Shown piece by piece: positions 1 to 64,000 of a stretch of 64,000 nucleotides of DNA (within the stretch, counting starts at the first letter, position 1; every line of letters starts with the position of its first letter). Source of the DNA: Ulota crispa (Eukaryota; Streptophyta; Bryopsida; Orthotrichales; Orthotrichaceae); assembly GCA_963920765.1 (NCBI GenBank), contig OY987242.1, positions 28,730,002 to 28,794,001 on the forward strand, read 5' to 3'. The position numbers and the translations under genes were made by a program. The notes beneath the pieces are model-generated. The model did no database searches. It saw nothing but the letters and a program-made list of their open reading frames with translations, and was not told the origin of the DNA.

Positions 1-610
1 CACATAATTGGGCACCAAATTGTGTTGTTGCAGGGAGTTTCGATCCAGCTCTAGCGCTTACCGTTAACGTATTCTCGCAAGTAAGCTTTTCGCAAACTCC
101 TGTTAGTTTTTGAACATAAACCTTCGTACAGCGTTTCTCGTTATTTGGTAGCCATGCTTTTTCAGGACTGCAATGTATTTCTTTAGTTTTCAAGTGAAAC
201 TGTTAGTCAGCAGCATCGATCACAGGTGCCGTCGGGTAGCCGTTTCCATAATCTTCGTTTAGGTGGGCGGAGATTCACACCAAATCACCAGCTTAGATTC
301 ATCAAAGCCCGGTGTTCATCTGCTGCTCAAACCAGGTGAAGGCAGATTCCCGAGCTCCCAACGCAACGAAAAGCACGCGATAGTTTGTAGAGTATCAGCT
401 CCACTCTACAACAATCTGGAACATAACAGAACGCTGATCATGCACATGAACAGGAGAGCTGCGTAGAGCACCGACTGTATGTTTTTCCAGCCAGAAAATT
501 CCCTGGAATCGAATGAGGGGCTTGGAACCCATGGATTCCAGGGATTTCCTAATGCCCAGTTGTAAGCTGCAGGAAGCGTGAGTCCACGAGGTCGGAAGGA
601 GGCCCGAGAC
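1..610. other. Upstream region of the F-box gene
   Basis: This is the 5' flank and probable 5' UTR of the F-box gene that starts at 611. The open frames in it are short, overlap on both strands and resemble nothing I know. The frame open from 578 begins with GTG, so it is not a eukaryotic start. I see no clear TATA box. Confidence 0.5.
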
Positions 611-1864
611 ATGGCCGCCACAAGCCAGGCGACGGTGGTCATGGACGACGTGTGGAAGTCCTTTCCGCCGGAGCTGCATGAAAACGTTCTCCGATTCGTT
701 CCCCTTCCCGAGCTCTGCCGCTTACGGGCCGTCTCCCCTGCTTGGAACCACCTCATCAAGCAGCTCAAGTTTGCGGACACGGCGACGTACATTCTCAGGA
801 CGACCATCCTCGTCGAATTATGTCTTGGCAAACGCAAAGCCGAGATCACGCGGCAGTTGAAGCACGGCTGGAGGATCTACGACCCCAGCGTACGCCAATC
901 CTTCCCGCTGGACATGCGCTTCCTCTACCAAGGTCTGGAGGGCCGGTTCGGCCCCCCAGATTACTGCAAAACCATGGCGGCCGACCGGGGCTTCGTCGCC
1001 GTTGTCTGGATCTCTCCCACGGGGAACTACGGCGAGGTCATGCGGGTTGTCAACCCGGTCACCGGATCCTTCATCGACATTCCACCACTCTACCAGACAA
1101 CGCGCGCGGCATACTACGACCCGGCGGTGCTGATGGTGGTCGAAGAGGACCACTCGGCCTTCACGCTCTACGTCGTGCAGGAATGGGACGTGGAGCCTCC
1201 TCAGAGCAGGCGCGCCTTCCGCCTCGACTCCCGAGTGCGCGAGTGGCAGGAGTTCCCGCAGCCGTCTGCCAAGCTCAACCCATCCAGCATCGTCAAGCTG
1301 GGCTCCACCCTCTTCGCCCTCTTCTGGGACATGAAGAAGGGAGCGCGGTACCGGCCCCGGCTCCTGGCCCTCGACGCGGTGCGCGGCGCCTGGACGGACA
1401 CGACCGTCAAGCTGCCCGCGGGCGTCGCCGTTCCGCGCCTGGCGACCGCGCTCGGGCGCCTGTTCTTCGTCGGGTTCGCAGGGAACGGAATTCGGCGCGG
1501 AATCCAGCTCTTGGAGGTGGACGCGGCGTCGGCGAAGTGCACCGCCGTCGCCTCCCTGGACGACGAAGAAGACGATTTCGCGTACGAGGTGTACTGGCTG
1601 ACGGTCCGCAAGACGCGAGTCGGTGTGCGCGCTGACGTCGTGGCCATGGGGTTGGGGCACCATATCGTCGTGTCGTCCGTGACGGGGGCCATGGCGGCGT
1701 ACGATCTGGCGAACGCGAAGTGGTGCGCGTGGGCCGCGGGCGACGGGATCGAGGATCACATGCTCCTCAGTGGGACGCCCTGTGGGACGTTTGCCACGGC
1801 CATGAGCCTCACTTCCAGTCCCGTGCCCGGGGCGCCCGCGACGATCAACCAGGCAGCGCGGTAG
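611..1864 (+). CDS. F-box protein, intact, intronless
   Basis: The product is a 417-residue probable substrate adaptor of an SCF ubiquitin ligase. I chose the ATG at 611 (MAATSQATVVMDD); the same frame is open upstream to 578 but only with a GTG. An F-box-like segment lies at about residues 14-55 (VWKSFPPELHENVLRFVPLP, then ELCRLRAVSPAWNHL). The rest resembles the plant F-box-associated beta-propeller type, with spaced segments such as VNPVTGSFIDIPPL, FRLDSRVREWQEFPQP and IVKLGSTLFALFWD. The gene is much richer in GC than its surroundings. It converges on the pyruvate decarboxylase gene, with only 270 bp between stop codons. A decayed paralogue lies at 16409-18061 on the other strand and shares the VW-FP-ELH-NVL and VKLGSTLF-LFWD segments. 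The substrate is unknown. The F-box call is firm; the propeller subtype is inferred. Confidence 0.85.
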   Translation: MAATSQATVVMDDVWKSFPPELHENVLRFVPLPELCRLRAVSPAWNHLIKQLKFADTATYILRTTILVELCLGKRKAEITRQLKHGWRIYDPSVRQSFPLDMRFLYQGLEGRFGPPDYCKTMAADRGFVAVVWISPTGNYGEVMRVVNPVTGSFIDIPPLYQTTRAAYYDPAVLMVVEEDHSAFTLYVVQEWDVEPPQSRRAFRLDSRVREWQEFPQPSAKLNPSSIVKLGSTLFALFWDMKKGARYRPRLLALDAVRGAWTDTTVKLPAGVAVPRLATALGRLFFVGFAGNGIRRGIQLLEVDAASAKCTAVASLDDEEDDFAYEVYWLTVRKTRVGVRADVVAMGLGHHIVVSSVTGAMAAYDLANAKWCAWAAGDGIEDHMLLSGTPCGTFATAMSLTSSPVPGAPATINQAAR

Positions 1865-1881
1865 AGAGTGAAGGATCTCTT

Positions 1882-1904
1882 AGCTGGGCTGGGCTGGGCT
1901 GGGC
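1882..1904. repeat. (GGGCT)n short tandem repeat
   Basis: About four copies of a GGGCT unit lie just after the F-box stop codon, in its 3' UTR. Confidence 0.8.
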
Positions 1905-2025
1905 GACGACTAGCGGGTCAATTCGCTTGATCGGTCTCCTCAGATCCCATACATACGGCACTCACGCAGTTCTTTCCAAAAGTAGATCGAGATGGTACCG
2001 AACAATACTGTATTCCCGTCTCTGC

Positions 2026-2031
2026 AATAAA
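2026..2031 (+). terminator. Candidate poly(A) signal of the F-box gene
   Basis: A canonical AATAAA lies 162 bases after the stop codon of the F-box gene. It is only about 100 bp from the stop codon of the convergent pyruvate decarboxylase gene, so the two 3' UTRs probably overlap. Confidence 0.5.
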
Positions 2032-2134
2032 AATTTCAATTCACGTGTATGTGACCCTGTCCAGAGCCACTGAATAGAGCATACATATATGTACACGAGT
2101 GTCATGGACTGCCCTGTTTCTATTGCGGCTGTGT

Positions 2135-5100
2135 CTATTGCGGGTTGGGTGGTCGACTGTTGGCTGTCGCCACGCGAGATCCCCATTCCAGCAGCTCCTT
2201 GCTGGTGTCGTCCTTGTGGAGGATGACTTCTATGAAGCAGAGGCTGTCCTTTTTGGCCTGGGCCGTCGCGATCGCCTCCTCCAGCTCCTCCTCCGTTCGC
2301 ACCTATAAATTCACAACCGGAGTATTCAGTCCGAGTGTTCTCTTGTTGTCCACGAGGGCGCTGCTCTCTCTTGTGTGGTAACACGATTGTTTGCCAGTCA
2401 TTCCAGGCGAAGGGGGCGTTTTCACAGAGGGGGGGATACGAACCAATTGTATCCAGCGCTCACGGTCGATCAATGTCAATGTCAAACGATCCAGCAGTGC
2501 GTGAGCACAGCGTACCTTGCACGTCCACAGGTTGCCTTCGCCGTTGGCGAACGCCTCCACCACCGCCGTGTAGTTCCAGTTCTTGATGACGTTGTAGGGG
2601 CCATCGTGAATCTCTACTTCGATGGTGTAGCCGCCGTTGTTGAGCAAGAAGATGACGCTCTTCTGTCCGTGGCCAATCATCGTCGACATGTCCTGCGCTG
2701 TCACCTGTGACAATATTGCCACAACCCAAGCTCTTCAATAAAACCGCCAGCATGCTTGCGACGGAAAAATGTTGGAGGGACATTCGAGACTGCTCAACGA
2801 GGCTATTTCGACACCGAAGGTCGTAGAACGTGATCGGCACCCGTCCGTGAAGGCATAATTAGACATTCAACTACACCTCATCAAGCATAGCGACCTGATT
2901 TGTTCGATAACATTGGCAACACCGACGTCACCGGACTCACGTGCCACAAAAGACTGAGACGCTAGCCGGGGATGCCGCAGAGAGTTGGCAAGGCGGGGAG
3001 GGGCGTCATACCTGAAAACTGCCATCGCCGATGCAGGCTATCACGCGTTTGTCTTTGGCGCCTTGCGCGTAGCCGAGAGTGGCTCCCACCGCCCAGCCGA
3101 TGGAGCCGTACTGCATTTGGAACTCGTAGGTGCAACCCTCGGGGAGCCTGAGCTTTTGGCAATTAAACCACGCGTCTCCCGTCTCGGCGATGACGGCCGA
3201 GTCCTTCGTCAGCATGCCCTGCCAACAGGTAATAGTTTAAGAACAGCCAGAGACAAGGCTGGCGAGAAAGTCACATCAGGAAAATTGGTCTCATACAGCA
3301 GGCAGTACAGGATGAGAAGCGAATTCTCTAACCCCTCAAGTGCGAAATTAAGATATAGAAGTTCTAGTTTAGAAGTTGATCGTTGCATATAATTACCCTC
3401 AGAACGTTTTTTTTTTTGCTCAAACATGTTGGTTGTTATTTTGATTTTGTAAGCATTTCCTAGAGTTTTCTACATGATTTGCTTCATTTCAAAATCCAGC
3501 AGGAAATGGCGGTATCCATGGTTAGGGATTTGATCAGGTGGGGTTAAGTAAACCTGAAGTGGTCCAATGTTCATATTGAATAAAGTGCTTTAAAGGTGAG
3601 GTACTATCCAAATCACTCTTCATTCATTCGAAGTAATATTTGAATCGTCAAAAAGCAAACCTTGCTATACAACCAGCTTGATGAATATGAAGTAAATAAT
3701 GGAATACCAAAAATAATTGGTATCTTTTTAAATGAATTGGACATTAAAGGACGAGTAAGTATTCATGCAGAGAGATAATTTTCGTGCTTGGGGTTACCTG
3801 AATGTGCTTGAAAAGGTTAACAGTTCTGAGAGGCTGGCCTGGCATTTGCTTCAGAGCAACGCTGGGAGGTACGTACATGCGCGAGTAGTTATCAAATGCA
3901 GTAGTGTTTTTCTTCACCTTTTTCGCAAGCAATTCCAGAAAGTCCCTCATCAGCACACAACCAAAGGACGGCCCGTTTCCAATCTTCACTCGGTCGGGCT
4001 CCAAGCTGATAATGTTATCCTTTTTGATGAGCAGCGAGTATCCAACAGAGCTGCAAAAATATTTGCAAAAACTTAAATACCTCCAGTTTCAGGAGCATCA
4101 ACATACAATCAAAATTTGCAAGAGTTCCATAAGAAGGCCTCAAAGTGCGATGTGCAGCTACCTGTAATCATTGAAGACTGGCCCCGCAAATAGATACTTG
4201 TCAGCAGATTCAACGATCTCAGCTGTGTACGTCGAGCTTACAGCACCCCAGTAAGTGCCAATGAAACTGGGGTGACTCTCTGGAAAATGACCCTTCGCCG
4301 AAGGCATGACTGCCACTGGATATCCAGACGCCGTGGCGAACTCTTCAAACGCTTCAATTGCTTTCGAGAAACGCAGCTGAGGGCCAGCTATGAGGACGGG
4401 CTTGACGCTTCCATTTAAGAGCTCACTCACTGTATCTACGGCCGCCTCCAAGCTCAACCGGTTGGTCGTCGTGTTTCCAATTCCATAGAGCCTGAACCCA
4501 TTTCCATGCACAGGCCACGTGTACCCTGCTTAGGTAACGCCAATATGACCTGATTATGATACCCTCCCTAAACGTAACACCTCTAAATCTGGCACGATGA
4601 GTACACACTGATTTGTTAAATGTATATCATCTCAACATCAGAAACTGTATCAGGTTTAGCCCATCTACAAAAAAAGAAGTTTGAACTCTTATAAATTTTG
4701 CATTTGGTACCATAATAGTGCATTCTCTGATACATTAGAATCCTCTCTGATTTTTGATACTCAAAACGTTGGTAATTCTGATGATATTTACTCGTTCAGC
4801 ACTTGAAGTGTAGTGTTTTGGTGTGGATCACTTACTCGGTAGAAACTTCAGAGGAGACACTTTCATAATTCAACCTTGTCGACCAACACTAAAGAACAAA
4901 GCCATCAATTGGTAAGGGGTGTAGCACCTTCGGGGATCGGGACCCTGAGTCAAGGAGTATGGAAGAGGAACCGCTCTGAAGGATGGATGTGGAATCGCAG
5001 GCAGGTTGCAGCTGATACTGATGTACACGGGCTTGCTCTTTTCAAGCGCAGTAGAAATGGCTTTGTCCACGAGCTCATGCGCGTCGTCCAATGATTGTAT

Positions 5101-6405
5101 TACCACCTATTGTCCACATTGGAACCATGCGATTAGAAAAACAATCAGGCATAAACTCATACTCCAAAGAAGCGAATCCCTAAACATGTTCTGGAGTGCA
5201 CTGGTAAATCTCTTCGCCATCCATATTCTACCTTAATCTCTTAAAACAAGTAAAATGGATGATTTAATGGAGAAAACCCTACCCATCCAAACTACTTGCA
5301 CCCTGACAATTCAAATCCTTAATCCAATAATACATTGAAGATGCACAACAAAAGATAAAAACACTAAAAGATGACAATCAGTTCATCTCACGTTTGTTCA
5401 CAATTCTACTAGCACCTCCTAGAAATGAGTGGATTTGATGAAACAATGACAATGCAGTATAACATAACAACCTAAGTGCAACTCTACAAACATAACTCTT
5501 CAATCAAGTCCAGAATTGAAGTTACACGATATGAGATACTACGGTAGGAACCTGAGAGTAAAACTCAAACTTCTAACACGAACGATACATTGTTGAGTTT
5601 CATCCTCACGTTGATCTTAACAAATGTATCAAACATCAGGAAGAAAGTTTTACTGTCGCCCCTTCGAGAATGTGCACGTCGTCTAACAGAAGCAAGAAAA
5701 AACGAGGTAGGATGATCTAGTGGCATATGAAGATGCCCAAAACCTAATAAAACATTCAAAGCTTATTGACAAAAATCTAAAAATTCGTTTGCGAGGTGTT
5801 TTCATTACGGTCAATGCGTGTTTTCCGTCCCACAATGGAAACAAACGCCCATTTCTTCAGAAAAACATAAGTAGAAAAATCAAAGAAGGATTTCTAGTAC
5901 ACTAGCCAAATGCAAGGATAACTGAAAAAATGTCGATGTGACGGTGCCCGAGTATGCATACCTGGGCACAAGTGACTTGCTGAAAACACCGGTACTCTTG
6001 ACCGAAATCGGCGATGCCAATCGTGTGATGAAGGATGCGGTTCGTCCCGTAATCGTTGGAATTCGGCCCACCAACAAGGCAAATCACGGGGAGATTCTCA
6101 CTGTACGCGCCCGCGATGGCATTGATCACACTCAAACCCCCCACGGTGAACGTCACGGCGCAGGCCCCAATGCCGTTGGCGCGCGCGTATCCGTCGGCAG
6201 CGTAACCCGCGTTCAATTCATTGCAACACCCCACGAGATTAAGACCGGGCTCCGCAAGCAAGTGGTCGAGTAGAATGAGGTTGAAGTCCCCGGGCACCGT
6301 GAACACGTCGCGGACACCCACTTCCACAAGGCGGGATGCAATGTAGCCGCCCAGCGTCTTTGGACCCGCCGACGCGGCTTCCTTCGCTTTGTTTGACCCT
6401 CCCAT
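2135..6405 (-). CDS. PDC: Pyruvate decarboxylase, seven exons
   Basis: This cytosolic thiamine-diphosphate enzyme decarboxylates pyruvate to acetaldehyde, the first step of ethanol fermentation. Proposed join on the minus strand: 5962-6405, 4928-5106, 4162-4491, 3798-4050, 3012-3218, 2516-2704, 2135-2302. Every junction is GT...AG and phases match, giving 589 residues, the usual plant length. The start is the ATG at 6405; the frame is open to 6417 only with a TTG. The catalytic Glu is near residue 63 ([16 protein letters not shown]) and the His pair at 126-127 (RILHHTIG). The ThDP/Mg motif runs from GDG (466-468) to NN (493-494), 24 residues apart, and is split by intron 5. The protein ends with [10 protein letters not shown] and a proline-rich tail, typical of plant PDC. 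Exon 2 could end a few bases differently, because residues 200-215 are poorly conserved. The gene appears intact. Confidence 0.95.
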
Positions 6406-7237
6406 TTTTCTTCTCAATGGCCGTCACTACTATGGCCACACCTGTCCAGCCAATTTCAGTGAGCCCACGAGATTTGAGCGATGCATGTCATCAGATCAGC
6501 CCTCCTCATGCAAACTCACAGAAACAAAAAAATCCTCGAATCTCTACACAGATGTACCACAAACGTACAAGACCTCTCCAAAATACTGACTCATGCAAAA
6601 TCCCCTCCGTTCGACACTCAGAAGAAACGTAAGCTGCAGTCAGGCCGCAGCAGCAGCGAGCGGACAATTCCGAAATTCAGCTAATTCATCTCGCCTTCCT
6701 CGCAAGCTTGCTGCCGCTCCGCACTCTTCTGGGTCGAGAAATTTAAAAAATCTCGACAAAAAACACCTCAATCTAATCGAATTCCTACACAACCCCAACC
6801 CGAAACACGAGCCATTACAGCTACGATCCCACATCAACGAACCAGAATCTCACCTCTAACGGCGCACTGGGACGGACGTAGCACCCAGCTTAAGGAATCC
6901 ACCACGCACCTCGCTGCGAGATCAAACGCCCCGGCTAGCAACAGCAACGTCGGGTGTGAACGCACCAGAGCCACCACCACAGATGAGAATTGTTGGAGTT
7001 GATGCCTGTCTGCAGAAGTTTGGAGACGGGGAAAGTTCACAGGCTGCTACCGAAGGCGATGGCGCGGAAGAGAATCCTTGATTGTCACGCCCAGCGAGCG
7101 AGCGAGCGAGCGAAGAGCGGGATGGTCGTGATGCGAGGGTGACGAAGCGGCCAACCAGAAAGTGCAGAAGCATTCCCAAAGCTGGCGTAGGTGCCGTGCT
7201 GACTTGGCAGCAGCCGAAGCACCTTGCCACCTGCTCC
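6406..7237 (-). promoter_or_regulatory. Upstream region and probable 5' UTR of PDC
   Basis: This stretch before the PDC start is GC-rich from about 6850 to 7237 and then turns AT-rich. On the minus strand it has a plausible splice donor at 6854/6853 (TTAGAG then GTGAG) and possible acceptors close to the ATG, so a non-coding first exon is likely. Positions 6775-7237 recur in opposite orientation at 15393-15820. Open frames here are short and unlike known proteins. I recognise no anaerobic-response element. Confidence 0.5.
7094..7114. repeat. (GCGA)n microsatellite
   Basis: About five copies of GCGA lie in the GC-rich region upstream of PDC. The equivalent part of the inverted copy near 15.5 kb lacks this run. 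Confidence 0.8.
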
Positions 7238-7329
7238 CGCCCGCGGCCCGTCCCAGCAGTCCAGCACCAGTCCTTTTTGCTCCGTTAGCCCTCGCTCCCT
7301 CAGGCCAGGGTTTAATTTTTGTTTCTGTC

Positions 7330-7745
7330 AGGGTAGAGCGACCCGCACCCCAGAATGCAGGCAGGTAAGGAAATTATAGCTAAAATTGGATCAAATGAAT
7401 GTTATGAAGGTTTTTTTGTTTGCATTGTAGATGAGCAATAAGAGGCCTCTGTGTGCATTTAGGAATGGAGGAATTGTGGAGGGACATAGATGCATTGGCC
7501 TATATCAAGTATTAAAAAACAAATGTGGCGGCAAGAGGCCAAAAAAAAGCCCTAAATGTTATATAAATGTTCATCCAAAAAAATCTAATATTAACTACTT
7601 TCATCCAAAATTTGACAAATTGAGATTTTGCTAGAGTAGAATATGGCGATTTCATCCAAATTTTCATGCATATTTCTTAATGTAACAGTAGCTAGCTCAC
7701 TTTCAAGGTAAGATTTAGGCAAAAATTGTCAACAAATTAAAGCCT
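7330..7745. repeat. Dispersed repeat relic (family with 46627-46872 and 57722-58201)
   Basis: It shares scattered segments with the loop of the 46-47 kb inverted repeat (a CACCCCA-AATGCA-GCAGGTAAG start and GCAATTTCATCCA-like text) and, in reverse orientation, with the insertion at 57722-58201. No coding capacity is visible. The boundaries are approximate. Confidence 0.45.
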
Positions 7746-7850
7746 AGGGCCTAGGCCCCACCTTTGCAATTTGTAGTCCCGGCATTAATTTGGGCCAAAC
7801 TTGTCGTCCTATGGGCCTTTGTATATGAGGACGCGGGGCTCATTCACAAT

Positions 7851-8182
7851 GGGGAAATTATAAATAGGGGCACACAAACAAAAAAAATCTATTATGAATA
7901 GGGGCACAGTTTCAAAATACCTACAAATAGAGGCTCAATTTCAAAAAAAATTTATAGATTTTTGAAAAATTTTGGTTTGGACATTGGTTGATTTAGAACT
8001 TCATACTAAATGATAGCTAACTTCCAAAACACTAAGAAGCTTGTTCAAATCAAACTTCAATAAAAAAAAAGTTGTAAATGGGCTTTGAAATTGTGCCTCT
8101 ATTTGTAAATTTTTTGAAATTGTGCCCTTATTTATAATTGTTTTTTTGTTTCTGTTTTTTTGCCCCTATTTGTAATTTCCCC
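7851..8182. mobile_element. Foldback MITE, GGGGAAATTA ends
   Basis: It starts GGGGAAATTATAAATAGGGG and ends with a near inverse complement. Further inward repeats (ATAGGGGCA and its complement) give a hairpin-like element of 332 bp. The flanks are near-identical 9-mers, ATTCACAAT on the left and ATTAACAAT on the right, as expected of a 9-bp target duplication of the Mutator type. A related copy lies at 33109-33550. No coding capacity. Confidence 0.7.
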
Positions 8183-8191
8183 ATTAACAAT

Positions 8192-10218
8192 TCAGGAGAT
8201 CAACATTTAGGCCAAATTTTGATTGGGCCCTAATACAAACCCTTATATCTAATTGATGGCCCAATTTTGAGCTTTTTGCCATTCAATTGGTTCATTTAAC
8301 CCCTCTTTGCCTAAGGCCCAAAGAGAGTTTAGGGCATCCTTGCTTTTCAAGTGTTGTAAGTCCCAATGTCACTAGAGTATGAAAATCTCAACTTGTACAA
8401 TCTTGTGGTGTGCATGTTGTAGATGATGTGGATCAAATTTGGGGACATTTGACCACATAAATTGGAAGATTTTAATGTTTTAGTGCAAATAAAAGATGCT
8501 GAAATTTTCCTAAAAATACTTTTGGAGGTGAAATATCATTTCTAAACCTACTCAAATGAAAAAAAAAATAGTAAAGTGATTCAAACCAGTATACAAACAC
8601 ATTGGTGAAAGAAAATATCAATTAATATACTCACTTTTTTGCAACATTGTTTTGAAATGTCAAAAAACAATGAAAAAACCAGCAAAAATTCACATCTATT
8701 GCTAACCCTCCTTCTACTAAAATGCTTCTCATTCACTCATAACTTCTTGGATTGATATGAAATTTTAACTATAATAACTAGAATAGTACAAGCAACTTTT
8801 CTAATAACAAATATTGAAAGCAAAGTTTTTATGAAGAAGTTATAAGCCACCAAAGTTCACTATAATGCATAAATGTGTGGATTTTGAACTTTGAGGTGCT
8901 CCCAAACATTCAAGAAGACTTAGATTGATGTGAAAATCTTACCACAACTACTAGACTTTAAGGGGAACAAAACCCAACAAAGTTTATTGAAAACAAACAT
9001 TTGATGAAAAAGATACAAGCCCCCAAAGTTGCAGCCATCACAATGCAATGTGGTGAACTCAAATTGACCTTTGAACATTGAATGGCTTTTGCAAACTCAA
9101 TATGTATTAAATTAATTTGAAAATTCTATCACATGAATTGACTAGTATGCACAACTTTGACAACAAATTTTACTAGATTTTGAAAATTAAGGCAAAACTT
9201 GCAGCACTTCAAGTTGCAAAAATAGATTGATGGAGGACAAAAATTGTCCCCTTAGGCGATGAGGGATTAAGTGATTTTAAAGTTGGGACAAAAATTTGGC
9301 TTTATAGAGTCCTAGACATAAAATCATAGTCCTCACTCAAATCCCTTCCACACCCTAGATTTTTTATCAAATCTAAAAGTAATTACATATTTGAAAAGCC
9401 TGGTAAGGGGGACAAAATGTGTTAGAATTTGAGGAGTAGATTATTCCTAATCCATGCCAAATGCAATTTTGTACAAACAAATATGCCATATTTGTCAACT
9501 TTTATCAACACTACTAACATCTTTGTGGCTTTTAAATGCCCTTTAGAACTTGAAATTGTCTCAACTCAAACAAGCATGTTATACATTGAGAACAAACTGA
9601 GAACATGTTGGTGGTAAATTGTTGATAAATTTGTATTGATTTTAAAAGCATTTAAATCATGACTTGATGTTTTTTTCAATTTTTTTCTAATGCTTCACCT
9701 AATTAGAATTACTTCAAAGTTTAATACAATTTGTCCTTTTTCTAATTTTTCCAAATATGTACCCAGATATGTAGTTAGTGTTAGATTTGATAAAATGTTG
9801 ATTATTGTAGATTAGGTCACAATCTTTGTCAACTTTTTGTATATTCAACCATGGTTTCTCTTGTAGTGCGCTATTAAGTTGGATTTGTAGAATCTCTCCA
9901 CCAATTGATGAAATCCTACTAAGATCTATAGCTTTAGCATCATTGCTTAGACAATTGACACTCTTCCGTAGTTCACATGTATCAATTGGAATTCTAACTC
10001 CTCAACTTTTGCAAGATTGCAGTTGCCCTGCTTGGTTAAATGAATTTTCAATTATATCATTCCCTTGTTTTTGAAATTGCACTAAGGTCCCATTTATGTA
10101 TAAACACAATTCCAAGCTAGTTCGCCAATGTAGTTATCAATATTCTATGATTGAAACAAGCACTTTCTTATCTGGAATTTTAGTTCTCGACCGGAGTCCA
10201 CACTCCCCCCCCATTGTA
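8192..10218. other. AT-rich intergenic DNA
   Basis: No gene, long open frame or clear TIR pair is visible. The text reads like old degenerate transposon sequence with many A and T runs. The open frames at 9429-9617 and 9826-10074 are short and unlike known proteins. Confidence 0.5.
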
Positions 10219-10593
10219 TTATGACAAGGGAATTGATATGTGTGCCACACCCTTTGATCTATCGTACCACACCCCGGGGTAAATTTTAGATTTCTACCAT
10301 CAAAAAGCTGCATTTGAGAATTTGAAATTTAGTTTTGGACTCAGAGACCATAATTTAGTCTACAACCGTAAAAAAGTTGCAATTCAACAACACCCAATGA
10401 AAAAGTTGAACTAAGGAAAAAAGTATTATTTTTACTTTTGTTTGTAAAAAAAGATAAGCTTTGTCATTAAGTGTTGTTGAATTGCAACTTTTTTAATGGT
10501 TCTAGACTAAATCATGGTCTTTGAGTCCAAATCTAAATTCTAAATTCTAAAATTCAGCTTTATGATGGTAGAAATCTAAAATTTACCTCAAGC

Positions 10594-10845
10594 ATTAGCA
10601 AAATTTTGAGCCCTACAAAATGCCCCTAACTCCACTTGAGAGATGTGCATATAGAGAAAAAAATTGCTATTTTTGACTGTCAGAATTTGCCATTTTTGAC
10701 ATCCGCAGTGTGTCATATGATGTGCCACGGCGGTTTTAGTATTATTATTATTATTATTATTATTATTTATTATTTTGTTCACCTTCGTTATGTAGAGCGG
10801 CACAATTTTTTAGGGGCCCTCTAGAGGGTTCAAAATTTTGCTAAT
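10594..10845. mobile_element. Small TIR element nested in the foldback MITE
   Basis: Its ends are ATTAGCAAAATTTTGA and the inverse, followed inward by CCCT. Copy 2 of the host MITE (34898-35306) has uninterrupted sequence at this point, which shows an insertion of about 250 bp. No convincing target duplication is visible, so the exact ends are uncertain. Confidence 0.6.
10741..10774. repeat. (ATT)n microsatellite
   Basis: About eleven ATT units with one interruption lie inside the nested element. Confidence 0.9.
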
Positions 10846-10901
10846 GGGTGTAGAACAGTAGTTCAAAGGGTGTGGTAGACATATCAATGCCCTTATCACA
10901 A

Positions 10902-11413
10902 TTACAAACACCAAGAAGCTTCAAAATTAATGCACAATGAGACAAACAGACTTCCTCTTCACACTCTTAATGACACATCCATCATTAAATGCCTAGCAAT
11001 CATGCATTACACAAAAGGTCAATTCTAAAACTATCACCTTATGCCACATGATGCAACAAAAAGAAATTGTAAGAAAATTAGGATACAATAGCTTCAAGAT
11101 GGTTTATGGTCATGATCTATGTAATGTACATACCCAATAAATGTTTCTACACAAAAAATGCACATGATGCCATTTACTATATAGATAATGCAAAATCAAA
11201 AGTCTAAAACAAATACCACTTATTGTAGACCCACTTGAACCAAAATTTATTTGCTTTATTACTAGCACCCAAAATAAGCATAGAAACAAACTTTAAGTGT
11301 CTAACAAAATTTGCTCAAAACATGAAACTAAAAAAAGAGCATGCAAACGACAATATTATCTCCAATGCCACCTTAGTGACGTCCTAGTCTAACCTCTTTC
11401 CTTGACAATTTGA
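10902..11413. other. AT-rich intergenic DNA
   Basis: No gene, paired repeat or open frame is visible. Confidence 0.4.
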
Positions 11414-13065
11414 AGAGCATCTCCACTAGTCCTGTCAAATGTAGACTCGGAAAAGCAGGTTTAGGGGGCCCTCACAAGTGAAATTGCCCAAATTGTGAAT
11501 GCAATCTCTAGCCGCTCAGCTTGGGACTAACGCGGTAAAGGATTTCTGGATAAGAGGGGTGGATTTAATGGTCGCACTTTGTGAAGGGGCAGTTTTTTTG
11601 GCTGCCATGCATGCAAGTGGGTCCGGCCCAGCTGCTGCACAAGCTCACTCATATCTAAACCCTAAACCGCCTTAACACACGGGATGCCTCTAAATATGAA
11701 TGAAATTGGAATTTTTGCAAGGGCTCTTTGCAAGCCCAATCACAAAGATAGTGCTCCAATGCTTAACATTGACAATAAACTAAACAGTCAATGCTCCTAT
11801 GCTTGGTTTTGAAACAAAAAAGAAAATTTGTATAATACAAGGCTTTGGGCTAAAACTTATAGAAATAACTTTTATGTAGCTAGATTTTAGGCTCACACTG
11901 CACAATAGTTTCAATAATACAAGGCCTAGTACTGAGAAACAAAAACATGATTGCTGTTGTAAGGGCTGGAAGTGATATGGAAGAAAAAAACAATGATACT
12001 ACACAGATACTGTCCTGAACCAAGTGAACTCTATGATAAAAAGTCTAGTACTGAGAATTAGAAGAGAACTCAATGCTGCAAGGAGTCGAGATCATTCTTA
12101 ACATAAAATTTCTATCATACTAAACCTGTATTGATGTAAACTTAGTGAACTTCTTGATACAAGGTCTGATATTGTGAATTGGAAGAGAACTCAATGCTGC
12201 AAGGGGTCGAGATCATTTTAAACTTAAAAAAGAATTCATACTACACTTGTACGGATAAAAATTGAGTCATGAATTGGGGCTCATTCTTAGCATAATTTTT
12301 TGATAACACTACACTTGTATGGATCAAAACCGAGTCAAGTTCATGATATAAGGTCTAGTGCTGACCATCATAAAAAAACTCAACACTGGAAGGGGTCGGG
12401 ATCATTCTAACGTAAAAAAAAAGTCATCCTACACCTATATTGACCTAAACTGAGTCAAGACCATGCTACAAGGTCTGATACTAACCATTATAAAGGAACT
12501 CGATGTTGCATGGCTTGGCGCTAGAAATCTCCAAATTCATCCACTTCAACGTTGCATTGTGATCTTTGATTGCAACACGACCTTGCTAATTGCTCTGCTT
12601 TGCTAGCGACTCTTGACAGTCGACTTCTCCCTCATCCACTCTGCAACCCTAATCTCTCCAATTTTTTACGTGGTTTTGCAAACCGTGCCCCTTTCCTCTG
12701 TGATTTGCCATTGAGCCTTCAACGCCGATGTGCAACCTAAGCCTTCTCCCTCCTCGTTGCAACATTGCACCTTAGTGACTTCAAAGGTTTTTTTGCAACT
12801 AGCTCAAGCTCCTCTGTCTTGCACCAAGAATAGCAGTTCCCCCGACATCATCGTGTCTGCGCAATCATCGCAACCTCAAAATAGTCCGTCAAACAAGCGC
12901 GCTATGTGAAGACAAAGACCCGCAGGGTGAGCATCCCGAGAGCCCTATTTGGCGAGGCTACGCCAAATATCTCCGCGAGCGCGTCACCGGTGGGGTTATG
13001 AAAAGTGAATAGTGCACGAAGGCCACGCTAAAAACCCATTTGAAGGGAACCGGTGGAGGTGCTCT
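11414..13065. mobile_element. Candidate non-autonomous element with GAGCATCTCCAC ends
   Basis: The left border reads AGAGCATCTCCACTAGT and the right border GGTGGAGGTGCTCT, a short imperfect inverted pair of a type common at plant DNA-transposon ends. No target duplication is evident. The interior holds a block of 120-bp tandem repeats and a GC-richer part (about 12580-12960) that could be captured host sequence. I see no open frame of note. Confidence 0.4.
11921..12520. repeat. Tandem repeats of about 120 bp
   Basis: Units carry AAGGTCTAGTACTGAGAA-like text, then GAACTCAATGCTGCAAGG and GGTCGAGATCATT. Anchors recur near 11921, 12041, 12161, 12350 and 12471, with a shortened unit near 12260. 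The divergence between units suggests an old array. Confidence 0.7.
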
Positions 13066-15392
13066 ACGATGAAAAAGAAATCTCTACACTTTAATGCATT
13101 CCTTGCGCAGTGATTGAAACTCACTTGTACTTTTTTCTATGGTAGGGACAATAGAAATTCAAACAAGTATGTACACAACATAGACAAGACTACCATCAAT
13201 GACCATTTCAAGACTTACCAACTTCATTATGACGTGGCCCCTATCAACGGCATAAAAGAGAATCTATACTAGTTTAGTTTGTGGCGCACTTGGTGCTTAT
13301 AATTGCTTGCAATTAATATTTAAATATCTCTATGATTACATAGTTTTTGAATTAAACAAGATTGATATGCTTGGCCAATTTCTCAAAGTTGTTAATTCTA
13401 TTCAATCTATGATATGAAACAACAAAATTACCAAAAAGTACAATTCAAGACAATGCAACTAAAATGAAAGTTTTTACACAAGTTTTGTAGCAATTTAAAT
13501 TCCAATTTTGTTATGACACTCATATCAAAACATAAAATATGAAGCTCCTAAGTAAATTGAGATGAAGAAGAGTTTGATCACCTTCACTCTAAGTGTTCAA
13601 ATAAAATAAAAAATTGAAACTCAATACAAAAAGTAAAAATCTTCACCAGTACTATCTTTATGGTTTATCAAAACTCATATCTTTTGTTTATTCAAATTTT
13701 GCACAAGAGTAGTTATTGCTTGAAAAATCTTTACATAGACTTTACCATGTATGTTTCACCATCACATGTCAACACCAAATAAAATTTGTGAGCTAAGGCA
13801 AGTCAGTCATAAAACTTCTCTAGATTGGACTCCCCATAGATTGGATGTTGACTTCATATAAGAATATTGTATAGTAGTATGAAAAACCACAAAAATAAAC
13901 AAAGATTCTTTTATTTGAATGAAAGCTTAATTGTGGTCATTGTCTCTATTTCATTTTACCTTTTTCTGTTTCTTAATGGCAAATGAGGTTGCTAATGTTA
14001 AAGGTTAGTAATCTTGTCTTGTTGCTAATACTTACTAATACTATCAGAATTAGCTGGAGGGCTAGAGCAGCTCAAAACAATGCTAAATGGGCTACAAGTT
14101 CAAAATTTCCATCATAATATTCACATTTCTGCATAAGGAAATAACTTTTGATAGAATTTTTGTTAAAATCACTAGAAGAAAATGTGCATTAAAAAACTAG
14201 TCTTAAACAACTGTAAACGTCCTAAACAATTGTAATTGAGTCATTGTGTAGTTTTTTAGGACATTTGTAGTTGTTACAAATTAGTCATTTAAGACACCTT
14301 TTTTCTAGTGATTTTGCCACATTCACAAATACTGCTTTTAATAACCACCAAATGAGGGTTCCCCATGGTAAACTTTCCAAAATTTCATTATTTCCTAGTC
14401 CAACTTCTTCCATTGTTTATAGAGCTTACAAACACAATACAAGTTATACAACAACTCAAAAGTAGAGCAATGAAAAAGAAAGATAAGAGGGCATTTGTAG
14501 TTGGAAAGTTTCAATGGTTGAGTTTAGATGTATTTAATAGTTGACACATGTTTCCACAAATTAGGTGCAAGATCTTCAACAAAGTCCACTATCAATGTAT
14601 TTGGCTGTTGGCTCCAATTTTTGCTACAAAACCCTCAAGGCCTCTTTATGTTTAGACCCAATTTCAACACCACCAAGATGAGTTAATGGAGTTGCTCAAA
14701 GCCTAACATTAAGACATCAATTGGGCCTAAAAACATTATACTAACCCTTCAACTTCTAAGCATGCTGCTATGACCAATACAACACAAGGTATTTTTTTTG
14801 TATTTGGGATAGATTCACACCATTACTACATTTGAGATCAACAAAGAAGTTGGAATATTGATCAATGCTATTCTAGGGAGCTATTTAAAATCCCAAATTA
14901 AAATTTCTTGTAGGTAGCAAATGCCAATTATATGGCAACATATATATAATGCCCTATGGTTAATTAAGGGTTAAGCCCTAGTCAGATTGTGAGTTGGACT
15001 AGGGCCTTCATTCAAAGCAACTTTTAGAACAAGACAATAGCTCCAATTTGATGCTAGACCTCTAAATCATAAAGCAAACTAAGGGTCTGAGAAGTGCAAA
15101 GGTTGATGCAATAAAAAGGACCAAAAATGAGCAATGTTAATAAAAAATTTTGAGCTTCAACTACTAAAACTCCAATTTTTCCATTTCATCCGACATTCCA
15201 CAAATAAGTTATGCACTGGCTATTTCCTTTGTCTATATTGTACTATATTATAATTTGGATTTCTTGAAAAATATAGTCAATGTTTTATCCGGTAATTTCA
15301 AGTTTCTACCGGTTTGTTTTGCTATTCCAAGTTCCAACTGGCTGACTTTGTATGGATAGCCGATTGTCCCGATCATTGTTGCCTAAGACTCT
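13066..15392. other. AT-rich intergenic DNA
   Basis: No gene is visible. It contains one small CACTA-like MITE (14170-14310). The open frame at 14271-14465 overlaps that MITE and resembles no protein I know. Confidence 0.45.
14170..14310. mobile_element. Small CACTA-like MITE
   Basis: It starts CACTAGAAGAAAA and ends TTTTTTCTAGTG, 141 bp in all, with AAACAATTGTAA-like internal repeats. The 3-bp flanks (AAT and ATT) are not identical, so no clean target duplication is seen. Confidence 0.5.
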
Positions 15393-15820
15393 AGGGCATG
15401 CTGGAGCAAGTGGCCAGGAGCTTTGGTTGCTGCCAAGTCATCATAGGCACGCCAGCTTTGGGAATGGTTCCTCGCTTGCAGTGTGGCTGCTTCTTCGCGC
15501 TTCATAGCGATCATGGTCTTTGCTAGCTATGAATAATGGTCCAAGATTCTCTCCTGCTTCATCACCTTTGGTTGTAGCCTGTAAACATTCTAGTCTCAAA
15601 GTTTTTGATTTGCAGACAAGCATTGTCACCAACAACTCTCCTTTGTGGTGGACTAGTGGCTATGGCGCGTTTGTTGTTGCTAGCCCGGGTGTTTGATCTC
15701 GTAGCCACGTGCCCCTGTGCGCTATTAGAGGTGACGTTTGGGTTTGGAGGGTGGAATCGGAGCTGCAATAGCTCACATTTTGGAGTGGGGATGTTCAAAG
15801 CTGGATTAGAGTGAGGTGTG
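15393..15820 (+). pseudogene. Inverted duplicate of the PDC upstream region
   Basis: This stretch matches the reverse complement of 6775-7237 collinearly. Shared exact blocks include CGCCAGCTTTGGGAATG (15450 against 7187), GCTGCCAAGTCA and GTTTGATCTCG (15691 against 6927). Differences are often CG in the PDC arm and TG or CA here, as expected of methylated-cytosine decay. The candidate donor TTAGAG/GTGA is kept. No PDC coding exon follows before the F-box pseudogene, so this is a relic of the 5' end of a lost second PDC copy. Confidence 0.75.
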
Positions 15821-16408
15821 TTTGAGGTGGATGTGTCCAGATAAGTCAAAATTTTCTTTGACTTGTAGTACAGAGAGGAAGCAATTTTTGCTGGAAGCTT
15901 ATTGCTAACGCAAGATGAATTAGCAGGTTTCCAAACACGCCCGCTTGCTGCTACTGCCTAATTACGGCTTGTATTCCTTTGAAGTGTCTAACTGAAGGGA
16001 ATTTGCACAAACATGACTGCAGTTTATGTTCCTTTGGAGTGTCAAATGGAAGAAAGTTTGCACAAATTAGTGTTTTGTAGAGGTCTTGTGCATTTGTGGT
16101 CCTCAACAAACCTACAATAAGATAATTATGGAAACATCATTATGGAATTTGCAAAAATTGAGTGATTGCTATGTTGTCATAGACAATTTTATCTGCAACT
16201 ATTTTCAACACGGTATCACTGCATGCAAGTGGGAAAAAACTATCATCAAGTAGAGAGAGTGGTATCAATCCAATACAAACAAAGAAAACTTTATTCACCA
16301 CCAAGCTGCTAGTTAGCTGATAATTGGTAGGAGAAAATTATGAGCAAGTAAAGAGAGAGTGGAATCAATCCAATACAAGCAAAGAAAACATTAAACATTA
16401 TTGAGCTG
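15821..16408. other. Gap where the second PDC body would lie
   Basis: By symmetry with 611-7237 this interval should hold the PDC coding exons of the duplicate. I see none of the PDC motifs in any frame. It has two loosely repeated segments (CCTTTGAAGTGTCTAACTGAAG near 15980 and CCTTTGGAGTGTCAAATGGAAG near 16030) and two copies of AGAGAGTGG-ATCAATCCAATACAA about 90 bp apart. Confidence 0.45.
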
Positions 16409-18061
16409 CTAGTTACCTAGCAATTTAGGGTCGACAAAGGGATGAAGGGTGAGAGTCATGCTCTGGGCAAACAACCCACACCAAGCCTCCAAGATATCAA
16501 CATGATTCTCTAGTAGCCTACTATTGACCCACTCCCTCTACCTAGAATTCAACAGATCATATGCCACCCTAGACCCTTTCAGAGATGACATAACTATGAA
16601 TCTGTCATATCCTTCCACCACAAAGTTGGCGCCCATAGCAATGCGTTCTTTGTAAATGGACAAGCAATCCGGCATGTTGCCAATTATATTGTTGTTGTCT
16701 ATGTCACTCACAGGGGCAATCACAGTGCAACTCCGTGCATCCACATCTATTGCACAGAGATTGATTTCATCATCCATAAACGCAACAAAGAACAGGCACC
16801 CAAGTGCAGTTGCAAGTTGGGGGATTTGGACATCACTTAGAAGCACCACTTCTGTGTCGCTCCACTCGCTGCGCGTTATGTCGTAGGCATAGAGCAGGAG
16901 CGGAGGTGGCACGTAGTGCTCAAAATCGATATGATCTAAATCCATATCTCTATCAACATTGTCCCAGAAGAGGGTGAAGAGGGTGGACCCCAGCTTGACG
17001 ACATGTGTTGGGTTGAACGTTGGAGGCGGCTGAGGAAACTCTTCCCAATATCCAGCTGTGGAGTCAAAGCAGAAAGAGCATTTGGTGATGATTTGATTGG
17101 TCTCAAAGTTGTTTTCATGGACAATGTAGAGCTCAAAGCTTGAGTAATTGTCTGCAACCACTAAGGACACTGCTAGATTCAAATAATGGGCATCAGTGTC
17201 CATTGTCAAGAAGAAGTCTGGAATCTCCACACAAGAACCAGTGATGGGATTGGCGACTTGCATGGCCTTGCAATCCTCCAATCTAGGAGAGGTCCACATG
17301 ATTGCAATGAAGCCCTTGTCAATCGCCATGGTTGCGCATTGATCTAGCTGCCAAAACCTATCACACACGCTTGCATAGATGAACTCCATGCTGAGCAAGT
17401 AGTTTTTATGGAAGTAGGGGTAGAATAACTCCCAGCAATGTCGCAAAATTTCTACAATGTCCAGGCCCTTGTCATCTCAACAAACACCAAAGTAGCCGTC
17501 CTCACAAGAGCCAATACCTAGTCCGACTATGTCAAACATTAGGAAATAGAAGACTTCCTTTGCACGTAAGTTGGTTGCAAAGCTGGGGCGTTTGGTGAGG
17601 TCATTCCAAGCATGGGACAATGTTTGGAAGCAACAGAGCTCCGGAATGGAGATCAATTGAAGAACATTCTTGTGTAACTCCGATGGAAAGTTTTGCCACA
17701 CCTCCTCCATGACCACTTCCTCCTTAGCTTCCATCTCTTTGTCCTCTTCCATCTCTTTGTCCTCAATTGATCCTTCCTCCCCCTCTCCATCCTGCTCCTC
17801 TCCTTCCTGATCCTCTTCTCCATCCTCCTCCTCCTTCTTTCCGCCCTCCTCCTCCTTCTTTCTGCCCTCCTCCTCTCCGTCCACCTCCTCTCCATCCACC
17901 TCCTTTGCATCCACCTCTTCTCCGTCCACCTCTTGCTCTCCATCCCCCTCCTCCTCTAACGTTAATTCTAAACCGCCTTCCCCAAATTGCCATTCCTCCG
18001 TCTCATCCTCAGATGTCTCCATCGCATGATCTTCCCATTTTGATTCACTGCTAGAATCCAT
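16409..18061 (-). pseudogene. F-box pseudogene, paralogue of 611-1864
   Basis: One frame runs from the ATG at 18061 (MDSSSESKW) to a TAG at 16409, interrupted by TGA at 17479-17477 and TAG at 16540-16538, with no frameshift. Homology to the intact F-box protein continues past both stops. After the first come ILRHCWELF and MAIDKGFIAIMW (intact copy MAADRGFVAVVW). After the second come REWVNSRLLENHVD and QSMTLTL. The F-box segment is VWQNFPSELHKNVLQLISIP. Upstream of it sits a Glu/Lys/Asp-rich stretch of about 100 residues, built from DGEEV-like repeats, that the intact paralogue lacks. Base composition is far more AT-rich than the paralogue. Most likely a decayed duplicate; an expressed truncated protein cannot be excluded. 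Confidence 0.75.
17700..17960. repeat. Purine-rich low-complexity repeat in the F-box pseudogene
   Basis: GAGGAGGAG-type simple repeats (CTCCTCCTC on the plus strand) encode the acidic insertion of the pseudogene. Slippage of this run probably created the extra N-terminal length. The proline-rich plus-strand frame across it is a by-product. Confidence 0.7.
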
Positions 18062-18540
18062 CACTCTTGGACTCTGGTAGCTGGATGCCTTGGTGCTTGC
18101 ATATCAAAACCCCCCAAGAAAACCAATGCACACTCCTTTGCTTAGCTTGGCGACTTCCACAGATCTCCACATTCGACAAGTAAATTTCATTACACTTCCA
18201 CCACCACAAAGACAGACTTTTCTACAAACCAAACGTGTCAAAGCTCATGTGCTGGAACAGCATGTGAAACTTTTGACTTCGGTAGTCTGTAGCATGGCAT
18301 GTTGATCTCTCCTATTCTTGTCCACCACTAACATGACGTTTGAAATAATTTTTGAATGTTCTGGTGGATGCATATTTTGCAAAATTTAAATTATTGGAGA
18401 TAGCTTTACTTGGAATCTATTATTACTCTTGCAATTGTGCTAATAGTGATTGAGGCTTAGTGAGTTTCAGCTTATCCACCTCTTAAATAAGCACTGCGTT
18501 TGATTGTGACTAACTAAAAGTACTTTGAGAAACCATTAAA
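18062..18540. other. Flank upstream of the F-box pseudogene
   Basis: No gene or repeat pair is visible. I could not trace clear homology to the region upstream of the intact F-box gene, so the duplication probably ends near the pseudogene start. Confidence 0.35.
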
Positions 18541-19266
18541 GGGTGATTGCAAGAAACACTTGTACTATTTTTTGTCCCCTTCACCTCCCGCATGTGCTTT
18601 TTGGGTTGTAACTTTTGCGCAACAAGTTCTTTTGAGCTGAAATTTCAAAAGAAGGTACATGTCATAGTTATAAACCTTCCCTAATTTTTGCATTTTGTTC
18701 AAAATTATTTTATTATTTTTGAACAGCCTCCAAATAGGTGACTACCTTGGCCATTTTGGGGGTTTTTAGTACTATTTTGGGTCCAAAAAAGCTTTTCTAG
18801 GGCTATTAATCAGAGTTGTTGTTTATAGAGCACACTTACATGCATTTATAGAAGGGTTTTGCAAAATTATAAATTCCATGGCATCTACATTGTCTCAAAG
18901 TGGGCACCCTATCTCCCTTCATTGGCAAAATACAAAGAAATTCCTCAACAAAGCAATTGTACCATGTGAATGTGTTTAATAGGTTCTCAAATGGTCAGTT
19001 TTTATTTTGTTTTTTTGAATTTTTTTCCTATTTTCTAAAAAGCAAGAAAGAAATTGGCTTTTTGTTGGTGATTTTGTTTTGCCCATAACTTTTAGAATAT
19101 TTCTAAGTCTGAATCTTCACGATTATGCTATTTTAAGTGCTTTACAAATTTTCCATATTTAATTTTTTTTTTTTTTAATTATTCCAAAAGCTCATAGTAC
19201 CACCTAGTACTACCAATACTAAGAGTGTTTGAGACAAAACTATGAAGTGTTTCTTGCAACTACCCT
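18541..19266. mobile_element. TIR element, ends GGGTGATTGCAAGAAACACTT
   Basis: The left end GGGTGATTGCAAGAAACACT has its inverse at the right end (AGTGTTTCTTGCAACTACCC), with two mismatches over about 21 bp. Both sides abut TAAA, a possible short target duplication. The interior of about 680 bp holds no meaningful open frame. Confidence 0.6.
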
Positions 19267-19560
19267 AAAAGGAGATGCCAAAAACAACAACCAATGCATC
19301 AAGTAGAGCTTACAAGCACAACTATGCTTATCTATACGTAATGATAAGAAATCCCCACTTACAAATTAAATGCTTTCATTCTTCCACAGAGGACATTAGG
19401 CAAAGGAATACTATAGACTACCATCCAAACATCAGTGATTTAGTGCCACCGTGCGGTTAACTAAACGTAACGAGACACACTCAACAATCATTAGGGTAAG
19501 AAAGAAAATAGCACTAGTTTTGACGCATGCACACATGACCAACACCAGCGTATTACTAAT
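19267..19560. other. AT-rich spacer before the tandem array
   Basis: No gene visible. The open frame at 19275-19460 resembles no protein I know. Confidence 0.35.
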
Positions 19561-21690
19561 CACAACACATCAAGAAATAGCAGAATAATGACGAATTAAA
19601 CATTGGATGATAAGTCTCTACACTTACTTCTCAGCAGGTTAGTGCACGACCACTTGATCACTGTAAAAGTATGAAAACCCCCTTTTTTACAAGGAAAAAC
19701 ACGGGCATGTCTCGAGACGGTCACTGTAAAATGTTAAGCAAGATATCCAGACTCAAGAAGCAAAGCAAGCAAGATAATTGAGACTCAATAGGCAAAGCAT
19801 TGCAGGAGAAGAAATGGGAACAAGTATTCTTACTACTAGTATCTCTAAAAAACAAGCAATCACTGTTTTCTTAAACAAGCTACTAGCAGGGTCCGCATGG
19901 AGAATTGAAAACAAATGTCACAAAATGAAGCATCATTGCTTAGAAGCGTATAATGCTTAAGAAAGAACACACAATACACACAAAGTCACATGCGCACTGC
20001 TACTCTAATCAAACAAGGTTATTTTTCTATAACAACACCACCTATACAAGCAGCTAGAGCATCTCTATACACCTAGAGCATCCAAGAAGAATTGTAAGTG
20101 TGTGTGTTGTGGCCAACGTATTAATTATCACAACACATCAAGAAATAGCAGAACAATGACGAATTAAACGCAAGATGATACATATCTACACTTACTTCTC
20201 CGCTAGTTTGTGCAAGAGCACTGTCTCGGTCACTATAAAAGAAGGATCTGCACACATAAAGCTACAAATTAGAAACACCAAAAAAATTTAAGCAAGATGG
20301 TCGAATGGCAAAGCATCCCAGGAGAAGAAAGGTGCTAAAACAGGAAGAAGCATTCTTACTTCTAGTATCTCTAAGAAACAAGCAATCAATATTTAAAAAA
20401 AACAAGCTACCAGCATGGTGCGCATGGGGAATTGAAAACAAATGTCAAGCAATGAAGCACCATTGCTTAGTAGCATTCAAGGCTTAATAAAGAACACACA
20501 ACACAAGCAGAGTCACATGCGCACTACCACTCTAATAGGACATAGTTATTTTGCTACTACAGTGCGAGTAGCTCAAGCAGTGCAAACATCTGCATACACC
20601 TAGAGTGTCCAAGGAGAATTGTAAGTGCATGTGGCCAACATCTTATTAATCACAACACACCAAGAAATAACATGCCATGCAATGACGAATTAAACACAGG
20701 ATGATACATCTCTACACTTACTTCTCCGCTAGTTAGTGCAAATCTGCAAGAGCACTTGGTCATTATAAAACTATGATCTGCGAACACAAAGCTACGGCTT
20801 AAACACACCTAAAAAAATTTAAGCATGATGATCGAGAGGCAAAGCGTCCCAGGTGAAGAAAGATGCTGAAATAAGAACAAGCATTCTTACTACTAGTATC
20901 TCTAAGAAGCTAACAAGCGATCCATACTTTTTCTAAACAAGCTATTAGCATGGTGCGCATGGGGAATTGAAAACAAATGTCACTAAACAAAGCACTGTTG
21001 CTTAGTTGCATTCAATGCTTAATAAAGAATACACAACAAACGCAGAGTCACATGCGCACTACTAGTCTAATGGGACATGATTATTTCGCTACGACATTGC
21101 CACCCATACAAGCAATACAAGCATCCACACACACCTAGAGCATCCAAGAAGAATTGTAAGCGCTTGTATCCAACGTCTTATTAATCACAACACATGAAGA
21201 AATAACAGAACAAGGACAAATTAAAAACAAGATGATACATCTCTATATTTACTTCTCCGCTAGTTAGCACAAGAGCCCTCGGTCATTGTAAAATTATGAT
21301 ATGCTAACACAAAGCTACAGATTAGAAACACCAAAAAAAATTATGCAAGAAGGATCAAAAGGCAAAGCATCTTAAAAGAAGAAAGATACTAAAATAAAAA
21401 CAAGCATTCCTACCACCAGTATCTCTAAGAAACAAGCAATCAATGTTTTTTTTTAAAAAGCTACCAGCATGGTGCGCATGAAGAATTGAAAATAAATGTC
21501 ACAAAACAAAGCACCATCCCTTAGTAGCATTCAATGCTCAATAAAGAATATACAACAAACGCAGAGTCACATGCGCACTACTACTCTAATGGGTCACAAT
21601 TATTTTGCTACGACATTGCCACCCATACAAGCAGCCAGAGCATCCGCACACACCTAGAGCATCCAAGAAGAATCATAAGCACCTGTGGTG
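19561..21690. repeat. Four tandem units of 520-570 bp
   Basis: Units start with CACAACACATCAAGAAATA at 19561, 20129, 20651 and 21186. Each carries in order a GACGAATTAAAC stretch, CTACACTTACTTCTCCGCTAG, CTTACTACTAGTATCTCTAAG, GGGGAATTGAAAACAAATGTCA, CAGAGTCACATGCGCACTAC and CACACACCTAGAGCATCCAA. The units differ by point changes and small indels. Short frames recur in units 1 and 2 (IENKCHKMKHHC and IENKCQAMKHHC) but are not kept in all units, so coding is unlikely. Confidence 0.85.
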
Positions 21691-22549
21691 CTGTGTGCTG
21701 TGTGAGCCAGTGCAGAGCACAGTGAAGAAAGCTGCACACTTGAGGGAGTGCCGAGAGTCTATAGCTGTATAAGAGCAAGGTGAAAAAAGTTGCACGAGTG
21801 AGAGAGTGAGTGAGGAAGTGCCGAGAGACTATAGCAATATATAGGGGCTCTAGAAACGGCAAAAATGGATGCCTTGAGCGCTCTAGAAGCGGCATTCTAG
21901 AGTTCACACTTGCTTGCTTGCATTGGCTAGCAGGACTATGGAGTATTTTGCGGTGATTGTACATAGCTTGAAGGTAAGGGGGTGCATCCTCAACACATGA
22001 GAATAGTGAATATGTTTGCTCTTGCTTAGCTTTGCGTCGCGATCCATGAAGTGATGCTAGGACCAAACCAAGTCTATCAAGTTAGTCTTGTTGTAGTGGT
22101 GCTAGGCCCTCCCCCTGTTACCGACGGAAAATGAGGAAGAGGCCTCTTCTCATGAAGGAAGCCCACTACGGTAGTATGCTCTAAGACCGTCACTTTAAAG
22201 GCTAGTCTGCTTTTTCAAATTTTTGTCTAATTTTCAAACAAAGAGAAATATGATATCAAATGTAACACGATTTTTTTCATATTTTTTGGAGCATTATTGA
22301 ATGGTTGAGAAATTTTCAAAGTTTTTTGTAGTAAACACCTATTTGTGACTCTAGATCTCCTGTAAACCATTTCCTTACAACCTATATAGAGATGAGGTGA
22401 AATCGAGGAATATAGTTGTTTCTTGCAATAAAATACACCTTAGTTTCCTTCTATGACTTAAACATGTCCATTCTAGGACCACTTCATACCTATTTCTGAG
22501 CTACTTATGGAACTCTTTACATGAGAGTGTCTTTTAGAGCACACTACTT
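21691..22549. other. Intergenic DNA after the array
   Basis: It holds two copies of an AGTGCCGAGAG-CTATAGC segment about 80 bp apart and a CTCTAGAA-CGGCA pair near 21850-21900. The 152-codon minus-strand frame ending at 21608 overlaps the array and has no recognisable domain. No gene is called. Confidence 0.4.
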
Positions 22550-22863
22550 TACACTAAATATTGCGTGTAGGTTGCCCCACACTAATTTTAAAATATTTTA
22601 CACAAAATAAATACTTACTTTTGCTACAGTCATTTTCATCAAAAGTTATTTCAGGAATCTTTTTTAAAGGGCCTAGCAACAATAGCAAAGCTATGGAAAA
22701 TCAAAGTAATGGCATCTAGGTTGTAAGCCATGTGAAATTTAAGTATCTAAGAAAGTTGCATGAGCCTCCAAATGGCTAAGTGATTAGTCATGAGTCATGA
22801 AGTAACTTTTTAGGATAAGGCAACCTAATTGTCAAAACAACCAAAATGTACTATTTAGTGTAG
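22550..22863. mobile_element. MITE of the GTTGCC family, copy 1
   Basis: It starts TACACTAAATATTGCG-GTAGGTTGCC, and its right end mirrors TAGTGTA with an internal GGCAACCTAATTG. It shares the CATGTGAAATTTAAGTATCTAAG and CCTCCAAATGGC-AAGTGAT blocks with the copies at 57488, 59307 and 60722. Confidence 0.65.
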
Positions 22864-23927
22864 AGGTGGTATAAAGAGAAAAAATGAAATATTTAAATGG
22901 TTTGCCACCATATCCAAAGGCATTGAGCCCTTATCCTTGCCTATGCAAGGATGAGTATTGAGTAGAGTGACTCAAGAGTTTTAGTATTTTTACTAGTTGT
23001 AATTGATTTACAAGCAAAATTGTAATTGTTGGTGTTATTATGTCATTAGTGGGCAAAGGCAATGAAAGCTTTATATGGCATTTTCAAAAAGAGCAATGCC
23101 GTCAATTGTCATTGAACCAAATAAAGTTGATTCCATTGAATTTAGAGAGCTCTACCTAGAAAAGTTACATGTGTTTAATTGCTTATTACAATGGTTAGTA
23201 CCTTCTATTTTTTGTCATAATGAATTTGCAATTGTGCACTATGTTTTGAAAATTCTTTGAATTAAAGCATAGAACATAATACTTATTGATATGGATAAAA
23301 ATCAATTTTGGAACTTTTGAGTTTTTATATCCTTAAAAAAATTTATTGAATACTATTACAGAGACTTAAAATCTCAAAATCTCAAAATTGAGTTTTTTCC
23401 CAAAACAATGAAGATTAAGTTTTAGTTATCATACTCAATAAGTTCCTATTCATCATACATTCCATGATGTACATAAGATGTACATCCCTACATTGAACAT
23501 GCTCATAGATGTATGTCTCATATACATTTTGAGATGTTTGATGAATAGGTACTTGCCAAGTATGACAACCATGAATTAAGAGAGGTATTTTTGTAGCATA
23601 ACAATTTTAGCATCATTGGTCAAAATGCTACAATGAATAATGAAAATCTTGGCTCCTAAAAGCACTATTGGAAAACATGTATGAGGTTGTTGCAATTGTT
23701 GATACTACCATGTTTTTTATTGTATTGTAAAAACAACAGCAAACTATACAATTATGCATTGTGTTCCAAAAATTGTTGTACAAAAGATGGTATCACAAGG
23801 TGGCAATTTTCTTTTCATGTTTGTATGCTGATTATAAACATACAAGGTGACCTCAAATTGATATATTTCTAAATTGAGATTAATACTTGATGCTAATAAA
23901 GAATGTTTCAATAGCCTTTAAACACAC
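22864..23927. other. AT-rich intergenic DNA
   Basis: No gene is visible. Near 23400-23580 a loose inverted pair occurs (TACTCAATAAGTTCCTATTCATCA and TGATGAATAGGTACTTGCCAAGTA), perhaps a small decayed MITE. Confidence 0.4.
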
Positions 23928-23930
23928 CTT

Positions 23931-24103
23931 CACTAGTAGAAAATTAGAAGAAAATTTGTTAAAGTCAACATAACCAGTTTGATGTTGTTTTGTTCCTAAT
24001 GCAAAAATTTGAGTTGGAAAAGCAAAACTTTACCTTAGGAACAAAACAGCATCAAATTGGTTATGTTGACTTTAACGTATTTTCTTCTCGTTTTCTACTA
24101 GTG
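23931..24103. mobile_element. CACTA-type MITE with CTT target duplication
   Basis: This 173-bp near-perfect hairpin starts CACTAGTAGAAAA and ends TTTTCTACTAGTG. CTT is repeated on both sides (23928-23930 and 24104-24106). CACTAG ends plus a 3-bp target duplication fit the CACTA superfamily. The arms share AAAGTCAACATAACCA and its complement. Confidence 0.85.
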
Positions 24104-24106
24104 CTT

Positions 24107-25341
24107 TAAAAGAGATGTTTTTTAATTATATGATTTTCTTGATATTATGATTGGATTCACAAGTACAAAATATTAGAGTTTATGATGGAGTGAGTTACAA
24201 TGACAAGCCAACATATTTTCAAAAATACTTAAATGCTTACCATACCCGGGTAGATCACTTAGAGCATTTTACAAATGACATGCGGCATAATATAGGGAGG
24301 GTTTTATTTATTGGAGATAAAAATTATAATAAAATTACAAATAATAAAGGGAACATTCAAAGTGGTAAATTTAGTTTAAGTAATATAGACACACTACAAA
24401 TATGCAAAATTACTTTTTTTTTAAAATAATGTAGGGTGATATATAAAAGGGTATCCTATGTAGTATCGTTAGGACTACTATATTTAGTACAACTATTTAT
24501 TATACTAGGTGAGTATACAATGCACTAGCCTGTAGTATACAATGCGCTAGCATGTATCAGATGAAAAGTCCAAGAGGTGGCGTGGATGGACGTTGGATGA
24601 CTGGCCATGGCTAAGGGTTTGGAGCTCTAATTTGTTTGTCCGTTCTGGAATTTAGCTTGCGGACGCGATTTCTCCAACATTGGAAGTTTGTGTTGCGGTT
24701 TAGGGTTGAGATTCACCAAAGTGATAGCTTTTACACGTTATGCACATGCGGGTTTCCTTTGTTTGTAAAGGCGCGTCTAAACTACCAGATCAAGTGTCAC
24801 TATGCAGTTCATGTGTAGGAATAGCTGGTGTGATTTGGTGACATTTGCTGCGCATCTGCGGTTCTGCTGGCATGATTTTACAAGGCTTTGTGTTGGGGAA
24901 CATAATACTTGTGGAGGTGAAATTCTTAAAGGGGTTACTGGGTTGAGGAGAACCGTTGATGCAGCTTGGTTGAGGCTTGAGGGTTAGGGTTGAAGGAAAT
25001 TGCCGCTACGATTATACCCTAACCTCATTTCTTCCCGGACAGGTACTGTTCCCTTTGTTTTGGAATGCCTGTTATTTGTTGAGTTCAATGGACCTTTGAA
25101 TTTGCGATGGATGTGTATTAAGTTTGTTGCGGTGCAGTGGGTTTAGGGTTGAAGACTATCGACTCATGGCAACCTCGGTGAAAATTTGAACGCTAGAAAG
25201 CGACTTTGGTATTCTAAAATTCTACAGTAGAGTGAAGGTGCTTGAAGATGAGACATACGCATCACTTAGAATTTGTTTAGAGGAGAAGGCAACGTTGGAC
25301 TGGCCGTTCCAATTTTGGGACTATGAGGACAGATTCAGAAT
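24107..25341. other. Region upstream of the decayed transposase
   Basis: It is AT-rich to about 24540 and then more balanced, with AGGGTT-rich text. It probably holds the 5' end of the large transposon, but I could not find its terminal repeat. The 24151-24429 frame resembles no protein. TAGTATACAATGC occurs twice near 24510-24545. Confidence 0.4.
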
Positions 25342-28300
25342 TTGGCAAAAGATGGAGGGCTCAAAGTGGTTGCAAACATTTATGTCTTGCCATTGGAACC
25401 TCCAAATGCAGAATCCTCCAAACGCCATCGGTTAGATGATGAAGGTGCGCAAAGTCCACCAAAGGAAGGAAATGTTGGCTTCTTACCTATAGATGAAGGC
25501 AATGGAATGGAGGAAGTGGAAATTGTTGACAATTTGGGGGTACTCGGATCATCGATTGTTACCGACTCTGTAGAGCACCAACTTTAGTTCAAGCTCATTA
25601 CCAAGGAGATCTAGGAGGTCTATTTACAACAATTGGAGAAGATGAAGCGGGACTTGAAGTTATCTTTGCAGGAAGATAATTGACGGTTCTTGAGGTCCTT
25701 AGATATCAATGGAAACAAGGTTGTGAAGATCTTTTGTGTAGAGTGCCGCAAAGAAATTGGTGGAGACAATGGCAAGCACAATAAGACCAACGTCCAAAAC
25801 TTGTTCAATAACTTCAAGTCAAAGCACCTTCTCAACACTAACCACGTCAAGAATTGGTGTGCTAAGAATGATGTGCTATATGGTGATCACCCCCAATCTA
25901 TTGCTCCAAAAAGGAAGGCAATGATGTTGACCCCTCAAATGCATAAGACGCTGATTGAGGAAGGAGTTCTGATCATGGGTGATGTTAATGAAAGTGTTGA
26001 GGGTATTCAAAAGCCCTTCAGCATTCTAGGGTTGTTTAGTGATGATGCTCCAAAGAGCTTCTGGATGAAGGTGCGGTGCTACTATTGTCGAGACTTGCTC
26101 TGCCTCTATCCGCCAAAGAAAAACTTGGAGTGGAATCTGCGGCATCACTTGGCCTTGTCGAAGCATCTGCAAGCTATTGAGCAGTCAAAGGTGCCCGTCC
26201 AAAGAAGGACTCCGTTACTTAGCGGACAAAGGGGAAGGCCGGCTCATTCATCTGATGGTTTCAACTAGTCGGGTCTAGGGAGATGGTGGAGAACTAAATC
26301 CATTGTTGCTCCGAGCGAGCCAGGTGAGTTGTCCACCTTGGATAGAAATGATGTCTTTGGGTTTTTCTGCTCGGGCTTTCAAGGTCCGACAGTCTCTTGT
26401 GTTGGTATTTCCTACTCTATCCACAAACTCTTGCATGATCCTCACGTGGGTGTGGCTTGGTATCTAGAACCACACCTTAGTGCCGCTTTCATTAGAAATG
26501 GAGAGGTCCAGGTAATTATTGGCACGTTCAGGAAGATATCTTGTAGCAAGTTTGATAGTTCCGGCAGTGGATTTCCAAACCTTTTGTGCTCCATGTGCTC
26601 AGCCATACCTTTGGAGAATGACTTTTGAAAAAGGGTTGTGCTTGAGGACCGCAGTATTATAAAACGTGGGGCCAGAAGCACTGGAACAAGAGTTCGTCTT
26701 GGTTACTTGTCCATTTTTGAACTTGCCAAGCATGGTCAAGAAATAACCATGAAGTTAAGGGCTGAGAGAGTGAAATTATTGTGTGCTTGTGTTAGGATTG
26801 TGCAGTTGAAGGTTAGGCGTCCTAGTTTGCGAGAATTAGCAAGGGAGGCTTCTGTTGGTCATAACATCACTAAGTTTTGTCATAGTATCATTGCTGCCCA
26901 CAGATCAAGGGCTTTTGGAGGGAAGCCTGCGTTATGGGATTTCTTGATTGATGTTGTGCAAAATGTCAACCGTGATTCTTGAGGTAACCATTTTCAGGAC
27001 AACACAAAATCCCTTGGTGAAGTTATGAATGTTTACGGTGGAAGGATAATGATTGAATTATTTGCTCTAAATTTTGGAGGGGCAAGTTTCAATGAAGTGA
27101 AGCAAGAGGTTAGGAAGGGGATTCAGTTCATACCGAGGAAACATGAGCAGATTTTTTCAGCAATTGCCTAGATCTACAGGGACACAAAGATTGTGCACAA
27201 CATTGTAGGACTAGTCCCAATGATCCTAGCCAAGGATGAAACCAAGGTAAAGGGAAGAGTGGCTTGGGAACCGAAGTGGGATACGTTGTCTGGCTTCTGT
27301 GGATTGTTTGAGAACCATGTATGCTTGTCGGGGTTTTGACCAATTGTTGGGAGTGGGGAGGAGGGATACTGCCAGCTTGTAGAATCGTTTGCCTCTAGCA
27401 GAAAGGGCAGCTTCACACGTGTAGTGGTTGTGAATCCACTACACAATAAATTACCCCGGCTTGTACTTGTAGCATGCTATACCTGCAACTGCTTCAATTC
27501 TGGGTGGGTTAGGAATCAGTGGGAAGCAATTGACTTGCTTTGGAAAAAAGATTGTCTTGATGCTGTAGGTCCTATCATCAGCCATGCGAGCAACGATGAC
27601 TCACGTAGGAGGCAACTTATGTTGGGAGATTACAAGAGCAGCGTGGGAAACGGTCTTGATGTAGGGTGGGATGGGTGGTTGTTCACTGCTTTGCTAAATG
27701 TGCATGGGAATGCTTCTGGTCTTCACGATCAAGATTATATACATAATGGGAAAAAGTTAATAAACCCTTCGCTATCGGCTGCTAGAACATCACAATTAGG
27801 AGGGATCTATGTTTGCATGGTCATGTGGAGTTGGTCTTCTAGCAATTCACTGCTGAGGAACACGTGCTAAAGATGGAGGACATTGACCAGAAAGACAAAC
27901 AGAACTAGGCAGCAACTCAAAGGTTCTGTCAATCCAAAGTTTGTGCATGTTTGGCTTGGGTGCGCGCTCTTGATTACCCTCAATGTGAATGGACCCTTGG
28001 AATGGAGTATTAGTTAGAGATAAGTACTAACTATATTGATATCTTTTGCTCTCCAAAACTTGATCTACATGACAGGGTTGTACTATGTAGTAAGGTTTCT
28101 TTCTTTTTTAGGATGTAAAGGCTATGGTTGCAAAACGGTGACCATGGTGTTCTTGGGAATTCTCAAAAGCTTGTAGAAGTCAAGAACTTTGTGAGCCTTC
28201 AATGCTTCTTGATATTCAACTATCATGCCATTACATTGTTTTGCTAATTTGTCATTTCAGGGACAGATATCCACATTTACTTGTTTCACTGCATTTGACG

Positions 28301-28726
28301 AGAAGTGACTCCTGCAAAATATTTTTCTCAAGAATTGGAGGGATGAATGGCCTTGAGCGGGCATACAACTTTCATGAGCTGGTGAATACTGCCAACACTT
28401 TGAACCACCTCTCCGCAACTGAATACGATGAGAACGGATTGGCTTTTAAGAAGCAGCACAACAAGATGGACAACGTGTGGGAGTCACATCACAAATTGGA
28501 AGATAGTGAGGAGAGGTGCAATTTGGGTGACTACTCTAGGATTTCGAACAATAGCTCAATCATAGCCGCTCTACAAGAAGGGTTGAAAGAAGCGCAGAAG
28601 AAGCTCCGATCCTTGAATATGGCACCAAGTTCCCAATGCTCATCAAAAAATAAAATATGGTTTGAGAAACCCTGGGTAATGAAGAGGTTTGAACCCCACA
28701 GTTTCGCTTATAATCCAAGCGCTTGA
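25342..28726 (+). pseudogene. Decayed DDE transposase of a large DNA transposon
   Basis: A single frame can be followed from 25342 to about 27800 through eight in-frame stops (25585, 25612, 25681, 26266, 26626, 26980, 27169, 27337) without a frameshift. After a shift near 27800 it continues past stops at 27840, 27906 and 28011, then reappears at about 28260-28726. Features in order: a CVEC...H zinc-finger-like segment near 25735; a CYYC...H finger near 26080 followed by RGRP; ILAKDETKVKGRVAWEPKWD near 27230 as a likely first catalytic Asp; ISHASNDDSRRRQLMLGD; LHDQDYIHNGKKL; and a C-terminal FFSRIGGMNGLERAY block. From memory these recall a P-element/Kolobok-like DDE group, but I cannot name the family firmly. 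It is clearly inactive. Confidence 0.8.
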
Positions 28727-30290
28727 GCCGTCTTTAGAGAGGATGGAGACTCTAAGGCTCTATGGGATTGGCTGCATCTAGAAGAATCACCTTCCACTCT
28801 TGCAAGAGGATCTGAAATGCGAGATTCCATTATTGAAGAGACCGCAGATGACGAACGGAGCCATCTGGAAATGCTACAGGACACAGCACATGATGCAATT
28901 ACAGATGTGCTCAACCATGCAGAGGCACAAGTGACACCACCTTTTGCCACTTCGAACAACAAGATTTGGCCAATTATGGAAGTTGACAGGCATTGCATCT
29001 ATAAGTCAACGCTTGTCTTGCAATTGAATGGTAACCAGTTCCTTTCCAAAGATTGTCTTGCCCGGATTAAACAAAATATTCAATTTCATAATCACAACAA
29101 TTGTGTGGGAGCTGGTTTGTCAAGTGGGGCAGGGTTGTTATCTATCGGATCAGATTGTGGTGTGCACTTTGTTCAACGAAGCACAACACAATTGTTGTCT
29201 ACCGTCCAGACTGCTGCAAAACAAAAACGGGGTTGTCCATCCAGCATGCTAGGTTTGGGTAGTGCTACTAATGTGTTGCATGCCATGGACAAAGGGTTGT
29301 GGTGGGTGGGGAGGGTGCAGTGCATGAGGCAACGTAATGGAAGGTAGTGCGGGGTTCTAAGACAATTGGTGGACCTCCTGGCAAGAGTAGAGGAGAATTT
29401 GAAATCCAAACCCTAGAACCCTCACATTGAAGTCATGCTACAATACTACCGGAAGCACCTTAGCCGTGACAAGTTTAAATATGACCATACTGATAGTAAG
29501 TGGGTAGACATTGACTGCGTCATCAGCACGGTCCCCATGTCCTACAATCCAGTTAACGAAGTGTACACGCTAGATAGAAATGATGCAGAGCAATTGAGTA
29601 AGTTTGTGAGTGAAAACTCTTGCTAGTTGTTCTTCAACAAATTCTGTCCACTTTCACGAGGTGTACTTTGCTTTTCCAAAGGTAAGTATGCACACTTCTA
29701 AACTTTACCACCCCTCTAAGCTTGTATTCATGGAAATGCTGCTTTTGAAATTTTTGTGTTGCTTACCTAATAAAATCCTTTTGTGTGAAGGTCATTACTA
29801 ATTCCACATTGTTTGGTGGGCATTTTTGCAAGTGGTCAATCTGGGTAGCTGCACCTCAAAACCTTTACTTCCTCGTGGAAAAAGCCTACATTTTGCATGA
29901 ATCCAGCAACAATTTGAGGTTGGATGCCTTTGACGACCCCTGATGTTTGTCAACCTCCTGCAACAATAGAGATTCCTTACCTTTACTTCCTCGTGGAAAA
30001 AGCCTACGTTTTGCATGAATCCAGCAACAATTTGAGGTTGGATGCCTTTGACAACCCCTGATGTTTGTCAACCTCCTGCAACAATAGAGATTCCTTTGCA
30101 ATACAGAAGGGAACGGCCCACAGAATCAAGGGAATTGGCTGCAACTGCTTAGGCAAAGTGGATGGCTGCTGAAGCAAGAGGAGGAGGAGCCGAAGAGCAT
30201 GCTCCTACTGCGCGACAAGGTAATAAGGTTACCCCTTCCACGAGTGCTTCAACGAGCAGCGTTGGTGCTAGGATTGGCATTAAAGGCTCC
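28727..30290 (+). pseudogene. 3' coding part and tail of the large transposon
   Basis: Frames at 28817-29347 and 29435-29626 probably derive from the C-terminal part of the same protein or a second transposon protein. The second reads HTDSKWVDIDCVISTVPMSY and stops at 29626. Further text up to about 30290 can be read as a low-complexity ARGGGAEEHAPTARQG-like tail. The terminal inverted repeat was not found. Confidence 0.45.
29861..30096. repeat. Two direct 118-bp tandem copies
   Basis: A unit starting ACCTTTACTTCCTCGTGG and ending AATAGAGATTCCTT is present twice in a row with only a few differences. This is a recent local duplication in the 3' part of the transposon. Confidence 0.9.
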
Positions 30291-33108
30291 TTTGTGCATG
30301 AAGCAATTTCACTCAATTTGTAACAATTATTGATAAAAATCTGCCTTTTTATACTAATTTTTTAGAGTGGACAACACAGTGTCTGCAATAATGTGCGGTA
30401 CTCACCTTGTTGATATGAGCTTTTATTCTGGATTGTTTTAGTGAAACATTGATGTATTAAGCAAGGTTGTGGATGTGGTTGTGGTTGGAAAAAGAGGAAG
30501 TATTGATGGGATATCATGTTTGATTGTTTCTAGGGGCCTTGCCCTTCCAGGCTGGATTTGGAGCTATTTCTCCCACAGCTGTGTTCTTGTCTTCATTGCC
30601 GCTACAAGGTACTCACCACCTTTGCCAATGCCGCTTGCCCTCTAATCCATGAATTTTAAGTGTTGCCCCTTTTCCTTTAACTAGGATTTCACGTTTAATT
30701 TGAGTGGGTTTGGGGTTGGGACCCTTTGGGCAGTCCTTTATACTTGGTTGAAGCACGGGTACCCTAACCTCGAGCTTGGTACCTTGATACCCCCTAAGCC
30801 CCTCTCTACTTAACATAAGCCCTAATTGCTGAGCTTTGTATTGCAGTTGTTTTCCGCTAAAGGTGTGCAGTACTGCAAGGAGTAACTGTTGCCCCTTAAC
30901 CTGCAAATTTGTGAGTTTTGAAGGGCCGTAGAAGCAACCAAATGAGGATTGAGTTTGCGTAGTTTGTAGTTCTTTGCCGCATTTCCCCTCAAATTTGCTG
31001 TTCCCCACCTCAATTTCCTCTCTCTTTTGGTAGTTTGATTTCAAAAGTGCACCCTAAATTTGTCGTCAATTTCTCAGTGAGGTCTGTTCTGCTTGCAACC
31101 CTAAGCCCTAAACTGCAAACATTGCTATGAGACGACGTTAGTATCACATCCTGAAATCCTAACTATGCATCCAAACGGCCTCAGATTGCAGTTTCCAGTC
31201 AAATGCTCTAACAAGATCCCATTGCTGAGCTCTTCTACGTTCAGGGTTAAAAATGGCGAAGAAGGCAAAGACTGCAAAAGTCGGCAGACAGCAGCGTCGA
31301 AGCTTTGGAGGTGGTGGCGCTTTGGACAATGGATACAATTTTGTCGTGGATTGGTTGGGGAATGGTGGGCATCACAACCAAGAAGCAGACTGCCAAATTG
31401 ACGGCAATGGTACTATTTGCTTTGCTGAACAAGCGCATGTGGAATGTTCTGGCCAACACGGCAGAATTTGCGGCATGGAGGTTGGCCGTCAAAAACGTCC
31501 CTGCACCACGCCGCTCTTGAGACTGGCTTTGTCTCCACGGCTTTGAGGACAACCTTGCGCTGCTTTAGAAATCGTGGGTAGCGCAAAGTCCTTTGCCTAT
31601 TCATCTGCGCACTTGCCAATTTGGTGAGCTTGGCATTGTGGAACTTATTGACTTGAGCAGGCGGTTGCAGCAGTGGAGGTGGATGGTTGAATTCATGTCC
31701 CTTCTTGTGCAAACAGTGATGATGAAGACCCTCATGTGTGGGTGACGCCTCTTTTGCATCCCTAGACCAAATTACTTCCACGTGATTAGGGTTTTGGGAT
31801 TCATGCTAGGGCTCCGCATGATGTATCAGAAAAATGTTTGTTGTATTGAAGTTTTTTCACAAAGTGAACAAAATTCAGTTTGCAAATGACTCCAATGCGT
31901 GACAGACATTTACAACTCTCATGTTAGTTTAGTTGCAACACCCTTTCTTTCATACCCTTACACATACCTACATTGCAGCCCTCTTTTTGTTCTTAGAGAT
32001 TTTGTTGTCATTTCTTTGCACCCTAAAACCCTAAACTTTGTTATGGCACTAAGCCTTGTTCATATTACTGTAAATCTGATTAGGAAAAGGGTTACCCTAA
32101 AGTCGAATGAGCTCATTGTTGTTGCCCTACCTCAAGCTTGTTCAGGGTACTTTTTGCTAGAGAATGAGATCCTACACCCAGCCTAAAATGGACCCTACAC
32201 CGAGAGTTCCTAAGACTAGCTATTGAGGACTTCAATGCTAATGAATTTGATAGTGGTCCATGTATCAAGTGCTTGAGTTCTTTCCTAATTCTCCATAATC
32301 TAACTTGCAATTCATTACATTCTGCAATTCTATACATGTGCAGGTAAATCTTGGTGCATAATTCCGGAAGGGCCATGAAGGGCAAGATCATGTCAATGTG
32401 GACACCTAAAGAGATCAATAGTGGCTCTAATTTTGTAGCCCACCGGTTATGGGATCTGGTTGTTGTGAAAGAGGGCTTTGCATTTCATATTGGGATGCTT
32501 GGGGTTCAACCACTAATTTTATAGTGCAACAATTGGATGATCATGGTGTTGTAGGAGTAGACTTTGCATTTCACATTGGAATGGTTGGGGTTCAACTCTA
32601 AACCCCTATCTAACAGGACTTTCACTATGCCCAACAAGGTGGATTGAATTTGCTACATGAAATAGAGAAATGAAATGGGGTCCCAATGCATATGTTCTTG
32701 TAGTGATTATGAATTGTCACTCTTCAGAATCTTGTAAATGAAACTCTTTCAAATGCTTTGCTTTTGTGTGTACTAGCTTGTGAATTCTTCAAGTTCAACA
32801 ATATTTTTAGTTCCATGGTATGTTTTCAATTAGGATATGCTCTCCCTTTTTATTTCAACGCTCTCTTCAACAATTTATTTTTTACCTTATAAATAATATA
32901 CCCTAGGAAAAATCGGGATCTTTAAAGTTGTATAAGTAATTATAGAGTGCCATAAAATAGGTCATTTTGATCAATTATATAATTATATAGGTCCTCTTAT
33001 TATGACATAGGAAGTAAATAGCCCCCTATAAATTACCCCCTCGCCGCACGTGGGGTACCCAAACATACAAAGAGTGACCTACCCGAGTTTCTATACATCA
33101 TTATAGAA
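30291..33108. other. Intergenic or transposon-derived DNA
   Basis: No gene is called. It contains CCCTAA-type text (for example near 31100 and 32030). An ATG frame at 31253-31546 starts MAKKAKTAKVGRQQRRSFGG, and a minus-strand frame covers 30613-31044. Neither shows a domain I know, and both may belong to the large transposon. Near 32490 and 32575 a TTTGCATTTCA-ATTGG-ATG-TTGGGGTTCAAC segment is repeated. Confidence 0.35.
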
Positions 33109-33550
33109 GGGGAAATTACAAATAGGGGTAAGAAAACGTAAAATATTACAGATAGGGGCATAGTTTCAAAATAATTACAAATAGGGGCACGATTTCAAAA
33201 AAAGTGTAATTTTTTGGAATTTTTCTTGGTTTGGACACTTGTTGATTTAAATAGATCACATTAGATGTTAGCTATCTTCCAAAAAGCTTAAAATTTCCAA
33301 AAATTGCCATCCTCTTTTCTAAAATTTCCTTTATTTAGGCTTGATTAATTTGGATTTTGGAGAGAGTTTTAAGCTTTTTGGAAATTAGCTAACATCTAAT
33401 GTGATGTATTTGAATCAACCAACGTCCAAACCAAAAAAAAATCCAAAAAAATACAATTTTTTTGAAATTGTGCCCCTATTTGTAATTATTTTGAAATTAT
33501 GCCCCTATCTGTAATATTTACGTTTTCATGCCCCTATTTGTAATTTCCCC
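33109..33550. mobile_element. Foldback MITE related to 7851-8182
   Basis: It starts GGGGAAATTACAAATAGGGG and ends with the complement. The arms carry three spaced ATAGGGGCA-like units each, and an inner pair TTAGCTATCTTCCAAAAAGC against GCTTTTTGGAAATTAGCTAA. Same family as 7851-8182, but about 110 bp longer. No clear target duplication is visible. Confidence 0.7.
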
Positions 33551-34888
33551 TAAATCTTAATGTGTTATGATGAGTCATAATATATTAGAAATCTTTATGC
33601 TGTATCATGCCACATTGTCAAATTTTATGAATCTTTTTGTAATAAGATATTGGATGAAAATTTATCATAAAACATTTGTAGACTGCTTATCATAAGCTAT
33701 CATGTGTTATTACATGTTAAATAATTAGTCTAAAACAAAACAAAAAAAAAATAGAACCTCACCTTTGTGCAAGTGATAGTTGTAATATGTGGGTTGCCCC
33801 ACTCTATTGTTTGAAGCATAATAATCAAAGCTGCATCAATGAGTAGAGCCATACCAATCACAAATGAAATTTTACATTTGAAAAGCTGCTAATGGAAAAT
33901 GTGTATGTAGTTGCTGCAACAATTGAAACTACTTTGCTATTTTTTTTTCTTTTTTATGAAAAATGATCTTCCATATTGTGCATTATGTTTCAATTTTTTT
34001 AGAACATCAATTTTGACAAAATGGCAATATGCTATTATGTTGGCTCAAATTAGGCTACGCGGTTTAAACATTGAATCTATACATTTTGTAGATTTTGGAT
34101 TGAAATTAGATCAATGTGAAGATAATATCACTACTTTTTAAGCATGAATGTTGCCATTTTGATGAAACTCACATCTTAGATCAAAAACCATGTTGTTTGT
34201 GGCTTAGTAATGTGAGCAGCATTGATCACACCAATGTGTGAAAGTTCTATTGTTACGCCATTGAAAATCTTTTGCTTTTTATATGATTTGTATCACATTC
34301 CAAAATTTGTTTGAGCCAAGACACATTGTTTATAAAATAATAATTTTATCAACATCAATTGATATTGAACCAAAAATGATTTAGCCACAAAAGAATGCTA
34401 CTAGAAAATGCATACATTACATTGAAGTAAGCCCTCATTCATACACCAAAATTGTTTGCAAACTTTTTTATATCAAAACTATGACGCAAAAACATCATTA
34501 GAAGGAAATCCATATGCATTTTGACCCAAACATGGCATTTTACTTGATTGTTCTCTAGTCTTCTTTCATCAAAAAGAAAACAAAAGCTTTGTGAACAACA
34601 ACATTGACATTACTCAATTCAAATCAAAAAAACTTTTGATTCCAAAATGGTGCTACCAAAAATCCACATGTGGTTGCTACATGAGGTGGGAGTGGTCCAC
34701 CCATTTATATGCAAAAAAAAATTCAAACTTTGCATCACATTGCAAAAATTGGTTGACTGGAGGAGAAAATTATTTATATTATAGCAATTTCAAGAACATC
34801 AATGACATTGATCAATCTAAACAACATCAATTAATAGTGAAAGTTTTGCTCTAAAACAACTATTAGAAAAGCCATATGTGGTCACTAA
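33551..34888. other. AT-rich intergenic DNA
   Basis: No gene, no clear terminal repeats. The frames at 33911-34141 and 34591-34854 resemble no protein I know. Confidence 0.4.
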
Positions 34889-34897
34889 ATAGTTGAA

Positions 34898-35306
34898 GGG
34901 AATTGATATGTGTACCACACCCTTTGAACTACTGTACCATACCGCAGGGTAAATTTTAGATTTCTACCATCAAAAAGCTAAATTTGAGAATTTTGAATTC
35001 AGATTTGGACTTAGAGATCATGATTTAGTCTAGAACCATAAAAAAGTTGCAATTCAACAACACCCAATGAAAAAGCTTATCTAGGGGGAAAAGTGTTACT
35101 TTTACTTTTGTTTGTAAAAAAGATAAGCTTTTTGATTGGGTGTTGTTGAATTGCAATTTTTTTTATGGTTCTAATCTAAATCATGGTCTCTAAGTCCAAA
35201 TCTGAATTCAAAATTCTCAAATTCAGCTTTTTGATGGTAGAAATCTAAAATTTACCCCGGGGTATGGTACAATAGTTCAAAGGGTGTGGTACACATATCA
35301 ATTCCC
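34898..35306. mobile_element. Foldback MITE, copy 2, with 9-bp target duplication
   Basis: It is 409 bp, palindromic nearly end to end, with ends GGGAATTGATATGTGTACCA and the inverse. ATAGTTGAA is exactly repeated at 34889-34897 and 35307-35315. A 9-bp duplication plus long inverted arms fits a non-autonomous Mutator-like element. It is the uninterrupted version of 10228-10892. Confidence 0.85.
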
Positions 35307-35315
35307 ATAGTTGAA

Positions 35316-36599
35316 ATTATGCTTAGGTCATACTTAACTAAATATGTACTTTATAAAATTTATAATTAACAATAATATAAAAAACCAATATAGGATCACA
35401 TTTTAGAAATTTAAAATGCCTAAACATTGACAAATTTCCTATTATTTTGCCCAAACTTCAAAGATTTCATGATGTTTTGCTTCTAAAAATGTTTCAATGT
35501 TTAGCATAGTCCAACACTATTCCACAAAGCCTATAAATGTATGAGTAGTTTGTATTCTTTAAAAGTGATGTCTTCTTTTTCTTTTTTTAAATGGAAACTT
35601 TCCATTACATTTCAAAAATTCTTGATGCTAGGAGCATATTGATTATGGAATTGCAATCTAATTATTTTGGATCCAAAAATGCAAAATTACAAAAGCCATG
35701 TCTAACGTTACAACACTAGAATTGATCCACTCCTTCATCAAGAAAAATGACAATGTAAGCTTTGCATCCCATTCCAAAAATTGTTTGGCCTCAAGAGCTA
35801 GTTCTTGTCATAGATTCTTGAGCATCTTTGATCAATACTAAACTAAAATACTTTTGACATCGTATACAATTGCTACACCATTCAAAACTTCTCCACTCTT
35901 TAAATCATAAAAATGACAATACAAATCTTGAGCCCCTCTCTAGGATTTTTTTTATCAAAACCAAAAAACTCTTAAAATCACTTTAGCTCTTCCTAAGAGT
36001 TTCTTTTATCAAGCTAAAAACCCTTTGAAATCCAAGAATAATTTAAGGGAATTCTCATTCAATTTTGACCCAAACAATAGATTGTAGTGTATGTAAAATA
36101 TTTTTGTTCCCTTTCTTTTGCGAAAAGACAATGGACCTTTTGCATAGGATTTCAAATCTCTTTGATCAATACCAAACTAAAAAAGGGTGACCTCAAAAGG
36201 TTTTACAAAAAATACTATATGCAGTTGCATCAATAAAACCCACTATACCCTTCTATCTGCAAAGAAATAGCATAAAATTTTCATTGAAGTTTGAAAACAT
36301 TTTCCACAACACTCAAAAGTGCATAGCAATTTAAAAAATGCTATTAATAAAAATCAGCATGCATTATTGGAAATAATAAATGGCATACAAGAAGGTTCCT
36401 AACTCCTAAGCAATACTTGCAAGGCAAATATACCAAATTGTGTGTTACGTAATTTCAAAGCAACCTAAATATCCAAGTTAAATTCTTTTGCATAATTGTT
36501 AAAGAAAGTTTCAATTTGAACTTGCAAATAAGAAAAAGATTGTATGATATAATTTAGCAACTTGCTGTGCATTCTTTGATGAACTAAAAAGTAGATTGA
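35316..36599. other. AT-rich intergenic DNA
   Basis: No gene or defined element visible. Confidence 0.4.
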
Positions 36600-37147
36600 T
36601 TAACCCCTAAACGCCCAAGGGGGTAAGGGCAAAACATAAATGTATTATAAAATAATACTTAAGTTACTTTGATGAAGTTTGCTTTAAAACAAAAAACAAG
36701 AATCATGATGTTTAGTAATTATCTGTATAGTCAAACATTCAAAAAATGTTTTGGATTTTTATTTAATGAATTTAGAAGCATTTACCATTTAATATTCACT
36801 AAAATTACAAATTTTATTCATAGATTTTAAAATTTGGTAAGATTGGTTGTAAACATACATTATATCATAAATTCCAAAAATGCAATCTTTTCAAAGGAGT
36901 GAACATCATTAGTTTCCCAAAATAGTAAATTTTATAACACTAGCAAATACTCAAGTGTTTGTCTCTGGAAAATTCTCCTTATTAGAGTTTAACTTGGATT
37001 GACATGATTCAAGTTGGGTTAGAAAGTAGACTTGATTTTCTATTTGAAACAAATTTAATTTTTTTTCAAAAGTTTTTTTTCATCTTGGGCAGCTTGCAAA
37101 AATTGGGCAGCGACCAGAAAATGGTCAATTGAGCGCTTAGGGATTAA
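36600..37147. mobile_element. TTAA-flanked element, degraded
   Basis: The left end is TTAACCCCTAAACGCCCAAG. The right end GCGCTTAGGGATTAA is an imperfect inverse. Both ends carry TTAA, as in the elements at 48441 and 61907. Interior text recurs in reverse orientation at about 56190-56830 (for example AATCATGATGTTTAGTAATTA). No open frame. Confidence 0.5.
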
Positions 37148-40100
37148 AAGAACTCCAATGCTAATACGCATAAAATTTCTAGACTCACTAGTTGAAGCAT
37201 TACAATTAAAGCATCAGAGACAATAGAGAGTTTAGGAATATAAGTATGTATTTTTTTAAATACACATTGGCATGAACCTTTCCTTTAGGGCTAAATGCTA
37301 ACTAAACATTTGATACAAAATAGCTTTTTCTTTTTGTAAGAATGTTGGTGCATAAATTTGAAATCATAAGGCAAAAATTATAAATAAACAAAAAATTCCA
37401 TGGTTGAAGGAGATTCAAAATATCTAAAAATACTTGACATTGTCAAATTTTGATTCAAATCTTGAAATTTTCACACTTCCTAAGTCTTTTTGCATTATAA
37501 TGAACTAAAGTGTTACATTTGCTTATAATTATTACATTATATTGGTTTGTTTTATTACATAAACACTTACAAATTCCTCTATATACATAGACACAAGGAA
37601 TTCAAGAAGAAAAGTTATTATGAGTTTAGATTAGATCTGTGACTTAACTATTTGGGATATATGTGTTCTATCTAGAGCAAATTAAGTTGTGAAATTAAGT
37701 TTGAAAATCATTACACAAGTCTTGTCAATGTGAAAAAGTAGGAAGTAAGCATGTTCATATTCCTCCATTGTCAACTTTACTCTTAAAAAAAATAAACTTA
37801 GAAGGTAAGCAAGTACTTGCCTCCTTTAAACTCTATTGATAAAATACAAATTTGCACAAAAGAACATAAAACACCAAATAGTTTAAAATGCAAGCATAGT
37901 TTTAAAATTATTTATAAATAAGGACACATCCACAACTACTCTATTGGGCAAGATGTCATTTAGTTGTCAATGATTTTTTTTCAAATAGTATAGGATCAAA
38001 TGCTTTGAGGAATATGTGAAAAGAAAGAAGGGACATAACATACAACAACTTGAGCATTGCTATTCTTGAGGGGTTATTGGCAATCTTAAGGATTAAGTGA
38101 TGGACATTGAATGACAATTGGTGGCTAATAATGGATAGTTGTTAGTATGGACCCAAAAAAAGCAACAATATCATATATGTGCTCCTATTAGTAAATATTT
38201 TTAAACTGCCCCCTTTTGAAAATATTGTGATTTTGATTTCTTATTTGTAAATTCTCCATGTTATAATGACATTAAAGATAGGAGACAAGTGTGTTACCCC
38301 TTCAATTGCAACTTTTATTTGAATAAAATTTGAGATGCAAAGCAACACACCTATTTAATTCTAAGCACCAATTTCTTTAAATTGAAATTAGAAATACAAT
38401 ATAGGCATTTATTTCCTCACTTCAAACTCTACTTTTATAAAACCAAAGTTATGTTTTTTGAAATGAAAAAAAAAATCAAGAACAGGTTGTCAAAAGTTCT
38501 TTGAAGTAATCAAATTTTGTATCCACCTTACTAATTATCACACACATTTTATTTTGGTCTTTACACTCTTCAATTTTCCTTATTGTGATTAGCAATATTT
38601 TTTATTTGTTTATCATATGTTTTGAATCTTATAACAATGAGAAACTAATTCTTGCTTCTATAATTTAGGAGCCAATCTCTAAAATCATGGCACCAACAAG
38701 CACTAAAAAATGAATTTCCTTAAATTTCAGTTTCTAATTTTCATTGACCTTGTAAGAACAAGCCTATCTTTCACATATGTTATCATTTCCATGAGTTTAG
38801 AAGGGGCCAAAATAAGTAACCACATTGCTTTGGAAGCAAATGATGTGGATATACTTATTAGTATACATTTCTTGGTAATAAGATTTTAGATACACTCAAA
38901 TAACTTTCATGATGTTATAAATATGAATTTTGTGACTTTAATTCAAAATGGCTTTAGAATTGCAAAACAATACTATGAGATAAAAGATGCATTGAAGAGT
39001 TCTAAGAGCCTTAATAAAAAGAAGCAATTTACTACATATTAAATGCAATTTTAGTATTTTAAAAGAGTGTTGGAGGAACTAATGTTTTATCAAGAATATT
39101 TGAAACATGGAATGAGTAAAACCTTTAAAACAATAGAATTTACATTGGCATGTATTGTAGCATATTTCATCCTTCAAAACTTAAGTGTTGGTAAAGTATA
39201 TCAAATATTGATTTGTAAACAACATGTGGCTTCTTATTTAAAGAACTACAAGGCTTTTTCTCAAAACCAATTAAGATATGTCTTGTATTTTTTTGTAACT
39301 TCCATCTCAATTACAAGTACTCAACTCCTCATAAATGCATGCTTATTATATAGAATTGTTGTTAACTATTGTTTCTACATTGTGAAGATCATGTATGTTT
39401 TATGTTAATATATGTTGGGCATAAGGTTTTATTTTGTAACTTTTGCAACATGTATATAACACTCAATAGTAATCGTTGTTTAATTTTACAAATGTTAATG
39501 TAATTTGTATGTGCATTTGGGATTCAACTATGTTATATAGAATATATAGTTATACATTCCATCAAATTCAACAATATTTCATTGTTTTCCATTGTGCTTG
39601 GACATCTTTTTTGAAGAACATACAAAAATATTTTGAAAACTACTCATTACAATCTATCAATTAGAACGACGTTTGTTTTGTTAAAAAAAGTTGTTTATAA
39701 TTGGACACTAAACTCTAGACACCATATAATATGGTGTTGTAGGTTTTGTTGAAAGATTCCTAAACCATAACTTTACAAATAAAGAGATTTCCACAAGCTT
39801 AGATTGAAAAAACCATATTGTAATTGAAACCATAGATTTTTTTTTGTTGAAAAATTCACTATCAAAAAGTAGTTGAAATGTGGCAATAGTACAAATTAGA
39901 CCTTAAAACAAGTGATAATATTGACAAAATTATGCACCTAAATTTGGTTTTTTACCCTATCAAAGATTAATCAAATATAATCAAATAGATTGATTTACAA
40001 GAGTGATATATGTCAAACTTTGGTGATACAATGTTCTTGAGATTTATCCTTCAAAGATTCTCTCTTAAAACTTCATATTGAAAATCAATACCTTGTGATG

Positions 40101-41194
40101 TTACTAGCTATTGGTCAAAATCATGTGAAAACTTCAATGCATACATTTGGAAACTTTTTTAATGTTATTAATAACACCTCATGTGCAATGCACTCCAACT
40201 TATTTCAAATCCTATATGACTACTTTAATAAAATTTGTAATTTTCTATTGTTAAATTTTTTAAAGTATTACCATTTTGCACTTGTGAATTGGATCAATGT
40301 GATACTTCTATTATATATACTTTTTTTTTAAAGGTTTTTTGACAATATAAAGAATGTTAGTGTCACACAATCACGAAGATATAAGATGTGAACCATGAAA
40401 CTAAACTCAATAACAAATCTAAATGAGCCAAAACAAGTAAATAAACATTGTCTAAACATGTGCACTTAAATGCCTTACATTATTTCCACAATTAGGACAA
40501 CTAAACTAAAGTTTTAGTTTGAATTTTTCTTAACACTTTTAAAACATAGTTTTTTCCTCTTTTTATATTACAATGTTAATACTTTCACCTTGAAACTTTC
40601 TATTAATTTTGAAATCTTATATGCATGTATATGTTTATGTACATACATATACATCATATGAGATAATATGTAATCAATCAAATATCGGCCTTTCCATGGC
40701 CTCTCCTAATACATGTTAAATTAGTGTTGTGCATTTGAATGCTCATCTCACTTGTAATTATTTGGAATGACTAACATCATATTGAGCTATCTTCTCCCCA
40801 AAATGAGGATTGCTTTCAATTTTTGAACCAAAAATAATGATCAAAGTTTCTCTGCACCTCAAATGTTGCAAAAAGTCATTTAGGAACTTCCAATTAAAAG
40901 GAAAAAGATCATACACACCACTTTGTAAGCAATTAACCATTCTCAAGACACAAAGATGGTTCTCACTTTCTAAAAACATTCATGTCATTAAAAAACTTTC
41001 AAAGTCATCACCAAGATACATTGCCTAGAACTTCTGTTACAAGATTGAAAAATCAAGTATTCCAAAGAAAACCCAAAATTAAAAAAAACCAAACACTACC
41101 ATTGAAGATCACTTCTTTCAATTATTTTGAAAAACCAAGGGTAGGGAATTGATTTCAAAAGTTTTCCTAATTTTTGGAATCCCTTTTGTTAAAC
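37148..41194. other. AT-rich gene-free stretch
   Basis: About 4 kb of very AT-rich DNA without a gene, long frame or clear element. The frames at 39067-39408 and 40095-40331 are Ile/Leu/Phe-rich products of AT composition and resemble nothing I know. Confidence 0.4.
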
Positions 41195-41378
41195 CTCCCC
41201 ACTTGTCATTGAAAAAAGACAACCTTACATATAGCTATCAATCCATTTCCAATTTTCTCTCATGCAATATTTGGCCTCTATGAAGATATTTAGTCTCTCC
41301 CCTTATCATTGAAAGAAGACAACCTTACCTATAGCCATCAATTCTTTTTCAATTTTCTCTCAAGATGCAATACATGTG
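41195..41378. repeat. Direct repeat with 100-bp period
   Basis: A block containing TTATCATTGAAAGAAGACAA then CCTATAGCCATCAAT and TTTTCTCTCA occurs twice, 100 bp apart. Confidence 0.7.
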
Positions 41379-41411
41379 TTGCTCAAGAGTTCTACCATCT
41401 TCCAGCATAAA

Positions 41412-41477
41412 TTCTAATCCTAATGCCCACTAGTTCTAATCCTAATAACCAATGGTTCTAATCCTAATGCCCATTAC
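41412..41477. repeat. Three 22-bp tandem units
   Basis: TTCTAATCCTAATGCCCA recurs at 41412, 41434 and 41456 with small differences. Confidence 0.85.
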
Positions 41478-41836
41478 TATAAGCTGACATGATATAAAAA
41501 TGGACAAATAGATATCAAAGAGTAAATATGCCAACAAGCACCAATCATAAATGTGATTTTCATAATTAACTCTCATGTGGTTCAAAACATTACTAAGTGT
41601 GCTAGAAATTGAACTCCAACACTGTGCTATTCATAAATGAAGGTAAAAAAAACGTAGAGAGAAGATTTGGTAGGGTGTTTTGCTAACTTTAGGCATGTTT
41701 GGGACCATTAACAACAAGTCACTATGCACTAACTCTGAACTAACAGGTTGCAAAGGCTAGCAACCCGTACCTGCATTACACTGCAATGGTCATCACGGGT
41801 GTATTTGCCTTCAAATTAATGCATGTCAAACCAAGC

Positions 41837-41936
41837 CATCAATCATGACTGTCAAATACGGTGAAACCAACTCAGCACTGTATTTGCATCAATCATGATT
41901 GTCAAATACAGTGAAACCAGCTCAGTACCGTAGTTG
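41837..41936. repeat. Two 50-bp tandem units
   Basis: A unit with AATCATGACTGTCAAATACG then GTGAAACCAACTCAGCACTG is present twice in a row, just downstream of the SEC12-like gene. Confidence 0.85.
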
Positions 41937-42118
41937 CACAACGCTCATACACTAACTCAATGACAGCTCAATTAAAACCCACAAAGTCCAGCCTGTCTCA
42001 CAGCAGCAGTCGACGTCTCTTACTGAATCAAAGCGGCACAAACAAGGAGATTTGAAATGAAAAAGCAAACCGTAAGCCAAGTCATTGCATGAGAAGCCAG
42101 CGCGTGTCCCTCCCTACC

Positions 42119-45100
42119 CTAGAGCTCTTTGTGGCTGGGATCACCCCAGACTGCTTCAGGAGGAGGCTGTGCAGGTTGTGCTCGCCCCATTGGAAACTGC
42201 CAAAAATCATCCGAGATGGATGACTCGAAGAAGATCCAGAACAGCAGCCCTGAAAGTAAGAATATTGCAATGAGCAACGCATACAGTTGCCATTCTGTTG
42301 TTGCACACACCCACACGTTATCAGTTGAAGAGCTAAACACAGAAAAAAAAATCAATTCAGTAGCTGCCATGTCTGATCACTTACGAAAATTAGAGGATAA
42401 AGTTCATGAGGACTTGCCTCTCCATTCTGATTTCTGCAGCCGACTAACTCGAGCAGTTGCATCTGCTCCCATTGACAGCAGCGACCTGAAATTGCATTTC
42501 AATCCAATTCTATTAGCGTGGAATCTAAATTAGGTCGCTTGTAAATGGATTGTGTGCACGGAAACTTGAGTGCAAGGACGTTATGGACACAAATTGATAT
42601 GAGCAACATTTAGCTAGTTATTAGTTTCAAGCAATCGTTCACCCTTGCATTCCAAGATTTGCAAAAAGATACCTTCCATGTTTAGAAAACTCTAGCTCCG
42701 TGACAGGTGAAATGTGAGCACTTCCAATAAGCCGAGCGGCTTCCATCTTCTTCATTATTACTACAATCAAATCCCCTTTTGTGGTTCCTCTGCACATTCA
42801 CCAAAGAACCCTCAAATTTATCACTTTCCACAAAGTGAAATTCCTAGAGTGGTATCAAACATGTCAGAAAGGTAAAGATAGGTGGATTATGTAATAGAAA
42901 GGATGAGAGCAGGAAGAAAAGTAAAGATTGGGAAAAGGACGATACTCAGGAGGATGTAGAGTAATGAGTTTGAGCATAACTTACAAGCCCAAGGATTTTC
43001 CGTTTCGAGTGACAGCAAGAGCTGAAATAGGGGCATTTGCTAGCTGTTTAGAGCCAATCTTACTCCAGTCTGCCATGTTCCAAACGCCAATGTGTCCTCG
43101 GTTACCTGCACATGAGAAAAGACTAGATGGGTCAACTAGGAGAACATGTACTGAAATAAATCATCTCATGCTTGAATTTGAGCAACTGCAGTCACTTACA
43201 AGATGATAGAGCTTACCCTTCGTAATTGAAACGAATAAGAAAGCTTGTGACTCATCACGAGAGAATCTGCAGCAACCAAATTTCTCGTCCTGTCATAGAA
43301 TTATACTGATTTCTGTCAAACATTGAATCAGCAAAGCAGGAACAACTACATCTAGAAGTGAAAATACAAGGCGCTTAACCACCACCTCACAGCTGGTCCA
43401 AATTTCAAAAACTGGCAATAAACCAATGTGTATGTCACTACTATCAAATATGTCCCAGGCTCTACAAATCCAATGATTCTAGTTGCATCAAAAGGTCACT
43501 CACATTTATAGGAGCAACCCAAGAGCTCCTTCATAGGTTTGCAATAAATAGCAGATTACTACATTAATAATTGAAAAAAGCTGACTAATCGATGTGTATG
43601 AATGCCGAGCATACCTTCTCTTGCTGCAACTGGGCTATCGATTCTCCTTTCGCAATGTCCCACACACGACATGCGCTATCCTCAGCCATTGACGCCACAT
43701 ATGCCGAATCATAACTGAAGCACGCCACAAAACCCTTGCTCAGCTGAAGGTAACCAACCAAACACTCAGCGTTTTCTGCCTCGGGTAGCCCACGAATAGG
43801 TCGCAAGTTAAGTATTACTGATAAGTAAAAGTTTAGATCGAATGAATATGACAATGTACAAAAGCTGAAACAAAGCCTGATAACGGTTTTTCTCACCCTA
43901 GGATGACAACTTCGAAAATTCACAAACTTACTCACTGATATCTTAGCAGAAATCAGGTTGAACTCCTCTCAAAAATGGGGGCAAGAATTACATTTAAGAT
44001 CTGTATCTAACTAAGAGCTGAAAACCACAACTACTCAAAACAGCTGAAAGACACAGGAAAATAGAGGCCCTATACCGGTCAGCAAGAAAAAAAATCGTAT
44101 GAGAAGAAGAGAGACTTGCCACCTGATATCAAGGTCTTGAATTGAACGATGTGCGCCTGGTTCATCTAGCGCAAGTTCGCAAGCAGGCCAAGCAAAAACT
44201 CGAAGGTGACCATCCTGCCCATGACCATAGTCACAATGAAATCAAGCAAATATCATCATAATTGTAAAAAACGTACCATAGATTCTTCCTTGTGTATGAC
44301 ATGATCCATTCAATGCAGTTTGGATGAACATGATCAGAGGGAGGTATTTCAGTACCTTGCCACCAGTGACTAACACAGAACCGTCCCCATTAAAACGTAT
44401 GCAACTTTGGATTCCAATCCCCTGTAGAAGAGGAAGCTCGAGCTCAGAAGCTTTCAGCTGCACAGGACCATTTGGGTTTACTATCTCGAAATACCTGCAA
44501 GCATCCTCAACTCGTTGGTGGCTGGTTCTAGCTGCTCCTAAGGCAACCCTGTGGTTTCAATCTACCCTAAATTTCACCTCTCAATAATCAACGCCCAAAA
44601 CTCATACTCAAGGACATTGCCTATCAACTTCAGCAGACTGAAAGAAATTGACAACCTGATTGTCCTCAATGGCAATGTCAAAATATACAAATATGCTTTT
44701 GTATAGAAGCCAAAGGCAATAGAAACTTACTTGCAACTGTTCGCAAATGCACATAGAACTCCTGCACCAGTTGGATGCACTACAAGTTGCAATGGACGAC
44801 CATCCTGTGTCCCTATTGCGTGGATCTATAATAACACAAGCAATTGCGTACTTCACAATCAACTTCAAAATACATCTTTGAACCAGATCAATGTTCACTA
44901 TCTATAGCCATGTGCATTCTAAAGATATGCAGGAATATCACTATCACAGCAAAATCAAAAAACCCTAAGCCCAGGCATGTCGAGGTACGTGCATACCGAC
45001 TTTTCTACAGCATGCAAGTAAGCGATTTTCTATGCAGTGATCAGAGACTTCTACCAAAGCTTACTCTTAAAACCCTCATTGATGCCAAAAACTGCATTAC

Positions 45101-45463
45101 CAGATCCGGATAGTCACCAATCGGATCGACGAGTCTCCATTGCCACATTCAAAGGCAGGTCTCAAAACCAAAAATACAGGAAAAATATAAAAAAAGCGGA
45201 ACTTTTTTGATACAAAACAACAACTTTGGACACTGACTCAGAATGCTTACAACATCAGAAAGCGTGTCGGTATCGAAATTATACTCGCGAACAGCGACTC
45301 CGTTGTCCGAAGAAGTAGCCTCATCGTGGCCCAGCAGAAGAAATGCCGACGGCGCATCAGTCACACTCCCTGACCTCGGAACCCACGCCCCACACACGGC
45401 TCCCGAGTCCTCATTCCTGGAAGTGGGGCGTGTGAACTTGACCCGCTTCTTCCTCCCACTCAT
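42119..45463 (-). CDS. SEC12-like: SEC12-like WD40 membrane protein (PHF1/STL type), ten exons
   Basis: Plant SEC12-like proteins sit in the ER membrane. SEC12 activates the Sar1 GTPase for COPII budding, and PHF1 helps phosphate transporters leave the ER. Proposed join on the minus strand: 45251-45463, 44731-44825, 44356-44494, 44123-44214, 43615-43714, 43217-43289, 42985-43105, 42673-42789, 42414-42485, 42119-42332, giving 411 residues with matching phases. The start is MSGRKKRVKFTRP at 45463. WD40-type segments include LQLVVHPTGAGVLCAF, CIRFNGDGSVLVTGGKDGHL and AYVASMAEDSACRVWDIAKG. A single membrane span lies near residues 354-378 (EWQLYALLIAIFLLSGLLFW), followed by the family signature DFWQFPMGR and a short lumenal tail. 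The join of the last two exons is uncertain: a weak GT donor fits the family length, while a strong GC donor gives a shorter protein. Whether it acts as SEC12 or PHF1 cannot be told. Confidence 0.88.
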
Positions 45464-46007
45464 CGCTTGTTGCAAGAACAAGCACTAACTCTTTCGTCCA
45501 CAACGCCAAATGCTTCGAAAATGCAACTCACTCCGCAATGCACCAAGACTAGACATCCACAATTCAAACGCACGCTTGTGTGTGTGTGTCCGATGATTGC
45601 AAGCTCACTGGGAGGCAACCCACATGCTAAGTTAAGTGCTTTCTGTTTTAAAATCTTGCATTCTGGAGTCCGATGTTGCCCGAATTGCTTGGGAGCTCGC
45701 TGGACTTTGGTTGCTGTGGAGGGACTCAAAGCTTCAGGGGAGCCGAATATCCTTTGGTACATTCTCAGAGTTCCATAACTGTAGGTTCTCGAAAATATTG
45801 ATACCCAGGTATGCTACGCTTTTTGATACCAAATACAGACGCTGTTGTACAGGCTGGCTGCCTAGACTATGGAAACACAATGAGTTTGCTTTTTTCGCTC
45901 TTCCCAACCTCTCCACCAATCAGAATTCAGCGGGACTTGGGATGAACTATCCCTCAACTCCAAAACGTTACCGTAATTTAAACAAAAAGTCAACACTTTC
46001 ATAAGTT
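45464..46007. promoter_or_regulatory. Upstream region of the SEC12-like gene
   Basis: This interval lies between the start codon and the long inverted repeat, and probably holds the promoter and 5' UTR. It contains a short (GT)n run near 45577. The open frames at 45460-45762 (-) and 45636-46004 (+) show no domain I know. Confidence 0.4.
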
Positions 46008-47443
46008 GAATTGTAACCGTATAAAGTCAAACTAGACATGTTAGGGATTACATTAGAAAAGAAAACACAGCAATATTTCTTATGGATTGAAAGATTATAA
46101 TGTTTGATTATAAGGGCGTTAAAACTTTGAAAGTGATTTGAAGTTTTTCAATCTTCTTTTCACATGTTAAATTTAAAAAGTTGGTCACCAAGAAAACATG
46201 GGGTTAAAGGTCCTAACATGCGTAACCCCAATCAATTTATGGCTTCTCAATATCTACTCTACAATTTTTTTGAATGAATTTTTTATGTGATTTTTTCTCA
46301 AAGATCTAATGTAATTGAGGCTCATTCCCAAGAGCCCTCAACACTACATAAAGTCAAGATTGCAATAGACACCCGTGCACAAAATCTTGAATCAAAAAAT
46401 CATAATCAATAATTTGCAAACTTGTTTGCAAAATTAGATTGTTGAAACCAAAACTAAACTTCAATTAGAATCTATCAAAAATGAAAAACACTATAAATAA
46501 TAATTTGGTAAAGTTTTGTTTAACTTCAAAATTTGATTGAGGACGCATTTTGTTCTCAATGTCATTTTGGGGTTCACACTAGCTAGACTTGAGCTTAGCC
46601 TTTTAATTTTAATTTTTCATTGGTTGCTCAACATGCACCCCACAATGCAAGCAGGTAAGAAAAACCAATCTGGACAAAAATGGACAAATCAATGACTTGT
46701 GCACGTTCAACCACAAAACACACTAATTTTGGTAGCTTTCATCCAAATTCTGGCAAATATTTTACTTGCTTAGGGAGGGACTTGGCAATTTCATCCACCT
46801 TTTTTGCATGATTTTTCTATTGTGTAGGTAGCCAATCCAAATTTGCAATTTAGAGGAAAATTTGTCAAGAATTTAACCCCTAACGGACTTCGATGAGGAC
46901 AAAATAAGTCCTTGACCACGTTTTGAAGTTAAATAAAACCTTACCAAATTACTATTTTTAGCATTTCATTTCTTTGAAAATGTCTTTTTGAAGTTTAGTT
47001 TTAGCTTCAACAAGCTAATTTTGCAAACAAGTTTGCAAATTATTGATTATGATTTTTCAATTCAAGATTTTGTGCACGGGTGTCTATTGCAATCTTGACT
47101 TTATGTAGTGTTGAGGGCTCTTGGGAATGAGTCTCAATTACACTAAATCTTTGAGAAAAAATCACATAAAAAATTCATTCAAAAAAATTGTAGAGTAGAT
47201 TTTGAGAAGCCATAAATTGATTGGGGTTATGCATGTTAGGACCTTTAACCCCATGTTTTCTTGGTGACCAACTTTTTAAATTTGACATGTGAAAAGAAGA
47301 TTGAAAGACTTCAAATCACTTTCAAAATTCTAACGCCCTCATGATTAAACATTGTAATCTTTCAATTCATAAGAGATATTGCTGTGTTTTCTTTTCTAAT
47401 GCAATATCCAAAATGTCTAGTTGATTTTATACTATTACAATTC
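46008..47443. repeat. Long inverted repeat, 457-bp arms
   Basis: The arm 46008-46464 matches the inverse of 46988-47443 over its whole length, with mismatches at perhaps one base in ten to twenty. Matching blocks include GCAAACTTGTTTGCAAA near the inner ends and CATGTTTTCTTGGTGACCAA in the middle. The loop is about 520 bp. It could be a foldback transposon or a hairpin locus. No target duplication or coding frame is visible. It lies about 550 bp upstream of the SEC12-like start. Confidence 0.85.
46627..46872. repeat. Dispersed repeat in the loop of the inverted repeat
   Basis: This is related to 7330-7745 and, in reverse, to 57722-58201: CACCCCACAATGCAAGCAGG, GGCAATTTCATCCACCTTTT and the TGTGTAGGTAGC segment. 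It ends at TTAACCCCTAACGGAC, which looks like the left end of a TTAA-type element without a matching right end. Confidence 0.5.
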
Positions 47444-48440
47444 GAAAAGGATTGATACAACTTATCAGGACGTTAGTTTTTTGTTCAAATTAGAGCACAT
47501 GGGAAATCCTAGGGTCCTTTTGTGGTTAAAGGCTCCATGAGCTAGACACTCAAAAGTCGTAGAGAGTGAGTTGGTCTTATCAATGTGCACAAAAAATCAA
47601 TGGCTAGTTCAAAGTTAGCTGGTGGAATTGGAAAAGAAATTGTTGCATTTTGAAACCACTGGCAAAAAAAACCAATTAAATTTTACTATAAACTCTATAT
47701 ATAACATATTGCAATATGAATTTAGAATCATAGCTAACACAGTCTAGCAAAAATCAACTAAATACAAAAAAGGCCAAATTTTGATTGGTGAATTCCAAAA
47801 AAAATCCCAAACACTAGGTTTAATATACTATACTACTAAATTCTTATTGCCCTCTGTAATATCACATTTCCAATCTTTGTGATAATATCACATAAATATA
47901 ATTTGAAGACTTATTAAAAAAATCACTTTGTATTCTACTTAACATGTAAAAATTCTAATAAAAATTTAATGACAAATGCGTAGCATAGCAAGCGCCAACC
48001 ACTAGCCCTAGGGACATTTAAGGGTTAAATGGGTTCGTCACGCAATGACCCCCACACACTGCTTGGCCGAAGCAGCACAGAGCGTCTGAAGAACCTTAAA
48101 TAAATAAAAAGGAACTCAAGAGTTAACAAACAAAGCATCCATTCTTTCAGTTTTTTGAAACCAAGTCAAATTGCCAAAGTAAAAATGAGGTACTGGGAAA
48201 AAATCGAATCTAAAACTAATTGAGGAATGACAATTGCACACAAATTCAGTATCCAGAGGCAAGCGAACTCGCAAAAGCCATAAGCAAGAGCAGGGAAACT
48301 GAAATCTAAAGCTGCTATACAAGAAAAGCACCGAGTTTGGAATTGACATGGCAGGATTTATGTGCGGCCGCGGAGGGTATAGAATTCCGGAGGGATCTTC
48401 AACAAAGCTTGGTCCACAAGCATGTCACTTCTCCTCATTA
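47444..48440. other. Intergenic DNA
   Basis: Mostly AT-rich, with a GC-richer stretch at 47990-48440 that includes GCGGCCGCGGAGG near 48363. The minus-strand frame at 48116-48349 resembles no protein. No gene called. Confidence 0.35.
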
Positions 48441-49343
48441 TTAACCCCTAAATGCCCAAGGGTGTTTTTCTCGTTCTTGGAAGGTAGTTTTGAAGTTTTT
48501 GAATTATCCTTGTAAGATCATTAGTAAACATCAAAACAAAATTGTAACCGTTGAATCTTGAACTTCAAGGTTTCTAGATTGCACTACCCAAAAAGAATCC
48601 AAAATGGTCTTGCGGATTTTAAGATATTTGTGATTGAATGATGATGAGTATGGATTTTTTTGCTTTTTTGGAGCTGCCCAAAACTTCTAATGCAAAATGG
48701 TAACTTTTGGATATAAAATTGGGAAACAACCACTTAGGATGTTTTAGTGTTTATTGTTGTTACTTCAGAACCAATGGCCCCTCTTCCAAATCCATGACCA
48801 CAATTTCACAAATGAGCCTACAACGCAACTGTCAAAATGCAACATCCTAATACAAAGAAATTTTCAGCTTCAATTGTTGACCAAAAATGATTATGAATGA
48901 AAGATTTTCAACGGTGAATAGATTTTAATTTTAATAACAAAGACATTCCAAGTGAAATTAGTCCAAAAGCACTTTTAGATTTTGTTAAATGTCAAAATTT
49001 CAGAAAAAAGGCCCTTATTGCCCAAGGGAGTGCCCAATTTTGCTCAACTTGATGCTCGTCTTTTCAATGTGGCAGCTTTTCATAGGCTCTGTGACACTAT
49101 TCACAACACTATTCATGACACTATTCACAATACTATTCATGACAGAAAATGTATGCTTGTAGTTAACTTTTCACCAAAAACAAATGGAATAAGATATGAA
49201 GGAAGTTGAATTTGAACATTGAAGCTAACTTCAGTGCACAATTTTTCTGAAAAAAAACCTTAAAACAATAAAATCTGTGCCTCCAACATGGTTTCAAATT
49301 TTTTGGACGCCAAAATATGGTGCCTTGGGCATTTAGGGGTTAA
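48441..49343. mobile_element. TTAA-flanked TIR element
   Basis: It begins TTAACCCCTAAATGCCCAAG and ends with the inverse, CTTGGGCATTTAGGGGTTAA. TTAA stands at both ends, as the target duplication of piggyBac or Kolobok-type elements would. The length is 903 bp including both TTAA. There is no transposase frame, so it is non-autonomous. A family member lies at 61907-62879. Confidence 0.8.
49093..49143. repeat. Two 24-bp tandem units
   Basis: GACACTATTCACAACACTAT-TCAT is present twice, and each unit is itself two similar 12-mers. It lies inside the TTAA element. Confidence 0.9.
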
Positions 49344-51057
49344 AGTTTTTCCCCCTTACCGGAGCACTGTGGGGAGCACTCGAATAAGCTAGAAATGTGG
49401 TTCATATTCTCAAGATTTAGTCCCGACCCACCAAGAGTCAATCGATACATTTTTCAACTACTTTACTTCTGGTATGAATTTTAGGGGGTCACTTGATAAG
49501 TCTACGCGTTCAGGCTTTCATCTGAATGCATCTTTGGACTTGTCCATGGACATTGCCTGGAAGTAAGAATTGGGATTTATTTTAGGGAAAATTTCATGGA
49601 TGGAGAGCAATTGAACAAGTAGCAACATGCGCACACGGGACCAAGGGTGTTTGAGCATTATCAGAAAAACAAACTTCAGGGATACCCTAAAAGTTCTCCT
49701 TCGTTTTACTCCATTTTGGTGTTTTGGTTTGGTAGAGGCCGCGCGAACGCGAGCCTCTGCTGCCACAAATTATGACGTGTATGCCTCCCGTAGGAAGATA
49801 CTAGAGCTCCCATGTCCGAAGTGCAATGGAGACAGTCACCCTAGGCCATCCACCGTATGGATCATGGATAGACCCCGCCCAGGTAAGTGAGGAATGCGTC
49901 TGCAGGCGGAGAATCTATACTTCCATTCTCTCAAAAGATTAGACTAAGCTTATGGGATATTAGAAATAGCAAGATCTTGTAGCATGAGCAGCACGAAGCC
50001 ATACGACTTCAATCACCAACTAAGCTCCCCTTCTGCAACTTCCACTATCAGTATCAATGTTCACAAACGTGCCTAATTTGAGCATTGGTTTCTTCCAAAT
50101 TTTGCAAATATGTAAACACCAGAGTGCTAAAGTTTAACATTTAGCAGTATCCTCAGCCACTTGAGCTAATTACAAAGAACACCCTTGAGCGTCATGGACG
50201 TATGGAAGGTCAGACAATGTCAAATAGATTTGGATTGAAGACAGCATATAAGGTAGCAGCATCCATAAGCATTGCGTCCCTATGCTTGTCACCTGACAGT
50301 GGCAAGGGCTCATGAAAAAAAAACAAATGGTTGTGGGTGATTGAGTGATGGTTATGGGTGATGAAGTGATGGTTGTGGGTGACTAGCATGAGGTTTTGAG
50401 TACCCATCTCACTATTTAAGAACCAACAAGCCTTGTGATTAGCATCTCTTACACATGGTTCTTACAATTTCAATGATTTTGAACTTTGAAAAATCTTTGT
50501 GAACAAATGCTTGCAGGTAAAATCTTGAAATTTATGCCAATATCTTTGGTTTCCATTTCCTAACATACAGTATTTTTTTCAAAGTTAGTCAATTGTTTCA
50601 CCTACTCCAAAACCCTTATCTCCACGCTTATGGGTGCGCCTACCTTACGGGCTTCGTGAGCGAAAGGGACGCTTTTGGGTATCTTGATGAGAGGGAGCCA
50701 ATTCTCTCCCCCCACCACCTGGTTGTATTATGGATATTCAATTTAGGGTTGCTTCTCAGGTGCTTGCGAGTGGACAGAAGGACCAGAAGTGTTCACCAAA
50801 ATTTTACACTAACTTACCTTCACTTCGATAAAATCAAAGGAATTTCACGAGAGCCAGATGACTGAAATGTCAGGGTTCAGGAATGGGAACGTAAGTACAG
50901 TGGTGCCTCGATGATGAAGGTCTCTGCACAGCATATTCATTTCATGTAAGGAAAGCATTCATTGTAACCAAACACATCTTCTGTAGCTCCCCAACAGTCA
51001 GGGACAATCATTTCCTTCATCTTAACTAAGCATTTTTTCTTATAAAGGTTCATCTTA
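49344..51057. other. Intergenic DNA
   Basis: It is less AT-rich than the other gaps. Frames at 49627-49890 (+) and 50593-50865 (+) have near-balanced composition, but both lack recognisable domains. The second, which reads HAYGCAYLTGFVSERDAFGY, has no ATG start. They may be fragments of old genes. No gene called. Confidence 0.35.
50329..50391. repeat. Three 21-bp tandem units
   Basis: GGTTGTGGGTGATTGAGTGAT recurs with small changes at 50329, 50350 and 50371. Confidence 0.85.
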
Positions 51058-51179
51058 GAGTATGTTCACACTTGATGTTAGGAGAGGTAGTAGTTAACAT
51101 AATTAGATGTATTTGGACACACATTTAGACTCCATTTGTATTGCTAATACCCCTCCTAACACCAAGTGTAAACATACCT
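51058..51179. mobile_element. Small hairpin MITE
   Basis: TATGTTCACACTTGATGTTA at the left has the inverse TAACACCAAGTGTAAACATA at the right, with about 30 bp of imperfect terminal repeat in a 122-bp element. Target duplication unclear. Confidence 0.65.
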
Positions 51180-52007
51180 TTAAAGAGGCACTACTGTACT
51201 GCAGCAGCTGGCACAAACGTGACATCCGAAATTCCGAATAACCTCGTCAAGTCGAAATTCAGCGAATACTCAATATCATTTGCTGAAAGATTGCAACACT
51301 CCATGTACATATACAGTACCAGTTTTCACAGTTCTACTGTACAAACGTCCGAGCCACTATGCAAGACATCTATAAGAGCATCAGTGAAAAACAAAGCTGA
51401 CCAAAATGATATACTGGAACAAGATTTGCCAAACACACGGACATGCAAGTAGACATTGAGAGAAGAGTGAGATATGCCAATCGTATAATTTCCAATGATC
51501 ATTCAATTCCTTGTCTCATTCAAGAAACGATCAGCAGCTTACAAAAGCCCAACCTGTTTTTCCGGGGATGTTACAAAAGCCACTCACTACTTGAACATCC
51601 TTGTACTTTTTTTGTCTGTACATTTTGTCCAAAGTAGCAAGTTCGCCAATTCGAAGCTCCTCATCGTCTATCTACGTTACCCTATATAGTGTACATACGA
51701 AGCCCTTATCAGAGGGAGCAATTCTCTCGGATTTATCTCCTCATTCATGCAAAAGGGCTTTCATCTAAAAGCTCATTCCTACCAAAAAGCGATACTACAC
51801 TAACGAATCTCCAAAGTAGCAACCATCCTCTGTAGGATCCCGGTGCCCTCGTTTCCACACCGGGGATAAGTTGTCCATCCACACAGCGCTTCAAAAACTT
51901 GGCCCTGTGATGGGTCATTGACGGAGCTTCCGAGACGAGAGGATTCCATTCGGGATTGCCCTAGTAACGGAGATCCCAAGGCGAGGGGGGTGTGGTGTGC
52001 CGTCCCA
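51180..52007 (-). other. Downstream region of the F-box/kelch gene
   Basis: This probably holds the 3' UTR of the gene that ends at 52008. No poly(A) signal stands out. Open frames at 51141-51452 and 51443-51689 show no known domain. Confidence 0.4.
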
Positions 52008-53201
52008 TTACATTTCAAATGAACAGGAAGTTTGGGTCAAGTTCAGAAACTGGTCATTGCACTCGATGGTGCGCCATTGAGGTTTGGTGGAGCCATAGCC
52101 AGGAGTTAAGCTCAGCGTCCTCAAAGTTGCAGTGTCGTTCATTCGAGCGAGCCCCGTGATAACGAGCGTGCTTCCAGTGCCTGCAATAGACGACGGAGTC
52201 ATCTCTCCCTTCTCTACCTCCTCGGGGACCTTGTCAACGACGGTCCATGAATTCGTCTCCGCAGAATACACCACGATCTCCTTCCCGTGAAGCGCGTACA
52301 ACCGCCCCGCCATCGCGGCGAGCGAGCTCGGATTCGCGACATCGGAGTCACGAGACACGAGCGGCCACATGTTAGCAATCATTGTCCACTGTCCTGTGGA
52401 CGGATCCCACACCTCCGCAGTCTTGCGAAACACGCCTTGGGATTCGGTGCCATATCCCGACAAAACGTAGAACAGCCCGTCCATCACCGCGCCCGTGCAC
52501 TCGTCACGGCCCTCTCGCATCGAAGGCATCGTCTCCCAGCATCTCCTCTCGATATCGAACGCCTCCACAGTCGCTAAAGCTTTCTTCTCAGCGTCGTGAC
52601 CGCCAGCCACCACCACCTTACTCCCCACAGCTCCAACGGCAAAAAAGTTCCTAACACTCGGCATATCGGCGCCCTGACTCCATCGCTGGCTAGCGAAATC
52701 GAACACAAACACGGATCTTGAGGGCTCCCATGTGCTCTGCCACCACCCTCCCATCACCACGAGCTTCCCCATCACGACAACAAGCTTGCAAAACGTGGGC
52801 AACCCTCTTGGGAGGCCAGGAATGGCCGGCAACCGCTCCCACGCTCCCGATTTCACGTCCAGCAGCGTAACCCCGTACACGGGATCAAAAGAAGCGCACA
52901 TAAACGAGCAGCTCTTCTCCGCAAGCATCTCCGTACTCATCGGCATGGGTTGCAGCATACACACAAACGCCGCACTTGCCCCTTCTTCCCTTCGCAACGT
53001 GTAAAATTCCCGACTTTGCATCAAGGATTTCAATCCCTGGCTCACACCCTGCAGATTTGCGTGACATTGCAGCGGCACTCGAATCAAGCACCGCACAAAC
53101 ACATCGTCGGGTAATGAGGAGATTAAACACGAGGACTGCGACGGCGCGTCTGCCGTCCTCCGAGCTTCCATCATCTCGTTCCATGCCACAACGTCTGCCA
53201 T
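52008..53201 (-). CDS. F-box/kelch-repeat protein, KMD (KISS ME DEADLY) type
   Basis: The 397-residue product is a probable SCF ubiquitin-ligase adaptor. I chose the ATG at 53201 (MADVVAWNEMM); the frame is open to 53210 only with a TTG. An F-box lies at about residues 27-70 (SSLPDDVFVRCLIRVPLQCH). Kelch repeats follow at about 95-340, with VFVFDFASQRWSQGADMPS, KVVVAGGHDAEKKALATVEA and the family-like RDECTGAVMDGLFYVLSGYG and KTAEVWDPSTGQW. The C-terminus SCSFEM matches the usual ending of this group. Arabidopsis relatives target type-B response regulators of cytokinin signalling and phenylalanine ammonia-lyase; whether this copy does so is inference. The gene is intronless and GC-rich within AT-rich surroundings. 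It is not closely related to the F-box gene at 611. Confidence 0.9.
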   Translation of the reverse strand: MADVVAWNEMMEARRTADAPSQSSCLISSLPDDVFVRCLIRVPLQCHANLQGVSQGLKSLMQSREFYTLRREEGASAAFVCMLQPMPMSTEMLAEKSCSFMCASFDPVYGVTLLDVKSGAWERLPAIPGLPRGLPTFCKLVVVMGKLVVMGGWWQSTWEPSRSVFVFDFASQRWSQGADMPSVRNFFAVGAVGSKVVVAGGHDAEKKALATVEAFDIERRCWETMPSMREGRDECTGAVMDGLFYVLSGYGTESQGVFRKTAEVWDPSTGQWTMIANMWPLVSRDSDVANPSSLAAMAGRLYALHGKEIVVYSAETNSWTVVDKVPEEVEKGEMTPSSIAGTGSTLVITGLARMNDTATLRTLSLTPGYGSTKPQWRTIECNDQFLNLTQTSCSFEM

Positions 53202-53693
53202 TCTGCTCAAAATTGGATTTCCTGCCTCAAAACTGTCACATTCAAATGCAAACCCAACGTGTAGCTACTACCATTACTTCTACTTCCGACGGTGTTGGTG
53301 CGAGAGAGGTATAAGACGATGAGCGGGAGTGTTGCGCTCGTAAATCGATTGGCCCTCGAACACAGAACCCGACGCATAATCTATTGGATGCCCGTGGAGC
53401 CCACCCACACTCGCCAGTGGGCTCAGCGCATTGATGGCGATTCAGCAGAGTAGGACTGCTTGCTTGTCGTAGATTGCTTCTGTAGCAATTTTTCATTGTG
53501 GTGATTTTACGGCAGCACTGTGCGTTTCTAGAAATAGGACGCGGTACATTTCGCAAACGACTCTTCCAGTCTTCCTCGTACCCCAAGCGCAGCTCTTGTG
53601 CAAACGGATTGTTCTAGAAGGTCCTGACAAAAAAACAAAATATCCTGATTTTACAAAAACCTCAGAATTTTCGGAATTTCAAGGATAGGAGTT
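53202..53693 (-). promoter_or_regulatory. Upstream region of the F-box/kelch gene
   Basis: GC-richer 5' flank and probable 5' UTR. The minus-strand frame at 53242-53586 has no ATG-supported similarity to anything known. A foldback MITE begins about 490 bp upstream of the start codon. Confidence 0.45.
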
Positions 53694-53695
53694 GG

Positions 53696-54098
53696 AATTG
53701 ATATCTGTACCACACCCTTTCGACTGTTCTACCACAAGTACTATATATGGTCAATATTTATGATATTATAGTAGGTGTGTCCCATAGGTAGAAGATTACT
53801 ATTTTGAAAATATAACTTCATATAGGAATTGCAACTTTAGCTTTGTTTTATTTCATCGCTTGATCTTGCTTATAGTATTGATTCAAAGATCTAAATTTAA
53901 CTTAGCATAATATAAATCTTTAGTTTTAGATTGTTATTATTGAGTGAGATTTGAACTAAAAAATAAAGTTGAAGTTGCAACTTGTATGTCAAGCTATATC
54001 TTCAAAATACTAATATTTTTACATGTGATCCACACCTACTACAATATCATAAATATTGACCATAAATATTGACCATATATAGTTGGTGTGGTAGAGAT
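53696..54098. mobile_element. Foldback MITE, divergent relative of 34898-35306
   Basis: It has TGATATCTGTACCACACCCT at the left and the inverse ...GGTGTGGTAGAGATATTAAT at the right, with long inner palindromic arms (GTCAATATTTATGATATT and complement, then GTAGGTGTG). The outer ends resemble the foldback MITEs at 10228 and 34898, but the interior is different. An ACCATATATAG/GACCATAAATATT duplication sits near the right end. Confidence 0.65.
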
Positions 54099-54432
54099 AT
54101 TAATTATCATATTAGTATGATAGGCCAAAATTGTTTTCTCAACTAAGTTCGATCTTGTAACATCCCACTAACACCAAAAATGGGTGTCAATATATTGCTT
54201 CTTTCCAGAAAACAAAGAAGCTTGAAGTGTTAAACAATTATTTAATTATGTGTCAAAAAATTTGGTGATGTGTACCATTTTTGCATAGAATATTGATGAT
54301 TGAGCATCAATCATCTTTTGCATTTTTGAGTGATCAAAATTGCCTGAAATCTTCAAAACTTTAATTAATGAATGATTGTGGATGAATGTGAGTTATTCCT
54401 TTTGCAATAATCATCATACACCCCTTGTTATA

Positions 54433-56008
54433 CAGTGACTCACAAATCCGAGTCAGTGTTTGTTGTTACTTAAATCAATTGCGTTAATAAAGATTTTCAG
54501 GTGTCATAAAGAGTATATTAAAGGTATCCAAGTACCTGCTAATCCATGTAAGCTTTAATAAAAAATTTGCAAGGGTGATTGAGATATCTTTCAAAGGAGA
54601 GTCACTCACTAACTCACTTTTGGTCTTGCCTGTCTATGTCTCCATCTCCTCTTTATATTAACAATACATTATAGAATTTAAATTTAATTGTGAGTGTTGT
54701 AAGTAGGAAAGATTGTTTCTACTCCTCTTCTATTAGTATATTGCACTTTTAATTGTTTCATAACATGATAAGACCATTGTTTTTTAAAAAGCAAAATAGT
54801 GTAGTATCATTGCTACAAATGGGTGGATCACAAAAATTATAGCCAAGTGGTTTGATGTTAGTCAATCTAATGCTGAGAGAATCCAAAAGAAACGTCTTTT
54901 TGGTATTAAACTATTTATAGAAGGACAATTAACTAAAATTTTAAACCACTTAGGGAGGGCATGTGTGAGAGCAATGACAAGTAGGAGATCTATTAGTGCT
55001 ATAAAAGCATTCAAATTAGTTGGGCAACAATGTGACAATGAAATGAGTGCCCAGACAATGCAATGTGCATTGAATTTTGCAAGTTTGAAGGCTTCAATGA
55101 AGAAGAAAAAACTTTTTTTTTCTAAAAATGATATTTAAGGTTGTTTAATTTTGCCAAATCTCATGAAATTTGGACTATTGCAAATTAGAAGCAAGTGATT
55201 ATTTTAGATGAGACTTAAATCAATCATTTTTGCTTAGATGGATGTTACTAATGTTGGGATTTAGAAGGAGAGGGTCTTATAGATTGAACAATGAAGAAAC
55301 TTGTGAAACATGGAAAAGGTTTTACAATAGTTTGGGGTTGCATGAGTGCAAACAGACTTGGTTTGATTTGCAAGATAGAAGGTATAATAAATTAGTATGT
55401 TTGTTGTGAAGTATTAGAGACCAATCTCCCTATGCTCTTTTTTCAAAGTATGGCATAGATGCATTTAGAGTCATTTTTCAACATGACAACAATCCTAAAC
55501 ATACAAAAAAACAATGAAAGGGTATTGTTTATACAAATTTTCAATGTTTAAATGTAACATGCTCAATCACCCAACCTAAACCCTATAAAACACCTACGGG
55601 CAACACTAAAACAAAAGCTCAATGTTAACCAACACGTCCAAAGGGTATTTTAAAATTGTGAGAATGCAGGTTTGAGATTTTCCATTTTATCACTTCCATG
55701 GAAAGTGAGAATGTTTATGAGAACATGCCACAAAAAATGCAAGTAGATGGATATGCAAAGGCAAGTAAATTGATTTTTGAGTGTGTATAGATACACAAGT
55801 CTAAAACTGAGTCAGTGAGGATTTGATTTCAGAATTTTAATGCTTCCATATATTATATGTATCCGGTTTTCAATTTCCCAAGTGAATAATCAATAAAGCT
55901 TCTACTTTCTAAAACAAATTTTTAGTTGTTGAATTGTTCACTCAGTGTGCTAATATTGCTTATTTATTGAAAAACATCCAAACACTGACTAGGTTTTGTG
56001 AGTGACTG
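54433..56008 (+). mobile_element. Tc1-like transposon with both ends, inactive
   Basis: TA then CAGTGACTCACAAATCCGAG starts the element. The right end is the inverse, with GGTTTTGTGAGTGACTG followed by TA. The terminal repeats are about 30 bp (they end GTCAGTGTTTG), and the TA pair at 54431-54432 and 56009-56010 is the expected target site. Total 1576 bp, the normal size of a Tc1-like element. It carries one decayed transposase. Confidence 0.85.
54815..55740 (+). pseudogene. Tc1/mariner transposase relic
   Basis: Many stops and a few shifts, but the order of motifs is clear. A helix-turn-helix-like AKWFDVSQSNAERIQKK lies near 54850. The first catalytic Asp is in ILDET near 55205. VWGCMSANRLGLICKIEG lies near 55335, and the second Asp in FQHDNNPKHT near 55485. 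NLNPIKHLRATLKQKLN near 55575 holds a Lys where the family has the third acidic residue (NPIEH). The spacing from the second Asp is about 34 residues, as in Tc1 (DD34E). It is inactive. Confidence 0.85.
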
Positions 56009-56189
56009 TATGTCTATCGTTGTAATTACACCATCCTACAATCCAGAACTATAGCTTTTTGTAGTTTTTCTACTCTATAAATATGGATTGGTAACGTCAA
56101 TGCATAGCCTTGGAATGAGAAAAAACTTGCCTAGCCACTAGAGTGGCAAATGACTAGGTTGCACTTTCAAACTATTTGATATGACCTAG

Positions 56190-56830
56190 ATGTTGGATCA
56201 TGCCCTAGTATGGATCAACCAAGCTATAAAAAGTTTATAAGCCCCCAAACACGCAATCAACCATTTTCTAGTTGCTACCCTTTTTTTGGGATGCCCAAGA
56301 TGAAAAAAAAACTTTTTTTGAAAAAAACAAAAATTACTTTCATATAGCAAGTCTACTTTCCAACCCAATTTGAAACATGTCAATCCAAATTAAATTCCAC
56401 CAAGGAGAATTTCCCAAAGACAAACACTTCAATATTTGCTAGTGTTACAAAATTTACTATTTTAGGAAACTAATGATGTTCTCTTTTTCAAAAAGAAAAT
56501 GATTTTGACTTTTAGAATAGAATGTCAATTTTTAACCAATCATACCAAATTTTGTATTCCATGAATAAGATTTGTAACTTTGATGAATAGTAAATGATAA
56601 ATACTTCTAAATTCATTAAATAAGAATCCAACACTTTTTTGAATGTTTGACTGTATGGGTAATTACTAAACATCATGATTCTTGTTTTCTCTTTAGAAGC
56701 AACCCTCATCAAAGTTACAAAAGTATCATTTTGTAATGCATCTATGTTTTGCAATGACCATCTTGAGAGTTTAGGGACTAGACTACCTTTATCTTTTTCT
56801 AATGAGAGATTGCATTCTATATGGAAATAG
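56190..56830. repeat. Reverse copy of the 36600-37147 repeat
   Basis: AATTACTAAACATCATGATT, CTTCTAAATTCATTAAATAA and other segments are the inverse of text in 36660-37147, and the A/T tracts around GGGATGCCCAAGATG match too. The TTAA ends are not preserved here. Confidence 0.6.
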
Positions 56831-57487
56831 ACTCCATGGAGATTACCAAGCTTCCAAATTACATAACATTAGTGTATTTGACACAAAAAACAATGCATAA
56901 CTAGTGCCAATACAAAATTGGTTAGGACAAAGCTCACTAAATCCAAATCTCATTCAAAAAGTCCAAATTAAATCTACTATTATACTAAATTTATAAATTC
57001 TTATATTTACTCTCGACAAACTACCAGGATAAGTTGACCCCTTGTTGCCCCCCCACCTGGATGAATGGGACCAAAGGCCTGCGCCACTCCTCCACATTTT
57101 TGTTTTTCGGCCAAGATGGACAAACTCCACTCATTTACAAATAATGATAAAATTAAAAACATGCCCTATTTAGGAGTTGGTCAAATTCAATACTTGTAAA
57201 GGTTCTTAATCTAAATCCAGGTCTTTCAATCTAAATATGAATTCAAAAATTCCCAAATTCAAATCCCTAATGAAGGTTCTTCTAATCTGTAACAAAGGAT
57301 GTGAGAAAGTGATTACCGTGGGTCCACAAACTCATAAAGCAAGACTGAGCCAGGACCCAGGCAATGAGGGGTCAGTTCACCCCTGCCGTTCACAAACAGG
57401 TATATTCAATTTACCAAGCGTAGAAAATTGATTTTTTTTGTGAAAATATTTTTTAAGAAAGTGTTATTTCCACTTACAATAACAAGA
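56831..57487. other. Intergenic DNA
   Basis: No gene or complete element visible. A C-rich run lies at about 57050 (CCCCCCCACCTGG). Confidence 0.35.
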
Positions 57488-58264
57488 TACAATGAATATT
57501 GCATTTAAGTTGCCCCACATTAATTTCTCACATTTTGCACTATATAAATACTTACTAATTTTACATTAATTTTCATCAGCAATAGTTTTAATAAATAATT
57601 TTTAAAGGACATAACAATAACAACAAAGCTACAATAATAATAAATTAGCCATCTCCATGTCAGTAATTCATGTGAAATTCTAGTATCTAAAAAGTTGCAT
57701 GCACCTCCAAGTGGCCAAGTGTAGGGTTTTTTTTCTTGGCAATTTTTTGCCTTACCTCAAAATGCCTCTAGCTACCACTACATTAAGAATTTTTCTTGAA
57801 AAAGTGGATGAAATTGCCAAATATCTCCTTGAGTAAATACACCTTTTGCCATATTTTAGATGAAAGTAGCTTATATTAGTAAAATAATTGGATGAACATG
57901 CACATATTGTTCATTCTTTCCAATGTTAGCTAATTTTTCCTTGTTGGCGTGCCAATCTTGGGTATGGGTTGCTCTGCCTCAACAAATACCTAAAAAAAAA
58001 TCATTAGGGGGTTTCAAATATGCTATTTAGCACCAAAATCGTGCACGTGAATAAGGTTCGTGAAAAATGTGGGCAAGTCACTCCGTAAACGAGCCATGAC
58101 GACCTACTGGAGATCGTCATATCGCATTCACCGGTAAACAAAAACTTGTTCACTACCTGATTCGTTCATCGTTTTTTTGAGATCTATGAAACCCCCTATT
58201 GACCAAGCGATGAGTCATGAGGAAATTTCAGAGGTAAGGCAACCTAAATGCAATATTCACTGTA
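57488..58264. mobile_element. MITE of the GTTGCC family, copy 2, interrupted
   Basis: The outer ends are a nearly perfect 27-bp inverted repeat: TACAATGAATATTGCATTTA-AGTTGCC on the left, and on the right the inverse of TACAGTGAATATTGC with GGTTGCC. Its body (57488-57721 plus 58210-58264, about 289 bp) is split by an insertion at 57722-58201. Confidence 0.8.
57722..58201. mobile_element. 480-bp insertion inside the MITE
   Basis: It is flanked by GCCAAGTG and ACCAAGCG (6 of 8 match), which the uninterrupted family copies show once. It begins TAGGGTTTTTT and ends with AAACCCCCTATTG, a weak inverted pair that fits a hAT-like element. The sequence after the left end is the reverse of the dispersed repeat at 7330-7745 and 46627-46872. 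Confidence 0.65.
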
Positions 58265-58283
58265 CATCATTACAGTAGAAAAA

Positions 58284-58997
58284 ATGGACAGCAGCAGCAA
58301 CGTTTTTTCTTCAGGAGCCGAAAATGAAAAAAAGCAATTGGTGCGAATTCTGGGATGGAGTGCAGGCTTCGTGGTGATGATGGCTTTGGGCAGCGACGTA
58401 AGGGAGGGCTGGGGGGCCAATGGCAGAGATGGCGGAGCCAAGAGAGAAGCGAAGGGGATATGCGCGGGCTCCGGGACTTCGGCACCATGCGGAGACCTGC
58501 GCGGCGCAGTCGAAGGTGCTGCGAAGAGAAGCGCAGCCGGGGGGCTCGGGGATTCGACAGAGTTCCCTTGCAAAAGGAGGTGGTCAGGTGGGGTTCTGGG
58601 CTTCGTGGCTCTTGGCGCTTGCCTGACCTCAAGGCCGGGCCACATACGCCAGAACAGTCGTTCCAAAATGATGTTTTGTGAAAAACAGGTAGCTGAATTA
58701 CTGGTTTGCGTAAAAGCAGATTTTTTGGTTTTCAAAGGGCCTATTTTGTTGGTTTGTTTAGAACTATCAATTTTGAGAGTTTACAAATCTATGTCACAAA
58801 TCTCTTTTCCTATAATGGTGGAGAGGTTATCTTTAGGTGAACATTTGATGAAAACTTGGAAAAGTGATTCTCCCAGTTTTCCAAAAATATCAGTTACATC
58901 TTCATCCGTTTCAAACCGCCGGTTTTGGGCCTATGTGGTCCTGGCATCAACGGTGACTGCTGGGTCCATTGAGGCTAGGGTACCTTGCCATGGGTAA
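58284..58997 (+). other. GC-rich open frame of unclear status
   Basis: From the ATG at 58284 (MDSSSNVFSSGAENEKKQ) a 237-codon frame runs to 58997; the frame is open upstream to an ATG at 58248 inside the MITE end. The first 120 residues are Gly/Ala/Arg-rich because 58290-58640 is a GC-rich island; the rest is ordinary. I recognise no domain. A frame on the opposite strand (58244-58735) is also long, so the island may simply be poor in stops. It could be a captured gene fragment or a promoter. Confidence 0.25.
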
Positions 58998-59306
58998 TCG
59001 GAAACAGAGGCCCGTCCATGTTGACCACAGGCAAAATGGAGAAAAATTTCTAAAATCTTCAGGAGACGTACATTTTAGAAAGCATATTCCAATTTAGGGT
59101 CCAGAAGATACAGGCGTGTAAGTTAATTTTTGCAGAATTGAAGGCTAGAGGTCTAGGCCTTGACTCCTCCAGCTCCCCCCCCCATGGAAAGGTATCCTTC
59201 AATGACATGCCATATGGTGGGACCATCTAGAGGCAAAATCTCATCGTTTTTACAAGTAAGAGTAATAAACTGTTTCTTATTATGGTGTTGTTCAATGATA
59301 TCCTCC
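58998..59306. other. Intergenic DNA
   Basis: No gene or repeat pair visible. A C-run (CCTCCAGCTCCCCCCCCC) lies near 59170. Confidence 0.35.
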
Positions 59307-59637
59307 TACATTGAATATTGCATTTAGGTTGCCCCACACTAATTTAGGTTGCCCCACACTAATTTCTTGACATTTTACACTACTTTATATGAATATTTAC
59401 TACTCATACAATATTTTTCAGCAAAAATTATTGCAACAAACAATTTTTAGAGGGCATGTCAATAACAATGAAGCTGCAAAAAGACAAAATAGTGGCTTTC
59501 AAGTCATAAACCATGTGAAATCTAAGAATTTAAAGAGTAACATGCGCCTCCAAGAGACCAAGTGATGAATCATGAGGTAACTTACTTGGGTAAGGCAACC
59601 TAATTGTTAAGGCAACCTAAATTTGATATTTAATGTA
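59307..59637. mobile_element. MITE of the GTTGCC family, copy 3
   Basis: The left end TACATTGAATATTGCATTTA-GGTTGCC has an inverse GATATTTAATGTA at the right. A 20-bp piece (AGGTTGCCCCACACTAATTT) is duplicated in tandem near 59325-59364, and a second GGCAACCTAA is duplicated near the right end. Confidence 0.75.
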
Positions 59638-60721
59638 TTGAATTCCAAACAAAATCAGCATCTCCGAATCCAAATCTGAATTTGTAGTTCCCAAATTCAA
59701 TCTCCTGATAATAAATATCTAAACTCTCACATTTTATAGCCGGTGAAAGAGCTGATTTCTTTTACCCTGTTCCTACATAACGACATGCCATGTAACTTAA
59801 CCCGCGCCGTTCAGCCAATGGCGAGGGTGCTTTTCGGAGCGGCGGAGATTTCCCTTCAATCCTGATCTACTCCGCGCCGCGAGTGAAGTGCTGTCATGTT
59901 TCGGTGCTGCTATTTGATTTACTGCTCGTATGGCGGTCTCATGCATGGCAAGGGGATTTTTATCTGGGCAGATTTTTCGCCAATAGAGTACCTCAATTTG
60001 GCCTTGGGTCAACGTTTGGAAGACCAGCATTTAGTAGTATTTTGTTAGAGCAAAGTCAGAGCATGAATTGATATTTGTTATTTTTAGAAGTTTCCAATTC
60101 AGCGCTCATATGAAATTTTGCTTTTTTTACCCCTGAGCGCGCAGGCCATATTCACCAAAATGCAGACCTAGTTACATTCAATCCAATTAATGTGTCATGA
60201 CAAACGAGATTCATAAAATTCAACCATATTGATTGGCAAGGAACATAGGTCCAGAAGTACAGGAAAAAATGATACATGATTTGTCTTTATTGATGAAAAG
60301 ATTATAACAATCAAACATGAAACTTTTTCAATTGTGAGAGACAATATTTGAGGCCGTGGGGCGCTCAAGAGTTAAACGGTGAAAGTGCAGAATTAACAGA
60401 GTGCATTTCAAACCTAGAACCCAAAAATCCAATCAAATTTTCAAGAAAATATAATCATGATACAAACATTGGCATTATTGAGAGTAGGCACTTAAAAAAT
60501 GAGGTGAACATGGGATACACAAGTAATAAAACATCTAACTCTAGTATAATTAGAGTCAAATTTATGGAGTAGGCATTTGAAAATATGGTTGAATATGGGA
60601 TTATAAGATAGTCAAAGGTGAAAATATTATTATAAAAAACATCCTTAAAGTAGCTTCTTTAATACAACAAAAATTGGGTGAAAATATAGATGAATTTGTC
60701 AAATCTCTCTCAAAGAGACAC
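59638..60721. other. Intergenic DNA with a small GC-rich patch
   Basis: The patch 59785-60010 (CGCGCCG-rich) carries short frames on both strands (59797-60030 and 59883-60071) without a known domain. The rest is AT-rich. No gene called. Confidence 0.35.
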
Positions 60722-61450
60722 TACACTAAATAATGTATTTAGGTTGTTGACAATTAGGTTGCCTTACTGTGGAAAGCTATCTCATGACTCATTGTTTGGT
60801 AACTTGGAAACATATGCAACACTATAAATACTAGGATTTCACATGGTTTACAACATGAACATTGTTACAACTTATTATAGTTGCCAAACACTTTAAAATT
60901 TCTTTATTGCAATAAATAATGTTGAAAAATATTGTAGAATTGATGAATATTTATAGAGAATTACTAACGCAACACCCTAAATTGCTAATGCGATACCCTA
61001 AACTGCTAACACAACACCCTAAATTACTAATGTGACACCTCATATGAGCATGAAATGTGATTTATGATGTTGATTTTTTTATTTGGATCAAAAGATTTGT
61101 TTCACTTTTATCATCCTAAGGCTATACTCAAAAAAAAGAAGTTGTGCTTAAATTTGAAACTAAAAATATATAACTTTTGAGTTACTTAAAGCAAAAATCC
61201 ATCAAAAAATAGTATTGGTGCAATAGTATTTCAACAAAAATTTATATTTGTTGTATTTTCTTTCAAGGAGGTGGTAATGCTATAATTGAATGAATGATGA
61301 ACCACTTGAATAAATCAAAAATAGCACTAAATTATCAAATTTCATGCCCACAAGGGTGTCCCGTTAGCAATTTATGGTGTCCTGGTAGCAATTCCCTATT
61401 TATATAGTGTAGAATGTCAAAAAAAAAGAGTGTGGGACAACCTACATGCA
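60722..61450 (-). mobile_element. MITE of the GTTGCC family, copy 4, inverted and interrupted
   Basis: It is oriented opposite to the other copies: TACACTAAATAATG-TTTAGGTTG at the left, then TCATGACTCATTG, CATGGTTTACAACATG and TTATTGCAATAAA in reverse order. It continues after an insertion at 60956-61396 with GTGTAGAATGTCAAAAA and GTGTGGGACAACCTACATGC. The right boundary is approximate. Confidence 0.65.
60956..61396. mobile_element. 441-bp nested element with repeated terminal motifs
   Basis: TATTTATA is exactly repeated at 60948-60955 and 61397-61404 (8 bp). The left end carries AATTACTAACGCAACACCCT then AAATTGCTAATGCGATACCC. The right end, read in reverse, gives AATTGCTACCAGGACACC then AAATTGCTAACGGGACACCC. 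So each terminal repeat is itself a tandem pair of about 21 bp. The 8-bp duplication suggests a hAT-like element. No open frame. Confidence 0.8.
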
Positions 61451-61906
61451 CTTTTCATTTTGGGTGAAGTTTGCAAACATGTTTTCTGAACAAACATACA
61501 CAAACTATTCTATCCATTTTTTCCTTACGTTCGATCAAGCTACCTTGTCAATGGAAAATTGGGGACATTTTTCAAGCAAGTGCATAAGGTCGTACGATAT
61601 CTGGGAACCACGTGGCTCCAAAAAGGAAAAAGTAATATCGTTGGAGATACCCCATGTGAACAGCAGGTTCATAATACCTCCTTGACAAAATATGCATATT
61701 GATTCCTTTCCTTTTACATTCTTTGGCATATATGGCCAGTTGATTTTGAGAACAGTGGGACCGTGGGACTTTCACCAGAATCTTTCCTTATTTGACACTG
61801 AGTACCTTCACTCTAAAAAAAATATCGATGTGACTACAGTGCAAAACAGCATAAACCAGCACAGATGCAACAATTATATTAACTATTTATAATTCCCTTC
61901 AATAAA
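61451..61906. other. Intergenic DNA
   Basis: Short frames on both strands across 61446-61775 show no known domain. No gene called. Confidence 0.35.
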
Positions 61907-62879
61907 TTAACCCCTAAAGGACCATTGTTCCTTTGGGGGACATTTGGGATTTTGGACATGCACCTATGACTAAACTACTTTGTGTGATTTTCTGAAATTT
62001 TTATCAAAAATGGGGAATTATAAGATTTGTGTGGGCATCTAATTTTTTCTTTATTCTAACATTTATTAAAGAAGATATGCATGGATACCTGGAAAACAGG
62101 GAAGAATCAGGCATAACATAAAAAATAAAAAATAAAAATAAAAACTGCAATTTTTTAAAATAAAATCTTGAAATTGGTTCTCTAAATCTTTATGTACTTG
62201 AGAAGTTTTGAATCATTCAATTTTGATTGATGAGATGAAAGTTATGAGAAGTTTTAGTTTGCGGGTAGGTATGGGACTCCCAAACCTCCATTCATTTTCC
62301 CCCTTGTAAAACTTGTTGTTTTACTTTTTTGAGCTCTTTGTGTTTTTTTTTTTTTGACTTATTTTTTTCGTAAGTTGTAGTAGACTAAGATTCCATGGTT
62401 TTCACCATTTGGATCAAAGTAATTCAAGTTTCTAAATTTTACATAAATCCTCCAATTTTGCCTAGTGTATGTGCAAATTTCATGACCTTCCGATATTGCA
62501 GGATTTTACAAAGTATGATCCAGACCTCCGTTTCATTTGAAAATTCTCCCACACTTACCTAACTTGGTCTTCTACATGAAAAAAATAAAGCTTGACTTTG
62601 TGTAAAGCAATTTTTTTGATATAGGAGAGGTCAAAGGCTTCTGAAATTTTTGGGCAGCAGTGAAAAAACTTTTTTTTCACTTCAGATGTGAGTATCTCAC
62701 TCCTCTACAACTAGAATGAGCTGATTTTTTTCCCGCAAGTACCTCCCATAGTCTAGGGCAAGATCCTACGGTTGGATTTCCAAGAAAACTTTATTTCCTA
62801 AATTTCTATTCATTCCCCTAAAGTGGCAATTTTCAGTGATTTTCACAAAAAAAAAAAGGCTTGGTCCTTTAGGGGTTAA
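61907..62879. mobile_element. TTAA-flanked TIR element, second copy
   Basis: It begins TTAACCCCTAAAGGACCATT and ends with the inverse, TTGGTCCTTTAGGGGTTAA. It is 973 bp including TTAA at both sides. There is no transposase frame. The first 8 bases of the inverted repeat (CCCCTAAA) are shared with the element at 48441; the following bases differ (GGACC against TGCCC), so it is a subfamily. Confidence 0.8.
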
Positions 62880-64000
62880 AACTCTTTGTAATTATAAGTA
62901 TAGGGGTGTTAGGAAAGAAATTACAAAAACAAATTTTAGTTATTCTTTGCCAAAAAACAATTATCACCATTCAAAATTAATTACTATTTAATATTTTACA
63001 CTAAGAGGGCAAAGAATTGACTACCCTAGCATGAGTTGTCCCAATATTAATAATTAGTTTAGATTAAATTACCTAGTTGAAAAAAAATTATAGAAATCCA
63101 AAAAAAATCACGCTATGTGTTAGGGCATTTATGTCCATCATACCAAATCTAAAAGGTCCCATATGGTTTTTGGGGCAAGTCTGGATAAATACTCAAGAAA
63201 AAATATGCCCAAGGAGTTCGGCAGCTTACAAGAGTTGCTAGTTTATGCTGTCTCGCATGGTACTGTAGTATGTCTTGTCCGTGCCTTGCAGTGTCTCTTT
63301 CATGATTTATGGTGATTTTTCACTTTCCATTTTCTCCCTTTTCCTTCCCCTCTCAAGTTTCTAACAAATTTTATCCTCTCTTTCCCTACTTTTCCTTTCC
63401 TCCTTCTTTTTGTAAATCTTATATAGTAATCATGTTTTGTTATTTGACTCATACACTATAATTACATTTGCATCTTTGAGCATGACAATATGTTTATTTA
63501 GCCAAGCATTAGTGAAAAAATAGAGATATCTATTTTACAAAATTTGGTCCTACTATACCACACCCCATGTTGATTTCACATTGATTTCTTTGTATGCCAT
63601 GTTTTTGCTACTTAATTATATTTATTATAACATGAAAAAGGTACATATGGATGTTTCCTACACTTTTATGCAATCAAATCTCAAAAATTCATCACCAATA
63701 TTTTTCAATCAGTTCCCACATGAGTTTTTATGTAAATTGACTCTCCAAAAATAGAGTTTTGAATTTTTAAAACTAAAATTTGATATGCTTGATTAGGACA
63801 GCATAAAAATTACAAAATTGTAATGCAAGGGCGAGAAAATGCAAATTATATTCTATATTATGCATAGCTGTTTGAACCGTAAAATAGGCCTGAGTGTATA
63901 CTTGTTGAGGGTTATTGTATAAGAAGTCCATTGAGCAAATTAAAGAAATTCCCTAGAACTAGATGACATATTAGTTTCAAAATCTCACGCTCAAAGATAG
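62880..64000. other. AT-rich intergenic DNA to the window end
   Basis: No gene visible. CTACTATACCACACCCC near 63550 resembles the outer end of the foldback MITEs, but no partner end was found. Confidence 0.35.

Follow-up and report, generated by a model that had tools for sequence, protein, structure and literature searches.

A probable local inverted duplication in Ulota crispa pairing two F-box genes and the upstream DNA of a PDC gene that is present in one copy

Segmental duplications may be followed by partial loss, which is known as fractionation. Plant F-box genes are described in PMC3030570 as subject to rapid birth and death and as including many pseudogenes, with the young and dead members relying more heavily on tandem duplication. 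A literature search restricted mostly to titles and abstract openings revealed no report of the locus or the arrangement presented here. In its general character the locus is a case of ordinary F-box birth and death via local duplication.

The window, that is, the whole stretch of 64,000 nucleotides that was analyzed, corresponds to C1:28730002–28794001, and the genome searched comprised 274,817,297 bases in 157 contigs. The left part of the window carries F-box 1 (611–1864, plus strand), an intronless open frame of 417 amino acids. Convergent with it on the minus strand lies the PDC gene (2135–6405), which, based upon its family, we take to specify a pyruvate decarboxylase. It is composed of seven open exon pieces extending from a start codon at 6405–6403 to a stop codon at 2135–2137; the open exons contain the N, M and C domains of the TPP enzymes, and the gene is intact in this copy. 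The PDC upstream segment (6547–7255, minus strand) completes copy 1 (611–7255).

Copy 2 (18061–15385) lies approximately 8 kb away and presents the features in mirrored order and on opposite strands. These are a second upstream segment (15385–16108, plus strand), a junction (16109–16438) which takes the place of copy-1 positions 1823–6546 (4.7 kb including PDC), and F-box 2 on the minus strand. The part of F-box 2 homologous to F-box 1 occupies 16439–17728; ahead of it an acidic, repetitive N-terminal extension (17729–18061), running from the first ATG, has no counterpart in F-box 1. The spacer between the copies (7256–15384) is for the most part A+T-rich and CpG-poor and contains repeats, both palindromic and tandem; the homology of the upstream segments was not found to continue into it. 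Nor was homology above shuffles seen between the 5′ flanks of the F-box genes, or between the flanks on the outer side of the upstream segments. That homology stops at the outer ends on either side is a point against a duplication model, as are the face-value mismatch in divergence and the want of a PDC remnant, both of which are taken up below.

The reverse complement of 7255–6547 is collinear with 15385–16108 over 640 alignment columns, 71.25% of them identical, the differences comprising 104 transitions, 80 transversions and 14 gaps. An earlier note, made from the sequence of the window, had described a collinear match of about 430 bp with exact blocks; the match proved to be longer, and the block CGCCAGCTTTGGGAATG sits inside an 18-base identical run. 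The Smith-Waterman score of the pair is 156, against 22.0 ± 2.3 for 200 dinucleotide shuffles, 17 for the reversed and 21 for the same-strand control. A genome search with 6775–7237, in which simple repeats and very common words were skipped, found two places, the segment itself and its mirror copy, and no third match. Thus neither of the outcomes which the note had named as fatal to a duplication, the lack of a significant alignment between 6775–7237 and 15393–15820 or many genomic copies unlinked to PDC, was observed. At its gathering thresholds Rfam gave no match in the upstream segment. Scores for a conserved RNA structure (column-shuffled alifold z of +0.7 to −6.4 over both strands) were discounted because the shuffles disrupt gap blocks.

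The two F-box genes supply the second homology. With tblastn, F-box 1 matches F-box 2 at 36% identity over residues 5–404 of 417 (E 5e-84). Searched against the genome it finds 25 places, among which F-box 2 is the best other than itself (40%, E 4.7e-76), followed by a locus at C1:31.52 Mb (2.7e-37) and then by matches on C3 and elsewhere at 1e-15 or weaker. A tree was built from the pair and those 12 of 18 other fetched loci whose open frame is 350 amino acids or longer (five more matches gave no locus). In this set of 14 proteins F-box 1 and F-box 2 are sisters with 100% ultrafast bootstrap support, their stem measuring 1.20 and their tips 0.79 and 0.82; within the same set the best partner of F-box 2 is F-box 1 at 276 bits, the next scoring 159. 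F-box 1 possesses an F-box domain (34.2 bits, cut-off 20.5). The resemblance of the region after this domain to the KIB1-4 beta-propeller (Pfam PF03478) reaches 23.8 bits, below the cut-off of 27.4, so that we do not assign F-box 1 to that family, and the homologous part of F-box 2 has no KIB1-4 match up to E = 1.

A third mirrored match exists outside both F-box genes, between 18536–19269 and C1:28727624–28728374 to the left of the window (79.6%). It was rejected as an extension of the duplication: this is a dispersed element of approximately 735 bp, and a genome search with the window copy gave at least 42 matches, the best 40 of 1745 first-look candidates having been scored. One might therefore ask whether the other matches are also the product of a dispersed repeat or of chance. 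We give this virtually no credence, since the upstream segment occurs at two places in the genome and scores far beyond its shuffles, and the F-box pair matches at E 5e-76; for these two homologies, and within the sensitivity of the genome searches, such an origin is ruled out. The inverted duplication put forward in the earlier note is well supported: both homologies have the order and orientation expected of it, the F-box genes are sisters among the relatives compared, and the upstream segment has no third match.

The junction of copy 2 consists of 330 bases unrelated to copy 1 and includes an imperfect tandem pair of approximately 92 bp; when 16100–16440 was searched against the genome it matched only itself. 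The PDC exons are indeed missing from the mirror copy, as had been claimed, for the junction holds no trace of PDC above chance (best blastn E 0.046 over 11 bases). Alignment of the junction with the whole of the copy-1 interval gave a score of 30 (z 3.25), which the best of 50 shuffles also reached, and was counted as no evidence. Since no remnant of PDC was found in copy 2, we infer its loss, and consider it likely that the gene was lost from this copy rather than originally absent. The data of one genome are compatible with three histories: PDC was deleted once the segment had been copied, the copy lacked it from the outset, or PDC entered copy 1 afterwards. That PDC never stood in copy 2, either because the duplication omitted it or because it reached copy 1 afterwards, strikes us as distinctly unlikely. 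The junction without a remnant is in keeping with this, as is the abrupt end of the upstream homology approximately 140 bp short of the PDC start codon, but a clean deletion would look identical; moreover, what the copies share is the DNA immediately ahead of PDC, in the position of a promoter and 5′ leader. Because the PDC body is absent from copy 2, the upstream segment there is aimed at F-box 2, which is convergent with it and whose 3′ end lies some 330 bp away.

PDC exon 1 has five matches in the genome: itself, three at 75–84% and a distant one at 27%. Around each of the three other PDC loci 20 kb were examined, and neither an F-box 1 homologue (E up to 1) nor similar upstream DNA (E below 0.5) was found. 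The locus at C1:31.52 Mb shares the F-box only, the upstream segment being absent. For these reasons the linkage of F-box and PDC-upstream DNA appears, as far as searched, to be special to the two neighboring copies.

Are both pieces equally old? The upstream pair has a K80 distance of 0.37 (0.30 outside CpG), and the F-box pair a dN of 0.50–0.54 and a dS of 1.26–1.76 by three methods. The expectation that F-box synonymous divergence would match that of the upstream segment therefore fails at face value. Transversions, at 80 of 640 upstream columns (0.125), are compared with 0.196, 0.168 and 0.253 at F-box codon positions 1 to 3 (p 0.002, 0.054 and 3e-7). As a control for alignment bias in the upstream divergence, mutation of this segment was simulated and followed by realignment; the observed identity was reached in none of 60 runs at each of four F-box rates, and in 12 of 60 at the segment's own rate. 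Outside CpG, differences affect 128 of 529 upstream sites. Third codon positions (121/267, p 2.6e-9) and first positions (110/291, p 5.5e-5) exceed this; second positions do not (87/315, p 0.29). Among four-fold sites outside CpG, 16 of 53 are different under a strict rule and 27 of 78 under a relaxed one (p 0.32 and 0.053).

Such figures might be taken to mean that the pieces have two ages, an older inverted F-box pair and an upstream segment copied later or homogenized when the inverted arms underwent gene conversion. The gap in K80, dN and dS, the excess of transversions and the simulations all favor this reading, as does the pattern of identity in the upstream segment, which shows no significant clumping (p 0.15, and p 0.32 for the longest run): clumped conservation would be expected under constraint, and none is seen. 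We nevertheless regard two ages as unlikely, though worth keeping in view. A second copying would have to hit the collinear place in the right orientation. The opposite drift in base composition of F-box 1 and F-box 2 inflates dS and so explains part of the excess, and the gap at four-fold sites outside CpG is small, so that one event is still admissible. A single event with some constraint on the upstream segment fits the divergence data. Of the proposal of a single duplication, then, the mirrored homologies stood and the matching divergences, at face value, did not; we still consider a single event likely.

The copies differ markedly in composition. In copy 1 the observed to expected ratio of CpG is 1.0 in the upstream segment and 1.16 in the F-box gene; the corresponding values are 0.46 and 0.39 in copy 2, with TG/CA at 1.34 and 1.44, and 0.33 in the spacer. 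In 1-kb steps the ratio runs from 0.67 to 1.16 through copy 1 (1–8000) and from 0.35 to 0.49 through copy 2 (15001–18000). Copy 2 thus resembles most of its surroundings, one spacer step (at 12001) reaching 0.74. The copy-1 upstream segment has 46 aligned CpGs; copy 2 has TG or CA opposite 21 of them and CG opposite seven. Conversely, copy 1 has TG or CA opposite four of the 16 CpGs in the copy-2 segment. With the C1:31.52 Mb locus as outgroup, A/T-to-G/C changes make up 95 of the 163 assigned to F-box 1, and G/C-to-A/T changes 86 of the 139 assigned to F-box 2 (178 in the pair being unresolved). Across the 14 members, GC3 is highest in F-box 1 (0.85), and the CpG ratio is lowest in F-box 2 (0.40). 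Long-standing cytosine methylation of copy 2 may have caused its loss of CpG, a suggestion based upon composition. Low CpG by itself is no proof of silencing, because a ratio of 0.52 occurs in the first exon of a further PDC gene (C8:20.59 Mb) as well.

F-box 2 contains a TGA at 17477–17479 and a TAG at 16538–16540, the two stops reported earlier, and no frameshift occurs in the aligned frame. Homology to F-box 1 together with premature stops is what one finds in plant F-box pseudogenes, and we presume that F-box 2 has lost its function. It was, however, probably maintained for most of its history, and its death looks recent: in a DNA alignment that ignored codons all eight F-box gaps had lengths divisible by three (compared with 4 of 14 in the upstream segment), unique protein changes in F-box 1 and F-box 2 number 44 and 39 (chi-square 0.30), which indicates an equal pace, and there are two stops without a frameshift.

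That F-box 2 still works, through a short product having the F-box only and ending at the TGA or through splicing past it, we consider quite improbable. Between its first ATG and the TGA, F-box 2 reads through 194 amino acids, and a truncated product is conceivable, since the F-box domain in this part, at 23.2 bits, passes the Pfam cut-off of 20.5. As to splicing, 21 in-frame GT–AG pairs of 60–198 nt span the TGA, but every such intron would cut out sequence aligning with F-box 1, and both F-box 1 and the C1:31.52 Mb locus keep one open frame over the same stretch. The further stop at 16538 and a CpG ratio which is the lowest of the members compared also argue against a working gene.

On balance we lean towards an old local inverted duplication, with a copy 2 that lacks the PDC body and is depleted of CpG and with late inactivation of F-box 2. 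The duplication would have taken in the F-box gene, PDC and the DNA upstream of PDC. Copy 1 would have retained all three, and copy 2 would have lost, or never received, the PDC body. F-box 2, with an acidic repeat in its N-terminal part, would have been under protein constraint like that on F-box 1 for most of its life before gaining two in-frame stops. Meanwhile copy 2 would have become CpG-poor and TG/CA-rich in the manner of long-methylated DNA, and F-box 1 would have gained G+C.

A bolder proposal is that removal of the PDC body left an orphan PDC promoter, lying approximately 330 bp from the 3′ end of F-box 2, that this promoter drives an antisense RNA through F-box 2, and that sense and antisense RNA together trigger RNA-directed methylation. 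The CpG depletion of copy 2 and the two stops would then be its scar, and the upstream segment would have diverged slowly because it is still used as a promoter. We regard this as a very long shot. If the orphan segment does still act as a promoter, the loss of one gene would be tied to the silencing of its convergent neighbor. The locus is in any event a small natural experiment, in which DNA from upstream of a gene persists where the gene itself is missing, next to a sister copy with the opposite base composition.

As outlined in PMC3030570 and PMC7829749, plant FBX genes undergo birth and death and leave pseudogenes, and the present locus resembles them in that a local duplicate of a fast-evolving F-box gene has gained in-frame stops. 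Unlike the FBX pseudogenes as these sources outline them, the copy here lies in inverted orientation and takes in DNA from upstream of a neighboring gene that is absent; furthermore, the pair is old rather than young, and the methylation suggested for it is deduced from composition alone. The arrangement is also like fractionation, in that one gene is present in both copies and another in one. It is unlike fractionation in that promoter-side DNA of the missing gene persists, at 71% identity.

The two F-box genes of the old local inverted duplication at the pyruvate decarboxylase (PDC) locus have moved in opposite directions in base composition. The intact copy, F-box 1 (611–1864, + strand), has a GC3 of 0.85, the highest among the 14 relatives (F-box 1, F-box 2 and 12 other loci of the genome), and a CpG observed/expected ratio of 1.16, whereas F-box 2 (16439–17728, − strand), the inverted paralogue with two in-frame stops, has values of 0.55 and 0.40, respectively.

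Both genes are flanked on their outer sides by a dispersed element of approximately 735 bp with inverted ends, one copy lying at 18536–19269 and the other, in mirrored orientation, to the left of the window (contig C1, 28727624–28728374). A first look at the genome gave 1745 candidates for this element, and of the 40 which were scored most were ~90% identical. Its mirrored siting around the F-box pair is a coincidence.

Six relatives of F-box 1 are clustered on another contig (C3, ~3.15–3.28 Mb), two of which carry in-frame stops within the matched stretch. Within the window a 418-aa open frame with Kelch repeats (106.8 bits; 52008–53264, − strand) is a further F-box type gene, its F-box match (20.0 bits) falling slightly below the cut-off of 20.5.

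Other repeats in the window include a tandem array with units of roughly 0.5 kb (19545–21688; 72–77% identity among units) and an inverted repeat whose two arms of ~570 bp (46008–46574 and 46875–47443) are 89.5% identical and ~300 bp apart. A U1 spliceosomal RNA gene is located at 49732–49890 (− strand), where the Rfam match extends over the full length (108.3 bits).
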